From: Bradyrhizobiaceae bacterium PARB1
Lineage (GTDB): Bacteria; Pseudomonadota; Alphaproteobacteria; Rhizobiales; Xanthobacteraceae
NCBI GenBank assembly: GCA_002256345.1
Contig: NKIY01000002.1
Location: 744,001-808,000, forward strand
DNA: 64,000 bases
Reading direction: 5' to 3'
A model generated the notes under the pieces. It worked only from the letters and a program-made list of their open reading frames with translations. It made no database searches and was not told the origin of the DNA. Shown here piece after piece: positions 1 through 64,000 of the stretch (its first letter is position 1; every line of letters begins with the position of its first letter). The position numbers and the translations under genes are program-made.

Positions 1-2350
1 GGAACGAGTAGTCCGTGCCGCATTTCGGACAGCAGAAGGGCTGCGCCATCCTCGGGCGCACCTCCTGCCCCTTGGCGTTCCGGATCGCGTCGTTCGTTTG
101 AAAATACACATGGCCGCCTATGTGCCCGGCAGGCACATCGTCCCGTTCGGTCACCGCGCCAGAGGTAGGATCGAGCGCCGCTCTCGTCCAAAGATCATAC
201 CCTCGTTCCGAGATCTTCGGCTCGGCACTCTTCGGCCAGAACACCGCGAACTGCTTCCAGGTCATCTTGTCGTAGTATTCGGACCCGGCCTTCTCCGGAA
301 TTCCTTCCAAATCGGCCGCGGAAGGCAGCAATTCGATCACCCGGGTGTTTCCGGCGGCCGAACCGCGTTGCCCTCCCAGGAGAAGCTCGCCGCATGCCTC
401 GCAATAGAGGAGCTCGAACAGGCGCCTGCCCCGCGTGGCGTCGGGTGCGGCCTTGCCGTGCGAGACACCCCGCTCGATGGTGAGGTCGTCCACCTTGATG
501 CCAGCGTTCCCGAGCCTCACCGAGCCGAAAAGACCCTCGACGTTTCGAATGAACCCGTGGAAGCGGAAGGACGGAAGCCCCGGAGGCGTGTCGGCGCGAT
601 GCCCGGCACTTTCCGGCAGCGCGCGCACCAGCATGAGTCCTCGCAAAGCCTTCGTCGCCGTCTCGGCGCCGAATATCCTGCTTGCGAGCTTGTCGATCGA
701 CGTGGCCCTGACATTTCCGTCGATCGTGCAGGAGCTCGTCAGTATCTCGGCCGCTCGGTTCGATAGCTTCTGAACGACGTCCTTCTCCCAGGCGCCGAGC
801 CCGAGAGCGACGGCGATGGCTTTCAGGGCATCAACGACGGGTGGCGACCGAGGAACGTCCCGTACGACGCCTTCACCTTGCGGATCGCAGGCATCGATGA
901 GCGCCTCGAAAGGTTCGCGGGAGAGCTTCGGCACCTCGATCTGATCGAGATGCGGCTTCCCCGGCACGACGCAGTCCAGCCAGAACTTAAGATCGGTCGT
1001 TCCGGCGTCGCCGGCGGCGGGGCTGGTTCCGTAGGGTGCGAAGAGGTCCCGCAGATAGCGGAGGCTGTGCTTCTCGTTCTCGGCATCCAGCGGCAGCGAC
1101 GCGCTGGAAGCGAGTATGCGCAGCTTGTGGATCCGGCGGGGATCGTCGAGTCCCAGTCGCTGCAGCAGTGACTTGATCAGGAAGGACACTTCCGTTCCGG
1201 CCGATCCTCGAACGAGATGGAGTTCGTCGACGACGAAGAACAGATATGCATCCGGATCGGACTCCAGCCAGCGGCGTGTCGCCTCGAAGACGTCATCCTC
1301 GACCTCGCGCGACAACATGGTGCCCAACATGGACGCGTTCGTGACCAGGATGTCCGGCGGGGCCCGATGCATGTCCCACCGCCCGGCCATTTCCCCGCCA
1401 TCGATCGAGGGGAAGATGTACCTGGTGGGCTCCGGCGGCTTCTTTCCCGCTGCGTGAGCTTTCCGAAGCTCCTCGCGGTCGTGTTCGCGCGCCGCTTCCT
1501 GATCGCTGGCGAAACGACGCATCTCCTCCCGGAATTCTTCGCCACGCCGCGCCCGCCGTGCTTTCTCGCCCTTCTCCTGCGATTTGCGCGGATGCCGTTC
1601 GTATCCCGTAACCGGCGTCGTTCGCGTGTACTGACCGAAGAATATCCGGTTGCCGGAGAATCTTCTGTCCATCACGGCCCGAGCCGCATCGGAGTCGAGC
1701 GTTCGGCGGAGACGCACCATCTGATCGTCGACGAGCGCATTCATGGGATAGAGGATGATCGCGCGGAGCGCCTTCGGCCGTTGCTGGCTTTCATTGCGTC
1801 GCATGTGGACGAAGGCATCGCCGCCCGCCCACCACCTCTCCTGCAGAAATCCGGCGTTCGGAGCGGGCCATTTCACCGCTTCGTTCGCGATCGTGGCCAG
1901 GATCGGGAGCATGAAGCTCTCCGTCTTGCCGGAGCCGGTGCCCGATGTGACGATGCCGGGCTGGCCCGGCTTCGATCCGCGAAAGAGCATCTCCACCTGA
2001 TGGATGTAGGGATTGTACGTCGAAGCCCGCTTCACCGGCCCGTCGGCGTCTTTTCCGTCGAACAAGCCTGAGAGCGCCAGTTCGACGAAAGCTTCGCGCC
2101 CTTCCTGCGAGAGATGCCCGAGCCGGGCGTCCGAAATGACCTTCTCCAGAGGGTCCTCGTACTGCTGATAGCGCGGAACCGGCTCGACGAACGGTGCCGT
2201 GGCGAGGGCGCCGTCGGATTCCAGAAGGTGCCGGCGCGCCCCGGCCGTGTCGGCATCGGAAATGCGAAACGCGGTCTCCACGTACGAGATGAAGAAATCC
2301 TTGATGCGTTCGAAACCCCCAATCGGATCAAGCACGAGACGCCCCTCCAT
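1..2350 (-). CDS. druE: DruE-like DEXH helicase, partial (runs off left edge)
   Basis: Very large superfamily 2 helicase, the presumed motor of a Druantia defence system. About 783 codons are visible with no stop. Walker A (TSGTGSGKTES) lies near residues 135-145 and a DELH Walker B box near 375-378, followed by an SSAS motif III-like stretch. Cys pairs YCEACGE and CCPKCG near the visible end suggest zinc-binding segments, as in DUF1998-type helicases. The ATG at 2350 overlaps the end of the upstream gene by 23 bases, so the two are likely co-translated. DISARM DrmA-type helicases look similar, but the neighbouring methyltransferase and two large unknown genes in this order favour Druantia type II. 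The C-terminal part cannot be assessed here. Confidence 0.8.
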   Translation of the reverse strand, partial: MEGRLVLDPIGGFERIKDFFISYVETAFRISDADTAGARRHLLESDGALATAPFVEPVPRYQQYEDPLEKVISDARLGHLSQEGREAFVELALSGLFDGKDADGPVKRASTYNPYIHQVEMLFRGSKPGQPGIVTSGTGSGKTESFMLPILATIANEAVKWPAPNAGFLQERWWAGGDAFVHMRRNESQQRPKALRAIILYPMNALVDDQMVRLRRTLDSDAARAVMDRRFSGNRIFFGQYTRTTPVTGYERHPRKSQEKGEKARRARRGEEFREEMRRFASDQEAAREHDREELRKAHAAGKKPPEPTRYIFPSIDGGEMAGRWDMHRAPPDILVTNASMLGTMLSREVEDDVFEATRRWLESDPDAYLFFVVDELHLVRGSAGTEVSFLIKSLLQRLGLDDPRRIHKLRILASSASLPLDAENEKHSLRYLRDLFAPYGTSPAAGDAGTTDLKFWLDCVVPGKPHLDQIEVPKLSREPFEALIDACDPQGEGVVRDVPRSPPVVDALKAIAVALGLGAWEKDVVQKLSNRAAEILTSSCTIDGNVRATSIDKLASRIFGAETATKALRGLMLVRALPESAGHRADTPPGLPSFRFHGFIRNVEGLFGSVRLGNAGIKVDDLTIERGVSHGKAAPDATRGRRLFELLYCEACGELLLGGQRGSAAGNTRVIELLPSAADLEGIPEKAGSEYYDKMTWKQFAVFWPKSAEPKISERGYDLWTRAALDPTSGAVTERDDVPAGHIGGHVYFQTNDAIRNAKGQEVRPRMAQPFCCPKCGTDYSF

Positions 2351-4424
2351 TGTCGATCAACTTGAGCGCCGGCTTGTGATCCATCGCGGCGGTCTCGAGT
2401 ATCTCCCGCACGAACGCGCCGGCGTCCTCCTTCAGGACGGCCTTGGCTATCGGAACGAATGCCGCAAGCCAGCGAGCTTCGGAGATCGACAGCCTCATCT
2501 TCGAGGTGGCCGTCACCTGCAACGCCGCTGCGGGATCGAACGGCAGTTCGGAAACATCCACGACGCGCTCGAATTCTTCGTCCGCGATCCATGCCAAAGC
2601 ATGACTACCGGCGGACCGATCGATCCACCCCTCGGCGCGAAAAACCAGAGCCTGCTTGGGAGCTTCCTCGTCGCTTTCGGCGGAGCGTGTCACGCATAGC
2701 AATAGCTCCTTCGGAATCGAACGATGTCTGCCGGCGCGACGGAGGCCGTCGATCCAGAAGCCGGACGGCGACAGCTCCGCCCGCCGGATCGCGCAGAGCC
2801 TTACCTTGGGCGAACTCCGCGCGTCGTCGAGAGCGTGCCCCAGCGCGGTCAGCGCTCCATCGCCCGGCCTACGCCAGAGATCGTCGAAAGTGATGACGGT
2901 CGGATCGCAGTCGAGGATTGTCGCGGCGCCACCCGCGAGCATGGATGCCAAAATATCCAGCACCTCGTCTGCTTCCGGACCTTCGATGACGGGGACGATG
3001 CCGCTCAGCACCAGGGAAGCGACCTTGGCAACGTTTCGCCGCCCCGGCTCGGTGAGAAGTTGCGACGTCTTGAGCCAGTCCGGAATGCCGTCAATCGCCA
3101 GCGGCCGCGCCGTCGGCGGTGCGCCGACGAGCGGGAACAGCGGGGTCGCTCCGGTCTTGGGCGATGCGTCGCGCGCGCCCTGCAGCGCCTGGTCCATGCG
3201 CAACAGCCGGTCGATGTCGGACTTGCGTTCCGTGACCAATGAACCCAGACGGGCGACGTCGGCTTCCAGTTGCTCGACCTCCGTCTCCTTCACACGGCGC
3301 GCTTCATGCAGGGCGTCCCGGCTGTTCTCCAGATCGCCTACCGCCGCCTCCAGCTCCGCTTTTCTCGCCTCGAGGCCCGACAGCGCGGCGCTGCGCTCGA
3401 CATCCATCCGTTCCTGGAGTTCCTGAAGACCGGAAGCCTCCAAATCATCCAGATCTGCCTTGAGCTTTTCGGCTCGCTCGCGTCTGACGGCGTCGAACTC
3501 GACCTCCAACGCCGCGGTCAGATCTGCGGTCAGTGCAGCCCGCTTCGCCTCCACCGCATCCGAAGTCAGTCGCGAAATCTCGTCTTCGATACGGGCGGCG
3601 ACCGCGGGATCGCGCCGGAGCGCCACCATGAAGTCCCCCACCAGCGACGGGCTCGATGTCAGGATTTCGCCGAGCCGCTTCGACCGCGAGATCTCCCTGA
3701 CGATGTTCGGATCCGGCTCCCCCGCGCCCGAGAGCAGCTGCTCGAGCCTGCCTGCATGATCGGCGAGCATCTCGGCGACGGCCACCCTCGCCTTCTGCTC
3801 TCCATCACCGTCCGACGCAGCCGAGCGTATGATCCGCTCGACGTATTGGGCGTCGGTGATCCAGTTTGCGAGCCGGACCTCGGGCGACTGATGGTTCTTT
3901 TCTATCAGCGAGACCGAACCGCCGGGCGTCGGGATGGCGAGAACCTTGGCAGCATCGAAACCGTAGACCGGCAGCCGCGCCATGTCGGCGGACGTCGCCC
4001 GACTTCTGCCGTCGTCGGCCTTGGCCATCTTCACGACGATCATCTCATCGGCACCTATCCGATAGACCTTTTCGCCGACGGAGCCGTCCTGGAGCCCGGT
4101 CTCGACCAGCAGCCTCCGAGCCGCCTCTTCGCCGGACAGGCCGCTCAGATCCTCGAACGGAAGCAACTTTCTGGAAGTCGGCGAAATCCAACGTCTCCGG
4201 CGCGGAGGTCCGTCCAATGCCGGCTTCGCGATCACCCAGTCGTCCTGCTTCAGGAACGCGCGCGCTCCGCGAAGCTCGATCTCGCCGTCCGGAGGGAAAT
4301 CGGTCTGTGACGTGTGCGTGAGGTCACGCATCACGCCGTCGACGGACTGCGCGCGCGCCTTCATGAAAACCGAGTCCCGCACACGGGTGCACTGACCGAC
4401 TACGAAGGTGTTGTTCGCGCTCAT
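2328..4424 (-). CDS. druG: DruG-like protein of a Druantia type II system, coiled-coil
   Basis: A 698-residue protein with no recognised enzymatic motif. The central third (about residues 270-420) is a long Glu/Lys/Arg/Leu-rich coiled coil. The C-terminal third resembles a P-loop-like fold without a convincing Walker A (IEGPEADEV where a loop would be expected). The start is ATG 4424, whose ATGA overlaps the stop of the upstream gene. A longer reading frame back to 4538 exists, but the coupling overlap makes 4424 far more likely. The name rests on gene order (methyltransferase, large, large, helicase), not on a recognisable domain. The role in defence is inferred from the family. Confidence 0.65.
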   Translation of the reverse strand: MSANNTFVVGQCTRVRDSVFMKARAQSVDGVMRDLTHTSQTDFPPDGEIELRGARAFLKQDDWVIAKPALDGPPRRRRWISPTSRKLLPFEDLSGLSGEEAARRLLVETGLQDGSVGEKVYRIGADEMIVVKMAKADDGRSRATSADMARLPVYGFDAAKVLAIPTPGGSVSLIEKNHQSPEVRLANWITDAQYVERIIRSAASDGDGEQKARVAVAEMLADHAGRLEQLLSGAGEPDPNIVREISRSKRLGEILTSSPSLVGDFMVALRRDPAVAARIEDEISRLTSDAVEAKRAALTADLTAALEVEFDAVRRERAEKLKADLDDLEASGLQELQERMDVERSAALSGLEARKAELEAAVGDLENSRDALHEARRVKETEVEQLEADVARLGSLVTERKSDIDRLLRMDQALQGARDASPKTGATPLFPLVGAPPTARPLAIDGIPDWLKTSQLLTEPGRRNVAKVASLVLSGIVPVIEGPEADEVLDILASMLAGGAATILDCDPTVITFDDLWRRPGDGALTALGHALDDARSSPKVRLCAIRRAELSPSGFWIDGLRRAGRHRSIPKELLLCVTRSAESDEEAPKQALVFRAEGWIDRSAGSHALAWIADEEFERVVDVSELPFDPAAALQVTATSKMRLSISEARWLAAFVPIAKAVLKEDAGAFVREILETAAMDHKPALKLIDNGGASRA

Positions 4425-6979
4425 TGTCTGCTCCGCTGTGTCGCGTAGAGAGGCGCCCGCCCGGAGATCAGGTGCCCGTCGGTGAAGATCAATCGCTCTG
4501 CATGGCCGCTGCGTCTGCTCGACGCGACGGCGTCCCAAGAGGCCTTGAACGTGGTGCCCGGGTCGACGGCCCCCGGCATCAACCGGGCGACGGCGGCGGC
4601 CTGGCTCGCAGTGGATGGATAAGCGTAGCCGCCCGGCGGAAGGATCTCCGCGTTCCGGAGATTTTCATAGCGAAGCCACAGCGCGATGCGATCGGGCAGG
4701 AATCCGTCACGACCGGTCCGGACCAGGCGGTCCGCTTCGAAGCGATACATCGTCTTCCCGGCGCACATGTGCGCGTGGACGATCGCGCCGCATCGGGATA
4801 CGAATTTACGCTCCGGGCCGCCGCCGGTCACGATATAGACATCGTGATCGCGCTCCTCGAGATGGATCCATCTCGCGAGCTTCACCCGCGAAGCGGAGAC
4901 ATCGAAACCGAACCTTCCGGCTTCCCACGACCACGTGGATGCCGATCGATATGCTTCGAGGCGGCGCTGCGGAGCGTCCTCGACCGAAGCCGGACGTCGG
5001 CCCGGCATCCTTGCCGAGGCCGAAGGCCATCCAAGCCTGTCCGCGAGCTCCTCGATCGGTGCCCCGACGGCCCCGACCAGCGGAACGCTCCAAGGAGATG
5101 CCACCCGTCTGAACGCTTGCCCGCCGAGCGACTTCACGGTGTGCCGGAAGTCCCGGCGCTGCAGCGCCCCGAGGCAGCCGTCGATCAACACGATATCTTC
5201 GCTCGCGGAGCGCAGCGGCACCAATGTCACGGGCACCATGCCCCAGGTGCGTCCTTTGAAGCGTGCTCGGAGGAAGGGCTCCAACACGGCTGCGTCCTGC
5301 AAGCTGCGGAGAAAGTCCCATGCACTGATTTCGGCCGGAAGCACGCTCTCGATCAAAGGGATCAGGTCGCCTTCGCCCCACCCCCTGCGGCCGCCGGCGT
5401 AGATCGCCTCGAGGAGGTCGTCGAGCGCTTCGGGCACGGCATCCCAGGCTCGCGGCGGATCGGCCACCCGCGATTGCAGCTGGACGGCATCGGTCCACTC
5501 CGGCGACTTCACCGCGCCTGCCGGCGCCTCGGCGTCGTGGACGAACGCGTCCGCCACGAAATTCAGACGCGTGGCAGTCGTAGGCGAGCTTCGAAGTTCG
5601 AATGCGCCGCCGAGCGGTCGCCGAGACCTGATGGAGTACAGGTTGGGCTCGATCTCCCTGCAGGTGATGGAAGGAGCCGCATCGCCATCCTCGCCGATAA
5701 CGGTCGGCAAGCCGAGATCCGTCGATATTTTCGGAAGAACCGCGCGCCGTCCGAGCCAATGATGGCCGATCCGCACGCCACCGGTCATCGTGACGCCCGA
5801 GATTGTCGGCGGCAAGTCTCCGTTCGCAAGCAGGCGGCGCAATGCGTCCTCGGCCTTCGCGATCGAAACGGGGTCGTTGGTGATGCTCCAGTCTCCGCTC
5901 TGGCGCAACTTGCCGAGCTTCGAGCCGACGGATGCCGTCGCGCGCGCGTTCAAACCGACCTTGATCTCGCCGCGACAGTCGGAAAATCGGGGAACGGCGG
6001 TCCAGCGGGCGGACCCGGTACGCTTGAACACGACGTATCCGGAATCCGACACCTTGCGGAGGTTGGACGGACCGATCCTGGCTACGGCCTCGACGGCGGA
6101 TTGTAGCGTTGCGTGCACGCTGGCGCCGTGCCGTTTCCCGGCGACGTCGATCCGGAAATTGAGCAAGCCGTCCTCATCCGGATAGACCTCCATGAGAACG
6201 TCCATAGGCATCGCGACGTTGCGTCCCGACGCCACGGACAGCACGAACTTCCAAAAGCGATGATCGCCGAGCGTGCGCTGGTCGTCGAGATAGGCCGCAT
6301 AGAACTCGTCGAACGCGTCATGCAGGCCTTTGGAGGCGCTCGAACGATCGACCAGATTGCGAAGCGTCGCCAGCATCACCCGCTCGTCGGAGGCGATCCC
6401 CGGATTTTGACTGAAGAAATGACCTAGAAAGGTATGGTCGCGGCGAGACGGGAACGAGAGCCGCAACGTGTGACCGATCTGAACCCATCCGTCCTCATCC
6501 GGCAGGACGAGCTTTCGGAACGCCCCGCCGGACTTGGCCTGACGCGCAAGCCAGGCCCGGAGTGCTCGCCACATGATGGCGATCCCGGACAACTTCGAGA
6601 AGCTTCTGTTGACGCCGAGGAACGCGGCGAGCTTCGGCCGGAATTGATCGGAGGCGGAATCGCCGTCTCTCTGACTGTCCACGAAGATGGTCAGAGCAAG
6701 ATAGGCGAAGCAACCGGGACAATCGGGTGCGAGCTTCTTGTTGAAGTAGCCGTCCTCGAGCGCCCAGTATAGCGCGCTCCGCTCCGCCAGAAGGGCCCTC
6801 TTGAAAGAAGAGACTGCCTCGTCACCCGCGGAGGGCTCTGCCCCAGCCGCAATCGCCAGCGTCTCAGGGCTTACGTCGAACGACCTGATGGGACCCACGC
6901 CCTCACCCGCCGATGTGAGGAAGCGCCGAGTCAGCGCTCCTTCCCACTCTGCCAGGCTGCGCGGCAGGTCGGCGGCCAT
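4421..6979 (-). CDS. druF: DruF-like protein of a Druantia type II system
   Basis: An 852-residue protein without recognised catalytic motifs. It begins ADLPRSLAEWEGAL after the Met. ATG 6979 sits one base after the TGA of the methyltransferase gene, giving tight translational coupling. A GTG at 7036 would add 19 residues but overlap the methyltransferase by 56 bases. There is no signal peptide and no membrane segment, so it is a cytoplasmic protein. In type II Druantia a protein of about this size sits between the methyltransferase and the coiled-coil protein, and that position is the basis of the name. Its biochemical role is unknown. Confidence 0.65.
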   Translation of the reverse strand: MAADLPRSLAEWEGALTRRFLTSAGEGVGPIRSFDVSPETLAIAAGAEPSAGDEAVSSFKRALLAERSALYWALEDGYFNKKLAPDCPGCFAYLALTIFVDSQRDGDSASDQFRPKLAAFLGVNRSFSKLSGIAIMWRALRAWLARQAKSGGAFRKLVLPDEDGWVQIGHTLRLSFPSRRDHTFLGHFFSQNPGIASDERVMLATLRNLVDRSSASKGLHDAFDEFYAAYLDDQRTLGDHRFWKFVLSVASGRNVAMPMDVLMEVYPDEDGLLNFRIDVAGKRHGASVHATLQSAVEAVARIGPSNLRKVSDSGYVVFKRTGSARWTAVPRFSDCRGEIKVGLNARATASVGSKLGKLRQSGDWSITNDPVSIAKAEDALRRLLANGDLPPTISGVTMTGGVRIGHHWLGRRAVLPKISTDLGLPTVIGEDGDAAPSITCREIEPNLYSIRSRRPLGGAFELRSSPTTATRLNFVADAFVHDAEAPAGAVKSPEWTDAVQLQSRVADPPRAWDAVPEALDDLLEAIYAGGRRGWGEGDLIPLIESVLPAEISAWDFLRSLQDAAVLEPFLRARFKGRTWGMVPVTLVPLRSASEDIVLIDGCLGALQRRDFRHTVKSLGGQAFRRVASPWSVPLVGAVGAPIEELADRLGWPSASARMPGRRPASVEDAPQRRLEAYRSASTWSWEAGRFGFDVSASRVKLARWIHLEERDHDVYIVTGGGPERKFVSRCGAIVHAHMCAGKTMYRFEADRLVRTGRDGFLPDRIALWLRYENLRNAEILPPGGYAYPSTASQAAAVARLMPGAVDPGTTFKASWDAVASSRRSGHAERLIFTDGHLISGRAPLYATQRSRQ

Positions 6980-6980
6980 C

Positions 6981-8204
6981 TCAAACCCGAAGCTCGAGCT
7001 GACCGCGCCGGCGCCCCCGGGACGGAAGCTGGGCACGCCCGACCGCCTCGCCGCCCTGGCCCGCGCCGCGGACCGAGCGCAACAGCGGATTGAAGAGCTT
7101 CGATCGAAGGAATGCGACGACGGGAACGGCGACGCCGTCGCCGATCACCTTGAACGCGAAGTCGTACATCTCCGGAAGCTTGTAGTCGCCCTTGAGCCCC
7201 ATCAGAGATGCTGCTTCCGCGGGCGAGAGAAGGCGTGTCCTGACATTGGAGCCTTTCACGACGATCACCCGGGGTCTCGAGCCGCCGCCCTTTGGAGTCC
7301 GCAGGCAGCCGGCGAGTCCCCGGAAGCAGATCTCGGTCCTTTGCACCGTCTTCCCGTCCAGAGGCCGCATGCGCAGGGACAGCGTGCCGACCACACGCTT
7401 GCCGGACTTCTTTGCCTCCGACAACTTCTGCCTATGGATGTCGGACATCATGCCGATCAGACGTCTGGTCTCAGCGGGCGTATGCCATTCCACTCCGACC
7501 GGCTTCTCCTTCACGACCCTGTTGAGCGTCTTGGCAAGCTGCGGAGGGGTACCGAGATTGAACCAGATCCATTGTTCGCGGCATTGTGGCGACAGCTTTT
7601 CGACCGCCGCGACGAGCGGGTCCGGATGCCAGGTCGGATGCGGGCCCGCACGGACGAGTTCGGGCGCGATCCGGGCGGACTTCGAAATCGCCACGATGAA
7701 CACCCGCTGCCGCGATTGCGGAAGGAAATGTCTGGCGTCGACCATGACGGCACCGGTCCGCATGCCGAGCCGGTCCAGAGCAGCCACGACAGTCTTGAAT
7801 TCCTCGCCGCCGTTGGTCGTGAGCAGTCCGACGACGTTCTCCAGAACGACGAGGCGCGGCAGCCGGCCGTTCGCCTTGAGACGCTTCATCAGGTCAATGA
7901 AGGCCCAAAAGGTGCCTGAGCGCGTTCGATTTGCCCCGCCGGCCTGGCCGATGCCGAGCCCGTTGCCGGCGGTCGACAGGTCCTGGCAGGGAAAAGACGC
8001 CCATGCGAGGTCGGCGCGACGACCAAGGCTCTCCGGCTCGACGTTGGCGATGTCCTCATGCAGGATCTCGGCGTCGCCCCAGTTGTCCGCATACACCCGC
8101 GCTTTCAGCGGATCGAAGTCGTTCGCGAACTGGCACTTCCACCGGCCCCCCAGACCAGCGCGCACCATTCCCCCTCCGGCAAAGAATTCCAGATAGCTCG
8201 GCAC
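6981..8204 (-). CDS. druM: C5-cytosine DNA methyltransferase (DruM-like)
   Basis: Transfers a methyl group from S-adenosylmethionine to cytosine C5 in DNA, presumably marking host DNA for the adjacent defence system. Visible motifs are FAGGGMVRAGLGG (motif I, SAM binding) at the N-terminus, PCQDLSTAGN (motif IV, catalytic Cys), ENVVGLL (motif VI) and QSRQRVF (motif VIII). The start is GTG 8204, preceded by GGGAGAGG at good spacing and giving 407 residues. An upstream extension of the frame is not protein-like. It is the first gene of a four-gene minus-strand operon. A solitary Dcm-type enzyme is the alternative if the Druantia assignment fails. Confidence 0.9.
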   Translation of the reverse strand: MPSYLEFFAGGGMVRAGLGGRWKCQFANDFDPLKARVYADNWGDAEILHEDIANVEPESLGRRADLAWASFPCQDLSTAGNGLGIGQAGGANRTRSGTFWAFIDLMKRLKANGRLPRLVVLENVVGLLTTNGGEEFKTVVAALDRLGMRTGAVMVDARHFLPQSRQRVFIVAISKSARIAPELVRAGPHPTWHPDPLVAAVEKLSPQCREQWIWFNLGTPPQLAKTLNRVVKEKPVGVEWHTPAETRRLIGMMSDIHRQKLSEAKKSGKRVVGTLSLRMRPLDGKTVQRTEICFRGLAGCLRTPKGGGSRPRVIVVKGSNVRTRLLSPAEAASLMGLKGDYKLPEMYDFAFKVIGDGVAVPVVAFLRSKLFNPLLRSVRGAGQGGEAVGRAQLPSRGRRRGQLELRV

Positions 8205-8383
8205 GTCAGACGCCTCTCCCGCTCTTCGCTGCCATCTTCTGCCCTGGGGCAGCAAAAGAACAGCCGAGCAATTGCGGCCTCGACGCATCGAGTGCTTGAG
8301 ATGTCTCCATTTCCTGCCCCAGCTCCAAACCGGTCGTGTTGTAGGATCCGACCATGGCTGTCTACGAGTAGACGTGATGCACC

Positions 8384-8509
8384 ATGGCGCGCATATACAA
8401 ACCAACCTCAGCTTTCGATCACGAACTGTCCGACCTTCGTGCCCACAAAAGCGGCAGAATCGTCGCACGGGTTAGGATATACCGCAAGGACAATCGGTTG
8501 CAGCTTTAG
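8384..8509 (+). pseudogene. Truncated RelE/HigB-type toxin remnant
   Basis: A 41-codon frame reading MARIYKPTSAFDHELSDLR, then a stretch resembling HKSGRIVARVRIYRKDN, then a stop. The pattern (aromatic start, FD..L..L, K..RIVARVRR) resembles the N-terminal half of the putative addiction-module killer family (RelE/HigB superfamily). Those proteins are about 100 residues, so the C-terminal half and any antitoxin are missing. It lies in the 415-base gap between druM and the MarR gene, where nothing else was recognised. The similarity is by eye only. Confidence 0.4.
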
Positions 8510-8618
8510 TTGAAAGCCCCCTTAGCGCCCCGCTCCGGCATTAAGGCGAACGGCACCGCGACCCGGCGTCGAAAGCTCTCCAAGCTCTAGCAACGCATGC
8601 TGCGGGTCACTCATACGA

Positions 8619-9152
8619 CTATCGTCGGCAATTCTTCCGCATGATGCTCATGACCTTGCGGAAAGACGACATCTGCTCCGCGGTCGCCCCCTGCAGAATA
8701 GACTCGTCCGCAGCCTTGCGCGCCGGCCCGCTCTTTCGTACGAGCTCCCTGCCCCGCCGAGTGAGCCCGATCATGCTTCCGCGCGTGTCATTTTCCTTGG
8801 GACGCCTCTGAACGATTCCGGCAGCCTCGAGCTTCGCGATCTCCGAGCTAATGAACTGGCTGGAAACCGATAACGCGGCCGCTAGGGCGCCCACGGCGAC
8901 CGAACGCATTTCGGAGATTGCCATCACGGCGCTCAATTGGAATGCCGTCACGCCAGCATCTCGCGCGACGTGGGACCGAGCTTTCGCGACGAGCTGCGCA
9001 ACCCCGAGCAGATCCCTGACAAGCTCGCTCGATCCGTTACCGTCTTCCCCCGACAACGAGCTCGCATCGACCGTGATGCGCTCCGAAGATCTGTCTTCCG
9101 TTTCGATCGCGTCGATATTCGGCACCACTTGGCGCCGGCGTGTCCTCGGCAT
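8619..9152 (-). CDS. MarR family transcriptional regulator
   Basis: A 177-residue winged-helix repressor-type protein. The core (from LLGVAQLVAKARSHVARDAG) contains a wHTH with AVGALAAALSVSSQFISSEI as recognition region, then LEAAGIVQRRP and NDTRGSMIGLTRRG as the wing. This is the canonical MarR pattern. The start is ATG 9152, behind GGAAGAG. A GTG five codons upstream is possible. The N-terminal 45 residues are polar and probably disordered. It is convergent with nothing and points away from the histidine kinase gene, so its target is unclear. Ligand unknown. Confidence 0.85.
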   Translation of the reverse strand: MPRTRRRQVVPNIDAIETEDRSSERITVDASSLSGEDGNGSSELVRDLLGVAQLVAKARSHVARDAGVTAFQLSAVMAISEMRSVAVGALAAALSVSSQFISSEIAKLEAAGIVQRRPKENDTRGSMIGLTRRGRELVRKSGPARKAADESILQGATAEQMSSFRKVMSIMRKNCRR

Positions 9153-9525
9153 GTCTCTTCCGTCCACTCGATCTCATACTCCGTGGCGGCTCACCGTCGG
9201 CACCGGTGGCCGCTGCAGGGCCGCTCTGACGCAACAACGGTGCGACTGCGGAAGTTGCAATGCGCGTACCCGGAACATGTGTCAATCCAACGCGCGGACG
9301 TCGGCAATGACCGGCAAGAGCGGGTGCCGCAACGCGCGATCATCCAAATCGACATGGATACCGTTTGCTGCCCCGTCGAACAGCGATACGCGCGCCTCCG
9401 AGATCGGTTGCGGCCGTACTGAGCGCCATTTTGCGCGTTTCAAGCTACCGCAAGTTCGTCTACGGTTGCGGACCGATGAAGGGCGCGCTTTGCAGCTCGT
9501 CGGCTGTCAGAGTTACGCCAGATAG
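9153..9525. other. Intergenic region without recognised gene
   Basis: This 373-base gap lies between the divergent MarR and histidine kinase genes. It should hold both promoters. No convincing -10/-35 pair, RNA gene or repeat was seen, and the open frames in it do not look like proteins. Confidence 0.4.
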
Positions 9526-12024
9526 ATGTCCACCGTACTGGAGCCAAACGTCGGCCGCAGCGACGACCGACCCGCCTTTCTTCGGGGTGGCGGCTGCTGC
9601 GCCGATCTGATTGCCGAGAAAAACTGGGCTGCAACTCCCCTGGGTCCGATGGAAGGTTGGCCACCGTGCCTGCGGAATGCCATCGCCCTTCTCCTTAGAT
9701 CGCATGTACCGATCGTGATGCTGTGGGGCGACGAAGGCGTCATGCTCTACAACGACGCCTATTCCGGATTCGCGGGAGGACGCCATCCGGAGTTGCTCGG
9801 GTCCAACGTCCGCGAAGGATGGCCCGAAGTCGCCGACTTCAATGACAACGTCATGAGGGTCGGCCTTGCCGGCAAGACGCTCCACTACCGCGATCAAGAG
9901 CTCACGCTGCATCGCAATGGCGCTCCGGAACAAGTGTGGATGGACCTCGACTATTCGCCGGTGCTGGACGATGACGGCGAGCCCGCCGGGGTCATCTGCA
10001 TTCTCGCTGAAACCACCGAGCGCGTGGCCGCTGACCGACGGACCGCCTTCCTGCTGTCACTGTCGGACGCACTGCGACCGCTGACGACGCCGGCGGATGT
10101 CATCCGCCTGACTGCCGACCGCATCGGCGAATGGTTGGGAGCGAGCCGCGTGTTCTATGCGGAGATCGCCGACGGCAGGATGACCGTCGAGCGCGATTTT
10201 ACCTGCGGTGTCCCATCCATCGTCGGCGAACATTCCCTGGAAGCGTTCGGTCCCGACCTTCTGGCCGCATACAAGATCGGAACGCCGGTCGTGGTCCGGG
10301 ACGTGACCTCGGACGGGCGGCTAAGCGATGGAGCCCGCGAAGGATTGAGCTCTCGGGAGGTCGGCGCCTTCATCGACGTCGTGATGTTCGAGGAAGCGCA
10401 GTGGGTGGGTCTCCTGGCCGTGCAGAGCGCGGCTCCCCGGGTATGGACCAGCGCGGAGGAAACGCTCGTCCAAGAGGTAGGAGAGCGCGTCAAAATCGCC
10501 GTCGAGCGTGCGCGTGCAGAACGAGACCGTCTCTGGGACCTCTCGCAGGATCTTCTCGCCCGCGCCGACTATGCCGGCATGATGTCCGCAGTGAGCCCGG
10601 CTTGGACACGCGTGTTGGGTTGGAGCCGGACGGAGCTTCTTACGCGCGGGTATGAGACGTTCATGCATCCCGAGGATGCGCCTCCGACGATCGAGGCGAT
10701 CCAGCGGATGGCAGCCACGCGCCAGCCAACCAGATTCGAAAATCGCATCGCTGCGCAGGACGGAACCTGGAAACACATCGAATGGACTGTGGCTCCTGAG
10801 TCCGATGGCGCCAACTTCGTCGCCGTCGGACGCGACCTCAGCGAGGCCAAAGCACGCGACGCGGATCTGCAGGCGGCGCAGGACGCGCTGCGCCAGAGCC
10901 AGAAAATGGAGGCGGTCGGCCAACTCACAGGCGGCATCGCGCACGACTTCAACAACATGCTGACCGGCGTCATCGGAGGCCTCGATCTGATCCGGCGGAA
11001 TATCGCGGCGGGAAAGATGGACCGCGTCGATAAATATCTCGAGGCCGCCACCATCTCTGCGGAACGGGCTGCTGGGCTCACATCCCGGCTACTGGCATTC
11101 GGAAGGAGGCAATCGCTCGATCTGCGGGCGACCGACGTTAACGCAATGGTCGTCAGCATGGAGGATCTGCTTCATCGCACGCTCGGCGAACAGATCACGC
11201 TCGAAGTCAATCTCGCGGAAGACCTTCGTAACGCCTACACCGACGTCAATCAGCTCGAGAGTGCCCTGCTCAATCTCTGCATCAATGCTCGCGACGCGAT
11301 GCCCAATGGCGGCAAGCTGATCGTCGAGACCGACAACATCGAGTTGGACGAACGCTATACGCGTGAATACCCCGAACTTGAGCCCGGGCAGTACGTCACC
11401 ATGAGCGTGACGGACACCGGATCGGGCATGTCGGCGACAACCTTGGAAAAGGTCTTCGAGCCGTTTTTCACTACGAAGCCGGTCGGTCAGGGCACCGGTC
11501 TCGGTCTCTCTATGATTTACGGCTTCGCGCGCCAATCCGGCGGTCACATCCGGATCTACAGCGAGCCTAGCCAAGGCACGACGGTCAAGCTTTTCCTGCC
11601 ACGCTTCAAGGGCTCAACCGAGCCGGAAGTCGTCAGCAAGGCCGAGACGCCCCGTGGCGCCGGCGAGACGGTGATGGTCGTCGAGGACGATGCTTCGGTC
11701 CGCCTGATCGTGACCGAAGTCTTGAACGAACTAGGCTACAGATCGATCGAAGCGGTGGATGCGGCGACGGCGATCCCGATCCTGGAATCTCAACGGCGTA
11801 TCGACCTTCTTGTCACCGACGTCGGATTGCCTGGGCTCAATGGACGCCAATTGGCAGAGATCGCGCGGCAATCCAGGCCTGACCTGAAGATCCTTTTCGT
11901 GACCGGCTACGCTCGAAGCGCGGCCGTTCGCTCGGGGTTTCTCGATCCAGGCATGGATATGATGACAAAGCCATTTGCGGTCGATGCGTTAGCTACCAAG
12001 ATCCGCGAAATCCTGCGCGTCTGA
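9526..12024 (+). CDS. Hybrid sensor histidine kinase with PAS, GAF and receiver domains
   Basis: An 832-residue soluble sensor kinase. The order is an N-terminal PAS domain (about 35-150), GAF (about 165-325), a second PAS (about 330-455), a HisKA/HWE-like phosphoacceptor with [11 protein letters not shown] (His473), HATPase with [14 protein letters not shown] (N box), DTGSGM and GTGLGLSM (G boxes), then a C-terminal receiver ([19 protein letters not shown] with Asp765, VTGYA). There are no membrane segments, so it senses a cytoplasmic signal. The GAF and first PAS lack the Cys of phytochrome or LOV photosensors, as far as can be seen. No partner regulator is adjacent. The start ATG 9526 fits the onset of the conserved PAS region. 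Confidence 0.92.
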
Positions 12025-12130
12025 TCCCGGCCAGCCGAATTGCCGCCGTTCCAAACGGATTACGGGCCGTGCGAGGAACGCCACCCCGTTCCAAGCCGTT
12101 GCACATGCCGAAGACAAGTTCGGAGATCCA

Positions 12131-12310
12131 ATGCTGAAATGGTGGCGCCTCATTCGCGAGCACAGACGATCCCGCATCCGGTCCAGGGACGAAGACCTTC
12201 CCTTTGCGCCGGACGAACTTGCCCGGTTGATCCGGAGCGGCAGCAGAGATGATTTCAAGCGTCTCGCCGCGGGCCTCAGCGATCCTCGCAGAGCTGCCCG
12301 TCCTTTCTAG
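12131..12310 (+). CDS. Small hypothetical protein, 59 residues
   Basis: A short Arg-rich protein beginning MLKWWRLIREHRRSR, then a predicted helical segment PFAPDELARLIRSGSRDDF. The ATG at 12131 has GGAG eight bases upstream. Composition (Arg, Asp, Leu) and third-position GC fit the neighbourhood. Function unknown. It is the first of several small plus-strand genes. Confidence 0.5.
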   Translation: MLKWWRLIREHRRSRIRSRDEDLPFAPDELARLIRSGSRDDFKRLAAGLSDPRRAARPF

Positions 12311-12340
12311 GCACCACGGGCAAGCAGCCGGACGATCCCC

Positions 12341-12697
12341 ATGAAGGTTCACGACATCCTGCTGGAGTACGGCTACGCATTGTCAGCCATGGCCGGAGCG
12401 CCCAGGGACGGCCGCCCGATCGTCGCCTTCTCCAAGTGGGAGGGAGCGAAGATCTACTTCTGGGAGGCCTCCTCCGCCCATCTTGCGGGGCCGGCATGGG
12501 TCGAGCGACCAGGTGCCGAGACCGGGTTCGTTGACCGCTACTTCCAGGGCTGGATCGATCTGGCGCGACTGAGGCCGATCGACGAAATCGGGCTGCAGCG
12601 GCTTCTGATCGCCCACATCGACGAGGCGCGCTCGAAGGGCGATCCGATGACGGTCCTCGACGACGTCGCCGACCGACAGAATGCCAACGATCGCTGA
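12341..12697 (+). CDS. Hypothetical protein, 118 residues
   Basis: Starts MKVHDILLEYGYALSAM and has a compact mixed alpha/beta look with several Trp residues (FSKWEGAKIYFWEAS, FQGWIDLARL). There is no signal peptide and no known motif. It lies 30 bases downstream of the preceding small gene, so it may share its transcript. Function unknown. A long open frame on the opposite strand is judged a shadow, because its translation is low complexity. Confidence 0.6.
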   Translation: MKVHDILLEYGYALSAMAGAPRDGRPIVAFSKWEGAKIYFWEASSAHLAGPAWVERPGAETGFVDRYFQGWIDLARLRPIDEIGLQRLLIAHIDEARSKGDPMTVLDDVADRQNANDR

Positions 12698-12777
12698 CGC
12701 GACGTTCCCCGTGCCCATGTCGCGAATGAACTCCTCCCGTTCCCGTGAGTTGGCCGGGCACAACATCGGAGGACGGC

Positions 12778-12954
12778 ATGAGCATCGAAGAACGCACGGT
12801 CGAAAAGCCCGCACACCAGCGCGGAACTGAACCGCAACAAGACGCGACAGGTGCCCTGGCGGGCCGTGCTGCGACCATTTCGCCCGAAGCCGGCAAGCAC
12901 GACGAGGCGTCGCCCGGTGCCGAAGCCGACAAGCGTGCGGCAAAAGACCGGTAA
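12778..12954 (+). CDS. Small disordered acidic/basic protein, 58 residues
   Basis: MSIEERTVEKPAHQRG begins a fully hydrophilic, Lys/Glu/Ala/Gly-rich chain with no hydrophobic core, like small stress-associated disordered proteins. ATG 12778 is preceded by GGAGG at ideal spacing. It ends 13 bases before the PRC-barrel gene, whose ribosome binding site overlaps the stop region, so the two are co-transcribed. Confidence 0.55.
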   Translation: MSIEERTVEKPAHQRGTEPQQDATGALAGRAATISPEAGKHDEASPGAEADKRAAKDR

Positions 12955-12967
12955 GGAGGATCAGTCC

Positions 12968-13321
12968 ATGGAAGAGCGGGAAACGGTCGCGCTGATCGGC
13001 AGCGACAAAATCGCAGGCACCACCGTGTACGGAGCGGACGGCGAACGCGTTGGCTCGATCGAGCGTGTCATGATCGAGAAGACCAGCGGTCAGGTCTCCT
13101 ACGCCGTCCTGAGCTTCGGCGGCGTCCTCGGCATCGGCAGCGATCGCTATCCGTTGCCGTGGAAGAGCCTGGTCTACGACGAGCGCCTGGGCGGCTATGT
13201 CAGCAGCGTGACCAAGGGTCAACTCGATGCGGCCCCACGCTACAGCAACGAGGCCGACTGGAGCTGGGAGGATTCCGGTCGCACGTCGGCGCTCAACGAC
13301 TACTACAAGAATCTCACCTGA
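12968..13321 (+). CDS. PRC-barrel domain protein
   Basis: A 117-residue protein, essentially one PRC-barrel. VALIGSDKIAGTTVYGADGE, IGSIERVMIEK-type strands, YAVLSFGGVLGIG and YPLPWKSLVYD are the classic pattern of stand-alone PRC-barrel proteins in rhizobia, which are thought to be stress related or to bind partner proteins or RNA. The start is ATG 12968 behind AAGGAGG. The frame extends upstream only through the preceding gene's region. Cytoplasmic. Confidence 0.85.
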   Translation: MEERETVALIGSDKIAGTTVYGADGERVGSIERVMIEKTSGQVSYAVLSFGGVLGIGSDRYPLPWKSLVYDERLGGYVSSVTKGQLDAAPRYSNEADWSWEDSGRTSALNDYYKNLT

Positions 13322-13537
13322 AACCTTTCGCACACCGGGACATTGCCGAATGCACGTGGCGGGTGCCAACCGGCCGCAACGGGGATGATGGACGCGGTGG
13401 TTTTGCCGGTTTCTCATCGCGACAGCAACGCATCGGTACGCGTGGCAATCTAATCCGTTCCCGGCACGTGCTCCCATTCGACGACGTCGGAGATAGAGCA
13501 AACGCGCATCATGTGCCGCGCTTACAAGGAGACCCTT

Positions 13538-13708
13538 ATGCTCGAAGAAGCGATCACCGAAGCCATCAAGGTCGAACTCGAACGACAGGCAGCCGACACC
13601 CCCTCCAACTTGTCGATCGACGACGAACAGGGTTACCGAGTGAACGGCGTCATCGATCTCGGGGCTCTCGCAATGGCCGTGGCCGGGAGCGTCGCCGGTG
13701 GCCCATGA
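13538..13708 (+). CDS. Small hypothetical protein, 56 residues
   Basis: MLEEAITEAIKVELERQ forms an amphipathic helix. The C-terminus is a short hydrophobic Ala/Val/Gly stretch (GALAMAVAGSVAGG). ATG 13538 has AAGGAG upstream. An in-frame ATG at 13511 lacks a ribosome binding site. The stop overlaps the next small gene. Function unknown. Confidence 0.5.
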   Translation: MLEEAITEAIKVELERQAADTPSNLSIDDEQGYRVNGVIDLGALAMAVAGSVAGGP

Positions 13709-13871
13709 GCCGGAAACCGATCCGGCCAGGCTCCGGCAACTGGCCGAAAGGGCCCGACGCCTTGCGGACGGCACGCAGGATGGCCTCACTCAGGATCGCC
13801 TGCGGGCGGCGGCAAGCGAATATGAGCAACGAGCAAAGGAAATCGAAATGGACGACGGAACGGGCCAGTGA
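13698..13871 (+). CDS. Small helical hypothetical protein, 57 residues
   Basis: Starts at GTG 13698, overlapping the preceding gene by 11 bases. HEPETDPARLRQLAERARR followed by LAD, LTQDRLRAAASEYEQRAKEIE gives two amphipathic helices. This type of short Arg/Ala/Glu helical protein is frequent in Bradyrhizobium-like genomes and has no known function. The overlapping start supports real co-translation, though alternative starts cannot be excluded. Confidence 0.5.
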   Translation: MAHEPETDPARLRQLAERARRLADGTQDGLTQDRLRAAASEYEQRAKEIEMDDGTGQ

Positions 13872-13928
13872 ACCGGAACCAATCGCCGGTACACGCCTTG
13901 AATCCGCCGTCTAGACGCGGAGTCGAGT

Positions 13929-14273
13929 ATGAGTTGGTCCCCCTCGGTAGTGCCTGCCGGCGTTCATGACACCGTTTATCTCGTCGTCGACTGCACCGGT
14001 CCCGGCGGGTGCGTCTGGCGCGAAGCCGACATCAACGGCACCGATGTCGAGACGATCATCGCCGATCTCATGCGGGGGGAATACTCGGACCCGTTGTGCG
14101 TGGTCGCGTTCAACACGACCGAGAACTGGTCGAAGGACGTCACCGCCGACATCGCGCGAGAGATTCAGGAACGCAGCGATCTCGCCTACGAAGACGTGCC
14201 AGCGTGGCTCGAAGACTTCGTCCACCGCCACGTCCGTCCCGAGCTCCAACTGCCGTTGCGGCTGAAGCCATGA
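13929..14273 (+). CDS. Hypothetical protein, 114 residues
   Basis: Begins MSWSPSVVPAGVHDTVYLVVDC. The chain alternates short strands and helices and ends in a charged helix (EDVPAWLEDFVHRH). There is no signal peptide and no motif I recognise. ATG 13929 has a weak purine-rich upstream (GAGTCGAG). Last of the small plus-strand gene series. Function unknown. Confidence 0.6.
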   Translation: MSWSPSVVPAGVHDTVYLVVDCTGPGGCVWREADINGTDVETIIADLMRGEYSDPLCVVAFNTTENWSKDVTADIAREIQERSDLAYEDVPAWLEDFVHRHVRPELQLPLRLKP

Positions 14274-14299
14274 GCGATCTCTGCCCGTCGCTACCACTC

Positions 14300-14517
14300 A
14301 AGCGGACGGCCCGATGCGCTTCGACGTCCCGCGTGATCCGGTAGGCCATGCCGCCACCGACCAGGCCGACATCTCCGATGTCTTCGCGAAGCCGCGGCCT
14401 TGCCGCTGCCGCGCCGTCCGTCGAAAACTTCCCCGTCCACGCATAGCCGAGCGTCGCGGAGGCGGTCTTTTCCGCGCGCGGCCAGCGTGCGAACCGAGAA
14501 TGCCAGCTGATGACCAA
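14300..14517 (-). pseudogene. Decayed 3' fragment of the outer-membrane gene at 16211-17167
   Basis: The minus strand encodes ASATLGYAWTGKFSTDG, then VGLVGGGMAYRITRDVE. This matches the C-terminal ASATLGYAWTEKFSTYG and VGLVGGGMAYRVTKDVQ of the intact gene at 16211-17167. DNA similarity is clear from about 14321 to 14475. The copy has no start, and its end is garbled relative to the intact one. It lies directly downstream of the Fic gene, so the Fic gene is bracketed by homologous sequence in direct orientation. Confidence 0.75.
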
Positions 14518-14535
14518 CTTGGGCTCCGAGCCCGA

Positions 14536-16236
14536 TCAGGGCGTCGGCGGATCGATGGACGGGACATCGAGCTCGAAGATCTCCCTGACCAAATTTTGCA
14601 TCGCCTCGACGTCCGCGTCGGTGAGATCAGGGAAATCCTTCTTGCGCTTCGACTTCGAGAGCGTGCCGTCGTTCTGCAGCGTGAACTGGACAAATCGGTC
14701 GACAAGCCTCTCCGGCATATCCAGGATCTCGCGCACCCGCTTCACGAAGCGGTCGCGCCGGTCCATCTCGACCAATTCGTCGGGGATGTCCCGTTCGAGG
14801 ACCCGATCGATGCATTTCGACAGGAAGCGGACGTGCGCGGAAGGATCGAAGAAGCGGTAGAGATCGGCGGTATCGTTGGTGACTTCGACGTTCCCATTGC
14901 CGGTCGCGCGCCATTGGATCTGGTCGAAGCGGTCGTTCTGGCATGACTCCAAGGCCTCGATGTAACCGTCCAGATCGCTCCAGATCGCTTTCGAGATCGG
15001 GAGTGTGATGCCTAACGGCTTGATTCCGCGCCGCCCCAGTACCTGCTGCAGCAGATAGCGGTGCAGGCGCCCGTTGCCGTCTTCCAACGGGTGGATCAGC
15101 ACCATTCCGAAGGCGGTGGTCGCCGCCTGCACGAGCGGATGCATGCCGCCTTCGGCCATCCTGCGGTCGGTTTCAAGGAGACCGTCCATCAGGTCCGGCA
15201 GATCTTCCGGGCGCGCTCCGATCCACACCGGCACCGGGACGCCGTCCACGTGCTCGCCGAGGAAGACGCCGTCGCGCCGCAGGCCAGGCGTCACGTGCCG
15301 ACGCTCCGACATCAGAAAAGTCTGCAACCGAACGATCAATGGGAGGTCGAGGGGGTCGTTTCCGGCTTTGGCGAGTTCGTTTGCCCAATTCTGCGTCATG
15401 CCTGGCGTCGGTATCTCCTTTTCGATCAGGAAAGTGGACTTCGAGTCCTTCAGCAAAAGCCGCTGCCGGAGTCGCCAGAGCTGACGCTCCCCAGCGCCTC
15501 CGGCGATCCTGCTCAGTCGCGCGGTTGCTGCTTCGGCCAGATCCTCCGCGAGCGGCACGCTGCGGGGCATCATCGGACAGAATGCAGGCGTACCAGGCAG
15601 GTTGTTCACGACGCGATGCCGGGGCGACCGGACCGCGGGACCGACGTGCCACTGCGTTGCGTCGATGGCATCGACGTAGGGGCCCAACTGGTCGCCCGGA
15701 CCGACCGGTTCGATCCGTCCACCGGTCAGCCATTCGTAGAAGAACCATGCCTGGCGACGGAAGGCGGTTCTCGGCGCCGCGGCGACGAAGTCGGTGACGT
15801 CCTGCGGCGGGACGGCCAGGAAAATGCGTTTCAGAGCCAACAGGTCGAGCCGTTCGTGACGCAGCGCGAAGGCTAGGTGCGAGCCGAAATCGGGATCGAC
15901 CGCATAGTTGCGCTCGAAGACCGCGAAGCCATCTTTCAGTGCGTGGTTTTTGCCGACGTCGGAACGGTGCCTGCCTTCACTGATCACCGAGACCGTCTTC
16001 GGCATCGGAACGGGTAGCCTCAACGCCGTTATCAGCGCCGCATAGCCCGCAAGCACGGTATTGGCAGGCTGCTGCTTTCCGTCGAAAAGGATCTCGCAGA
16101 AAAAAGTGAATTTTTGAGTTCTTCTGCAGAAAATAGTGAATTTTATGCGCTGCAGGTAGAAAAAGCTGAACTGAGTGGATGTCCCCGGACGCCCCGATGG
16201 CCTCAGATACTCAGAACCGTGCCGACCGTCCGACAA
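14536..16236 (-). CDS. Fic family protein
   Basis: Fic domains transfer AMP (or similar) from nucleotides onto target proteins. The core motif is HPLEDGNGRLHR (His near residue 382 if counted from 16236). It matches HPFxDGNGRxxR with Leu for Phe, and catalytic His, Asp/Glu and Arg are intact. The N-terminal region starts to look family-like at QPANTVLAGY. The start is uncertain. The only canonical codon before that point is a TTG at 16236, which overlaps the end of the upstream gene. A GTG falls inside the conserved part (16056), and the first ATG (16005) would cut it. Three 30-base repeats lie in the 5' part. It sits between two copies of an outer-membrane gene's 3' end, suggesting insertion. 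Confidence 0.8.
   Translation of the reverse strand: MSDGRHGSEYLRPSGRPGTSTQFSFFYLQRIKFTIFCRRTQKFTFFCEILFDGKQQPANTVLAGYAALITALRLPVPMPKTVSVISEGRHRSDVGKNHALKDGFAVFERNYAVDPDFGSHLAFALRHERLDLLALKRIFLAVPPQDVTDFVAAAPRTAFRRQAWFFYEWLTGGRIEPVGPGDQLGPYVDAIDATQWHVGPAVRSPRHRVVNNLPGTPAFCPMMPRSVPLAEDLAEAATARLSRIAGGAGERQLWRLRQRLLLKDSKSTFLIEKEIPTPGMTQNWANELAKAGNDPLDLPLIVRLQTFLMSERRHVTPGLRRDGVFLGEHVDGVPVPVWIGARPEDLPDLMDGLLETDRRMAEGGMHPLVQAATTAFGMVLIHPLEDGNGRLHRYLLQQVLGRRGIKPLGITLPISKAIWSDLDGYIEALESCQNDRFDQIQWRATGNGNVEVTNDTADLYRFFDPSAHVRFLSKCIDRVLERDIPDELVEMDRRDRFVKRVREILDMPERLVDRFVQFTLQNDGTLSKSKRKKDFPDLTDADVEAMQNLVREIFELDVPSIDPPTP
16096..16175. repeat. Three 30-bp tandem repeats at the 5' end of the Fic gene
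   Basis: Units start at 16096, 16126 and 16156 with exact 30-base spacing. The first two share GCAGAAAAWAGTGAATTTT and the third is a weaker GTAGAAAAAGCTGAACT. Read through, they would encode FTIFC/FTFFC-type decapeptides. Just as likely they are regularly spaced operators (about three helical turns apart) for control of the Fic gene. Confidence 0.75.
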
Positions 16237-17167
16237 ATGGGCTGTAGCGCGGGGACGCAGGCGTCACGCCGAAGTTCACGCCGCAGTCCAACTGCACGTC
16301 CTTGGTGACCCGGTAGGCCATGCCGCCGCCGACCAGGCCGACATCGCCCATGCCATCGCGAAGCCCCATCCTTGCGGCGACCTCACCGTAGGTCGAGAAC
16401 TTCTCCGTCCACGCATAACCGAGCGTCGCGGATGCGGTCGTCTCCACGTGACGGCCGACGGCATCGACGATCTTCACGGAATGGAGGCCCGCATTCATGC
16501 CTAATGAGAAGTTGCCGCCTAGCTCGGCGGCAAGGAATGTCTGCAATCCGCCGTCGAGGGTTTCCGGACTGACACCGTTGTGCGTCTCCGTCGGAAGCGC
16601 CACGTATGGCAGCACCGCGAACGCCGTCGAGCTGGATTTGCCGAAGGTGTCGTTGCCCCAGATATTCCACTTCGCCCGCAGCACTACGGCTCCGGATCCT
16701 GAGGCGACGGTGCCGACGCCGGGACCCACGGTCCGTTGCCGCGCATAGGGTGCCACGATAATCGTCGCTTCCAGATCGTGCGTGAGGCCGATCCGGATGT
16801 TGCTCCCCATCAGCTCGTAGCCTCCTGTTACCGCCCCATCCGCATCCGGACGCGAGCGCGCATAGCCGAATGCCGTCGTCTCGACCTGGACCCGCCCGGC
16901 ATCGACTGTGAACGGCACCTCTGTGATGTCCGGACGATCGGTCGTCATCTCGCGCATTAGCCGATCAGGTGTGGGGTTGGCCAACGAGTAGACGGTCTTG
17001 TCGTCGGCAGCGGACGCGGTCACGCCGCTTGCCGCCAGCATCGAGCAGATCGCAGCGACCCAGATAAGCCGAGAGCCTGCAAGCCTCGTCTCCGACGGCA
17101 GCCTCAGGACCCACTCAATCAATGTCAGGACGCTCAGATCGGTATCGCTAATGCAACTCATTCGCAA
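16211..17167 (-). CDS. Outer-membrane protein, Phenol_MetA_deg-like family
   Basis: A 318-residue exported beta-rich protein. The first about 55 residues include a hydrophobic signal segment ending near ASGVTASA. The signature TTDRPDITEVPFTVDAGRVQVE, the WNIWGND turn, LPYVALPTE and GLVGGGMAYRVTKD are characteristic of the phenol-degradation meta-pathway outer-membrane family, whose members are thought to form outer-membrane channels for hydrophobic substrates. The N-terminus is unusually long, so an internal start closer to the hydrophobic stretch is possible. A decayed copy of its 3' end lies at about 14.3-14.5 kb. Confidence 0.8.
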   Translation of the reverse strand: MRMSCISDTDLSVLTLIEWVLRLPSETRLAGSRLIWVAAICSMLAASGVTASAADDKTVYSLANPTPDRLMREMTTDRPDITEVPFTVDAGRVQVETTAFGYARSRPDADGAVTGGYELMGSNIRIGLTHDLEATIIVAPYARQRTVGPGVGTVASGSGAVVLRAKWNIWGNDTFGKSSSTAFAVLPYVALPTETHNGVSPETLDGGLQTFLAAELGGNFSLGMNAGLHSVKIVDAVGRHVETTASATLGYAWTEKFSTYGEVAARMGLRDGMGDVGLVGGGMAYRVTKDVQLDCGVNFGVTPASPRYSPFVGRSARF

Positions 17168-17274
17168 TAACAGTCACGAGACGGTTCCCGTGTCAAGTTG
17201 TTGCAAGTCGTTCGCAAATGAAACAGGCGCCCGTAGGCGCCTGAATTCTTCCGGTCCGATCGATGGGCTATCGA

Positions 17275-17754
17275 TCAATGGTGGCCACCACCATGACCGA
17301 AGCCGCCGTGTCCAAAGCCTCCATGTCCGAAGCCACCGTGGTGACCGAACCCGCCGTGACCGAAGCCGTGATGGCCGAACCCACGACCGAAACCGATGCC
17401 GCCGAATCCGAACGGCCTGCCGTAGCCACCGTAGCCGTAGCCGCCGTAGTAGCCGCTCCCGTAATAGGCCGGCTGCCAACCGCCGTAGTCGTAGCCCGAG
17501 TAAGCCGGCTGAAGATACTGCGATCGGTACTGACGGGCGTAGCCCGACCCGTACATGCGATGATGCCCGCGATGTGCGTGATGGCGATGCGAACGATGAT
17601 GACGTCGGCTTGCCCCGACATCGGTCGCCTTGCTCTTCGCTGACGTCGAGATCTTCTGCGACTGTTGCGACGCTGCGACGGCACCGGTGCTCATGAACGC
17701 GCCCGAGAAGGCGATCGTGGCAGTCAATGCAGCAGCGCTTATCCAACTCTTCAT
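17275..17754 (-). CDS. Secreted Gly/His/Tyr-rich repeat protein
   Basis: A 159-residue protein with a typical signal peptide (MKSWISAAALTATIAFSGAF, cleavage near AVA-AS). A His/Arg-rich middle and a Gly-Tyr then Gly-Phe-Gly-His repeat tail (FGHGGFGHGG) follow. Such low-complexity exported proteins are common in Bradyrhizobium-like genomes, and metal binding through His is plausible but unproven. A divergent gene begins at 18007. The 250-base gap between them should contain its promoter. Confidence 0.75.
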   Translation of the reverse strand: MKSWISAAALTATIAFSGAFMSTGAVAASQQSQKISTSAKSKATDVGASRRHHRSHRHHAHRGHHRMYGSGYARQYRSQYLQPAYSGYDYGGWQPAYYGSGYYGGYGYGGYGRPFGFGGIGFGRGFGHHGFGHGGFGHHGGFGHGGFGHGGFGHGGGHH

Positions 17755-18006
17755 TTCGAATCCTTTGTTTTCCCAGCGATGACCAATGCCGACGACACGC
17801 GCTGTTTCCAGTCAAAGATCCGAGGCACCATCACGATCGCGCGACACCATCGAGTGTTGCAAAAACACAGCGGATAACACCGATGATTTCATCATGCATC
17901 TCCATCGAGCCAACATCTCCGCTACTACACTTCGCTCATCCTAACATTCGCATCGACGAGCCTCGAAGCGCTGGCGTCATGCGTACAAGGTTGCTATCTG
18001 CGTCGC

Positions 18007-19515
18007 ATGCGACGATTAGCAGCGACCAGCACGAACAACATCGATGCATCGGGACGAAGCGAGTCCGATGACGGCGAAAACCCTTCGACGCGCTCCAAGA
18101 CCGAGATCGTCGGTCCCCTCCTCTATCTCCAAGGGCTGCGCGACGGACGCGTCCATCTCGTAGCCCTGATGGTGATGCCGCTCGCGGCCGCCCTCCCGGT
18201 GCTCCGCATCGACGACCGCTTCGTCACTGCTGCATCCATCCTCGAATGCGATGACCGGCGCATCCTGCGCTACGCCTTCGATGTCGCGCCATCCTCCGAC
18301 GGATCCTACGAGATCGACGGCCGAAGCTACGCGCTGGACACCGCGTTCGACGGCGACCTCCGCATCGCCTTCGTGTCCTGCAACGGCCAGGAGGCCGGCG
18401 ACCGGGGCCGGGACCGGAGCGAACGCAACGCGATGTGGCGACGATTGGCCGAGGAACACGCCGCGAGCCGTTTCAAGTTGCTCCTTCACGGCGGCGATCA
18501 GATCTATGCCGACGAAGTCCTCGACGCGCATCCGCTGATCCGTCGATGGGCCGATGGCGAAACAGTACGCCCGACGCAATCCGAGCTCGACGAACTCGCT
18601 GGAGCGTTGCGCCAGGCCTTCTTCGCCCGATACGTCGGCGTCCTCGGTGAAACGGAAAGCGCCTCGTTAATGTCGCGCGTTCCGTCCCTCGCCATCTGGG
18701 ACGATCACGACATCTGCGACGGATGGGGATCGATGGACGCGGCGAAGCTCGACGCCCCGATCGGACAGTTGCTGTTCGAGATCGCGCGCGAATTCTACCT
18801 CGTCTTCCAATTCGGAAGCGAGCCGGACGACCTTCCGGAATGCGTGATCGATCAGACCGGCACCAGCCTGACCTGGCATCTGAAGTTGCCAGGTCTCCAC
18901 ATCATCGCTCCGGACCTGCGCTCGGAACGTCGCTGGGACCGCGTGATGGGTGAAGAGGGTTGGCGTGCCTTCGACGTGGCCATGGCGCAGGTCGATACCG
19001 GACGGGTGCTGCTTCTGTCGAGCGTCCCAGCTCTCGGTCCCCGCCTGTCGTGGGTCGAAGCGGCGCTGAACCTGCTGCCGAACATGCACAAGTACGGAGA
19101 CGACCTTCGCGATCAGTGGCAGAGCCGCGCGCACCGCACCGAATGGCGGCGCTTTTTGGAGCGCCTCGCGGAGATCCACCGCAACCCGGCGACGCCAGTC
19201 ACACTGCTCTCAGGTGAGATCCACCTGGCGACTCGCGCGACCTTCGACACGGCACCGGCACCGATGCACCAACTGGTCGCTTCCGGCATATCGCATCCCG
19301 CCCCGACCGTCGCCTACGCGCTGGCGCTCGATCTCCTGGCGCGACTCGGAGAGACGCCGGTGCCGGGCAAGCCCATCCGCCTGCATCCGCTGCCGGGAAA
19401 GAAGTCGATCTACATCTCGCAGCGTAACTATCTGGTGCTGGAACGCCGGTCCGGCGAATGGACCGCATGCTGGGAACTGGAGAAGGACGGAAGGACGGCG
19501 CCTTTGAAACTTTAG
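18007..19515 (+). CDS. PhoD-like metallophosphatase
   Basis: A 502-residue protein of the alkaline phosphatase D / metallophosphatase superfamily. Metal-site motifs are FVSCNGQ, LHGGDQIYADE, IWDDHDICDGWGS and LLSGEIHLATR, in the usual order. It has no Tat or Sec signal, unlike classical PhoD, so a cytoplasmic role is likely. The substrate is unknown. The ATG at 18007 lacks an obvious ribosome binding site, and the conserved region starts near GPLLYLQGL, so the true start may be up to 35 codons further in. Confidence 0.85.
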   Translation: MRRLAATSTNNIDASGRSESDDGENPSTRSKTEIVGPLLYLQGLRDGRVHLVALMVMPLAAALPVLRIDDRFVTAASILECDDRRILRYAFDVAPSSDGSYEIDGRSYALDTAFDGDLRIAFVSCNGQEAGDRGRDRSERNAMWRRLAEEHAASRFKLLLHGGDQIYADEVLDAHPLIRRWADGETVRPTQSELDELAGALRQAFFARYVGVLGETESASLMSRVPSLAIWDDHDICDGWGSMDAAKLDAPIGQLLFEIAREFYLVFQFGSEPDDLPECVIDQTGTSLTWHLKLPGLHIIAPDLRSERRWDRVMGEEGWRAFDVAMAQVDTGRVLLLSSVPALGPRLSWVEAALNLLPNMHKYGDDLRDQWQSRAHRTEWRRFLERLAEIHRNPATPVTLLSGEIHLATRATFDTAPAPMHQLVASGISHPAPTVAYALALDLLARLGETPVPGKPIRLHPLPGKKSIYISQRNYLVLERRSGEWTACWELEKDGRTAPLKL

Positions 19516-19702
19516 GCGCCGCGTTCCCAGTTCTTCGAAAGAGAACCAAGTTCTCGCCACTACCGGCGTACGATCAGGAAAGGTTCCGACGAGTTCGGCT
19601 CACGAATCCGTGCGCGCGATTGTGCACATGTGTGGCAAACCGGTGACGCCAATGAGGCTGGAAGCTTTCTAGGGTCCCTCCGTGATTCCAACGGAGACCA
19701 TC

Positions 19703-20356
19703 ATGAAAAAGTACCTTCTCGCCACGGCCGCCATCGCGGTTCTCGGCACCACGGCAGCTTCGGCAGCCGACCTCGCCGCCCGCCCCTACACCAAGGCTCC
19801 GATGGCGGCGCCGGCAGTGGTCTACAACTGGACCGGCTTCTACATCGGCGGTCACGTCGGCGGCGCCTTCCGCGGCAACTCCAACAACATGCTCGGCGGC
19901 AGCAGCGACGGCAGCTTCATGGGCGGCGGTCAGATCGGCTGGGACACGCAGTTCTCGCCGAACTGGTTCTTCGGCCTCGAAGCCAACTATAGCTTCCTCG
20001 ACGCCCGCGGCGTGATCGCCAACCGCGGTCTCGGTTCGGTCACCGGTCGTCTCGGCTACACCTGGGGTCCGACCATGCTCTACGTGAAGGGCGGCTACGC
20101 CTGGGCCGACTCGCGCTTCATCAACGGCTTCACCGGCGACTCCGGTCGTAACGGCTACACCGTCGGCGGCGGTCTCGAATACCTGTTCACCCAGAACTGG
20201 TCGGGTAAGATCGAGTACCAGTATTACGACTTCGGCACGACCAACTTCGCGACGCCGGTCACGCTTATTCCGGGCAACTTCCGCAACGACGAGCACACCA
20301 TCAAGGTCGGCCTGAACTACCGCTTCAACTGGGGCAGCACCCTCGGCGGCTTCTAA
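19703..20356 (+). CDS. Outer-membrane beta-barrel protein (Omp25/31-like)
   Basis: A 217-residue small barrel with signal peptide MKKYLLATAAIAVLGTTAAS, then NWTGFYIGGHVGG, repeated aromatic-ended strands and a terminal LNYRFNW strand. This is the pattern of rhizobial Omp25/Omp31-type surface proteins. The start is ATG 19703 behind CGGAGACC. A GTG at 19682 is less likely. It is followed 20 bases later by a strong intrinsic terminator, so it is monocistronic. Confidence 0.9.
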   Translation: MKKYLLATAAIAVLGTTAASAADLAARPYTKAPMAAPAVVYNWTGFYIGGHVGGAFRGNSNNMLGGSSDGSFMGGGQIGWDTQFSPNWFFGLEANYSFLDARGVIANRGLGSVTGRLGYTWGPTMLYVKGGYAWADSRFINGFTGDSGRNGYTVGGGLEYLFTQNWSGKIEYQYYDFGTTNFATPVTLIPGNFRNDEHTIKVGLNYRFNWGSTLGGF

Positions 20357-20375
20357 GCCTTCGCCTCCGACAACG

Positions 20376-20406
20376 AGCCCGGCCTAGTGCCGGGCTTTTT
20401 CTTTTT
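20376..20406 (+). terminator. Intrinsic terminator after the small barrel protein gene
   Basis: Stem AGCCCGGC / GCCGGGCT around loop CTAGT, followed by a T-rich tract (TTTTTCTTTTT). Confidence 0.85.
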
Positions 20407-20517
20407 GCAGGTGACAGGCAGCATGCGACGGAGAGCGCCCAAAAATCCCGCCGGGGCCTTCTCTGCCGACCGCCCACGGAGGCTTGAATCGCTCACGTAT
20501 ATATGTGAAGATTGGCC

Positions 20518-20856
20518 ATGAAGCGGAACACCACATTCAACCTCGATGACGAGCTGGTTCAGCGAGGGAAGTCCTATGCGGCGACCCATGGCACCACGCT
20601 GACAGCGATAGTGAGGGATCATCTCATGAAGGTGACGGGGTATGAACCAAGCGACGGCACCGGAGACCCTTTTCTGGCCTTCTCGAAAGGCGAGATTGGC
20701 AAGGCCCAAGCGATCAAGCGGGCGGGATTGCGGGATTATGCGGAGCTTCTGGTCGCTCTCGGCGACCGGGGACTCGCCTTGCCCGCGCTCCCTCCGCACG
20801 AGCTCAGTGCGATGACCGAAACCTTCGTCCGGCTGTACCGGGGCGCGAGAGCATGA
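20518..20856 (+). CDS. Ribbon-helix-helix antitoxin of a PIN-type pair
   Basis: A 112-residue protein. The first 45 residues (MKRNTTFNLDDELVQRG, then HGTTLTAIVRDHL) read as a ribbon-helix-helix DNA-binding domain. The remainder is helical, as expected for a toxin-neutralising tail. ATG 20518 is preferred over the TTG at 20512. The gene end overlaps the next gene by four bases (ATGA), the normal layout for toxin-antitoxin pairs, and the RHH half would autoregulate both genes. Confidence 0.75.
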   Translation: MKRNTTFNLDDELVQRGKSYAATHGTTLTAIVRDHLMKVTGYEPSDGTGDPFLAFSKGEIGKAQAIKRAGLRDYAELLVALGDRGLALPALPPHELSAMTETFVRLYRGARA

Positions 20857-21449
20857 CCGCACGCTGCGTCATAGTCATGCCCGACGCCGGGCCGATCAAC
20901 AGCCTTTGGGTGGCCGGCGAGCTTTCCCTGCTGCTGAAGGTCGGGATGCCCGTCATTCTTGTGGATCAGGTCTTCGAGGAACTGACTTCCGATCCGGAGA
21001 ACTACTTGAAGGATCGGGAAGTGAAGGCGTTCGTCGAAGACCATCCCGAGATATTCACCATCGAGAAGACTACGGTGGGGAGGATGGCGGCCGTCATGCG
21101 CGAACAAGGCACATTCGAGCCGGGCGGAAGTCTGGGCGAGGCGGCGATCGCAGATTTCTTCCAGCACGGCCTGGAGAAGCACGTCGGCCCGGACCAGGCC
21201 GCTCTTTTGTTGTTCGAGGATGCTGATATCCGCTCAGTGAAGGTTATCCGTCGCCCTCCGAACGTGCATCTCGTCAGCACCGTGTCATGGCTTCACGGAC
21301 TCGAGCAGATGGGGCTTGTCGCTTCGGCCAACGACATCATCCATGCGATGATGCATCCGACGGATCCGAACAAACGCCCCCGCAAGCTCAAGGACCTGCC
21401 CGACGGGACGGACGAGCCTGCCGAGATCGGAAGCTCCTGGAAGTTCTAG
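20853..21449 (+). CDS. PIN-like toxin
   Basis: A 198-residue protein whose order of acidic residues fits a PIN-domain RNase: PDAGPI near the N-terminus, QVFEEL, SLGEAAIADF and LFEDADIR. PIN toxins cleave RNA, often tRNA or rRNA, and are inhibited by the preceding gene's product. The C-terminal 40 residues are basic and Pro-rich (PNKRPRKLKDLPDG). It overlaps the antitoxin gene by ATGA. The assignment is by motif spacing, not a strong global match. Confidence 0.65.
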   Translation: MTARCVIVMPDAGPINSLWVAGELSLLLKVGMPVILVDQVFEELTSDPENYLKDREVKAFVEDHPEIFTIEKTTVGRMAAVMREQGTFEPGGSLGEAAIADFFQHGLEKHVGPDQAALLLFEDADIRSVKVIRRPPNVHLVSTVSWLHGLEQMGLVASANDIIHAMMHPTDPNKRPRKLKDLPDGTDEPAEIGSSWKF

Positions 21450-21509
21450 TGCGGGGCTTTCCTTCTGCAAAAGACACGCAGCGATCGACGGAGATCGTCT
21501 GCCCGCCGT

Positions 21510-21692
21510 CTAAGTGCAGGCCACCCCGAGATCGCGCGCTTCGCGCCGGATGACTTCCTGGATCTCGCGTAGCGGTGACTGAAACGCTCCTTCGATCGCG
21601 TTCGCATATGCGAACGTGTCTACGATCGCGTTGCTCGGGGCGCTGGCCAGATGGCGGCGTACCTCGTCGATGAGATCCCTGTTTTCAATCAT
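21510..21692 (-). CDS. Small hypothetical protein, 60 residues
   Basis: MIENRDLIDEVRRHLASAP, then a mostly helical chain ending RREARDLGVACT. ATG 21692 has a GGGAG sequence about 12 bases upstream. No motif recognised. The only other content between the toxin gene and the Gly-rich exported protein gene is non-coding. Confidence 0.5.
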   Translation of the reverse strand: MIENRDLIDEVRRHLASAPSNAIVDTFAYANAIEGAFQSPLREIQEVIRREARDLGVACT

Positions 21693-21859
21693 CGCAATCG
21701 CAGCTCCCGTCGCTCGGCATCGACCCTAGAACGGGCTGCGACACCGAACCAGTGAGCAAAATGTCTCGCACGAACGGCGCAGCTCTCATTCTCGCAACGA
21801 AGGAACGTTGCGGCCATCCTCCCGTTCGACTCCAGCAAACGACAGCCATGGAGACCGAC

Positions 21860-22213
21860 ATGAATTTGAAGAAGACAGCTCTCGTCGCGGCCGCAGTCAT
21901 CGCTCTGTCCGGATCCGCCTTCGCCCAAGGCGGCGGAGGCGGCGGTGGTGGTGGTGCCGGAGGCGGTGCGGGTGGAGGTGCCGGCGGAGGCGCAGCAGCA
22001 TCCGGAACGTCGGGCGGTGGCTCCGGCGGCATGGGTGGTACGGGCGGCACAAACTCCGGCAGCAGCGGTGCCAACACCACGACTTCCGCGCCCTCCTCCA
22101 CGACCGGCTCGTCGAGCACGGGCGGTCCAGCCGGCTCGCCAGCGACTAACTCGCTCGGCAACACGAACACCGGCGTCATGCCTTCGACCGGCGGCAACAC
22201 CGGCAATCGCTGA
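21860..22213 (+). CDS. Secreted Gly/Ser/Thr-rich protein
   Basis: A 117-residue exported low-complexity protein. The signal peptide MNLKKTALVAAAVIALSGSA ends at AFA-Q, followed by poly-Gly, then Ser/Thr/Asn-rich sequence. ATG 21860 is chosen over 21848 because GGAG lies at correct spacing before it. An intrinsic terminator follows 22 bases after the stop. Function unknown. Confidence 0.7.
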   Translation: MNLKKTALVAAAVIALSGSAFAQGGGGGGGGGAGGGAGGGAGGGAAASGTSGGGSGGMGGTGGTNSGSSGANTTTSAPSSTTGSSSTGGPAGSPATNSLGNTNTGVMPSTGGNTGNR

Positions 22214-22234
22214 TCTAATTCGCCTCGCGCTTGA

Positions 22235-22263
22235 GGGCTCCGTCGCTTGGCGGAGCCCTTTTG
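22235..22263 (+). terminator. Intrinsic terminator after the Gly-rich protein gene
   Basis: Stem GGGCTCCG / CGGAGCCC with a short loop, then TTTTG. Confidence 0.75.
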
Positions 22264-22370
22264 CTTGAGCCCACAACGAAGTCTATCCACCCATCTTAGA
22301 GACCTATGGCCGCGGGAACGACTCCAGACGGTGTCGATTGCCGAGATGCGAACCAACCACGGAGCACTCA

Positions 22371-22637
22371 ATGAACAAAATCGCAATGGCCACCGCAATC
22401 GTCTCGCTCATGTCTACGGCAGCATTCGCCCAGACCACCGGCGAAAACATGCGTCAGCCCAATGCCCCCGCCGGCGCGACGAACCACCCCGTGCAGGATC
22501 CCAACCGAACGGCGATAGAGAACGGCAAGACGAGCGGTTCGAACATGCGATCGCCGGACAACTCGACCAACGTGCACCGCGGCGCGGCTACGAAGGACGG
22601 CGACGGCCAGACCAAGGGCGGCATGAAGACACACTAA
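22371..22637 (+). CDS. Small exported hydrophilic protein
   Basis: An 88-residue protein with signal peptide MNKIAMATAIVSLMSTAAFA, then a polar, Asn/Gly/Lys-rich mature part (EN..RQPNAPAGATNHPVQ). ATG 22371 is ten bases after GGAG. The reading frame extends further up without a ribosome binding site. A long hairpin follows the gene. Function unknown. Confidence 0.65.
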   Translation: MNKIAMATAIVSLMSTAAFAQTTGENMRQPNAPAGATNHPVQDPNRTAIENGKTSGSNMRSPDNSTNVHRGAATKDGDGQTKGGMKTH

Positions 22638-22659
22638 GCGCGCCCGTAGTTCTTGAACA

Positions 22660-22695
22660 GCAGCGAGGGCCGGCATTGTTGCCGGCCCTCGCTGC
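22660..22695 (+). terminator. Long stem-loop after the 88-residue exported protein gene
   Basis: Perfect 15-bp stem GCAGCGAGGGCCGGC / GCCGGCCCTCGCTGC with loop ATTGTT, followed by GTTTG. The U tract is weak, but the stem is very stable. Confidence 0.7.
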
Positions 22696-22772
22696 GTTTG
22701 TGCACAAGTTGCCTGAGACAATCTGACAAGTCGGACACATGATTTCATCAACCGTCTTCACTCGTCCTGATC

Positions 22773-22802
22773 AAAAAGAAAAAGGCCCCGCGAGGGGCCT
22801 TC
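22773..22802 (-). terminator. Intrinsic terminator for the gene at 22822-23091
   Basis: Read on the minus strand: AAGGCCCC / GGGGCCTT with loop TCGC, then TTTCTTTTTG. Confidence 0.85.
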
Positions 22803-22821
22803 TGTCTTTCGGCGTCGACTA

Positions 22822-23091
22822 TCAGTATCGACGGTGCATGCGAGGCGCACCATGTCGGGCCGGCGCGCCGTGACGTCCCATGCCCGGTGCCACCATCATG
22901 CGTGGCCCGCCATGTCCGCGACGAACGACGACGGGGCGGTTGCCTCGGTGGCCGCCGCGCCACGCACCACCGCCGTGACCGCCTCCCTGCACCACGACGC
23001 CGCCATGCTGCGCCTGAGCCTGCGACGTGAACGTCGGGACCGCGAGACCGAACGTGGCGACGGCGGCGATCGCCAGAATTAGTTTACGCAT
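22822..23091 (-). CDS. Secreted Gly/His/Arg-rich protein
   Basis: An 89-residue protein with signal peptide MRKLILAIAAVATFGLAVP and probable cleavage near AQA-QH. It is followed by Gly/His/Arg-rich low complexity (GGGHGGGAWRGGHRGN). It belongs to the same loose class as the other small exported proteins at 17-23 kb. An intrinsic terminator lies just downstream. Function unknown. Confidence 0.65.
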   Translation of the reverse strand: MRKLILAIAAVATFGLAVPTFTSQAQAQHGGVVVQGGGHGGGAWRGGHRGNRPVVVRRGHGGPRMMVAPGMGRHGAPARHGAPRMHRRY

Positions 23092-23551
23092 CTTCTTCTC
23101 CTCGATTGAAACGCACTGGACGAATGCGGAGATCGACCGTGCGTTCCCCTACTATCAAACGAATCCTTGCGATGTCTCATTCGCGCATCACTCGGCGCTG
23201 GCAACTAACAAAGCGCAGCTAATCCGATCGCTTTCACCTCGAACTCGTCGATAAAAACCGATGATAAAATCATAGATTTTCATCGACGAACTACATATGC
23301 GGTTTTCATCATGGTGAAAGCGCGACACGCACACAGCTTCGATCGTACGACGATGCGGGTTTAGTTGTACTGTCGCAAACCGTCCCTACGGTGCCCGCGA
23401 GCTCGCAAGACGGCTCGCCTGAAGATTCGGATCGCTGCTACGCGAGTATCGACCCGACCTTCGTCAACACAACATCACCGCAAGGCCTGCATCCGCCCGT
23501 GAAGCAATTCGCGGCGAGCGCGAGGCTTTGCCTATACAGGGGCACTACTCC
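23092..23551. other. 460-base intergenic region between divergent exported-protein genes
   Basis: AT-richer than its surroundings. It should hold the promoters of both flanking genes. Short dyads such as GATGATAAAATCATAG (about 23261) are visible and may be regulator sites, but none matches a motif I know. No gene seen. Confidence 0.4.
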
Positions 23552-25000
23552 ATGAATTTCGTCACCAAGGGTTTCCTCGCGACGGTCGCCGTCGTCGGCG
23601 CACTCGGCGCCGGACAGGCGCACGCGCAGTCTGCAAGCGACGGCGAGATCGCCGCGCTGAAGGCGCAGCTTCGCGCGCTCGAGAAGAAGCTCGACAACGT
23701 CCAGAAGCAGGCGAACCACACGCAGAAGCAGGCCGACACCGTCCAGGCGAACTTCGCCAACGCCAACGCGGCCATGCACAAGAAGGCCGTTCCCTTCCTG
23801 GATGCCACGCTGAAGATGCCGGGCAACCGTCCGACCTTCTGCACCGCCGACGGCCTGAACTGCGTCGCCGTCACCAGCCGACTGCACTTCGACGCCGGCG
23901 CCTACTCCTACAGCCCGAACTCGGCAGATACGCGTCCGCTGACATTGAACGACGGCATCAACGCCCGCCGTGCCCGCCTCGGCGTCATCGGCGTCTTCAA
24001 CAAGGATTGGGAATACGGCCTGATCTTCGACGCCGGTGGCACCACCGACGGTGCGGCCGTGCTGAACAACGCCTATGTATCGTACAAGGGCGTCAAGGGC
24101 CTCGTCATCCAGGGCGGTTATGTGGACGTTCCGTACACGCTCGACCAGGCAACGAGCTCGAACAACGGCCTGTTCATGGAACGCGCCGCTCCGCAGGCAA
24201 TGGCAACCGGCATCGCCGCCGGCGACTTCCGCTCCGCGTTCGGTGGCTACACCTACGGCGAGCGCCACTGGATCGGTGCGTACGTGACCGGCCCGACCAC
24301 CGGCACCACCACCGTCAACCATGCGCAGCCGCAGCCGCTCGGTGCCACCTTCCGCGCGATCGGCTTGCCGATGCGCAACGAGGTCGGCACGATACTCGTC
24401 GGCTTCGACGCCCTCTATCTCGCCCAACCAGGCGGCCCGACCAACAGCACGCTCGGCCTCAGCGACCGCATCGAGGTCCGCATCGACCCCGCGTCGAACG
24501 CGTTGCTGAACACCGGCACGATGCAGAACGTCGACAGCGCGCGCGTCCTCAGCGGTGAAGCCGCCGCCCAGTTCGGCAGCTTCATGGCGCAGGGCGAATA
24601 TTTCGACTTCGCCGTGCAGCGCACCAACGGTCTCGGCGACCTGAGCTTCAACGGCTTCTATGGCCAAGCGAGCTACGTCCTCACCGGCGAGCAGCACAAG
24701 TACAGCACGACCTCGGGCTCCTTCGGCGGCATCAATCCGAAGCATCCGGTGAACTTCGCGATCGGTGACTACGGCGCTTGGGAATTAGCAGTCCGCTACA
24801 GCTCCGCGAACCTCAACGACCTGAACGTTCGCGGCGGCGAACTCAAGAACACCACCGTTGGTCTGAACTGGTACGTCAATCAGAACATGCGGTTCATGTT
24901 CAATTGGATTCGCGGCACCGTCGACAAGCGAGACGCCTTGGCACGCGATGTCGGTGCCAGCTACGACGTCTTCGCGATGCGTACGCAGGTCGCGTTCTAA
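23552..25000 (+). CDS. Phosphate-selective-type porin (OprP/O family-like)
   Basis: A 482-residue outer-membrane protein. The signal peptide MNFVTKGFLATVAVVGALGA ends near AHA-QS. A short coiled coil follows (IAALKAQLRALEKKLDNV), typical of trimeric porins of this family. Then come INARRARLGVIGVFNKDWEY and a long series of barrel strands ending in RTQVAF with C-terminal Phe. The exact solute is unknown, and phosphate selectivity cannot be read from sequence. A strong terminator follows. Confidence 0.85.
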   Translation: MNFVTKGFLATVAVVGALGAGQAHAQSASDGEIAALKAQLRALEKKLDNVQKQANHTQKQADTVQANFANANAAMHKKAVPFLDATLKMPGNRPTFCTADGLNCVAVTSRLHFDAGAYSYSPNSADTRPLTLNDGINARRARLGVIGVFNKDWEYGLIFDAGGTTDGAAVLNNAYVSYKGVKGLVIQGGYVDVPYTLDQATSSNNGLFMERAAPQAMATGIAAGDFRSAFGGYTYGERHWIGAYVTGPTTGTTTVNHAQPQPLGATFRAIGLPMRNEVGTILVGFDALYLAQPGGPTNSTLGLSDRIEVRIDPASNALLNTGTMQNVDSARVLSGEAAAQFGSFMAQGEYFDFAVQRTNGLGDLSFNGFYGQASYVLTGEQHKYSTTSGSFGGINPKHPVNFAIGDYGAWELAVRYSSANLNDLNVRGGELKNTTVGLNWYVNQNMRFMFNWIRGTVDKRDALARDVGASYDVFAMRTQVAF

Positions 25001-25011
25001 GACGATCGAGG

Positions 25012-25045
25012 GTGGGCTCGACTTTCGCGGTCGAGCCCACTTTTC
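25012..25045 (+). terminator. Intrinsic terminator after the porin gene
   Basis: Stem GTGGGCTCGAC / GTCGAGCCCAC with a loop of TTTCGCG, then TTTTCTTCT. Confidence 0.88.
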
Positions 25046-25236
25046 TTCTACAAGGCATCGACCAACGCCGACCGGCGGTTTCGTGCGAAGTCGAGGCCCA
25101 CGTTAATCAGTAAAAAACGATTCAAATCGTAAGTGATCCATGCGCGGCCGGTTGCCGCCATGGTGACAGTCACCCTGAAATCGATGTCGAAGTCGGCGGC
25201 GGTCTTGCGCGCGAGCTCTAAAAGGAAGGGTCTGTT

Positions 25237-25980
25237 GTGTCCTACCCCGACAACTCCCGTGTACCGATCAGCAACAACGTCGCCGACTTCATCCTTCCCG
25301 TGTGCAACCTTGGTCATGACAAGGATGGCAATGTAGTCGCGGAAACCGCGAAGCTGGTCGGAACGTGCTTCCTGATCGGTTCGCGAGGCTTCGCGCTCAC
25401 CGCGGCGCACGTTCTACACCAGGTCGACAACGATATCGCGCGCGTGCTGGTGCCGGATGGCGCGGGTTCCTGGGACGCGTGCCTCATCCGCACAGGTCAG
25501 GTCCACCCCACCGAGGATGTCGGCATCCTGAAGATCGAACTTCCGAAGCCCATAGTCTCCCCGATCACATTTGCGCCGGACGAACCTCCACCGAGTGCCG
25601 AGTACAACATGTGGGCCTACCCCGAGGTCATCGCTCAGGAGGTCCAGTATCACGGACTGCCCGCTGGCTCTCTCGATTTCAATCCGTCGGCGGTCTACTT
25701 CCGCGGTTACCTCCGCAGGAAGCTGCCCTATTCGCCCAATCCGTCTTTCGACATGTACGTCGGTAAGCACTTCTACGAGGTAAGCGAGATCGCGGGTTCC
25801 TGCTGCTCCGGCGCTCCTTTGTCCACGATGGAGACGCATCCGAAGGTCTTCGCGATCTATATTGGGGAGGAGGACAAGACGAGGCGCTGCGGCTACGCGA
25901 CCAATCTCCTGAAAGTCCGCGACTGGGTCCCGGAAATGCTCGGGAAGCGGATCTGCGACGAAGCCAATCCCCACGCGTGA
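25237..25980 (+). CDS. Trypsin-like serine protease domain protein, no signal peptide
   Basis: A 247-residue protein with a visible catalytic triad in trypsin order: TAAHVL (His58), TEDVGILKI (Asp94) and SCCSGAPL (Ser191). The start is GTG 25237, with AAGGAAGGG at good spacing. There is no signal peptide and no PDZ domain, so it is not a DegP-type periplasmic protease. The adjacent Cys pair before the catalytic Ser is unusual. It stands alone between terminators. The substrate is unknown, and stand-alone cytoplasmic trypsin-fold proteins also occur as effectors in bacterial defence. Confidence 0.8.
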   Translation: MSYPDNSRVPISNNVADFILPVCNLGHDKDGNVVAETAKLVGTCFLIGSRGFALTAAHVLHQVDNDIARVLVPDGAGSWDACLIRTGQVHPTEDVGILKIELPKPIVSPITFAPDEPPPSAEYNMWAYPEVIAQEVQYHGLPAGSLDFNPSAVYFRGYLRRKLPYSPNPSFDMYVGKHFYEVSEIAGSCCSGAPLSTMETHPKVFAIYIGEEDKTRRCGYATNLLKVRDWVPEMLGKRICDEANPHA

Positions 25981-26105
25981 CGGGCCGACCGAATAGATCC
26001 CGTCGCGACACCTAACATCCTCGGATTCCATTCGAAGATGGGCCGCGCGGCGGCAACCTTGCAGCTTCCACGTCGTTACATGAGCCTCAACCAAAGGAGG
26101 CTATC

Positions 26106-26345
26106 ATGGCCGATACCACGCAAATCAAAGAGCATATGGACGTCATCTCGTCCGATAAGAAGGTCGTCGGCAAAGTCGATCACATGGACGGGCCGGACAA
26201 GATCAAGCTGACCAAGGCGAGCTCGCCGGACGGACAGCACCATCATTTCATTCCAACGGAATGGATTGATCGCATTGACGAGCACGTCCACCTGAACAAG
26301 TCCGGTGACGACGTCACCTCGCACTGGCAGCATGGCAAGTCCTAA
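26106..26345 (+). CDS. DUF2171 family protein
   Basis: A 79-residue protein. The pattern IKEHMDVISSDKKVVGKVDHMDGPD, then IKLTKASS, HHFIPTEWIDRID and VHLNKS matches DUF2171, a PRC-barrel-like small protein family common in alphaproteobacteria. ATG follows AAAGGAGG. Stress-related by association only. A terminator follows immediately. Confidence 0.85.
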   Translation: MADTTQIKEHMDVISSDKKVVGKVDHMDGPDKIKLTKASSPDGQHHHFIPTEWIDRIDEHVHLNKSGDDVTSHWQHGKS

Positions 26346-26358
26346 CCCCTAGATCTGG

Positions 26359-26386
26359 AGGCGCGGTCCTACCCGACCGCGCCTCT
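26359..26386 (+). terminator. Stem-loop after the DUF2171 gene
   Basis: Stem GAGGCGCGGTC / GACCGCGCCTC with loop CTACCC. It lies between convergent genes and may serve both directions, though the U tract is poor on either strand. Confidence 0.65.
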
Positions 26387-26394
26387 GTCCGATA

Positions 26395-26673
26395 TCAATC
26401 GGGATTCGGATCTCTCTTCCTGAAGTGGTCGAGCACGAACACCCGCAAGGCCGACGAATAGTTGAAGTGCTGCTGCCCGCTCAGCACCCGGGTGGCCAGT
26501 TCGGCGGCGGAGCACTGCTCCTTCGCTGCGATCTCCCGGAACGCTTCCCAGAATTCATCCTCCAGCGTGACGTTCGTCTTCCGGCCATGCAGCGCGATCG
26601 AGCGCTGCTTCATCTGGCCCGATCTTCTATTCCTACTGCCGAACTGCGGCGCCTTCACCAGAGCCCTGTTCAC
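26395..26673 (-). CDS. Ribbon-helix-helix domain protein (RHH_4-like)
   Basis: A 92-residue protein. From MKQRSIALHGRKTNVTLEDEF onwards the pattern (RKT.VTLED.FW.AF.EIA, then AELATRVL) is that of the RHH_4 family of small putative DNA-binding proteins. The GTG at 26673 overlaps the preceding stop as GTGA, indicating translational coupling. An internal Met at 26613 is an alternative start. Last gene of the P-type ATPase operon. It may be a regulator of it. Confidence 0.7.
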   Translation of the reverse strand: MNRALVKAPQFGSRNRRSGQMKQRSIALHGRKTNVTLEDEFWEAFREIAAKEQCSAAELATRVLSGQQHFNYSSALRVFVLDHFRKRDPNPD

Positions 26674-26927
26674 TGCTTCACGGCCGCCATCGCGCCGCCG
26701 AGAAGCTCTTCATTCTCGGCGAGTTGGATCCAGGACAACGCCGTCTGCACGCAGCGCATCGCCTCGTCGCCCTTTCCCTCCATGTGCAGGGCCTCCGCCG
26801 CGCGCGCGAATTCGGCGGCCCTTCGGCGGAACCGCACGGATATCGGCGTCATCGTCATTCCACGATCCATCCTACTCTCCAGTCCGCAGAGCAGCCGATG
26901 CAGCACCTGCATCGCATCCGTGATCAT
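26670..26927 (-). CDS. Hypothetical helical protein in the metal ATPase operon
   Basis: An 85-residue all-helical protein (FRRRAAEFARAAEALHMEGK, then DEAMRCVQTALSWIQLAENEE). It has a four-base ATGA overlap with the P-type ATPase gene and a GTGA overlap with the RHH gene, so it is the middle of a translationally coupled trio. There is no signal peptide and no metal motif. Function unknown. Confidence 0.7.
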   Translation of the reverse strand: MITDAMQVLHRLLCGLESRMDRGMTMTPISVRFRRRAAEFARAAEALHMEGKGDEAMRCVQTALSWIQLAENEELLGGAMAAVKQ

Positions 26928-29116
26928 TGCGCCGGCATCCTGAGAAGCCGCAGCGCATTCATGGTGACGAGCACGGTGGCGCCGGTGTCCGCCAGGATCG
27001 CAGGCCAGAGCCCGGTGATCCCCGCCACCGTCGTGACGAGGAAGAGCGCCTTGAGACCCAGCGCGACGCCGATGTTCTGCTTGATGTTGTTCATGGTCCG
27101 CCTTGACAGTTCGACCATGGCGGCGACGTCGGCGACCCGCCCATGCAAGACGGCGGCGTCCGCCGTCTCCAGGGCGACGTCCGTCCCGCCCCCCATGGCG
27201 ATGCCGACATCGGCGGCCGCGAGCGCGGGCGCGTCGTTGATGCCATCGCCAATCTTGGCGACCTTCTTCCCGCCGTTCCGGAAGCCCGAGACGATCTGCT
27301 GCTTGTCCTGAGGCAACAGTCCGGCCCGGACGCGGATTCCGATCGTCCGACCAATGGCGGTCGCGGTACGCTCGTTGTCGCCGGTCAGCATCACGGTCTC
27401 GACGCTGAGGTCGCGCAGGCGCTGTAGGCCCTCAACCGCGTCCGGACGCGGCTCGTCCCGCATGGCGATGGCTCCGGCAGGTGCGCCATCGACGATCAGG
27501 ACCGAAGCGGTCTTTCCGACTTCGTTGAACGCCGCGATTAGGGTCTTCTGCTGCTCGGTGAGAGAGCCGAGTTCTTCGGCCGCCCGAGGCGAGCCGAGGA
27601 AGACCGAACGCCCCTCCACGGTCCCCCGGACGCCCTTGCCACCGATGGCGCTGGCGTCGGTCGCCGCCGGCACGACGATGCTCCGATCGGCTGCCGCGGC
27701 CAGGATGGCGGTCGCGAGCGGATGGCTGGATCCGTACTCCAGCGCAGCCGCGAGCCGCAGCACCTCGGCTTCCGGAGCGCCGAAGGACGCGACGTCGGTC
27801 ACCTGCGGCTTGCCGGCCGTCAGCGTGCCGGTCTTGTCGAAGCAGGCGACCTGAATCCGGCCGACCTCCTCCAGGACGGCGCCGCCCTTGAGAAGAAGAC
27901 CCCTACGAGCGCCCGCCGACAGGCTCGCCGCGATCGCCGCCGGCGTGGAGATCACCAGCGCGCACGGACAGCCGATCAGAAGGATGGCGAGGCCCTTGTA
28001 GATCCATTCCTGCCATTCGCCGCCGAACAGCAGCGGCGGAACGACGGCGATCAGCGCGGCCACCACGACAACGCCGGGCGTATAGAATTTCGAGAAGCGG
28101 TCGATGAAGCGCTCGGTCGGCGCCTTGGACTCCTGCGCCTCCTCCACCAGGCGGACGATGCGCGCGATGGTGTTGTCCGCGGCCGCCGCCGTGACCCTGA
28201 CCCGCAGCAGGCCGTCACCGTTGATCGTGCCGGCGTACACGGTCCCGTCGATACCTTTCCGGACGGGAGTGCTCTCGCCCGTGACCGGCGCCTCGTCGAT
28301 CGCGCTCTCGCCGGCGATGATGACCCCGTCCGCCGGGATGCGGTCGCCCGGACGCACCTGGATGACGGCCTCGACCTCGAGGCTTGCGGCCGGGACTTCG
28401 TCCACTTTGCCGGCCCGTTCGAGCCTGGCCGTTTCCGGAACGAGTTTGGTGAGGTCCTGGATGCTGGCGCGGGCACGGCTCGCGGCGACGCCCTCCAGGA
28501 GTTCGCCGATCAGGAACAGGAAGACGACCGTGGCCGCCTCCTCCGTCGCCCCGATGAAGACGGCACCGATGGCGGCGATCGTCATGAGCATCTCGATCGA
28601 GAACGGCGTTCCGGATATGGCGGCGTTGAAAGCGCGGCCTCCGATCGGCACCAGGCCGATCAGCATCGCCGCCAGGAACGCCGGGGTCTCGACGGCCGGG
28701 ACGAGCTTGCCCAGGACGAAGGCCGCTGCGAGCGCGACGCCGACGGCGATGGTCATCGTCGCCTTGGCGGTCCGCCACCACGGTGTCCGGGCAGCCGGTC
28801 CCGCGTCGGCGCAGGAGCCTCCGTGATCATGGTGATCGTGGGAATGGCTGTGGTGATGGTCCGACGCCTTGGAGTGCGCGTGGCCGCCTTCCCCTCCGAC
28901 GTCGAGCACCTTGTACCCGAGTCCTTCCACACGTTTCCGCATCGACTGGACGTCGGAAGCCGCATGCTGGACTGTCACGGTGCCAGCCGGGACGGACACC
29001 CTCACCTCGGAGACACCCTCGACCCGCAGCAGGGCGTTCTCGATCTTCGTGGCACAGGAGGCGCAGTCCATGCCCTCCACACGCATCCTGGTCTTTTCGG
29101 CTGTCGCAGCGTTCAT
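26924..29116 (-). CDS. Heavy-metal P-type ATPase (Zn/Cd/Pb exporter, P1B)
   Basis: A 730-residue ATP-driven metal exporter in the inner membrane. It has an N-terminal HMA domain with GMDCASC, a His-rich linker (SDHHHSHSHDHHDHGG), six to eight membrane helices, the transport-site motif CPCALV, phosphorylation site DKTGTLT, TGES and GDGINDAPAL. The His-rich linker and CPC with downstream features suit Zn2+/Cd2+/Pb2+ (ZntA/CadA type). ATG 29116 has AAAGG at good spacing, and an ATG at 29134 would overlap the preceding gene. It lies downstream of the CDF exporter and flgF-like genes on the same strand, with overlapping or near-overlapping ends throughout. Confidence 0.92.
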   Translation of the reverse strand: MNAATAEKTRMRVEGMDCASCATKIENALLRVEGVSEVRVSVPAGTVTVQHAASDVQSMRKRVEGLGYKVLDVGGEGGHAHSKASDHHHSHSHDHHDHGGSCADAGPAARTPWWRTAKATMTIAVGVALAAAFVLGKLVPAVETPAFLAAMLIGLVPIGGRAFNAAISGTPFSIEMLMTIAAIGAVFIGATEEAATVVFLFLIGELLEGVAASRARASIQDLTKLVPETARLERAGKVDEVPAASLEVEAVIQVRPGDRIPADGVIIAGESAIDEAPVTGESTPVRKGIDGTVYAGTINGDGLLRVRVTAAAADNTIARIVRLVEEAQESKAPTERFIDRFSKFYTPGVVVVAALIAVVPPLLFGGEWQEWIYKGLAILLIGCPCALVISTPAAIAASLSAGARRGLLLKGGAVLEEVGRIQVACFDKTGTLTAGKPQVTDVASFGAPEAEVLRLAAALEYGSSHPLATAILAAAADRSIVVPAATDASAIGGKGVRGTVEGRSVFLGSPRAAEELGSLTEQQKTLIAAFNEVGKTASVLIVDGAPAGAIAMRDEPRPDAVEGLQRLRDLSVETVMLTGDNERTATAIGRTIGIRVRAGLLPQDKQQIVSGFRNGGKKVAKIGDGINDAPALAAADVGIAMGGGTDVALETADAAVLHGRVADVAAMVELSRRTMNNIKQNIGVALGLKALFLVTTVAGITGLWPAILADTGATVLVTMNALRLLRMPAQ

Positions 29117-29126
29117 GGCCGACCTT

Positions 29127-29333
29127 TCATGCATCGCGCCGTGCGCCGGGACGGCGCTGCGGCGTCTGGTTCAGTTGATCCCGGATCAGTTCCGCCTCGA
29201 TCCGGAACAGACCCGTCGGCGGAGGCGTCACGCATGTCACCACCTGCCCGGTCTCCCGATCGCGCACGCACCATCCGTCGTCGTCCCGGCCGATCTCGAA
29301 TCTTCCATTGTCGTCGCCGGCGCGCCGTCCCAT
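29127..29333 (-). CDS. Small hypothetical protein, 68 residues
   Basis: Reads MGRRAGDDNGRFEIGRDDD, then GWCVRDRETGQVVTCVTPP, resembling a small beta domain of unknown function. Its ATG shares one base with the stop of the flgF-like gene (TGATG), so it is translated as part of the operon. Another frame over the same stretch is Arg/Asp low complexity and is rejected. Confidence 0.55.
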   Translation of the reverse strand: MGRRAGDDNGRFEIGRDDDGWCVRDRETGQVVTCVTPPPTGLFRIEAELIRDQLNQTPQRRPGARRDA

Positions 29334-30070
29334 CAGTCCTCACCCGCTCCTGCCAGCTTCCGGAGCTCCTCGGCGGGCTCGCCTTTGAAGACCGTCTTGG
29401 CCAGGACGTCGTAGGCGTGCGTGGCCGCCATCATCCGGCTCATCTCGTCCGCAGGCCTGACGTTCGCCATCTCGAGGACGCCCGTCGCCAGGCGTCCCTT
29501 CCCGGACGGGATGTCGATCGGCGGCGTCGCCGACGAGAAGAGACCGCCGCCTTCCGGTGTCAGTTGCTGTCGGTCGGCGAACCGGACCATCCGCAGGCCG
29601 GCGACGCGTCCCTGCGATGTCGAGATCGAGCCATCCCCTGATATCGTGACGGGACCGTCGCGCTGCTGCACCACGAGTGGGCCGTTGCTCGTCATGACGG
29701 GCGCACCGTCCAGCGTCGTCAGCTTGCCCTTGCCGTCCAGCGTGAAGGCTCCGGAGCGCGTGTAACGGGGACCGGACGGCGTATCGACGACGAAGAAGGA
29801 CTGATCGTCGATGAGCGCCACGTCCAGGAAATTGCCCGTCGCCTTCACGCCGCCGACGGTGAAGTCGGTGAACTGCGACGTCGAGACCATCGAACGCTTG
29901 GCGAGATCCGGGACCTCCGCCTCCTTGGCTTCGGTCAGGTACTCCTTGAACTGCACGCGTCCCGCCTTGAACGCCGGCGTCGTCTGGTTGGCGACGTTGT
30001 TGGCGATCGAGTCCAGGTGCTTCCTCATCGCGAGGAGGCCGGACAGTCCGATCATCTGCTTGTCGCTCAT
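29333..30070 (-). CDS. flgF: Flagellar basal-body rod protein FlgF-like
   Basis: A 245-residue rod/hook family protein. The N-terminal SGLLAMRKHLDSIANNVANQTTPAFK is the flagellar basal-body rod motif. GPRYTRSGAFTLDGKGKLTT, GDGSISTSQG and the C-terminal ATGVLEMANV, then MAATHAYDVLAKT, follow the FlgE/F/G order, with length typical of FlgF. No other flagellar gene is in the window. It is embedded, with tight spacing, between a CDF metal exporter and a metal P-type ATPase, which is an odd place for a proximal rod protein. It may be a mistaken insertion or a recruited paralog. Confidence 0.8.
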   Translation of the reverse strand: MSDKQMIGLSGLLAMRKHLDSIANNVANQTTPAFKAGRVQFKEYLTEAKEAEVPDLAKRSMVSTSQFTDFTVGGVKATGNFLDVALIDDQSFFVVDTPSGPRYTRSGAFTLDGKGKLTTLDGAPVMTSNGPLVVQQRDGPVTISGDGSISTSQGRVAGLRMVRFADRQQLTPEGGGLFSSATPPIDIPSGKGRLATGVLEMANVRPADEMSRMMAATHAYDVLAKTVFKGEPAEELRKLAGAGED

Positions 30071-30095
30071 GACACCCTCCGAGAGATCAGCGGGC

Positions 30096-30995
30096 TCAGA
30101 AGCCGAGTTGCGCTTCCGCGCTTCTCATCGCCTCGTCCTCGACCTGGATGGTGACGTGGTCGATCCCGAACTCCTTGCGTATGCGGGTCTGCGCCTCCCG
30201 CAGCACCTCGCGCCATCGGGCCGCGTCCTCGACCACGAGGTGACCGCTCATCGCATCGGTTCCCGAGGTGATTGTCCACACGTGGAGATCGTGGACCGCG
30301 GTGACGCCGGGGATCGCGCCCAGGCTCGCGGTCATCTTCTCCACGTCTACGTTGGCCGGCGTCGACTCCATCAGGATGTTGACCGCCTGCTTGAGCAGGA
30401 TCCAGGTGCGCGGCACGATGAAGAGACCGATGCCTGCACCGATCAGCGGGTCCGCCAACTGCCACCCCGTGAACATGATGATCAACGACGCCGCGATCAC
30501 GCCGACGGAGCCCAGCATGTCGCCGAGAACCTCGAAGTATGCGCCCTTCACGTTCAGGCTTTCCTTCGATCCGTCCATCAGCAGCCACATGCTGACGAGG
30601 TTCACGGCAAGGCCGATGAGCGCGACGATCAGCATCGGTCCGCTCAGGATTTCCGGCGGTGCCAGGAAGCGCTGATAGGCCTCGTAGATGATGTAGATCG
30701 TCAGCAGGAGCAGGATGACGGCGTTGGTGAGCGCCGACAGAACCTCCATCCGGAGGAAACCGTAGGTCCGCTGCGGCGTCGCCGGCCGCGCGGCGAACCT
30801 GATCGCCAGAAGCGCGAGGCCGAGCCCCACGACGTCGGTCGCCATGTGCGCCGCGTCCGCGAGCAGCGCGAGGCTGCCGGTGATCAAGCCGCCGACGATC
30901 TCGGCGACCATGTAGGTCGCCGTCATCCCCAGCGCGATCGCGAGCCTCTTCGAATGTTTCGCCGCCGCCGTTCCGTGTGAACCGCCACCGTGCAT
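30096..30995 (-). CDS. Cation diffusion facilitator (CzcD-like Zn/Cd exporter)
   Basis: A 299-residue inner-membrane proton/metal antiporter with six membrane helices. The binding-site pairs HMATD (in LADAAHMATDV) and the later EVLGDMLGSVGV match the HxxxD/DxxxD zinc site of CDF proteins. The N-terminus carries a short His/Gly stretch (MHGGGSHGT). The cytoplasmic C-terminal domain has VHDLHVWTITSG and EFGIDHVTIQVE. The ATG lies one base after the preceding gene's stop. Part of a metal-resistance operon ending with the P-type ATPase. Confidence 0.92.
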   Translation of the reverse strand: MHGGGSHGTAAAKHSKRLAIALGMTATYMVAEIVGGLITGSLALLADAAHMATDVVGLGLALLAIRFAARPATPQRTYGFLRMEVLSALTNAVILLLLTIYIIYEAYQRFLAPPEILSGPMLIVALIGLAVNLVSMWLLMDGSKESLNVKGAYFEVLGDMLGSVGVIAASLIIMFTGWQLADPLIGAGIGLFIVPRTWILLKQAVNILMESTPANVDVEKMTASLGAIPGVTAVHDLHVWTITSGTDAMSGHLVVEDAARWREVLREAQTRIRKEFGIDHVTIQVEDEAMRSAEAQLGF

Positions 30996-30996
30996 C

Positions 30997-31839
30997 TCAG
31001 ATTTCCTTTGCTTCCGGCGCGTTCAACGAAGCGCGCAACTTCTCTTCGAGTTCGTCCAGAAGGAACAGGCTGACGTCGTCCACGGAGCCGTGGCCCTTGG
31101 CAAAGGGCTGCTCCAGCAGTCTGATGAGGTAGAGGACGTAGACGAACATGTAGGCCATGAAGCCGAACAGGATGGCCGACGCCGGATCCCCCTCGGTCTT
31201 CAGCAGCATGAGCAGGATGATGATCGACGAGACCAGCGTCTGGACCAGCACCCGCACGGAGGGCACGAACTCGACGCGCTGGATCGTGTAGATCCGGAGC
31301 AACGAGCTGCGGAGCCGGTCCTGCGAATTGCGGAGCCTGACGACGAAGTTCGAGGCCATCCCGAGACCTTCGAGCCGACCTAGAATGGGCGTCAGTTTGG
31401 CGAGTTCTTCGAGCGCCGGCGTGATGTCCTTGTGATCCTTCGCGTGACCGAGGCCGGTCCGCAGTTTCGCGAGAAGCGCGACCATGATCCCGCGGTGCTT
31501 TGCGAGGTCGAACGTCGTCTCCTCCTCCGCGAACATCTCGAGATCGCCGTCGATCGCCTCGATCTCGGTCCGGATGGCTGCAGGGATGCGTTCCGCTTCC
31601 TTGTAGTCCGCCAGGATGCTGGACAGCATGAAGCCGATGATGAAGATCGCACCGGCGATGCCGCTGGTGACCAACCGATTGAGGTCGAGCAGTTCGAGGC
31701 CTGAGTAGTGGATCGCGAGCTTGATGGCGCTCAGGATGAGCACCACCGACGCCACGATGAAGAACAGCCTGAACTTCTTGCGGTAGCTGATGTTCGCGCC
31801 ACCGAAATGCAGGTGGCCTATAAGCGAGTGTTCCATCAT
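30997..31839 (-). CDS. Multipass membrane protein of unknown function
   Basis: 280 residues. Two N-terminal membrane helices (RLFFIVASVVLILSAIKLAI; TSGIAGAIFIIGFMLSSIL) precede ADYKEAERIPAAIRTEIEAID, a long cytoplasmic helical region and two more helices (VLVQTLVSSIIILLMLL; ILFGFMAYMFVYVLYLIRLL). The organisation recalls bestrophin-like or DUF4239-type channels, but no signature is decisive. The ATG overlaps the previous stop (ATGATG). It is co-transcribed with the CDF exporter, so an ion channel or accessory role is plausible. Confidence 0.75.
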   Translation of the reverse strand: MMEHSLIGHLHFGGANISYRKKFRLFFIVASVVLILSAIKLAIHYSGLELLDLNRLVTSGIAGAIFIIGFMLSSILADYKEAERIPAAIRTEIEAIDGDLEMFAEEETTFDLAKHRGIMVALLAKLRTGLGHAKDHKDITPALEELAKLTPILGRLEGLGMASNFVVRLRNSQDRLRSSLLRIYTIQRVEFVPSVRVLVQTLVSSIIILLMLLKTEGDPASAILFGFMAYMFVYVLYLIRLLEQPFAKGHGSVDDVSLFLLDELEEKLRASLNAPEAKEI

Positions 31840-32309
31840 CGTCTCCTGCACTCGATCACCGGCGAGAACCCGTTGCGCGCCCACGAATAGGTCTCGGTCG
31901 TCCAGCCCTTGCGGACCGCGAGGCATATGCGGCCTCCGTCGTTGCTGAGGGTCGTCTCGTCCGCGTAGGTCTGGAAGACGGGCGACCAGCCCCGTCCGCT
32001 CCGGACGAATACCTCATGAAGGCATCCTCCCGAGCGGCAGACGGCCGCCCGGTTCGTGCAGGTGAGCTTGTCGTAGTGAAACGACATGAATTCACGGCCC
32101 TCGCCTCCTATCGACACCGAGAATAGGTGCTGCGCCGACGGCTCGTTGCCGCAACTCGCGGCCCGGCTCCGGACGATCTTGCGGAGCTCCTGCGGGAGAT
32201 TGTCGATGTGATATGGAGCGCGCGGCGGTTCGTCGGCGAAGCCGGCACGCGCCGCGGCGGGGTCCGGAGTCAGCATGATCGTCAGCAGAACGAGTGCAAT
32301 CGCGCGCAT
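31836..32309 (-). CDS. Exported hypothetical protein with paired cysteines
   Basis: A 157-residue protein with signal peptide MRAIALVLLTIMLTPDPAAA. The mature part has Cys residues in RAASCGNEP, LTCTNRAAVCRSGGC, GGRICLAV and VIECRRR, probably disulfide-bonded in the periplasm. ATG 32309 follows the OpgC gene stop by five bases. The longer frame starting at 32540 overlaps OpgC and is rejected. Function unknown. Confidence 0.65.
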   Translation of the reverse strand: MRAIALVLLTIMLTPDPAAARAGFADEPPRAPYHIDNLPQELRKIVRSRAASCGNEPSAQHLFSVSIGGEGREFMSFHYDKLTCTNRAAVCRSGGCLHEVFVRSGRGWSPVFQTYADETTLSNDGGRICLAVRKGWTTETYSWARNGFSPVIECRRR

Positions 32310-32314
32310 CGGTC

Positions 32315-33454
32315 TCACCCCGTCTTCGCCGGCCTGGCCTTGCCGGCCTTGGCCCATTTCCGGAAATAGGCGACGCCGGTCATCGCGACGATGCCGGCGA
32401 TGCTGACGAGCAACTGGAACCAGAACGCCTCGGAGACGAGGTCGATGGCGAAATACGCCACGAACGCCAGGAACACGCCCGCACAGAAGACTTCGAGCGA
32501 CTGCTGGCCGGATACGATGATCGGCCGCCACACCGGCCACTGCAGCGCGGGCGCGTCCCGTGAAATCAGGCGCGACACGACGATCGCCAGCGCCAGAAAA
32601 TGAATGATGCGGTACGACGCAAGGTTGGTCTTGTCGTTCGGAATGAAAAAGGACCGAACCGCCTCCGGAAAAATCGCCTCATTGCCCGTGTGCGCCGCCA
32701 CGGTGACGACGGCGGAGAAGACGAGGATGGCGATGCAGACGGGCATGACGACGCGCGAACGCAACGCCTTGTGCAGCGTCGCGCGGTCCATGACCGCAGT
32801 CCATGCTCCGATCACGAACAGGAGCTGCCACGCGAACGGATTGAAGTACCAGGTGCCGGACGGATACCCCCACAGATTCCAGCCCATCTGACGGGCGACG
32901 ACGTAGAGAACGAGCGACGCCGCAAGCGTGACGTTCGGCGCTTTCGTCAGCAGCCAGAGGATCGGCGGAAACGGGGCCATCAGGACGATGTAGAGCGGCA
33001 GAACGTCGAGATTGAGCGGGCGATATTCGAGCAGCAAACCATGCTTGATGAATTCGACCGGCTCCGCGATGAGCAGGCGTATGTTGAATTCGTCGAGCAG
33101 GTGCGCGTGGCCGTAGCGTTGAGCCACATAGCCGATGGCGACGACGTAAAAGACGAACAGCAGGATGTAGGCGACGTAGATCTGCCAGACCCGACCGAGG
33201 ACGCCGACGGAAGCCTTGAAGAAGCCGGCCGTCCGCATCATGCGTCCGTAGACGAACGCCACGGTGAAACCCGACACGAACACAAACAGTTCGGCCGCGT
33301 CGCTGAAACCGTAGTTCCGCGCAGTGATCCAGGCCACCAGGTTGTTGGGCACATGATCAAGGAAGATCGCCCAATTGGCGAGTCCTCGGAAGAGATCGAG
33401 TCTCAGATCCCTCCCCGAACCCTTGTCGTTCGTTGCTTCGGTCATCTTTTCCAT
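32315..33454 (-). CDS. OpgC-type membrane acyltransferase
   Basis: A 379-residue inner-membrane protein of about ten helices. The N-terminal DLRLDLFRGLANWAIFLDH, followed by FSDAAELFVFVSGF, are hallmarks of OpgC, which succinylates osmoregulated periplasmic glucans. Its place between a metal RND system and a CDF exporter suggests envelope modification as part of metal tolerance, but this is only context. Starts at ATG 33454. Confidence 0.85.
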   Translation of the reverse strand: MEKMTEATNDKGSGRDLRLDLFRGLANWAIFLDHVPNNLVAWITARNYGFSDAAELFVFVSGFTVAFVYGRMMRTAGFFKASVGVLGRVWQIYVAYILLFVFYVVAIGYVAQRYGHAHLLDEFNIRLLIAEPVEFIKHGLLLEYRPLNLDVLPLYIVLMAPFPPILWLLTKAPNVTLAASLVLYVVARQMGWNLWGYPSGTWYFNPFAWQLLFVIGAWTAVMDRATLHKALRSRVVMPVCIAILVFSAVVTVAAHTGNEAIFPEAVRSFFIPNDKTNLASYRIIHFLALAIVVSRLISRDAPALQWPVWRPIIVSGQQSLEVFCAGVFLAFVAYFAIDLVSEAFWFQLLVSIAGIVAMTGVAYFRKWAKAGKARPAKTG

Positions 33455-33506
33455 TCAGGAGCGCCGCACATGGCGGCGCTCCGATCAGCGAGACGGACGT
33501 ATCCGG

Positions 33507-33874
33507 TCAGTTCTTGAACTTGGCCTGGCCGGACTTGCCGGCCGCGGTCTTCAGGGTCACGGCGACGGACGCGCCCTTCGCGATCTCGCCCTTGGCCTCG
33601 GCCTTGAGCGCATTGCCCGCGGCGACGAGCGGGATCGTCTCGCGGTCGCTTCCGGACGTCAGCATGACCGATCCGGAGAAGCCGTTCGTCGAGACCGGCT
33701 TCTTGGCCTCGTCGAACACGTTGAACGTCAGCGTCTTGCCGGAAGCGACCATTTCGACTTCCACGCCTGCGACGTCCTCCATCTGGCCTCCGTTCGGACC
33801 CTTCTCATGGGCGTGCTGTGCCATCGCCGGCGTGGCGAGCAGCAGCGCGGATGCGACGAGCAGGATCTTCTTCA

Positions 33875-33875
<1 letters not shown>
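33507..33875 (-). CDS. Small exported accessory protein of the czc operon
   Basis: 122 residues with signal peptide MKKILLVASALLLATPAMA-Q. A short His motif (HAHEKGPNGGQM) sits right after cleavage, then a beta-rich domain (VEMVASGKTLTFNVFDEAKK). The ATG shares one base with the stop of czcA (TGATG), so it is made with the efflux system. A periplasmic metal chaperone role is likely by position. Confidence 0.75.
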
Positions 33876-37177
<3,302 letters not shown>

Positions 37178-38179
37178 TCAGTGCTCATGGGACGCCGATC
37201 CCTTTCCGAGCTCCGCCTTCACGATGAAGCTGTTCGTCGCGGCGTACTTGTCGCCTTCGAGCAGGCCGAAGAGGATTTCCACGTTCTCCGGATCGTGCGC
37301 CCCGGTGTCGACGTCGCGGGCCTCGAACTTCTCGCCGTTGCGGACGAACACGACCTTGCGGTTCTCGACGGTCTGGATCGCGGACGCCCGCACCGCGAGA
37401 GGCACCTTCTTCGCCGCGAGGATCAGGCGCGCCGATACGAAGAGACCAGTCCGCAGGCGCATGTCGGGGTTCGGCACGACGGCGCGCGCCAGCGCGCTCT
37501 GTGTGTCGCTGCTGCCGACCGGAGAGATGTAGGACAGAGCGGCCTCGATGGGAGCGCCGCCATCGCCGACGTCGATCAGGATCTTGTCGCCGATCCGGAC
37601 GCGCGGCAGGTTGCGCCGGTAGACCGACAAGTCGACCCATACCGTCGAGATGTCGGCGACGGTGAACGCTGGCTTCTGCTCGGAAGCGTACTCGCCGAGA
37701 GAGATCTGCCTGTCGATCACGGTGCCCGAGATGGGCGCGCGGATCTCGTACACCGTCAGGCTCTGGTTGCTCTCGATCTTCGCGAGCAGCTCGCCCTTCT
37801 CGACGTTGTCGCCGATCCGCTTCTTGATCTCGCGCACGACGCCCGGAAAGCGCGGCGTCACCTGCACCAAGGATTCCTGGTTGGGCTGCAGGATGCCGTT
37901 CAGCAGCAGCGAGTCGCGCAGCGTCTCGGGGCCGGCCGTCAAGAGTTCGATGTTGGACGACGCGACGCGGGCGTCGTTCATCTCCACCGCCCCCTCTTCG
38001 CCGTGGCCCTTCTCGTCTTCGCCGGCGCCGCCTTTCTCCCCTTTGGACTTCTCCCCCTTGGCACCCTTCGACGCGTCAGCGGTCTGCGTGTCCGACTTGC
38101 TCGGCGCGTAAGCGTAGACGCCGGCGCCGAGTGCGAAGATCGCGACCAATCCTACCAGTAACATGACGGGCTTCTTCAT
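37178..38179 (-). CDS. czcB: CzcB-like membrane fusion protein
   Basis: A 333-residue periplasmic adaptor. A single N-terminal anchor (MKKPVMLLVGLVAIFALGAG) and a Lys/Glu/Gly linker with His precede the lipoyl halves (VREIKKRIGDNVEKGELLAKI; IRAPISGTVIDRQ) and beta-barrel domain. The start is ATG 38179, whose ATGA overlaps the stop of czcC. The much longer frame upstream lies inside czcC and is rejected. It connects CzcA to CzcC. Confidence 0.93.
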   Translation of the reverse strand: MKKPVMLLVGLVAIFALGAGVYAYAPSKSDTQTADASKGAKGEKSKGEKGGAGEDEKGHGEEGAVEMNDARVASSNIELLTAGPETLRDSLLLNGILQPNQESLVQVTPRFPGVVREIKKRIGDNVEKGELLAKIESNQSLTVYEIRAPISGTVIDRQISLGEYASEQKPAFTVADISTVWVDLSVYRRNLPRVRIGDKILIDVGDGGAPIEAALSYISPVGSSDTQSALARAVVPNPDMRLRTGLFVSARLILAAKKVPLAVRASAIQTVENRKVVFVRNGEKFEARDVDTGAHDPENVEILFGLLEGDKYAATNSFIVKAELGKGSASHEH

Positions 38180-39444
38180 CGTGCGCTCCCCCGAGCCAAT
38201 GCAAACGGATTGCCGACAAGCCCCTCGATGGTGGCGACGGCGACATGGAAATTCTGTTGGGCTTCCTGCTCGCGAAGGCGTGCCTGGGCGACGCTGGCCT
38301 GCGAATCCAGCACCTCGAGAAGCGAGTAGCGTCCCTGGCCGTAGCCTTCGAAGATCGCGTCGGCCGCCTCCTTCGACTTCGGGATGGCGCTCTCGCGCAG
38401 AATGGCGAGTTCGCGAAGCGAGCCGGTCAGCGAGTCGTAGGCGCGGCCCGCGATCACGACCAACGTGTTGCGGTTGCCCTGCCGTTCGGCGGCTGTCTTG
38501 GCGAGGCTTTCCTGCGCGGACAGGATGTTGCCCTGGTTCTGGTCGAACACCGGGATCGGCACCGACAACGACAGACGGACAGCGCTGTCGCCGGTGTCGT
38601 TGTATTTCCGCCAACCGGCCGCGACTGTCACGTCCGGATACGGCTTCAGGCGCGCGAGTAGCAGTTCCGCATTCCGCTGAGCGTAGATCGCCTTCCAACG
38701 GACCAATTGCGGATTGGCCTCGATCGCCGCAACAACGGACTGGAAGCTGGGCGGCCGACCGACCGCGTCCAAACGTCCCGAGACCGAACTAAACTTCGGC
38801 GCGGTGTCGCCCATCAGGATCGCGAGTTCGCGACGGGCCGTAGCGAGATTGGCCTTGGTGCGCTCGAGGTCGGCCTTGACCAGAGCGGACGCGACTTCGG
38901 CTCGGCCCGTCTCCGCGATCGACGATGCGCCCGCCTCCACGCGACGCTGCAGCAACGGCGTGAGCTTGTTGATCGCCTCCACCTGCTCTTCGAGAATGTG
39001 GATGCGGCGCTGCAGGCCGAGGACGCTGACGAAGGCGATGGCCGTCTCGGACAATACCTCCAGACGCACCGCCTGGCGGCCGATGCCGGCGGCATCCAGA
39101 CCGGCCTGGCCGGCGGAGATGCGCGCGTCGCGCTTGCCCCAGAGCTCGAACATCTGGCTGACCTGCAGCGTGGACTGCGCCGAGCGCGTTCCTCTGTAAG
39201 CGCCCGATCCGAACGAGTCGTCCTGTTCGTAGGAGACGTCCGGATTGATCAGCGCTCCGGCCTGGATGCGTTGACCTCGGGCGATCCCGACGTCACGCTC
39301 GGCTGCGGTCAGACGTGGGCTGGCGGCGAGCGCGCGCTGCAGCGCCGCCCCCATGGTGAGGGTCTGCGAATGGGCCACCCCCGTCGGCAACGCGACGAGC
39401 AGCACAGCCGCGCACGCGAGACGCGTGGCGTATTTCGGGAACAT
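38176..39444 (-). CDS. czcC: CzcC-like outer-membrane efflux protein
   Basis: A 422-residue TolC-family channel. Signal peptide MFPKYATRLACAAVLLVALP, then two long helical repeats characteristic of outer-membrane efflux proteins (ALAASPRLTAAERDVGIARGQ; EANPQLVRWKAIYAQRNAEL). It is the first full component of the czcCBA operon and is coupled to czcB by ATGA. It exports divalent metal across the outer membrane with CzcBA. Confidence 0.93.
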   Translation of the reverse strand: MFPKYATRLACAAVLLVALPTGVAHSQTLTMGAALQRALAASPRLTAAERDVGIARGQRIQAGALINPDVSYEQDDSFGSGAYRGTRSAQSTLQVSQMFELWGKRDARISAGQAGLDAAGIGRQAVRLEVLSETAIAFVSVLGLQRRIHILEEQVEAINKLTPLLQRRVEAGASSIAETGRAEVASALVKADLERTKANLATARRELAILMGDTAPKFSSVSGRLDAVGRPPSFQSVVAAIEANPQLVRWKAIYAQRNAELLLARLKPYPDVTVAAGWRKYNDTGDSAVRLSLSVPIPVFDQNQGNILSAQESLAKTAAERQGNRNTLVVIAGRAYDSLTGSLRELAILRESAIPKSKEAADAIFEGYGQGRYSLLEVLDSQASVAQARLREQEAQQNFHVAVATIEGLVGNPFALARGSAR

Positions 39445-39499
39445 GATGAAAAGCCTGACGAACGACGGATTCTGGGCGCGATGCGCCCGGCGATTACGT

Positions 39500-39901
39500 T
39501 CAGGTCAGGGATTTGGGGGGCGGAGGATCGATGCCGCGCGGCAGGCTGCGACGCTCGACATCATGAGCGACCGGCATGCGGCTCGTCATTTCGACGGCGA
39601 TGAAGGTGCCGAAAAGCGGCGCAGGCATGGAGACCGAGAAGCATCCATGGCAGTGGTGATCGGCCAGAACACCCTTGTCCGAAGGACCCGGATCCTGATC
39701 GGCAAGCGAGACGATGGTCGCCCCACCCGCGTTGGTCACATCCAGTTCGAACAGCCCGTGCATCGCACCGGCGAAGAGATACGACGCCAGCACGACCATG
39801 ACCAAAGCCTTGCGCGAGAAGCGCAGCGGGCCGTGGCGGAAGATGCGAGCGAAAAGCGTCACTATCGTTGTCTCTTTCGAACTATCCGAGTGGGGTAGCA
39901 T
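39500..39901 (-). CDS. Small Cys/His membrane protein upstream of czcC
   Basis: 133 residues with one N-terminal membrane helix (ALVMVVLASYLFAGAMHGLF), then ADHHCHGCFSVSM and a Pro-rich tail ending PPPPKSLT. The Cys/His cluster suggests metal sensing or sequestration. A start at GTG 39862 is also possible. It leads the czc operon. It has the same layout as the proteins at 44552-44911 and 47322-47711. Reminiscent of CzcI or DUF2946-type proteins, without a firm match. Confidence 0.65.
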   Translation of the reverse strand: MLPHSDSSKETTIVTLFARIFRHGPLRFSRKALVMVVLASYLFAGAMHGLFELDVTNAGGATIVSLADQDPGPSDKGVLADHHCHGCFSVSMPAPLFGTFIAVEMTSRMPVAHDVERRSLPRGIDPPPPKSLT

Positions 39902-40101
39902 GGATCGACGAATCCTGTCGATGACGAATAGTATAACAATCTCAACTATACAGAGGTATGTACGGTTAACACGTGGGTATCTATCTGCCCGTTGTAAATC
40001 CTCGATGACTTCGGTGCCGATTTCTTCCGCCGCATGGCCTGGAACGAGTCAAGCAAACTCGAACGTGCCGGCTTTCCGTGGCTATCCGCTAACTGCCCGT
40101 T

Positions 40102-40578
40102 TCACTCGACGATGACTTCTCCGCGACTTTCGGTCTCCGCATGCCCGGGGACGAGACAGGCGAACTGGAACTTGCCGGTATTTATGAACTGCCACTGTAG
40201 TTCCACAGTGGAATTCGGCTTCATCACCCGGCCGTTGACCTCATGACGCTCCAGATCCGGCGAGATCCGCATCGTCTCCGCATGTCCGAGATTCTCGGTC
40301 GTCGTTCCCAGCACGAATTCGTGCTTCACGGCGGTATCGTTGCGGATGGAGAACTTCACGACCTGCCCTCGCTTGAACTTCAGTTGTTCCGGCGTGATCA
40401 CGAGCTTGCCGCCCTTGTCGGAGTAGACCACCGCGACCGGCGTCGTCGATTTCCACTTCCCCTTCACGGGTTGGCCGGCAGCGTAGTTGTAGTGGGAGTC
40501 GACGGCAGGCACGCGCGGCGCGGCAGCGGCGAACGTCGTTCCAGAGATCAGGGCGGCGGCGATAGTAATTCGTAGCAA
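40102..40578 (-). CDS. Periplasmic cupredoxin-like copper protein
   Basis: 158 residues. Signal peptide MLRITIAAALISGTTFAAAA, then a cupredoxin fold whose type 1 copper ligands are visible as VKHEFVLG (His), and FACLVPGHAE (Cys and His). The usual axial Met is not obvious. Such proteins sit near copper or metal efflux genes and bind copper in the periplasm. Electron transfer is possible. Divergent from nothing; it is upstream of the czc operon on the same strand with a 200-base gap. Confidence 0.85.
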   Translation of the reverse strand: MLRITIAAALISGTTFAAAAPRVPAVDSHYNYAAGQPVKGKWKSTTPVAVVYSDKGGKLVITPEQLKFKRGQVVKFSIRNDTAVKHEFVLGTTTENLGHAETMRISPDLERHEVNGRVMKPNSTVELQWQFINTGKFQFACLVPGHAETESRGEVIVE

Positions 40579-40619
40579 GACTTCAACTCCTCAGTATTCA
40601 TCGACCGGGCGACCGCGCG

Positions 40620-41681
40620 TCATGCGGCCCTCCCCGACCTGTAGTTCAATGCGGGCCGTTCGATGGCCGACCACGAAAAAATCGCAAGCGGCATCACGCA
40701 GACGAACGAAAGAAGCGCGAACAGCGGCAGCGAAATGCCGGGCACCAGCGTCAGCAACGCCTGCTGCACGGGCCATCCGTAGATGTAGGTGCCGTACGAA
40801 ATGTCGTCGCGCTGCGTCCATCGCGTGGCGGCGCCGAAATCCATCGCTCCCGCGACCACGGCGACATGCGCCGTTGCGACGATGCAGGTCACCGGCGACA
40901 GCGTCGTTCCTGCAAAGGCGATGGCAGCGATGAAGGAGACCGGCAGCAGCCATGGCGTCACCGGCAGGACATCGCGCCCGCGATGTGCCAAGACGCCGAG
41001 CAGGAAGCAAAGCCCGTAGCGGCTCAGGTGGAAAGGCCAGAGCTTGTCGACGGCACCGGCGAGCGCCTGTGATCCCGGCTGCAAGGCGACGATCCCGATC
41101 GCAGTTAGTAAGATCGAAATCATCAGGAACGCCACGGACCTGCGCAGGCCCATCGCCTGGGCGATGCCCAGCCCCGCGTAGGCCGCGATCTCGTACTTCA
41201 ACGTCCAAAGCGGCTCGTTCACTGCTGACGCGTATGGCAGATCGCCGAACAGACCGGGCGGTGCCGGCGCGTGCTGGAAACGCGCCAGCACCGTCAATGG
41301 ATAGGTCCACGTCTTGATATCGGTGAAATAGCCCGTGATCGCCATGCTCGTCAGCAGCGGTCCCGCGACAAGCGCGAACACCAGACCGTAGGCGAGAAGC
41401 CCGGGCACGATGCGCAGCACCCTCGCGAACGCGAACCTCCAAAGATCGGGGTTTCGGTCCAACGATCGCGACAGCAGGAGACCCGACAGTACGAAAAAAA
41501 CGTTGACCGCATGCTGTCCGAGCGTGAACGGCGTCGACAAGGACAGCGGTTCCGGCGTGCCCGGCCCGAACCTCAGGATGAAAAGATGGGAGACGATGAC
41601 CGACGCCGCGGCGGCGAGCCGGACGAGATTGAAGGAATTCCGGTCGGACTGCAGCCTTTCGGAGAGAACCGCGCCGAACAT
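40620..41681 (-). CDS. Acyltransferase 3 family membrane protein
   Basis: 353 residues, about ten membrane helices. N-terminal NSFNLVRLAAAASVIVSHLF and GQHAVNVFFVLSGLLLSRSL are the acyltransferase-3 signatures (R/H catalytic region). C-terminal SYGTYIYGWPVQQAL and ERPALNYR complete it. Members O-acetylate surface polysaccharides or lipids, and the substrate is unknown here. It lies between the cupredoxin and porin genes, apparently independent. Confidence 0.88.
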   Translation of the reverse strand: MFGAVLSERLQSDRNSFNLVRLAAAASVIVSHLFILRFGPGTPEPLSLSTPFTLGQHAVNVFFVLSGLLLSRSLDRNPDLWRFAFARVLRIVPGLLAYGLVFALVAGPLLTSMAITGYFTDIKTWTYPLTVLARFQHAPAPPGLFGDLPYASAVNEPLWTLKYEIAAYAGLGIAQAMGLRRSVAFLMISILLTAIGIVALQPGSQALAGAVDKLWPFHLSRYGLCFLLGVLAHRGRDVLPVTPWLLPVSFIAAIAFAGTTLSPVTCIVATAHVAVVAGAMDFGAATRWTQRDDISYGTYIYGWPVQQALLTLVPGISLPLFALLSFVCVMPLAIFSWSAIERPALNYRSGRAA

Positions 41682-41832
41682 CGGATTTCAGAACTCCAGG
41701 CCGAAGGGACATTTGGATGCGCCCTCCAAGCGGGGGTATTCGCCGGAGAGCGCCTCCGCCCGGCGCGCAGAAGCACGACGGACACTCCAACCGAAGTCAC
41801 CACAACGACGGAAGGAATTCAGAAGAAAGCGA

Positions 41833-41862
41833 GCGCCTCCAGCCGGGCATGGCTGGAGGCGC
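41833..41862 (-). terminator. Stem-loop downstream of the porin gene
   Basis: Stem GCGCCTCCAGCC / GGCTGGAGGCGC with a six-base loop. It lies 90 bases after the porin stop and is followed on the minus strand by TCGCTTTCTTCTG, a modest U-rich run. Confidence 0.6.
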
Positions 41863-41949
41863 CTTGGAGGTTCACGAAGCCCTGACGAGGGGCCCAGCGA
41901 ACATCTCACCCGCGAGGAAGGGAATTCCGGTGCGGATGAGAATTGGAGA

Positions 41950-43479
41950 TCAGAACGAGCGCAGTATCTGGACGGCGCCGTTGTAGAGGTTCTGATCCTG
42001 CGTCTGCAGCACGGTGCCAGCCGGCTTGCCGAGCATGCCGCCGGCATTGGTGGTGTAGGTACCGTTCAGATTCTGATCGAGGCGGCTGTAGGTAAACTGC
42101 GCCGACAAGGTCAGATTGCGGACCGGCGTCCATGCGGTGCGTGTACCGATCTGCGCAAGTGCAAGATCGAAGTTGCCGGTGCCCGCGAAGACGCCTGCAC
42201 GCGCCGCTGCAGCCGACGACGAGTTGAAGCCCGGACCGCCCGCGCCGATTCCCTGGAAGGAAGCGAGCATCTGCGCGTTTCCATCACCGTAGGAGATCTG
42301 GCTGTAGTTGCCGAACACCGACGTGCGCCAGGCGGGATTCCAGTAGTGCTCATAGTATGCGCTGACCTGCCAGGCTTCGCTCTGGATGATCTGGCCGCCC
42401 GGAGCGAATACGCCGTCGAGCACGTAGCCGAAACCGGCGGTGTTGCCGCTGACCTTGTTGTACCGGCCGCCGCCGATCACGTCGGTGGTACCGCCGAAGA
42501 TGTACTTGGCGGCCCCCTTGCCGTAGGAGGCTTCGAGCTTCAAGCTGTCGCCAGCACCCGTAGGCAGGTTCTTGAACTCGACGGCACCGGTGACGGCGAA
42601 GCCGAAGCTGTTGTCCGCGTGACCGGTGTTCTCGGTGCCCGCGTAGAAGCCCGGGGTGATCGTGTGCATCGCAGCGCCGAAGTGAAGCGTGCCCCAGGCT
42701 TGGTCGAGGCGAAGGTTGCCGACGACGTCAGGAATCTGATTGCCGCCGTACGAGTTGCCGAGGAAGGTGTTCGAGCTTGAACCGTAGAACGTGCCGGTGA
42801 ACGTGCTTGCGCCCGGGCCAACGATGAAGGTGCTGGTATTCCAGAGACCGGCGTTGCGATAGGGCGACGCGTTCTCCAGCGAGATCGAAGCTGACACGCC
42901 GTTGCCGAACGACGCGGTGTAGGAGATCTGCGGAATACCCGTGGCGTTGAAGGAGCCGGAGTTGAATCCCGAAGAAATGAACGGTCGCGACAGGGTCCAC
43001 TGCGGATCGAACTGAGAAACGGCCTTACCGAAGGTGAAGCCGGCAAACTGAATGAACGCGTAATCGACTTCGGTGTAGCCACCGGCGATCGATTCACGGT
43101 TCTGCAGGAAGTCGAACTGGATGTTGGCATAAGTACGGACGACGCCGTAGTCCGTGGCCGTGCGCGTATCGGTCGTGAGGTTGATGCGCTCGCGGGTGGT
43201 GTAGTTGTCCTTGGTCCAGAGGTTGTTGCCGCCGGCACCGCCCTGCCAGAACGGCGTGTCGTAGGTACCGCCGTTGAACGCGGTGTCGAGGCGGATCGCG
43301 CCACCGATCTTGATGCAAGTGTCGGTACCCGGGATGTAGTAGAAGCCCGCGCCGTAGAGCGAGCAGACCTTCACGTACTCGACCGCCTTCGCCTTCATCG
43401 GCAGATCGGCCGCCTGGGCCACGCTCAGGACAGACAGGCTTGCGGCCGTCCCCAAGATAGTCGTCTTCAAGAAATTCAT
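41950..43479 (-). CDS. Omp2b-type porin
   Basis: A 509-residue outer-membrane porin. Signal peptide MNFLKTTILGTAASLSVLSV with cleavage at AQA-AD, then VCSLYGAGFYYIPGTDTCIK (the Cys-bracketed N-terminal strand pair typical of alphaproteobacterial Omp2b), and a barrel ending in VQILRSF. ATG 43479 is chosen because AAGGAGAG is eight bases upstream. ATG 43485 would be too close. General diffusion of small solutes. The 334 bases upstream (43480-43813) should contain its promoter, but no clear box or gene was seen there. Confidence 0.93.
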   Translation of the reverse strand: MNFLKTTILGTAASLSVLSVAQAADLPMKAKAVEYVKVCSLYGAGFYYIPGTDTCIKIGGAIRLDTAFNGGTYDTPFWQGGAGGNNLWTKDNYTTRERINLTTDTRTATDYGVVRTYANIQFDFLQNRESIAGGYTEVDYAFIQFAGFTFGKAVSQFDPQWTLSRPFISSGFNSGSFNATGIPQISYTASFGNGVSASISLENASPYRNAGLWNTSTFIVGPGASTFTGTFYGSSSNTFLGNSYGGNQIPDVVGNLRLDQAWGTLHFGAAMHTITPGFYAGTENTGHADNSFGFAVTGAVEFKNLPTGAGDSLKLEASYGKGAAKYIFGGTTDVIGGGRYNKVSGNTAGFGYVLDGVFAPGGQIIQSEAWQVSAYYEHYWNPAWRTSVFGNYSQISYGDGNAQMLASFQGIGAGGPGFNSSSAAAARAGVFAGTGNFDLALAQIGTRTAWTPVRNLTLSAQFTYSRLDQNLNGTYTTNAGGMLGKPAGTVLQTQDQNLYNGAVQILRSF

Positions 43480-43813
43480 TTTCATCTCTCCTTGTGCAGC
43501 GAGACTTTGCAGGCCGGCCCGCGAACGAGCATTCCTGTTCAATCGATGCGTCCTACTCGAACGAGCGCTCATCACGCTCAGGCACTCCGCGCATTCGATA
43601 AGGAGGTGTCCCCCGAAACTCCGCGACGAGATATGAATTCGCGCACACCGCGAGAGCAACATCGTTTTGATAGTTGAGCGGCCTCCGCACTCGCTTTCCC
43701 GATCGACGTGACAAAAGACCAGCGCAGAAAAAGCATGAGTTATTCAGTCAATTTGATCAGACACCGATAGGACATGCAGTTCGTCCAACCGATATGTCCG
43801 CGCCATCGCTGAA

Positions 43814-44338
43814 CTATTCGCCGGCGGCGACGAGAAGCATTGCGCGTCCCAACCGCCGTCGCATCGTGATCAACCTGTCCGAGAGTTCCTGCAGTGACTG
43901 ATCTTCCAACTCGCCGCATACGTGCTTTTCGATCGCACTCTTCGCCGATTCGAGATCGCCAAGACGTCGTTTGGCGAGCTCCGTGACGGCGAGCAGAACC
44001 AGGCGTTTGTCTTCTGCGGACTGAGAGCGGCGCAAGATCCCCTGCTCCTCGAGGATCTTCGACTGAGCCGATACGAAGGATCCGTCCACGTTCAGCAGCG
44101 CGGCGACATCACGGACCGATACGCCTTCTCCTTCGCCGAGCCCGTCGACCGCCATGATCAGAAGCCATTGCGATCCTGTCACGCCAATACGCCGCCCCAG
44201 AAGGTCGGCGATGCGATTCACGTAGACGCCGATCGCCGTAAGGTCCCAGACCATGCGCCGACCGATGTCGTCGTCGTTCTGAAGGGCATCCTGCAAGCTT
44301 TCCGACATCCCGTCGAATAGGGGCCTCGTGGTCTTCAT
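43814..44338 (-). CDS. MarR family transcriptional regulator
   Basis: 174 residues. The wHTH reads RIGVTGSQWLLIMAVDGL, VSVRDVAALLNVDGSFVSAQ, ILEEQGILRR and SAEDKRLVLLAVTELAKR, the standard MarR series. ATG 44338 is preferred over 44371 because a GGAAGG lies upstream. It is upstream of and in the same orientation as the porin gene. The porin may be a target, but this is only position. Confidence 0.88.
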   Translation of the reverse strand: MKTTRPLFDGMSESLQDALQNDDDIGRRMVWDLTAIGVYVNRIADLLGRRIGVTGSQWLLIMAVDGLGEGEGVSVRDVAALLNVDGSFVSAQSKILEEQGILRRSQSAEDKRLVLLAVTELAKRRLGDLESAKSAIEKHVCGELEDQSLQELSDRLITMRRRLGRAMLLVAAGE

Positions 44339-44551
44339 GTGTTGTCCGCCTTCCGGAGATGCACGCGGCACGCCGGAATCGCGCGCGTTCCACCGCGGGG
44401 GCGGTTATGGCGGGAGATGGACGGTGATATTGAATCGTCGGTCGAGAAGGAAAGACGCGCATGCGCAATGTGCGCCGCAGCTCTGAGAAATGGCATGACA
44501 AATACCTGATGAAGTCGATCGGAGACGTCGGTGGCGTCTGACGGAATTCGC

Positions 44552-44911
44552 TCAGATAAAGGACTTGGGAGGAGGACTATCCGGACCAGCCACGCGGACG
44601 ACGCGCATGTCTGTCGCAGGAATGATCATCGGTGCCGGCGTTACGGTGTGCAAGATCTTCGCAACGTCGGGTGCGAGCGCGCTGGCACAAGTGGGACAAT
44701 GATCGCATGCTCCGATCACCAACTTGCTCTTCTCGGTCCCCCCGTCGGATACGGCGACGACGGTCGACTGAGATACCGCTGAAGCGTGTGCACAGTCGGA
44801 ATGATGGAAGAAACCAGTGAAAAGATACGCGAATGCGACGAACATCAACACGACGCGACGCAAACCATGCGTCGCTCTTATCGGATTCGATCGTGTGATT
44901 TCTCCTCGCAT
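44552..44911 (-). CDS. Small Cys/His membrane protein with PPP tail
   Basis: 119 residues, with one membrane helix (VVLMFVAFAYLFTGFFHHSD), then IGACDHCPTCASAL and a tail ending SPPPKSFI. It matches the layout of the protein at 39500-39901 (helix, Cys/His cluster, PPPPKSLT tail). Probably metal-related, on the basis of the paired Cys and the similar gene in front of czcC. It stands alone here. Confidence 0.6.
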   Translation of the reverse strand: MRGEITRSNPIRATHGLRRVVLMFVAFAYLFTGFFHHSDCAHASAVSQSTVVAVSDGGTEKSKLVIGACDHCPTCASALAPDVAKILHTVTPAPMIIPATDMRVVRVAGPDSPPPKSFI

Positions 44912-45148
44912 GTGCTTCGCATAACAAAACGATCAAGCGAGGCAAAGTACAAATCGAATCTGTCGACGTCGCGCAACCTGCAAATCAACGCGTTCGCATG
45001 CCGCTATCACGCGTCGTCTCACCTGAAATCTCGAAGTTTGCGCGACATTCGATCGTAGGCGGTATCCACGTCGATCTGTATCGTCGCGTTTGAAACAATA
45101 TCAGATGATCCGCGTTCCCATGCGTCACATTGTCGAAGGAGTAATTGA

Positions 45149-45751
45149 ATGACGGATTTCGTGATCGCAACGGTCGAGCGTGCCGGCGCGATGGGAATCT
45201 TCCTCCTCATGCTGATCGAGAATCTCTTTCCTCCCATCCCGTCCGAATTGGTCATGCCGCTCGCGGGCTTCGTCGCATCGCGTGGAGATCTCGGAATCGT
45301 CGCGGTGATCGTCGCGGGCGTAGCTGGATCGGTGCTGGGAACCTTGTTCTGGTACGCCGTCGGTCGCTGGCTGGGTGAGACCCGCCTTAAAGAATTCGCT
45401 GCGAGACACGGCAGATGGCTCACTTTCAGTCCGGAAGATATCGACCGCGCCAACGCCTGGTTCATCCGTCACGGTGCCGCCGCCCTGATCCTCGGACGCC
45501 TTGTGCCGGGCGTGCGGACGCTGATCTCCGTCCCCGCCGGCATCTTCCGCGTGCCGCCGCTCTGGTTTCTGCTGCTCTCCACGATCGGCTCCGCGGTCTG
45601 GACGGGTGCCCTCGCCTATGCCGGCTTCGTCTTCGGTGCCAACTACGGAAAGGTCTCCGGCGTCGTCGAGCCGATCGGCACGGGCATCTTCATCGTCGCG
45701 ATCGCGATCTATCTGTTCCGCGTCGCCACCTTCAAGGCGCAGACGCACTGA
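45149..45751 (+). CDS. DedA family membrane protein
   Basis: 200 residues, four to five membrane helices. ENLFPPIPSELVMPLAGF (the re-entrant DedA motif), FWYAVGRWLG, ILGRLVPGVRTLISVPAG and the C-terminal IAIYLFRV are typical. DedA proteins are thought to flip undecaprenyl phosphate or phospholipids and support envelope stress tolerance. ATG 45149 fits well, with GAAGGAG upstream. Confidence 0.92.
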   Translation: MTDFVIATVERAGAMGIFLLMLIENLFPPIPSELVMPLAGFVASRGDLGIVAVIVAGVAGSVLGTLFWYAVGRWLGETRLKEFAARHGRWLTFSPEDIDRANAWFIRHGAAALILGRLVPGVRTLISVPAGIFRVPPLWFLLLSTIGSAVWTGALAYAGFVFGANYGKVSGVVEPIGTGIFIVAIAIYLFRVATFKAQTH

Positions 45752-45946
45752 TCGCGACGCTACCGATGTTGCAGATACACCATGAAGAAATCATACAATT
45801 CCATCCTACGCTTCACGATCACATCGTGCGCCGGCGACGGGATGCGTGACACTCGTCTTCGCGCGAGCCATCATCCGCATTGAATCGCCCTTCGCTTGTC
45901 GGCCAACCATTCCCCCTAACCTCCTTCATTCGATCCGGAGCCGGAC

Positions 45947-46108
45947 ATGGATTCTCCCTTCTGCGAGGCTTGCGATGCTCCTATGGAAAAGGAAGGCGTC
46001 CGCCCCCTTCGGGTCGGATTCGACGCTCACGTTTACCGATGTCCGGGTTGCGGACTACGCCGTGAGGTAGCTCGCGACACGCGCTTCGCGAGCGACGAGG
46101 ACCAGTAG
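45947..46108 (+). CDS. Zinc-ribbon miniprotein, 53 residues
   Basis: MDSPFCEACDAPMEKEGVR, then VYRCPGCGLRREVARDT. Two CxxC pairs 25 residues apart form a zinc ribbon. ATG 45947 has CGGAG six bases upstream, and the stop is a TAG at 46106. Too short for usual gene thresholds. It is convergent with another zinc-ribbon miniprotein at 46143-46298. Role unknown. Confidence 0.65.
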   Translation: MDSPFCEACDAPMEKEGVRPLRVGFDAHVYRCPGCGLRREVARDTRFASDEDQ

Positions 46109-46142
46109 CCTCGTCCGGCTCCGGCTGGACGCATCGTGGGCT

Positions 46143-46298
46143 TCATCTCGTCTTTCTTTCGGTGGCTGTGGTGCGCGCAGCCTGAGCCTTGCAGTCCGTG
46201 CATTCGAAGCGCTGCACCTCGTAGCCTGTGCGCCACGGATGCGGCCCCGTCCGATAGACGAGCATCTCGCCTCCGCACTTCTTACAGACGTCCTTCAT
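46143..46298 (-). CDS. Zinc-ribbon miniprotein, 51 residues
   Basis: MKDVCKKCGGEMLVYRTG, then VQRFECTDCKAQAART. Two CxxC pairs form a zinc ribbon with an RTG...W...GYEV middle. ATG 46298 is taken, since the longer frame to 46355 is not conserved-looking. It converges on the 45947-46108 miniprotein and lies downstream of the methyltransferase gene on the same strand. Function unknown. Confidence 0.65.
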   Translation of the reverse strand: MKDVCKKCGGEMLVYRTGPHPWRTGYEVQRFECTDCKAQAARTTATERKTR

Positions 46299-46395
46299 CG
46301 CTTGCTCACCGTTCTCCAGCGTACGATCCAGTCTCGCTGCAGAGCGGCCGCACAAGGACGCCCTGCCGACATCGCCACGGACACCACCCCATCTT

Positions 46396-47130
46396 TCAAT
46401 TCACGACCTCCGCCCGCAAGACGTCGGCAAGCCGCGGCCGCTTGCGGCACAAATAGGTCGCGCGGCGCTGATTGTGCCCGATGTTGCGAGACATCCGTTC
46501 GCATGTGAAACCGGCGCGGTCGAGCACCAGGCGGATTTCCGCCTCGTCGTACGTCGTCAAACCGAGCTCCTGCCTCAGCTTGCGATAGGGCGAGATGGCG
46601 GTCTTCGCCAGGCCGATCACCGCGGCTCCGAAGAACCGCTCCTTCCTCGCGAGGGTCAGGAGCGCGTAGGCATCGGACACGGCACCGCCTTCTCCGGAAA
46701 CGATGTCGCCCAGCACCAGCTTGCCGCCGTCCTTCAGTAGGCGATCGAAGCTTGCCAAAGTCTTCCGCATGTCCTCCGCCGCGAGATACTGCGCGACGGA
46801 GTGCATCACGACGACGTCGAACGAGCCGTCCGGAAATAGATCGAGCTCCTCAGGGGCCGTGACCATGATCCGCGGATGGTCCGGAAACCGACTCTGAAGC
46901 TCCTCCCGCACCGAGGATGCGGCATCGCAGAGAATGAGCTGGGCGGCCTTGTCCATCATCTCATGGACCGCGAAATTCTTACCGCATCCGAAATCCAGGA
47001 CGGCGCTGCCCTCGGGCAGGTACGCGGCGATATCGCGGGTGACGAGCTGGTCGTGGACGATCTTGTGCCGTTGGTTCACGTAGATGTGGTGATTGGTGTT
47101 CCAGAAGCCGACCCAATCGAGCTTTTGCAT
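46396..47130 (-). CDS. Class I SAM-dependent methyltransferase
   Basis: 244 residues. Motif I VLDFGCGKNFAV, acidic LILCDAAS, FDVVVMHSVAQYL (motif II/post II) and LKDGGKLVLGDIV (motif III) define a class I fold. The N-terminal WVGFWNTNHHIYVNQRHK may cap a small-molecule substrate. The substrate is unknown. It is not linked to a recognisable pathway here. Confidence 0.88.
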   Translation of the reverse strand: MQKLDWVGFWNTNHHIYVNQRHKIVHDQLVTRDIAAYLPEGSAVLDFGCGKNFAVHEMMDKAAQLILCDAASSVREELQSRFPDHPRIMVTAPEELDLFPDGSFDVVVMHSVAQYLAAEDMRKTLASFDRLLKDGGKLVLGDIVSGEGGAVSDAYALLTLARKERFFGAAVIGLAKTAISPYRKLRQELGLTTYDEAEIRLVLDRAGFTCERMSRNIGHNQRRATYLCRKRPRLADVLRAEVVN

Positions 47131-47321
47131 AGGCTATTCCTTCGAGCGATCGTCGCCTCCCGACGCTGCGGCGAGGTCCATCCGATCGGAATGACGAGAC
47201 GAAAGCTCTGCCGTCGCCGCCGCGCGCAGGTGGACGCGCTTGTCGGCGGCTCCCGAATAGATCGGGACCGGCAGCCTTCATGAGTGACGGTGACGCCAGG
47301 GCGGATGCCCCGGCGTCACCG

Positions 47322-47711
47322 TCACGCGCGGAGGAAAGCTCTGGGAGGACGTTCGAAGGAAGATACGGGGAAGCGGAATGTCACGCTACAGACGGTCATC
47401 GCCGTCGACAGCGACGGCGCTGGCGGAAGAGCGGGAGGCATCGGGGGCAAATGGGACGCGACATGCGAATGATCGGCAGGATCGTGCCGATCGGCCTGGG
47501 CGGCATCGTGCCGTTCCTGGGTCGCGATCGTCACGACGACCTGTTGATCACCGTCTGGACCAGCGGAGATCAGGGCTTGCGGCTCGCCTTGAATCGCGGT
47601 CAGGCCATGGTGCGAGTGGCTTTCGCTCCCGATGGGCGGACGCTGCAGACCCACGATCATCGCAAAGATGAGCGCTATGCGGAGCCATATCTGCAGAGTC
47701 GGAATTGACAT
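47322..47711 (-). CDS. Small His-rich membrane protein with PP tail
   Basis: 129 residues from MSIPTLQIWLRIALIFAMIV (membrane helix), with ESHSHHGLTA, ADHSHVASHLPPMPP and a tail ending FERPPRAFLRA. Like the proteins at 39500-39901 and 44552-44911 it combines one N-terminal helix, metal-ligand residues in the middle and a Pro-Pro tail, but uses His instead of Cys. The start at 47711 is chosen as the point where signal-like sequence begins. Function unknown. Confidence 0.55.
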   Translation of the reverse strand: MSIPTLQIWLRIALIFAMIVGLQRPPIGSESHSHHGLTAIQGEPQALISAGPDGDQQVVVTIATQERHDAAQADRHDPADHSHVASHLPPMPPALPPAPSLSTAMTVCSVTFRFPVSSFERPPRAFLRA

Positions 47712-47787
47712 GGAGTGGCGTGGCGTCCCGTTGACCGTCAGTGAAGTGAAGCAACCTCGCGGCCAAATCGTGGCACCGCGTCGCATA

Positions 47788-48000
47788 TTATCGTCGACCG
47801 TCTTGCTGCGAGATGACCTTGGCGGCGCGGTCTTCCGACTTCGCCTCTCGACGACGGCGGTCCGCCAAAATCTGGCGGCGTCTATGGTCGGTCATTTTGC
47901 GCCAGGAACGGATCTCTTCCGTCGTCCGCCAGCATCCGACGCACATGTCCTTTCGCCGGTCGAACTTGCAGACATCCACGCACGGGGACTCGATTGCCAT
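47788..48000 (-). CDS. DUF1289 family protein
   Basis: 70 residues, MAIESPCVDVCKFDRRKDM followed by CVGCWRTTEEIRSW. The four Cys in SPC...C......C..C are the DUF1289 signature, possibly a metal or Fe-S site. The basic C-terminus (RRRQILADRRRREAK) resembles that of family members. ATG 48000. An upstream extension is not conserved-looking. Confidence 0.8.
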   Translation of the reverse strand: MAIESPCVDVCKFDRRKDMCVGCWRTTEEIRSWRKMTDHRRRQILADRRRREAKSEDRAAKVISQQDGRR

Positions 48001-48019
48001 CTTCGGAGGCTGTAGCCGT

Positions 48020-48325
48020 CTACACGCGACCGTCGAGATACGAACGCGCCGCGTCCACGGCGGGACGGCACGCCGGCGCGGCATCGTCGGCGACCTGTTC
48101 CGGAGACCTGCGCTTGAGCCAGACATCGATCGCGATGCCGACCGCCCACCGCGGATCGTCCTGGACGCGCCGTGCGACGACTGGCAGCGCCGATGTCGTG
48201 CATGACTTCACCTGAGATATGATCGCGGTCGGGACCTGCGCCTTCGCAAGTCGATCTGTGAGCTCGGCCTGCAGCGGATCGAGAACGACCGCTCGAACGA
48301 AAAGATAGATGAGACTCTCAAGCAT
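48020..48325 (-). CDS. Hypothetical protein, 101 residues
   Basis: MLESLIYLFVRAVVLDPLQA, then helical sequence with two Cys (KSCTTSALPVV, APACRPAVDAARS). The N-terminal hydrophobic helix could be a membrane anchor. It is 19 bases upstream of the DUF1289 gene on the same strand. No motif recognised. Confidence 0.5.
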   Translation of the reverse strand: MLESLIYLFVRAVVLDPLQAELTDRLAKAQVPTAIISQVKSCTTSALPVVARRVQDDPRWAVGIAIDVWLKRRSPEQVADDAAPACRPAVDAARSYLDGRV

Positions 48326-48516
48326 TTTACACTGGTATCGCGCTCATATGTTGCGATCCGACATCACGTGAGCCGCCGATCAATGCTCACGCCAGAGGGG
48401 CCCGGACCATCCTCGACCGCTAGATAGGAGTCGAAATGGGGGCCGTCAAATGAACGTTGGACGTCGCTTGAATCACCTGCACGAATTCACGACGTACGCG
48501 CAACGGCCCACCCGTG

Positions 48517-50328
48517 CTATCGGTCGCCCTCGATCTCGGCGGCCATCAGCGTCTCGAACAACAACTTCAACACCGCCGCTGCCGATACCGAGGCCTTCGC
48601 CCGATACCCGTCTGCCTTGAATGCATCGCAGTAGTCGACGATAGAGCGAACTACGATGAATTCGATGTGGTTGGTGTAAGCGGCGTCACGTAGTCCGACC
48701 GCTTCCATCTCGATCGCGAGGGCGCCGAATTTGTCGCGGATCGCGTCGCGCACGACCGGATCCTTCAGAAGCGTATCGCCGGCAGCGATGACGCCGGTGT
48801 GCACGATCGGCCTGTTCCCTTCCCTCCTCGCATCATCCGGGTGGTCGAGAACATTTCCGTCGTGGTCATGCAGCACGTCGGCATCGGGGTTCGGGTCGAC
48901 TTCGTTCAGCGCGGCCATCGCAGGCGCCACCGCGCCTCGCCAATCGTCCGAGAAGCCCGTCGCATTTCTCGTCAGGGACTCGGCTGCCGAGATCCAAGCG
49001 TGGCTCGCCCGCTGCGGATCGTCTCGCGTCTCGATGCTCTTGTCGGCAAGCAGCTTGAAATGATCGTGCTCGACGACCTTCGACGATATCACGACGTCGC
49101 CGAGGCGCACATGCCGCTCGATCTTCTCCGGCATCGGGCACCCGCCCGCGATGCCAACGAATGCAGCGTACCTGACGTCGAACGACCTGAGGAGATTGGA
49201 TGCCAATACCGCCGCCCGGACGTTGCCTTGTCCGGTGACGCCATAGACAATGTTGAAAGGACGGTCGCGGATCTTGACCGTCACCAGCCGGTACAGATTG
49301 TTGTCGTCCTTGACCTTGTATGGAATGCCCTGACCAAACACGTGCTCGACGGCTTCGCGCTCGATGGACAAGGCCGTGATGATCGCCAGATCGACTTTGA
49401 GTTTAGGCGTGGAAGTCAACGGAGCGTATCCTTCGAATTGCGTCTGTTCGAACGCGGTTATGAAACGGATATCCATACTGAGTTCGCTCAGCGCGTCCGG
49501 CGGCGCTTCCTCGATCTCCCGCAGGATGCCGAAATCCATGCAAGCCTTCTGGAGGATGTCGTAGCGAATGTCATCCTGCGGACGTTGCGTCGGAAGCCCG
49601 GCGGGGTTCGACAGGACCACCAGTCCCTGGATCATCGCAGCGGACGGATCCAGGGAGTAGCTGGTGAAATACTCGCGGTTGATGAGGTCGTGCAGACGGT
49701 TCACTACGATGATGTTCGCGGCCGGCCCGAGGTCGAGCAGTTCGAGCACATGTGGAACGATCCAGGCTTTCTTTCCGAGCCGCTCCTCGACCTCGAGCCA
49801 CCGCCTTTCGAACACCGGTTCGGTGATACGGCCAGCATAGTGCGTGTGCAGTCCTCTGATCGCCGAGGGCAAGGCAGCCGACCAACCTCGCGCGATATCA
49901 CTGCCGGCACTCCGCTGTCGACGATGCCACCCGATGTCGTGCGCCTCCGCTGCGAGATAGGCAGCGTGCTGCGGTGACCCGACCGGATACTGCGGCATCT
50001 TTTCGAAACGAAACTCCTCGATCGAGGATCCGCTTCCGACCAGCGCGAAGCGCTGAGAGGCGAAAGGGCTATCGAGAAACGGCTTGAGGACGGTGGCGGC
50101 GATCGGACTTTCGTAGAACGACGAAGCAGGAACGAGAATCCGGGAGCCCACCATGACGGCGAAGCGCGTCGCCAGATTCATTTCGCGCAAGGCGCGGCGA
50201 CTGCGGGCGACGGAGCCCCGCTCTTCCAGGAAGTGAACGTCGAAGAAATGCAAGAAAATGGGACGCGGGCGGACGCTCGCAGGCTTTAGAACTGAGGAAA
50301 CCGGAGTTGTGCCGTCGCGTGCCGACAT
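48517..50328 (-). CDS. Nucleoside phosphorylase-fold protein with unknown N-terminal half
   Basis: About 603 residues. The C-terminal half is a complete PNP/UDP-phosphorylase fold: DLAIITALSIEREAVEHVF, VTGQGNVRAAVLA, AAFVGIAGGCP, LGDVVISSKVVEHDH, GVIAAGDTLL, ALAIEMEAVGL and RSIVDYCDA. It should cleave an N-glycosidic bond of a nucleoside or nucleotide-derived molecule. The N-terminal about 270 residues (FLHFFDVHFLEERGS, SRRALREMNLATRF) match nothing I know. The start is probably ATG 50328, overlapping the upstream gene by 43 bases, and 50388 is possible. Last gene of a cassette with two deoxyribosyltransferase-like proteins. PNP folds act as effectors in nucleotide-centred conflict systems. 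Confidence 0.8.
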   Translation of the reverse strand: MSARDGTTPVSSVLKPASVRPRPIFLHFFDVHFLEERGSVARSRRALREMNLATRFAVMVGSRILVPASSFYESPIAATVLKPFLDSPFASQRFALVGSGSSIEEFRFEKMPQYPVGSPQHAAYLAAEAHDIGWHRRQRSAGSDIARGWSAALPSAIRGLHTHYAGRITEPVFERRWLEVEERLGKKAWIVPHVLELLDLGPAANIIVVNRLHDLINREYFTSYSLDPSAAMIQGLVVLSNPAGLPTQRPQDDIRYDILQKACMDFGILREIEEAPPDALSELSMDIRFITAFEQTQFEGYAPLTSTPKLKVDLAIITALSIEREAVEHVFGQGIPYKVKDDNNLYRLVTVKIRDRPFNIVYGVTGQGNVRAAVLASNLLRSFDVRYAAFVGIAGGCPMPEKIERHVRLGDVVISSKVVEHDHFKLLADKSIETRDDPQRASHAWISAAESLTRNATGFSDDWRGAVAPAMAALNEVDPNPDADVLHDHDGNVLDHPDDARREGNRPIVHTGVIAAGDTLLKDPVVRDAIRDKFGALAIEMEAVGLRDAAYTNHIEFIVVRSIVDYCDAFKADGYRAKASVSAAAVLKLLFETLMAAEIEGDR

Positions 50329-50801
50329 GACTGTTCGTACATCCGAACCAGCCGAGGTATGTCGCCGTTCAGAGCGATCGCGCCCCAAGCGGTCAATTCG
50401 TCGGCATACTGTGGGGGAATTTCACTAAGGAGGAATATCTTCTTGCGAGAGGAGAACGCGACGCTGATCTCGGCAAAAGTGTTCGCGCCGACATACCCGT
50501 AAATGCCATTCTTATCAAAATTTGCAACTAGAACGGCGTAGGTCCTGGGATCCTTGATCTTGTTGATGTGCGCGACGGATACCGCCTTCTTGAAGGCCAG
50601 ATAGGATCCGGTGTCGTAGAGCTTCAAGTCGCCGTCCACATCGTCCGGAACGACCGCCCGGACGTTCAGTGTGTCGAGTTGGTCCTTGATCATGCGGATC
50701 TGGGCGGCGAAGGCCATGCTACCGCATACGACGACGCGCTTCGCCGCGAAGTGATCCGCGGTCGGCAGGTCGTCATGGCGGAGCGAGACCGCGCTCGACA
50801 T
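50286..50801 (-). CDS. Nucleoside 2-deoxyribosyltransferase-like protein (second)
   Basis: 171 residues with a Rossmann-like flavodoxin fold: KRVVVCGSMAFAAQIRMIKD, YAVLVANFDKNGIYGYVGAN, then TFAEISVAFSSRKKIFLLSE. The order (GS-motif strand, VLVAN, GxxG, FAEI with Glu) is that of the deoxyribosyltransferase/TIR-like superfamily, where the Glu attacks the sugar. ATG 50801 has GGAAAG upstream and overlaps the preceding gene by 29 bases. Substrate unknown. Confidence 0.7.
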   Translation of the reverse strand: MSSAVSLRHDDLPTADHFAAKRVVVCGSMAFAAQIRMIKDQLDTLNVRAVVPDDVDGDLKLYDTGSYLAFKKAVSVAHINKIKDPRTYAVLVANFDKNGIYGYVGANTFAEISVAFSSRKKIFLLSEIPPQYADELTAWGAIALNGDIPRLVRMYEQSCRHATAQLRFPQF

Positions 50802-51249
50802 CGAACATCTTTCCGCTGCCCTTGGCGAACAGCCACTCGAATTGGGTCGATCCCTGGAATCGTAACACGAACTCGTCGGGCGCGACCACACACCACTCAG
50901 GGATGTGAACAGGAAGATCCACAGGATATTCGGAGAAATAGACCGGCTGTCGCCGCTGCACGACCCGCCCTATCTCATAGCAGGTCGTCCTCCCGACATA
51001 TCCGCCAGGCGCGGCCACGTAGACGGCATCTGCCGAAAAGATGCGCTCCAACGTGGAACTCTGGATCTCTTGATCGCTGCTGGACGCATCGTCGGTCGCG
51101 AAACGCACGAACTCGACCCCATCGACGATCTCGGATCCCGACGGCGACACGATATCGAAACCCGACGCGGCAAAAGTTTCGAGGACGTCGAGCACGCCTC
51201 CATACCGCTCACGCCTGAAACTGCCAATGATCGCGATTCGCGCAGACAT
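50773..51249 (-). CDS. Nucleoside 2-deoxyribosyltransferase-like protein (first)
   Basis: 158 residues: RIAIIGSFRRERYGGVLDVL, then ADAVYVAAPGGYVGRTTCYE with the catalytic-type Glu in CYEIG, then QPVYFSEYPVD. This follows the deoxyribosyltransferase pattern (GSF at strand 1, D-V-hydrophobic, G..G....E.G). Divergent in sequence from the following family member. First enzyme gene of a four-gene minus-strand cassette. Substrate unknown. Confidence 0.72.
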   Translation of the reverse strand: MSARIAIIGSFRRERYGGVLDVLETFAASGFDIVSPSGSEIVDGVEFVRFATDDASSSDQEIQSSTLERIFSADAVYVAAPGGYVGRTTCYEIGRVVQRRQPVYFSEYPVDLPVHIPEWCVVAPDEFVLRFQGSTQFEWLFAKGSGKMFDVERGLAPP

Positions 51250-51295
51250 TGTGGCCCCCTACGCCACGATGTCCGATTCTCGGCTCGCACGCACT

Positions 51296-51511
51296 TCAGT
51301 CTTTCGGCTCCTTGTCCGCGGCCGGTCTGGACGATTTGGATCGAAGCTCGCGCTTCATGGCGATCTCGATCCACTCCCACGATTTCATCCCGCGGGCCTC
51401 GGCCACTTTCTGTGCGGCGTCCAGAACCTCCGGCAGCACGTAGATCAGCGTCGGCACGCGGCCGTCTCGTCGGACCGAGGCCTTTCTGCCGCTCTTTACT
51501 GCCTTCGCCAT
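51296..51511 (-). CDS. Small basic regulator or antitoxin-like protein, 71 residues
   Basis: MAKAVKSGRKASVRRDGRVP, then TLIYVLPEVLDAAQKVAEARGM and SWEWIEIAMKREL. A short strand (PTLIYVLP) followed by two helices resembles a ribbon-helix-helix dimer unit. The longer frame to 51745 is not protein-like. It lies 46 bases upstream of the deoxyribosyltransferase pair on the same strand and is the likely regulator of that cassette. Confidence 0.6.
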   Translation of the reverse strand: MAKAVKSGRKASVRRDGRVPTLIYVLPEVLDAAQKVAEARGMKSWEWIEIAMKRELRSKSSRPAADKEPKD

Positions 51512-51638
51512 CGTCGACCGATCATCCGTATCGCGACGGATAGTAGCGACGCTGATCACCGGCCAGAATAGGCATTTGCAATAAAGTTGTTGAATAAATC
51601 GTCGGACTGAATTAGATATCTGAATTTTATGTTTTTGG

Positions 51639-51667
51639 TTGACATCGCTAGTATTTTCTGATCTAAG
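51639..51667 (+). promoter_or_regulatory. Possible sigma-70 promoter for the plus-strand array
   Basis: Perfect -35 TTGACA at 51639, a 17-base spacer and a weaker -10 TCTAAG (4 of 6). It lies 130 bases before the first gene of the transposition module in an AT-rich intergenic region. Confidence 0.5.
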
Positions 51668-51798
51668 AACGCTCGCCTTAGGGTCTCCCACCGATCCGCT
51701 TCGCGACCCATTTGATGCTCCCTCCCCGGACGATCGAACGCGCATGAAACGCGATCGACGCGTCGCATCCCCATGTCTCTTTTGCTTTGCGAGGATGA

Positions 51799-52404
51799 AT
51801 GCAGACGACGAATGCCTTGTTCATCGGCCACAACACCGAGCGTGCCATTCCCGTGCGTAGCTACCTGCACCGCGACTTCCTTACTCAGACCGCCCTCGAC
51901 GGCGCCGTGCGTCGCATCGAATTCCACCCCAGCCTCCGCGTCGACGACACCATCCAGCGCGTCGATGCCGTGATCGTCGACAGCGATTTCGGCCGACATG
52001 CCATCGACCTCGTGGACGATCGTCCGCCCTGCGATCCCCAGGCGGAAGGCCTCATGCACCTCGCTTTCGCGGAGGGATGCACGGGCATCATGACCGTCAC
52101 CTCCGCCGACATCAGGCGCGAGCCGCGCTTCACATCGGCGCGCACCGTCTGGCGTCGCCGCAGCGACACGCTGCACGTCGACGACCGCGAAGCGGTGATC
52201 GGTGCGCTCGAAAGCGAGGGGCCGCTGCAACTCCGCGCCCTGTCCGGCCTCATCCACACGCGCCGCGGGCTCGAGGCCGTCGTCCATACGATGGCGTGCG
52301 AGGGGTCCGTGGTGATCGATCTCACCGAGCCGCTCGACGACCGTGCGGTCGTGCGCGTCGGTCCCCGCGCCGTCGGCACCGCCGTCCTCGCCTACGGCAC
52401 GTAG
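51799..52404 (+). CDS. Degenerate TnsA-like paralog 1
   Basis: 201 residues. Clear paralog of the protein at 53056-53634: both have VDD....VDA with an acidic IDLV/IDCE strand, the block VTSADIRREPRFTSARTVW (the other reads VTRADVMAEPGFANARAVW), then a winged helix (ESEGPLQLRALSGL). The order of a short alpha/beta half followed by a winged helix, and the VT.A....E....AR pattern, also match the TnsA at 57259. The catalytic Glu-Asp-Lys set of TnsA is not preserved (no VK motif), so it is probably inactive as a nuclease. First gene of the array. Confidence 0.6.
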   Translation: MQTTNALFIGHNTERAIPVRSYLHRDFLTQTALDGAVRRIEFHPSLRVDDTIQRVDAVIVDSDFGRHAIDLVDDRPPCDPQAEGLMHLAFAEGCTGIMTVTSADIRREPRFTSARTVWRRRSDTLHVDDREAVIGALESEGPLQLRALSGLIHTRRGLEAVVHTMACEGSVVIDLTEPLDDRAVVRVGPRAVGTAVLAYGT

Positions 52405-52488
52405 CTCTCCGAACCATCAACAAAGTCCTCCCCGTCGGCGCAGACGATGGCGCCGACGGCCCACCTGTGCCAATCGAAGGAGAAATCG

Positions 52489-53022
52489 ATGCAAGAGGAC
52501 TGGAAGGACGGCGTCTGGCAGCGGTACGGCGAATTCTTCGATTGGAATACCCCCTATTCCATCGGTATTCATTCGCTGCCCATCGGATGGCGCGAACTGG
52601 TCGACACAACTCTCGACCGGATCTCGCTCGTCGTGGACACGGACAAGCTTGCGAGTCTCTCGATCCATCGCCTCTCTCGCGAGCGCGGCATCATGAAGAT
52701 CCGTTGGACCGCCTCGACTCTCCGCTTCGAGGCCATCGTGACGGACATCATCGATCGGGCGTCCGCGCGGTCCAGCGTCACTTGCGAGACTTGCGGCGAA
52801 GCGGGCGTCAGATATCGCGTGGGCGACAATGCCGTCGCAGCATGCGCGGTGCATCGTACTCCTGGCGCGCCTGAGATCCGGCCGGCCTGGCCGTCGATCA
52901 GGATCGAACGCGAGATCGTCAGCGCCCGCGTGACGATCAAGAGCTGTCGCGTCTACGACCGCGACGCCGACAAGTTCGTGGACGCGGCGCCCGCCGATCT
53001 GGGCATCGGCGATCTTTCCTGA
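52489..53022 (+). CDS. Zinc-finger-containing hypothetical protein of the transposition module
   Basis: 177 residues, starting at ATG 52489 after GAAGGAG. It has WRELVDTTLDRISLVVDTDK and SIHRLSRERGIMKIRWTAST, then a probable zinc site VTCETCGEAGVRYR...CAVH (CxxC, then C..H). Dimensions and position between the two TnsA-like paralogs suggest a DNA- or protein-binding accessory. No family recognised. Confidence 0.65.
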   Translation: MQEDWKDGVWQRYGEFFDWNTPYSIGIHSLPIGWRELVDTTLDRISLVVDTDKLASLSIHRLSRERGIMKIRWTASTLRFEAIVTDIIDRASARSSVTCETCGEAGVRYRVGDNAVAACAVHRTPGAPEIRPAWPSIRIEREIVSARVTIKSCRVYDRDADKFVDAAPADLGIGDLS

Positions 53023-53055
53023 TCAGCCCCACATCACCCGAACCCGGAGGCAAAA

Positions 53056-53634
53056 ATGGCCGCACGCGTGCGCCGTCAATTCATGTCGCCCAAATGCCGC
53101 TCGCCGGTGCCCGACCGCGGCGGCATAGGTCACGACCTGCTTGTCCAACTCTCGCTCGATCCGGAGATCTCCGAGATCGGCCACCTCGACCAGGTTGCCA
53201 TGGACGATCTGCTCGTCGACGTGGATGCAATCACCATCCGCCGTGATGATGGTGTCTGTTTCGCCATCGATTGCGAAGGCCTGAGGCGCGGAGGCGACAT
53301 CGTGGACGACGGCCTGGTCTGGGTCGCTGCGGGCATGATGGGATTCCAGCGGCTGCCGGTGACGCGCGCCGACGTCATGGCGGAGCCGGGCTTCGCGAAC
53401 GCGCGAGCCGTATGGAGCTATCGCGACTGCACGATCGATCCCCGCATGAGGTTCGAGATCATGAACCTGCTGCATGAGGATGGTCCTCTCCGCCTTCACG
53501 AAGTCTGTCAGCGCGTCCCGGGACCGCGCGATCCCGTCGCCACCATCTTCGCCATGTGCTGCGCCAATCTCATCGAGATCGATCTCGGCGAGATGCTCGA
53601 TCAGCACACCATCGTCAGGGCTCGCGGCATCTAA
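53056..53634 (+). CDS. Degenerate TnsA-like paralog 2
   Basis: 192 residues. Aligned by eye along its length with the protein at 51799-52404: MDDLLVDVDAITIRRDD with FAIDCEG, then VTRADVMAEPGFANARAVW, EDGPLRLHEVCQRV (winged helix) and IEIDLGEMLDQHTIVRA. The TnsA-like catalytic Lys is missing, since the residues after the core strand read IDCEGLRRG rather than VKP. It precedes the protease gene by 40 bases. Possibly a structural or target-DNA-binding TnsA relative. Confidence 0.6.
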   Translation: MAARVRRQFMSPKCRSPVPDRGGIGHDLLVQLSLDPEISEIGHLDQVAMDDLLVDVDAITIRRDDGVCFAIDCEGLRRGGDIVDDGLVWVAAGMMGFQRLPVTRADVMAEPGFANARAVWSYRDCTIDPRMRFEIMNLLHEDGPLRLHEVCQRVPGPRDPVATIFAMCCANLIEIDLGEMLDQHTIVRARGI

Positions 53635-53673
53635 CGCCGTCGCGACAGAACGTTTCATCAAAGGAGGCATCGC

Positions 53674-55611
53674 TTGGCCGAGAACGACGACTTCGAAGAG
53701 CTCGACATCGAAATCGAACCGACCGTCCGGACGCGTCCGCTGTCCGCCGAACGCTGTCTCGTCGAGGCGAGCCTCTCGCTTTCCATCGACGACGCGGCGC
53801 GCGCCGCGCTGCGATCCGATGCCCTGCTCACTGCCGCCGTGCAGGTTCCGAACTCGACCTGGGTAAGACCCGTCAAACGGGTGTTCGACCGCATGTCCGG
53901 TGCCGACTGGCAATCCATCGTCCGTTTCGAGAAACCGACGAAATTCCAGAAGGTCGAAGACGACGCCTTCGAAATCGCGAAGTCGCTCGCTGAGGGCAGA
54001 TCGATCGCCTATATCGCTCCAGCCGACCTCCTGCCGGGCGAGTTCGTGCGTGCTGCCGACCTCGTCATCAAGGTGCGAGCGTGCGATCGTGAAGTGCTCG
54101 CCCGCGCGATCGCACGCTATCTCGATGCGGGTCCCGTCGATCCGTCCAAGCTGACCGACGCGACGGCATTGACGCTTACCCAGGCCAGCATCGCCTTCAG
54201 GCCCAGTGCGACCCCGGCGGAGATCTCTGCACGCATCGCGAAGATGTGCGAGGTGAACACCCCCGCCTTCGGCGACGACGTTCCGCTTCTCCAGGATGCC
54301 CCGGAATTCGGCGAGTTCAGAACTTGGGGTCTCGAGGCGATCCGCAGCTACCAGGAATTTACCGAGAATAGAAGCAACCTCACGTTCAGCCAGATCGAGA
54401 ATTCTGCGATCCTGTTCGGACAGCCCGGCCACGGCAAGACAACCGCGATCGCGTCCTTCGCGCGCAGCATCAACGCGGCCGCTTTGATATCAACGTCGAT
54501 CGCCGATCTATTTTCGAACGGCCCCGGGTTCCTCGACTCATGCATTAAAGAATCGATCGCCATCTTCGATCGCGCAGAAGCGCTCGTCGCATCCGGCAAA
54601 TCGTCCGGCGACGGACGGCCCGTCGTGATTCTGATCGACGAGCTTGACGCGTTGCCGTCCAGAATCGGGTTGGACGCGAGGTCTTTGTCGTGGTGGTCAG
54701 CGCTCATAGCACAGTGGCTGCTCCTCTGTTCGAAGCCGCGCGAGAATATCTTTCTGTTCGGCTGCACCAATCACCTCGAGCGCGTAGACCCCGCACTGCG
54801 CCGGCCCGGACGCTTCGGCCGATGCATCGAGATGAAAGCGGCCGATGCGGCCGGGGTCTTGTCAATCACCCGGCGCCATCTCCGCGGCGCTCTGGCCGAT
54901 GTCGATCTCGCGCCCTTCGTCGACGTGGCAGGCGGCCGCTCGGCCGCCGAGATCATGCAGGTCGTCAAGACGGCGAAGTCGCGGGCGCGTCTGGAGGCGC
55001 GCGCCTTGCGCATCGACGATCTGATTTCGGCTGCTCTGCCGTCCGGCGACCTGTCGCCTGCGGATCGCCGTCTCATCGCCATCCACGAAGCGGGGCACGT
55101 GACCACCGCTCTTGCAGTCGATGGCGACCACGTCGTCAGCGCCGCAATCGGTGGCACTGACGGAGCACTCGGCGCCACCACGTTCTCGGCTGCGACCGAA
55201 ATCGTCACCCGCGAGACCAGGGAGAAGGCGATCATCGTCATCCTCGGCGGCCGCGCGGCCGAACTGATCGAGCGCGGCGTCGGAAGCGGCAATGCCAGTG
55301 ACGATCTCGCCACGGCGACCAGTCTCGTCGCGTCGATGTTCCTCACCGAAGGCTTGGGCGCTTCGCTCATCCATTTCGGGACGACCGAGAGCCTCCAGCA
55401 CATGCTGCGTGCCGACGTCGTCGTTCGCGCCGAGATCGACAAGACCCTGAACGGCTTGATGGACCGGGCCGTCGATGTCCTCCGCCGTCACCGGGGCGCG
55501 CTCAACGCCATCGCGCGCGAGTTGGAGGCACGCCTCTTCATCTCCGGCGACCGGGCCCGCGCGCTCTTCGCCGAAAACCCTCCAGAGGAGACTCCTGCAT
55601 GCTCAAGGTGA
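53674..55611 (+). CDS. Soluble FtsH-like AAA+ zinc protease
   Basis: 645 residues from TTG 53674, with AAAGGAGG at good spacing. The N-terminal about 210 residues are soluble and unrecognised. The AAA+ module has GQPGHGKT (249-256), VVILIDELDALPSR (about 317-330) and ALRRPGRFGR (second region of homology, Arg finger). It is followed by an M41 peptidase domain with HEAGHVTTAL (471-480) and the third zinc ligand region GNASDDLATAT. Order and motifs equal FtsH, but the two N-terminal membrane helices are absent, so it would act in the cytoplasm. It likely unfolds and degrades a component of this element or of the host. Unusual in a Tn7-like locus. Confidence 0.88.
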   Translation: MAENDDFEELDIEIEPTVRTRPLSAERCLVEASLSLSIDDAARAALRSDALLTAAVQVPNSTWVRPVKRVFDRMSGADWQSIVRFEKPTKFQKVEDDAFEIAKSLAEGRSIAYIAPADLLPGEFVRAADLVIKVRACDREVLARAIARYLDAGPVDPSKLTDATALTLTQASIAFRPSATPAEISARIAKMCEVNTPAFGDDVPLLQDAPEFGEFRTWGLEAIRSYQEFTENRSNLTFSQIENSAILFGQPGHGKTTAIASFARSINAAALISTSIADLFSNGPGFLDSCIKESIAIFDRAEALVASGKSSGDGRPVVILIDELDALPSRIGLDARSLSWWSALIAQWLLLCSKPRENIFLFGCTNHLERVDPALRRPGRFGRCIEMKAADAAGVLSITRRHLRGALADVDLAPFVDVAGGRSAAEIMQVVKTAKSRARLEARALRIDDLISAALPSGDLSPADRRLIAIHEAGHVTTALAVDGDHVVSAAIGGTDGALGATTFSAATEIVTRETREKAIIVILGGRAAELIERGVGSGNASDDLATATSLVASMFLTEGLGASLIHFGTTESLQHMLRADVVVRAEIDKTLNGLMDRAVDVLRRHRGALNAIARELEARLFISGDRARALFAENPPEETPACSR

Positions 55612-55865
55612 CCATCGAGCTCCTTCCCGGCGGAGATCCCACGCGTCGTCGCAATCTCGGGATCATGACGATCGCCAACAAATCCGACTTGGCTCCGATC
55701 AGCGACTACGATGTTGCCGGCTCTGAAGGCCACAACCCGTTCTCGGGCGCGCGCGCCTGGACGGCGGAGGCAAGCGTCGAAGCTCATGACCGTTCGCGCT
55801 CGGTCTGGGCGCTCGTCGCGGCGGCAGCCCAGGCACTGGCGGATGCGGATCACGTCGAATGGTGA
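55599..55865 (+). CDS. Small hypothetical protein coupled to the protease gene
   Basis: 88 residues: MLKVTIELLPGGDPTRRR, NLGIMTIANKSDLAPISDYD and a helical C-terminus (SVWALVAAAAQALADADH). It overlaps the protease gene by 13 bases, so the two are translated together. A small alpha/beta fold of this type recurs in alphaproteobacterial genomes with no known function. It may be an adaptor or substrate of the protease, by position only. Confidence 0.7.
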   Translation: MLKVTIELLPGGDPTRRRNLGIMTIANKSDLAPISDYDVAGSEGHNPFSGARAWTAEASVEAHDRSRSVWALVAAAAQALADADHVEW

Positions 55866-56439
55866 TCGGCTCTCCAATGTTCACGTTCTGTTTCGAATCC
55901 TTCGCGTCCCGGGTCCCCGAGCGCAACAGGCGATGAGCGCCGGATCGCCCGAAAAAGCGTCCTGTGCAAAATTTTTTTCAACTTTTTTTCGGGGCATGGC
56001 GGAGCCTCAGCCGCGCTCATCGACGACGCATATAGGCTCATCTTTCATGAGCAATATCAGGTGGATATCGAATCCTTGAAATCCGTTCGCGCGTACGAAC
56101 AGGCCCGAATTTCGGATCCTTGGGCCGATCTACAGCCGTTCAGGTCGAAATCATCGAAACGCGGCCGCGACTCTCACGATACGCCGGCAATCACGCGCTT
56201 AGGCTCGGCAGACGAATACTTGAAGATTCGAATACCGTCGATCTCGCAATTCGGGTGAAATTCACAGGTGGCCGACCGAGCGAAATTCGCGTTCGGACGC
56301 CACAAAATACACCTTCAGGGCGCAAGGTATATTGTCTTATATCGGAATATCATCTTATTTTTGGGAGCTGGCGAGCTCTTGAGGGGGTGGACTCTCTGAA
56401 TGCCGATCACCACACTCATCCCCGGCCGAACGAACGGCC
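55866..56439. other. Non-coding stretch inside the transposition module
   Basis: No gene seen. It holds homopolymer runs (ATTTTTTT and CTTTTTTT at about 55968-55990) and an AT-rich segment at about 56325-56360 with a possible plus-strand promoter (TTGTCT, 17 bases, TTATTT). This is a natural place for an internal transposon end or a regulatory region, but no repeated 20-base binding sites were recognised by eye. Confidence 0.4.
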
Positions 56440-56478
56440 AAAAAGAAAACCCATCGTTCACGCCAAATGAACGATGGG
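56440..56478 (-). terminator. Intrinsic terminator of the predicted small RNA
   Basis: Read on the minus strand: CCCATCGTTCA stem / TGAACGATGGG with loop TTTGGCG, then TTTTCTTTTT. No protein gene on the minus strand ends here. Confidence 0.85.
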
Positions 56479-56617
56479 CCTAACCTTCGGTGACGCCAAT
56501 TTCGAAAACCGTCACTCGCCACGGAGATGAGAGCACCGGTCGCCAAACCGGTTCTCTCGCAGCACGTGGAATCTGGCACGCGGCCTCGGCCCGCGCAAGA
56601 GTCCAAGCTGCTCCTTG
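56440..56617 (-). ncRNA. Predicted structured small RNA, about 178 nt, antisense to the tnsA-side leader
   Basis: On the minus strand a perfect -10 TATAAT (56628-56623) is followed by about 178 bases with no sensible reading frame that ends in an intrinsic terminator. Three hairpins are visible in order: a 12-bp stem at 56529-56558 (one mismatch), GTGACG/CGTCAC at 56490-56515, and the terminator stem. Each contains the sequence TTGGCG in or next to its loop (56541, 56494, 56461). The -35 box is weak. It does not match the 6S, 4.5S or tmRNA features I know. Confidence 0.55.
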
Positions 56618-56622
56618 GTGTT

Positions 56623-56628
56623 ATTATA
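56623..56628 (-). promoter_or_regulatory. -10 box of the predicted small RNA
   Basis: Perfect TATAAT on the minus strand in the context GGGGTATAATAACACC. The region 16-18 bases upstream lacks a clear TTGACA, so activator dependence or chance is possible. Confidence 0.5.
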
Positions 56629-56686
56629 CCCCTAACCTTTCGCGAATCGATCACGAACGGTCGATCGACGCCACGGAGACACGAAA

Positions 56687-57109
56687 ATGCCCCTGCCCCC
56701 CAGCCACACTGTTCTGGCCGCGCTTTTGGCCGAACATCTCGTCGACGCAATGCCCGCCACCGAATTGCTTGCACTGACACGCGGCGAATTCGGCTACATC
56801 GCCATCGGTGTTCACCGTACCGTTTTCGACCCCAATTCGCCGGGTCATGGTGCGCTGGTCGCGGTTTTCGGCTCAGCGATGCCCCCTGTCGAGAAGGTTC
56901 GTGCGGCCGTGATGCATCGCAGCGCCTGCCCGCCCTTCTGGCTGGCCAATCGTCACGCTCGCCTCCACCCCTCGCCGGCGCTGCCGGATCCGGACCTGTC
57001 CCCGGAGCAGATCGCGCTGGATCAGATGCCCGATCCGGACGAGCACTGGGACAACCTGCCCGCAGCGGCGCTGTCGCGGTCCTTCAGCGCAGCGATGGCC
57101 TCGACCTAG
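56687..57109 (+). CDS. Hypothetical protein upstream of tnsA
   Basis: 140 residues: TVLAALLAEHLVDAMPATELLALTRGEF, then FGYIAIGVHRTVFDPN and a Pro/Asp-rich tail. ATG 56687 follows GGAG at eight bases. Its promoter region is 60 bases from the start of the antisense small RNA. A hairpin with an 11-bp stem follows the gene. No family recognised. Confidence 0.6.
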   Translation: MPLPPSHTVLAALLAEHLVDAMPATELLALTRGEFGYIAIGVHRTVFDPNSPGHGALVAVFGSAMPPVEKVRAAVMHRSACPPFWLANRHARLHPSPALPDPDLSPEQIALDQMPDPDEHWDNLPAAALSRSFSAAMAST

Positions 57110-57127
57110 CCACAGAGGTCTGAGTTC

Positions 57128-57161
57128 CGACGGGAGCCGGGTCAAGCCACGCTCCCGTCGG
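57128..57161 (+). terminator. Stem-loop between the 140-residue gene and tnsA
   Basis: Stem CCGACGGGAGC / GCTCCCGTCGG, loop of 12 bases. There is no U tract, so it is possibly a processing or pausing structure rather than a true terminator. Confidence 0.4.
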
Positions 57162-57258
57162 GTCCGATAGCCCACCTCGTCCGCCTACCGCAGATCGCCC
57201 GCCGGATTCCTCCGCGCGGCACGGTCCCGCTCGCCTCGCGTCAGCCACCGGAGTTTCA

Positions 57259-57912
57259 ATGGATCACTTCCCCCCCACGCTGCCCACGCTCGCCAGCCGG
57301 CTTCCCGCATTGAAATCGCGCTCGTCGTGCCGCGGCTTCACCATCGTCGGCAATCGCGTGGTCGTGTTCGAATCCCATCTCGAGCTGATGGTGATCTGGA
57401 TGCTGGCCGCCATGTCGGAGGTCGCCACCATCATCGACCAGCCGCCACCGGTGTCCTACCTCGATCACGCCGGCGTTGAACGCACGCACACGTTCGACTT
57501 CCTGGTGACGATGCGCGACGGCCGTCGGCTTTTCATCGCGGTGAAGCCAGCAAAGCGGGCGCGTAAAGTGCGCGCCGTTGCCAATGCGATCGCCGCGCAG
57601 CTCGCAGCGGGCATCGCCGACGAAGTCCACGTCGTGACCGACGCGAACTTCACCCGGACGGAGCGGTACAACGCGTCCCTCATCGCGCAATGTGCACGCT
57701 TTCCCGTCACCGAAGACGACGAAACCATCGATCGCATCACCGCCCGGATGACCGGAGCGGTGAAGGTCGGGGACCTTGTCGAAATTTCCGGGCTCGCGGG
57801 CATGGGCTTCAGGGCGATCATGCGCCTCATTGGCCGCGGCCTGCTGCAGCCCGTCGCGACCAGGCAGCGCCTCACCACGAACAGCTACATCGTCCGCCGT
57901 CCCTCCATCTAG
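57259..57912 (+). CDS. tnsA: TnsA-like transposon endonuclease subunit
   Basis: 217 residues. The restriction-enzyme-like core has ESHLELMVIWMLAAM (Glu42), HTFDFLVTMRDGR (Asp80) and FIAVKPAKRARK (Lys96), matching the E-D-xVK catalytic set of Tn7 TnsA. It is followed by VVTDANFTRTERYNAS and a C-terminal winged helix (VGDLVEISGLAGMGFRAIM) that would contact TnsC. TnsA nicks the 5' ends so that transposition is cut-and-paste. Shorter than Tn7 TnsA (273 residues). It starts at ATG 57259. Confidence 0.8.
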   Translation: MDHFPPTLPTLASRLPALKSRSSCRGFTIVGNRVVVFESHLELMVIWMLAAMSEVATIIDQPPPVSYLDHAGVERTHTFDFLVTMRDGRRLFIAVKPAKRARKVRAVANAIAAQLAAGIADEVHVVTDANFTRTERYNASLIAQCARFPVTEDDETIDRITARMTGAVKVGDLVEISGLAGMGFRAIMRLIGRGLLQPVATRQRLTTNSYIVRRPSI

Positions 57913-57926
57913 TCGAGGACAACATC

Positions 57927-58211
57927 ATGACGAACTCCATGCGCTATTTCGAACTCGAAGACGATTTGAGCGACATCCTCGAAGGGGCGGACGACGAACC
58001 GCTTCGTATTCCCCGCTACGAACCCATCATCCCGACGCAAGGCGACGCACGCGACCGCTTCGTTCGCGCCACGGCAAAGCACCTCAGCATTCTGCGGCCC
58101 GGATTGCGGATCACCGTGCTCGATTGGGAGCGGATGCTCGATGCCGCTTTCGCTGACACTTACACCGACGCGGTGACGGGTCGCGTCGTGACCATGCGCG
58201 ACATCCGCTAA
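57927..58211 (+). CDS. Small hypothetical protein between tnsA and tnsB
   Basis: 94 residues: FELEDDLSDILEGADDEP (acidic), then RATAKHLSILRPGLRITVLD, with DAVTGRVVTMRDIR at the end. It starts 14 bases after tnsA. No family recognised. The conserved position suggests a dedicated part of this element. A terminator-like hairpin follows. Confidence 0.6.
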   Translation: MTNSMRYFELEDDLSDILEGADDEPLRIPRYEPIIPTQGDARDRFVRATAKHLSILRPGLRITVLDWERMLDAAFADTYTDAVTGRVVTMRDIR

Positions 58212-58218
58212 GCGCTCC

Positions 58219-58248
58219 GGATCGGGCTTCGCGCGTCCGATCCAGCTT
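58219..58248 (+). terminator. Terminator-like hairpin before tnsB
   Basis: Stem GGATCGG / CCGATCC with an 11-base loop, followed by AGCTTTTTATC. It may attenuate transcription from tnsA into tnsB. Confidence 0.5.
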
Positions 58249-58339
58249 TTTATCGACCCCATGCGCAACTAATGCCTGCCGCGCCGACATCTTCGAGCGC
58301 GATCGCCCCATCACGCCCTCAGACAGGAGATTCAGAACT

Positions 58340-60439
58340 ATGCCCGATGCTGCCCCGATCAACATCTCCGGCCTCGACAGGATCGTCGTCAGGCCCAAGC
58401 GCGAGATGAGACTCGTCGAAAAGACCAGCGATGGATATGTCCTCGCGGAAAGGGGCACGGTGCCCCCATTGCACGAAGCCTTCTCGCACGATCGCATCCG
58501 GGAGATGCTGCATGTCGGAGCCATGCGGATCGAACGCGGCTGGTATCACGAAGACCGGGCCAAAGCGCGCCTGTTCGCGGGCGTCAACTCCATGGCCCAG
58601 CTCCCGCCCACGGAGCAGAAACAGATCTTCCGGCGCCACCATTACGTCACGGAGTTCGTGAGGCGGGAGACATCCGAAGGCAGCAAGGTCAAGCGGACCG
58701 ACGCCAGCATCGCCGAGGCACTGAAAGCGATCGATGTCGACTTCGCGCCCATTGGACGCTGCGATCAGCCACTTATCGTCCACAGACGTCCCTCCGCGCG
58801 GACCTTCCGTCGCTGGCTGAAAAGCTACGAAAAGCACGGAGCGGACCCGCTGGCGCTCCGCACCCTTCACCGGCGCTGCGGCAACCAGTTGTCGAACATG
58901 CATCCGGAGGCGATCCGTCTGCTGAACGAGCACGTGCTGCTGTACTGCGACGAGCGTCGCCGCAGCGTGAAAAAGGTGCATGGTCTATTGGCGGTGGCAG
59001 TACGCGAGCTGAACAGGGAACGCGAGCTCCGCGGCGTCTCGCCGATCGACGTTCCCGCCAAGTCGACCTTGCGCGCCCGCATCGCCGCTCTCAACCAGTT
59101 CGAGGTGTACGCATCGCGACACGGCATCCCTGCCGCTCGCGCGAAGTACGCGGCCAACAGCGGCGGCCTCGACGTGGACCGACCGCTCCAGCACGTCCAG
59201 CCGGACGAGTGGCGAGTTCAGCTCCACACGATCGTCGATCGCCTGGGCATCGGAGCCAATTTCACCGAGGAGGATCGGATCGCGTTGAAAAAAGAGCGCC
59301 TTTACGCATGCGCCGTGGTCGATATCGCGACGCGCTGCATCATAGGCCTGCGCCTGTCCCGCAAATCGGACACCCCCAACGCGATCGCCACTTTGGCGAT
59401 GACCGTTATCGACAAAACCGACATCGCCAAAGCCGCGGCCTGCCTGTCGGACTGGCCCATGCATGGCCCTGCCCATGTCATGTCGCCGGACGCGGGGTCA
59501 AACTTCATCGACGAGGAGTTCCGCGCCAGGCTGGCCGACCTCAAGACTACTTACGAAAACGCTCCCGCCGGATTGAGCCACCTTCGCGGCCATGTCGAGC
59601 GATTGTTCGGGACGATGCATACCAGCCTCATCGAGGAGTTTCCGGGCAGGTCGTTCTCGAATGTTGTCGAAAAGGGCGCCTACAAAGCCGAGGATCGTGC
59701 CGCGATCTTCAGCGCAGAGCTGCCCAGAATCTTCGTGCGGTGGGTGGTCGATCACTATCACCATACGCCTCACGTGGGTCTCGGCGGCGAGACGCCGTAC
59801 TGCGCGTGGCAACGATTGACTCAGAAGTTCGGCGTCGATCCGTCGCCGAACCGCGACCAGCGTCGCGAAATCTTCGGGGTCGAGTTGGAGCGCGCGCTCG
59901 ACCAGAACGGTGTTCGCGTCCAGGGACTCTTCTATCAGTCCGAGGAGTTGCAGCGGTGGCGGCGCCAGGTGGGCGATACCAAGGTGCGCGTCCGCTTCGA
60001 CGAAACCGACATCGGCTACGTCTCCGTCTGGCTCGGCGACGACTGGGTCACGGTCCCGTCGGTCAGGACCATCGTCCGTGGCGTCCACCTCGACACCTGG
60101 CTCGAATCCGTTCGTGATCTACGGCGACGCTTCGCGGAAGGCGCGAAGATGTACGAACACATCGTCGACGAGGCCCTTAGGGCGATCGGCAAGATGGCCA
60201 ACGACGCGATGCGCCGTGTCGCCATCGATCGGACGAGCCCCACGGCCGCCGAACTCGACCAGACCGAAACCGGCCTCTTGCTCGGATTTCAGATCGAGGA
60301 CGATGCCGACGACGATCACGGCGACGGCGGAATTCTCGGCCGGGGCATTTCGGTCGCAAACTCGACGCCTCCGAGCGACCCGACCGGGCAGCATCGCCCG
60401 ACCAAAGCTCGCGACGACGACTACGGGCTCGACGACTAG
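58340..60439 (+). CDS. tnsB: TnsB/TniA-like DDE transposase
   Basis: 699 residues. The RNase H-like integrase core has Asp289 (VQPDEWRVQL), Asp384 (MSPDAGSNFIDEEF) and Glu420 (RGHVERLFGTMHT), giving DD(35)E spacing. The N-terminal helical DNA-binding domains contain SARTFRRWLKSYEKHGADP and LRARIAALNQFEVY, and the C-terminal Mu-type beta-barrel contains FYQSEELQRWRR and VSVWLGDDWVTV. It binds the transposon ends and joins the 3' ends to target DNA. The acidic C-terminal tail resembles the region that engages TnsC. Starts at ATG 58340. Confidence 0.93.
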   Translation: MPDAAPINISGLDRIVVRPKREMRLVEKTSDGYVLAERGTVPPLHEAFSHDRIREMLHVGAMRIERGWYHEDRAKARLFAGVNSMAQLPPTEQKQIFRRHHYVTEFVRRETSEGSKVKRTDASIAEALKAIDVDFAPIGRCDQPLIVHRRPSARTFRRWLKSYEKHGADPLALRTLHRRCGNQLSNMHPEAIRLLNEHVLLYCDERRRSVKKVHGLLAVAVRELNRERELRGVSPIDVPAKSTLRARIAALNQFEVYASRHGIPAARAKYAANSGGLDVDRPLQHVQPDEWRVQLHTIVDRLGIGANFTEEDRIALKKERLYACAVVDIATRCIIGLRLSRKSDTPNAIATLAMTVIDKTDIAKAAACLSDWPMHGPAHVMSPDAGSNFIDEEFRARLADLKTTYENAPAGLSHLRGHVERLFGTMHTSLIEEFPGRSFSNVVEKGAYKAEDRAAIFSAELPRIFVRWVVDHYHHTPHVGLGGETPYCAWQRLTQKFGVDPSPNRDQRREIFGVELERALDQNGVRVQGLFYQSEELQRWRRQVGDTKVRVRFDETDIGYVSVWLGDDWVTVPSVRTIVRGVHLDTWLESVRDLRRRFAEGAKMYEHIVDEALRAIGKMANDAMRRVAIDRTSPTAAELDQTETGLLLGFQIEDDADDDHGDGGILGRGISVANSTPPSDPTGQHRPTKARDDDYGLDD

Positions 60440-60484
60440 CGCCCGTCTCCCAACAAGCCCCGCTGCCAACCTGAAGGATGCTCA

Positions 60485-61006
60485 ATGCCTCATGACAAGA
60501 TCATGCGCGACAGCGCAAAAACCAAGGGACGCGCTCTGCTCCTCTTCGGAGGCGCGGTCGAAGCCGACGCCGCAGTCGTCCGATCGTTTCGTGCGGCGGG
60601 CATCGATCCCGCAACGATCGTCCTGGCCGACGCAAATGCCGCCAAAACGCTCAGGGATCTGCTGCTCCGCATCGCGGACGCTCTCGATCTTACGGTGTCA
60701 CGCAACGAAACTATGCTGAGTGCCGCCGCGCGGATCGGATCGACCATGACCCGTCGCGGTCAGACGACGGTTCATCTGGTGGACATGTATCGCACGACGA
60801 AGCTCTCCACCGCATCGACCCATGCGGACTTCCTATGCGCCGAACTGTTCCGGTTGCTGCAGCATTGGGGCATTTCCCTCATCGTCGGTCGACAGCTCGG
60901 GCCCATCGGGATCGGCGAAATCATCATGGAACGTGAATTCAGGATGGTGCGAGTCGAAGAGCTCAGCGCCGGTGATGTTCGTTACCTGTTGGGTGGCCTA
61001 TGGTAG
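60485..61006 (+). CDS. TnsC-like paralog without ATPase motif (1)
   Basis: 173 residues. Layout parallels the AAA+ core of TnsC in this element: GRALLLFGGAVEADAAVV sits where GPTGVGKS would be, TTVHLVDMYRTTKLS corresponds to the Walker B strand (VLHIDELQHVTQHLS), and GISLIVGRQLGPIG, then EEL.AGDVRYLL follow, as in RISIVISAVDTVLP. The Walker A Gly-Lys-Ser and Walker B Asp-Glu are gone, so it cannot hydrolyse ATP. It overlaps the next gene by seven bases. Probably a TnsC partner or capping protein. Similarity judged by eye. Confidence 0.6.
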   Translation: MPHDKIMRDSAKTKGRALLLFGGAVEADAAVVRSFRAAGIDPATIVLADANAAKTLRDLLLRIADALDLTVSRNETMLSAAARIGSTMTRRGQTTVHLVDMYRTTKLSTASTHADFLCAELFRLLQHWGISLIVGRQLGPIGIGEIIMEREFRMVRVEELSAGDVRYLLGGLW

Positions 61007-61524
61007 GCAGCAATCACGCTCGGCTTCGCCCTACCGACACCGCCAAGCCGGTCGAGCGCGCTTGCGGCCGCGGACTCATGGTCGTCGGCGACTGGTGTGC
61101 GACAGACCGGGCCATCTACGACGCGCTTGGCTTGGCGAAAGCGTGGAAAAATCTGCTCGTCCTCGACGACCCAGCACCAACCCTGCGGCGGTTCTTTCTC
61201 GCCGTCGCGGCGGCGGCCGGCGTCAGCATCCCTGCCCGTATGCCGCTGATCGACATCTCGTCACACGTCAACTCGTCGCTGCTGCGGGTGGGCATTACCG
61301 GAATCTGGTGGATGGGCGGGTGCATCAAGCCTGGTTCCTGCGTGGCGACCTACGACCATGTCCATGACCTGTTCGATCTCTTCATGAAGGATCACGGCAT
61401 GTCGCTGATCGTCGAAAGCAGCGCATGGCCCGTCAACGCAGATGTCGCGAGGCTGTTCAAGGTGGTCGAAGCCGGGAGGCTGGCTGCATCTGACATCTAT
61501 TCCATCCTCGGAGGTACTCGATGA
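61000..61524 (+). CDS. TnsC-like paralog without ATPase motif (2)
   Basis: 174 residues, sister of the preceding protein: GRGLMVVGDWCATDRAIYDA in place of Walker A, NLLVLDDPAPTLRRFFLA, GITGIWWMGGCIKPGS in place of Walker B, then GMSLIVESSAWPVN and VEAGRLAASDIYSILGG. The two proteins share the terminal (hydrophobic) AGRLAASDIYSILGG / LSAGDVRYLLGG block. ATG 61000 overlaps the upstream gene, and the end overlaps tnsC (ATGA). Catalytically dead by sequence. Role is likely in regulating TnsC filaments or target choice. Confidence 0.6.
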   Translation: MVGSNHARLRPTDTAKPVERACGRGLMVVGDWCATDRAIYDALGLAKAWKNLLVLDDPAPTLRRFFLAVAAAAGVSIPARMPLIDISSHVNSSLLRVGITGIWWMGGCIKPGSCVATYDHVHDLFDLFMKDHGMSLIVESSAWPVNADVARLFKVVEAGRLAASDIYSILGGTR

Positions 61525-62567
61525 CGACGTCGAGCAAACCGGACGCGGCCGCTTTGCTGTTCGAACAGCATTCGCGCTCCGAGACATACTCGGTCATGGA
61601 GAAGCTGCGTGCGCAGTATGCCCGCACGCCGCGGGACGGCCTCCTTGCGGAGCGCTTCGAAAAACTGATCGGTGCCGCGGTGCAACGGCACGACGTCACG
61701 CGCCCGGCCGGCTTCGACAATCGCGGCGTCGGGAGCGGTCTCGCTATCATCGGCCCCACCGGCGTCGGAAAGAGCCGCGCCATCCGGCGGTTTCTGAGCC
61801 GTCACGTCGTGCTCGCCGGCTACGACGATCCCAAGTCGCCGTCGCCCCTCATCAGCGTCTCGAGCCCTTCTCCCTGCACCAGCATGCAGCTCGCCCGCGC
61901 CATCCTGAGGCGCTCCGGCTATCCGATCGAACGCGACCTTCCCGCGCACCGGTTGTGGGAAATGGTCTGGGAACGACTGGATCTGATCAAGAAATTCGTG
62001 CTGCACATCGATGAGCTGCAGCACGTCACGCAACACCTGTCCGAAAAAGACATGCAGGAGGTGGTTAACCTTCTCAAGCATGCGATGGAAGCGCGCCGGA
62101 TCTCGATCGTGATCTCCGCGGTCGATACCGTGTTGCCTTTCCTGCAGTTCGATCCCCAACTTTTCCGGCGTTTCGACTTCATGGAATTCGAGAAGATTTC
62201 GCCCAGCACGCTCGGCGATCTGCAACGCGCGGTCCACGATTTCGCGAAATCCGCGGGCGTGACCGCCGACGAAAGCCTCGAAACCCATCGTGACTTCTAT
62301 TCACGCCTGGCACATGCGGGTCTCGGTGCCTTTGGCTACTCCATCGTCCTCACCCATCTCGCCATAGAGCGGTGCCTGAAGTCCGGTGACGACAAACTGA
62401 CGGTCGAGCATTTCACCGGTGCCTTCGCTCAAAAGTCCGCCTTCCCACTCGACAGAAATCCCTTCAAGGCGGAGCGCTGGCATGAAATCGATTGCAGCGC
62501 GCTATTCGTAGAGAAGCAGATCGCGCCGCCTGAACCATCCGTCAAGAACCGGAGGAAGAAACGATGA
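61521..62567 (+). CDS. tnsC: TnsC/TniB-like AAA+ transposition regulator
   Basis: 348 residues. Walker A GPTGVGKS (78-85), Walker B VLHIDELQH (Asp164, Glu165), sensor region ISIVISAVDTV and Arg-containing QLFRRFDFMEF are intact. TnsC polymerises on target DNA with ATP and links TniQ/TnsD to TnsAB. The basic tail (KNRRKKR) would bind DNA or TnsA/B. It overlaps both neighbours by ATGA, indicating strict coupling with the upstream dead paralogs and with tniQ. Confidence 0.92.
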   Translation: MTTSSKPDAAALLFEQHSRSETYSVMEKLRAQYARTPRDGLLAERFEKLIGAAVQRHDVTRPAGFDNRGVGSGLAIIGPTGVGKSRAIRRFLSRHVVLAGYDDPKSPSPLISVSSPSPCTSMQLARAILRRSGYPIERDLPAHRLWEMVWERLDLIKKFVLHIDELQHVTQHLSEKDMQEVVNLLKHAMEARRISIVISAVDTVLPFLQFDPQLFRRFDFMEFEKISPSTLGDLQRAVHDFAKSAGVTADESLETHRDFYSRLAHAGLGAFGYSIVLTHLAIERCLKSGDDKLTVEHFTGAFAQKSAFPLDRNPFKAERWHEIDCSALFVEKQIAPPEPSVKNRRKKR

Positions 62568-64000
62568 TCACCGACGGATTGGCGCTCCGCCTGCCCTATC
62601 GTCTAGACGAATTTCCGTGCTGGTTCGTTTCGCGCCTCGCCGCGCGCAACGGACGCCCCACGAAAGCCTTCGCTGCGGACATGGGCCTGGACTCGCGGCG
62701 CATCGTCGACGGTCAAGCCGACGCGGTCGAGCGTTTGGCCGCGCTGGGCGATGTCCGTTTGACCGACCTGATGCACGAAACGCAGATCAGGGGCGTTGAC
62801 GGAAGCTATGCGCTCCGGGATCAGGAATTGCGGACAGCCGATCTGCGCCGGTCGAGGATCCTGATCTGTCCGGAATGCCTCGCGGACGACATTGCTTCGT
62901 CAGATCTGCCACCGTCGCAGGCCGCCTATGGGCGCATGACGTGGACGCTCGCCAACATCCGGACCTGCGCCATCCACGGGCTCGCGCTCATGGAGGTCGT
63001 CAAGGACGTCATCTCCCATAACTTTCCCGACTGGTGCGAGCATGTGGCGTCGGCGCTGAAGAATTTGCCGAAGCTGGCCGCGTCCGCAGCCCGCCGCCCC
63101 GCATCAACCCTCGAAACCTACATCTCCGACCGGCTGGAAGGACGCCCTACCAGCAGCTGGCTCGATCGCTTCCCCTTGTTCGCGGCGTGCCACGTCGCCG
63201 AGACGATGGGCGCCGTCGCCTCGTTCGGCACGCGGGTCAACCTAAGGAAGCTCTCCGAAGATCAGCGCTACGTTTCCGGTCACGCCGGTGCCGACATCGC
63301 CGCCGGGGGTGAAAGTGCAGTCGTGTCACTCCTGTCCGACCTGCACCGGACCTATCTCGACAAACGAACCGGCGACGCCGCTACCGCCCAGGGCGTGTTC
63401 GGCAGGCTGTACACCGTTCCAGCCGGTGGCATGGTCGGTCCCGCCTACGATCCCCTACGGTCGGTGATCCGCGGGTATCTGTCGGACCGTTTCGCGCTTG
63501 GTCCCGGCGACCACGTCTTCGGCTCGCCGGTTCCGGAGCGACGGTGGCACAGTGTGCGCACAGCATCGAAAGAGTACGGCCTGACGCCGAAGCGGTTGCG
63601 CAAGATCGTCCAGGCGGAAGGCTTGATCTCCGATCCGTCTCTACCCGATCGTGACGTTCTGTTCGACGCTCAGATCGCCGACCGGATCTTCAGGCGCGAG
63701 CAGGATATGATCAGTCGCAACTCGGTCAGAGGCTACATCAATGCCAGCGTTACAATGACGAGGGTCCTCATAGACGATGGCTTCATCCCGCTTCACGCCG
63801 CCGGGGCGGGAATGAACAATTTCTGCCTGAAGTCGGAGATCGACGCTCTGATGACCAGGCTCACATCGTCCGCAGACCCGGTTTCCGCCACACCGGGAGG
63901 TACCGCACCGATCGCACAGGCGGCCAAGCGATCCTATCGGCCGTCGGGGACGATCATCCGCCTCATCCTCGAGGGCGGTCTGGCATGGGTCGGACGCCTG
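62564..64000 (+). CDS. tniQ: TniQ/TnsD-like target selector, partial (runs off right edge)
   Basis: 479 codons visible without a stop. N-terminal LRLPYRLDEFPCWFVSRLAARNG is the TniQ signature, followed by the zinc finger ILICPECLADD, then TCAIHGLAL (C..C, C..H). Later segments have helix-turn-helix-like stretches (SVRTASKEYGLTPKRLRKIV; TMTRVLIDDGFIPLH), consistent with target-DNA recognition as in TnsD. The target site cannot be deduced. ATG 62564 overlaps the tnsC stop (ATGA). Confidence 0.88.
   Translation, partial: MITDGLALRLPYRLDEFPCWFVSRLAARNGRPTKAFAADMGLDSRRIVDGQADAVERLAALGDVRLTDLMHETQIRGVDGSYALRDQELRTADLRRSRILICPECLADDIASSDLPPSQAAYGRMTWTLANIRTCAIHGLALMEVVKDVISHNFPDWCEHVASALKNLPKLAASAARRPASTLETYISDRLEGRPTSSWLDRFPLFAACHVAETMGAVASFGTRVNLRKLSEDQRYVSGHAGADIAAGGESAVVSLLSDLHRTYLDKRTGDAATAQGVFGRLYTVPAGGMVGPAYDPLRSVIRGYLSDRFALGPGDHVFGSPVPERRWHSVRTASKEYGLTPKRLRKIVQAEGLISDPSLPDRDVLFDAQIADRIFRREQDMISRNSVRGYINASVTMTRVLIDDGFIPLHAAGAGMNNFCLKSEIDALMTRLTSSADPVSATPGGTAPIAQAAKRSYRPSGTIIRLILEGGLAWVGRL

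Follow-up and report, generated by a model that had tools for sequence, protein, structure and literature searches.

Tn7 inserts through its TnsABCD pathway immediately downstream of the conserved gene glmS, which is faced by the tnsA end of the element, and the TnsA fold of Tn7 also binds TnsB. In Mu, which has no TnsA, the host protein ClpX remodels MuA, an AAA+ action on a DDE transposase complex that offers a model for the mechanism proposed below. Binding of TnsC by the Tn7 TnsA fold is indicated by the entry title of structure 1t0f. An AAA+ unfoldase has likewise been tied to a Tn7-like transposition complex in a type I-F CRISPR-associated transposase, where ClpX raises insertion and, according to the accessible part of the source, may take the complex apart once transposition is over, a role put forward there as a hypothesis (PMC12326709). 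That unfoldase is a host protein, whereas the locus described here encodes within the element itself an AAA+ protease of a different family. Published Tn7-like elements include some that have an extra tnsC next to tnsB and others in which catalytic residues of TnsA are mutated, but the portions of these sources available to us mention neither a protease nor a TnsC lacking Walker motifs, nor an inactive TnsA-like protein encoded in addition to an intact TnsA (PMC10293859, PMC8649781). As the original prediction had supposed, we found no described Tn7 relative of such composition in the literature, judged mostly on brief records.

The window, a 64,000-nucleotide stretch of a Bradyrhizobiaceae genome, lies entirely (1..64000) in the interior of a Tn7-like transposon of 80,913 bp (80.9 kb) that spans window positions -16305 to 64607 (C26:727695 on the left to C26:808607 on the right of the contig). 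At this size it exceeds by over sixfold the range 51799-64000 initially assigned to it. The left end reads TTGCT followed by TGTGGGGTCGGACAAAGTTGTCCATCC and the right end, in reverse complement, TGTGAGGAGCAGTCAGAGTCGTCCATCG followed by TTGCT, such that TGTG termini are bordered on both sides by the 5-bp target duplication TTGCT; the left-end pattern had a single match on the plus strand in the 181 kb scanned. Insertion took place 14 bp past the stop codon of nrdJ, a ribonucleotide-reductase gene matched in 16 of the 18 genomes of the genus (the element's own genome included, and one match covering 163 bp only). A sister element in genome G244 sits at the same 14-bp distance with its own duplication, AAGAC, on both sides, and in G180 the left end alone places a further element 20 bp past the nrdJ stop, while G155 carries the nrdJ site without an element. 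A third element with both TGT...ACA ends and a 5-bp duplication, the 54.3-kb one of G190, has a TGTG left end, lies next to tgt and was confirmed by an empty site with a 5-bp overlap in G089. The ends, the 5-bp duplication and the placement immediately downstream of a conserved gene are as in Tn7; the target differs, being nrdJ here, or the tgt-adjacent site in G190, rather than glmS.

The boundaries were not evident everywhere. Earlier flank comparisons between genomes gave no clean empty site, the right end of the G180 element and the left end of the G199 element were searched for and not found, and a comparison of G199 with G170 yielded the right boundary only. The stretches L144-L146 were also scanned for ends. 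A left segment common to L051 and L061 led to no boundary. A search for terminal repeats with an end between the FtsH-like gene and tnsA, or near the gene for the 201-residue protein, gave none that was convincing; it returned chance-like pairs only, two in L048 and L051 and one in the window. At 55893-56223, the repeats TCGAATCCTTGA were at one time suspected to be TnsB sites, which the ends mapped later do not support. The original prediction named a transposon end between 55866 and 56687 as one result that would tell against it; none was found there, the ends lie elsewhere, and both the TnsA-like and the FtsH-like genes lie within the mapped G190 element, which speaks against such an outcome.

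All named genes of the window are on the plus strand with coding-type codon composition, in agreement with the co-directional arrangement first read from the open reading frames. The core is complete and in the Tn7 order tnsA-tnsB-tnsC-tniQ/tnsD, and its standing as Tn7-like, with a DDE transposase, a TnsC ATPase and a TniQ protein, is borne out by motifs, Pfam matches and invariant residues. TnsA (57259..57912) matches Pfam PF08722 (Tn7_TnsA-like_N, 5e-7) and retains intact PD-(D/E)XK residues, with columns E38, E42, D80 and K96 invariant among 14 homologues. TnsB (58340..60439) matches Mu-transpos_C (5e-9) and, below the cut-off, rve (1e-5), with D289, D384 and E420 invariant in 13 homologues. 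TnsC (61521..62567) matches TniB (2e-20), and the tniQ product (62564..64000, the full reading frame running on to 64396 outside the window) matches TniQ (7e-15). The enzyme roles of these core proteins are assigned by family, while the ends, the duplication and the site are observed; we infer that TniQ is the target selector for the nrdJ 3′ end. The operon occupies one end of the element: tniQ stops about 0.2 kb short of it, and tnsA is preceded by roughly 73 kb of other DNA. It is this cargo end that faces nrdJ, whereas in Tn7 it is the tnsA end that faces glmS.

What further sets the element apart from Tn7 is the addition of pseudo-TnsA proteins, an FtsH-like protease and pseudo-TnsC proteins. 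The two TnsA-like proteins, of 201 residues (51799..52404; family A1) and 192 residues (53056..53634), belong to a single family, with a 93% match to the TnsA profile in hhalign, against 0.2% for the swapped control. In the profile alignment to TnsA the middle Asp is retained, while Glu and Lys are missing from their positions. The predicted structure of the 192-residue protein (AlphaFold pLDDT 91) has three PDB matches with E < 0.001, namely the TnsA chains 1t0f_A and 1t0f_B (TM 0.57 and 0.55) and one chain from 9bw1, the TnsABCD transpososome. Searching the PDB by sequence gave two matches for A1 (one at E 1.2 and, at E 1.7, a TnsAB) and three unrelated ones for A2 (E 0.17-1). The family is present in 45 of 391 genomes; a search of the genome collection with the 192-residue protein gave no match. 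Between the two genes lies an open reading frame for a 191-residue protein (52447..53022) without a Pfam family at meaningful score, belonging to a small conserved family found beside TnsA-like and FtsH genes (5 members in 3 of 20 loci plus the window, with more members in a wider search). The 201-residue protein is 95% identical in G244 and 85% in G180, and DNA identity to these two sister elements ends at the stop codon of its gene (shared to 52405); by sequence, the gene belongs to the backbone DNA common to the sister elements.

The FtsH-like protein of 645 residues (53674..55611; Pfam AAA 1e-15, Peptidase_M41 2e-13) resembles housekeeping FtsH in joining AAA and M41 zinc-protease domains in one chain, and its Walker A (GQPGHGKT) and HEXXH (HEAGH) motifs are intact, as expected of an M41 AAA+ zinc protease; simple patterns recover Walker A in 10 rows out of 14 and HEXXH in 13. 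It differs from housekeeping FtsH in scoring 90.7 bits against the NCBIfam FtsH equivalog cut-off of 600. Its gene end overlaps the start of a gene for an 88-residue protein (55599..55865), whose family has 7 members in 6 of the 20 loci plus the window, and a 140-residue protein (56687..57109) is common, among the 20 loci, to the G244 sister element only.

Two further genes stand between tnsB and tnsC. The encoded proteins, of 173 residues (60485..61006; model pLDDT 77) and 174 residues (61000..61524), are of a single family, with a 94% match to the TnsC profile, against 0.4% for the swapped control, and the model of the former matches the P-loop NTPase fold, yet they lack the Lys/Ser of Walker A and show no Asp-Glu pair where Walker B would be. 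The original description of both pairs as dead relatives of TnsA and TnsC therefore holds as to kinship, while the TnsA-like proteins still keep one of three catalytic positions. Loss of active-site residues would also be expected if the extra genes were decaying duplicates without function, and the TnsC-like family is nearly private to the element, being credible in 2 of 391 genomes, with the other two copies 28-29% identical to the first. We consider such decay distinctly unlikely, as the frames are open with coding-type composition, the TnsC-like genes overlap start and stop codons of their neighbours (the second on both sides), and the TnsA-like family is maintained in the 45 genomes noted above, with a fold predicted at high confidence.

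We then turned to the arrangement of these genes in related loci. Among 20 related TnsB loci, the best 20 of 51 other places listed, the FtsH gene lies upstream of and co-directional with tnsA in 12, and together with the protease inside the G190 element this upholds the recurrent association. A tnsB gene lies within 20 kb at 31 of 57 TnsA-like loci (29 of 55 when two weak matches 357 bp from TnsB, probably TnsA itself, are left out), in all 31 downstream on the same strand; at the other 26 there is none within that distance. The sister tns cores L045, L053 and L061 have no FtsH gene adjoining tnsA, which shows that adjacency is not essential; in G199 (L045) it lies about 10 kb upstream, beyond metabolic genes.

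G190 and G089 have 6.6 kb in common through the FtsH gene at 92% identity, followed by different tns cores. The part comprising the 192-residue and FtsH genes is thus, from its sequence, exchanged between tns cores, and given the backbone position of the 201-residue gene and the rarity of the TnsC-like pair, the unity assumed for the module does not stand. Because the identity breaks at the FtsH stop codon, the 192-residue and FtsH genes were suspected to be a chromosomal target outside several Tn7-like elements, in an order resembling glmS-[tnsA...]. This is very improbable: the left ends in G000 (the window element) and G244 lie at nrdJ, far upstream, and for G190 the empty site refutes it, with the FtsH genes 44 kb inside the mapped left end.

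The same exchange, and the loci without tnsB, would suit a module that is defence or anti-competitor cargo, in which the TnsA-like protein senses or baits phage proteins, or the TnsB or TnsC of rivals, for destruction by the protease. The AAA part resembles the defence protein IetA (2e-10). On the make-up of its own chain, the protein falls outside IetAS, which pairs the AAA ATPase IetA with a separate subtilisin-like protease, IetS: the AAA part alone matches IetA, and an M41 protease follows in the same chain. Tn7-like elements bear many defence genes, as far as the accessible text indicates (PMC8649781). Against a defensive role, which we regard as rather unlikely, stand the placement ahead of tnsA in an unvarying orientation at all 31 loci with TnsB within 20 kb, unusual for ordinary cargo, and the PADLOC models, which gave no match to either the TnsA-like protein or the M41 part.

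In order to rationalise these observations, we lean, at slightly less than an even chance, towards a cut-and-paste transposon in which the exchangeable module of inactive TnsA-like protein, FtsH-like protease and a small partner, lying directly upstream of tnsA, remodels or limits the transposition complex. TnsA and TnsB would excise the element, TnsC would relay the target signal and TniQ would direct insertion to the nrdJ 3′ end, leaving the gene intact. The TnsA-like protein, with a fold that in Tn7 binds TnsC and TnsB, may serve as the adaptor through which the protease reaches TnsABC on its DNA. The protease would then unfold or degrade the complex after insertion, or limit its amount, much as host ClpX acts on MuA and seemingly on the CRISPR-associated transposase. 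In the window element and one sister, the TnsC-like pseudo-ATPases probably cap or dilute TnsC filaments. More tentatively, these loci may represent an alphaproteobacterial Tn7-like lineage with its own machine for complex disassembly or quality control, in which pseudo-TnsA recruits the FtsH-like protease and, in some members, pseudo-TnsC tunes TnsC filaments.

The way in which Tn7-like transposition complexes are disassembled after insertion is of relevance to CRISPR-associated transposases: in human cells, supplying bacterial ClpX increased insertion by one such system and was accompanied by toxicity, according to the available part of the report (PMC12326709). Elements that apparently carry a dedicated AAA+ protease and a TnsA-shaped partner could supply a natural disassembly factor, and the present one, with its ends mapped, its target gene identified and empty sites at hand, is usable for testing. 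If they do possess a disassembly machine of their own, such elements would not need host ClpX.

Pfam assigned TnsA, TnsB, TnsC and TniQ together with an AAA + M41 protease in the window (for TnsB, the rve match lies below the Pfam cut-off), and every gene of the originally predicted Tn7-like set was found, on the + strand and with tight junctions. A simple pattern search covered 14 FtsH-like rows, in which the L060 gene is split over two and the L062 gene is truncated by the contig end: 13 rows show HEXXH and 10 show Walker A, a pattern missing in L044 and L056. The two TnsA-like (201 and 192 aa) and two TnsC-like (173 and 174 aa) proteins have no Pfam match at E up to 1; profile comparisons and predicted models upheld both assignments. 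The 201-aa and 192-aa proteins form one family (mutual match at E 2e-17, 31% identity), whose profile matches that of TnsA at 93% and that of TnsC at 0.2%. The 192-aa protein as modelled by AlphaFold (pLDDT 91) has three PDB matches at E < 0.001: two TnsA chains of 1t0f (TM 0.57 and 0.55, rmsd > 5) and one chain from the TnsABCD transpososome 9bw1. Profile alignment to TnsA indicates that the family has kept the Asp (VDA) and lost the Glu and Lys positions. The 173/174-aa family profile gives 94% with TnsC as against 0.4% with TnsA, and its model (pLDDT 77), built from three sequences only and with three of five models poor, resembles P-loop NTPases, KaiC and ORC subunits among them. At the Walker A position, the 173-aa protein reads GGAVE-AD as opposed to GPTGVGKS in TnsC, and the 174-aa protein GDWCATDR.

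The form of the element ends was obtained from a related element in genome G190, where the stretch behind tniQ terminates in ...TTCCATCACA, followed by DNA matching the region behind tgt in genome G089, the empty site of this element. The empty-site DNA is split in G190 (C17:3508-3968 and C17:58265-58341) with a 5-bp overlap (GCGGC), and the left junction carries TGTG; the G190 element is therefore 54.3 kb long, with its TnsA-like and FtsH genes, at about 48.3-51.3 kb of the contig, well inside. Right ends of this form lie 176-211 bp behind tniQ in five of the 20 tniQ loci tested (the window, L043, L044, L045 and L046), looser matches occur in three (L052, L061 and L062), and no match was obtained in 12. 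In the window genome, G000, whose contig C26 contains the window at 744001-808000, the right end lies at window position 64607, followed by TTGCT, and the left end at -16305, where TTGCT adjoins a TGTG end with GTTGTCC; a scan of 181 kb with a left-end pattern gave no other + strand match. The window element thus measures 80,913 bp. The sister element in G244 ends at C73:44101 and C73:122356 with AAGAC at each; for that in G180 the left end was found, with TTGGA, and a search for the right end found none.

All three left ends lie behind nrdJ, with 14, 14 and 20 bp from stop codon to insertion in G000, G244 and G180, respectively, duplication counted in. The gene encodes a vitamin B12-dependent ribonucleotide reductase, identified by a score of 2321 bits over the 1225 residues tested, where the cut-off is 1737. 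DNA of nrdJ was matched in 16 of the 18 genus genomes, G000 included, one match spanning 163 bp only, and in G155 the gene is followed, without the element, by about 1.7 kb and then by DNA homologous to the window from 67450 onward. The 5 bp repeated at both ends differ from genome to genome, so that the G000 and G244 elements look like separate insertions. A zinc-ribbon-like coding stretch, TGCGAYACNTGCGGC, closes both left-end genes (G000 at -16380 to -16305; G190 C17 near 3968), 50-63 bp before the insertion, though the left-end genes differ; it may be a TniQ recognition motif. Outside the right end, between element and chromosome, lies an Abi_C/AbiJ-like gene (L010:3919-5300, window 64919-66300, - strand) with a small partner lacking a family match; no DNA matching this stretch was found at the loci of G244 and G180.

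Compared with the generally known layout of Tn7, the window element is turned, with the tniQ side far from and the cargo end toward the target gene, which places about 73 kb between the left end and tnsA. Long stretches upstream of tnsA are common to G000, G244 and G180 (66-92% identity where compared, mostly 78-92%), up to 52405, where the 201-aa gene has its stop codon. From there on, the DNA of the FtsH-tns module has diverged: the match is limited to 271 bp of tnsB in G180 and to parts of tnsA, tnsB and tnsC at 68-71% in G244, and the TnsB proteins in this comparison are 62 and 40% identical. Transposition modules thus appear to have been swapped on related backbones. The FtsH-tnsA gap of the window (55893-56223) holds four near-copies of TCGAATCCTTGA, all in one orientation, and the corresponding gap holds two inverted copies in G244 and one in G180. 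The repeats are a possible operator; scattered copies are also present elsewhere (17 in 121 kb, about 9 expected). The cargo includes heavy-metal efflux genes (26924-39444: P-type ATPase with HMA domain, cation efflux protein, RND pump and outer-membrane efflux protein) and three overlapping genes at 48517-51249 (-), among them a phosphorylase-superfamily protein (PADLOC 'Effector PN-superfamily', 6e-23) and its weak deoxyribosyltransferase-like partner. The latter genes, possibly a defence set, are present in G180 and not at that place in G244.

TnsB relatives occur at 52 places in 43 of the 391 family genomes. Of the best 20 of these besides the window, 12 have a co-directional FtsH-like gene upstream of tnsA. 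Members of the TnsA-like family (E < 1e-4, TnsA cross-hits excluded) occur in nine of the 20, members of the 88-aa family in six, and the 140-aa family and the TnsC-like family are each represented in one. The TnsC-like family is credible in two of 391 genomes, with two more matches (E 0.001-0.009) partial. The TnsA-like family was found in 45 of 391 genomes, merging to 57 loci, and in 31 of these TnsB lies within 20 kb, always downstream on the same strand and mostly 2-5 kb away; a rough hand estimate of the chance expectation is about 0.3. Two matches, G072:C53 and G159:C100, have E near 1e-8, lie at a distance of 357 bp from TnsB and probably represent TnsA itself; leaving them out gives 29 of 55. 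TnsB was not found within 20 kb in 26 of the 57, some on short contigs; among 20 TnsA-like loci that were fetched, eight have TnsB in the stretch, 11 do not, and L103 has none on its contig. Two of these 20, L096 and L097, lack an FtsH match. Another collection supplied 38 loci, three of them on contigs identical to those of G244, G072 and G190. An FtsH model match was found in 19 (14 upstream and co-directional) and a TnsA-like family member in 11, while most rhodobacterial loci had neither. A 191-aa family and a metallophosphoesterase-like gene (recognised by eye, Pfam check in L094) recur upstream of the TnsA-like/FtsH genes in L093, L094, L095, L099 and others, and an RNase_T-type exonuclease lies downstream of them in L106 and L107, with no tnsB in the fetched stretches.

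Pairs of sister cores were found of which only one partner has the module adjoining tnsA (L045/L046, 91%; L060/L061, 80%; L049/L053, 73% DNA identity), as were sister modules with different cores (L046/L112, 92%; L049/L052, 78%), and in L045 (genome G199) metabolic genes separate tnsA from the module, which lies about 10 kb farther upstream. The module is thus an accessory that can be exchanged, not a required component. The window genome carries a second, distant element (L050, G000:C22:264300-284200; TnsB 36%) in the same order: TnsA-like pair, FtsH, 88-aa gene, tnsABC-tniQ. The originally predicted Tn7-like set is real. It is stronger than first noted in being an 81-kb, site-specific, mapped element with independent relatives, and weaker in unity, since the accessory module can be exchanged and is partly independent of tns genes.

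Searches of an open-licence library, judged mostly from titles and the opening of abstracts, showed no element of this kind; one paper naming Tn7, TnsC and FtsH together (PMC6389857) is a general review according to its listing. PMC10293859 and PMC8649781 mention some loci with a further tnsC next to tnsB, and mutations of catalytic residues in TnsA; the examined text of both contains no FtsH-like or pseudo-TnsA companion, and 'protease' and 'peptidase' are absent from the main text of PMC8649781. According to excerpts of the respective papers, ClpX raises I-F CAST insertion in human cells and clpX deletion lowers propagation of a TnsB-carrying selection phage about 200-fold (PMC12326709), and TnsB stimulates TnsC filament disassembly (PMC9371665). 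With ClpX as its analogue, we propose a mechanism in which the TnsA-like protein would serve as an adaptor, the protease would act on the TnsABC complex, and the pseudo-TnsC proteins may be modulators.
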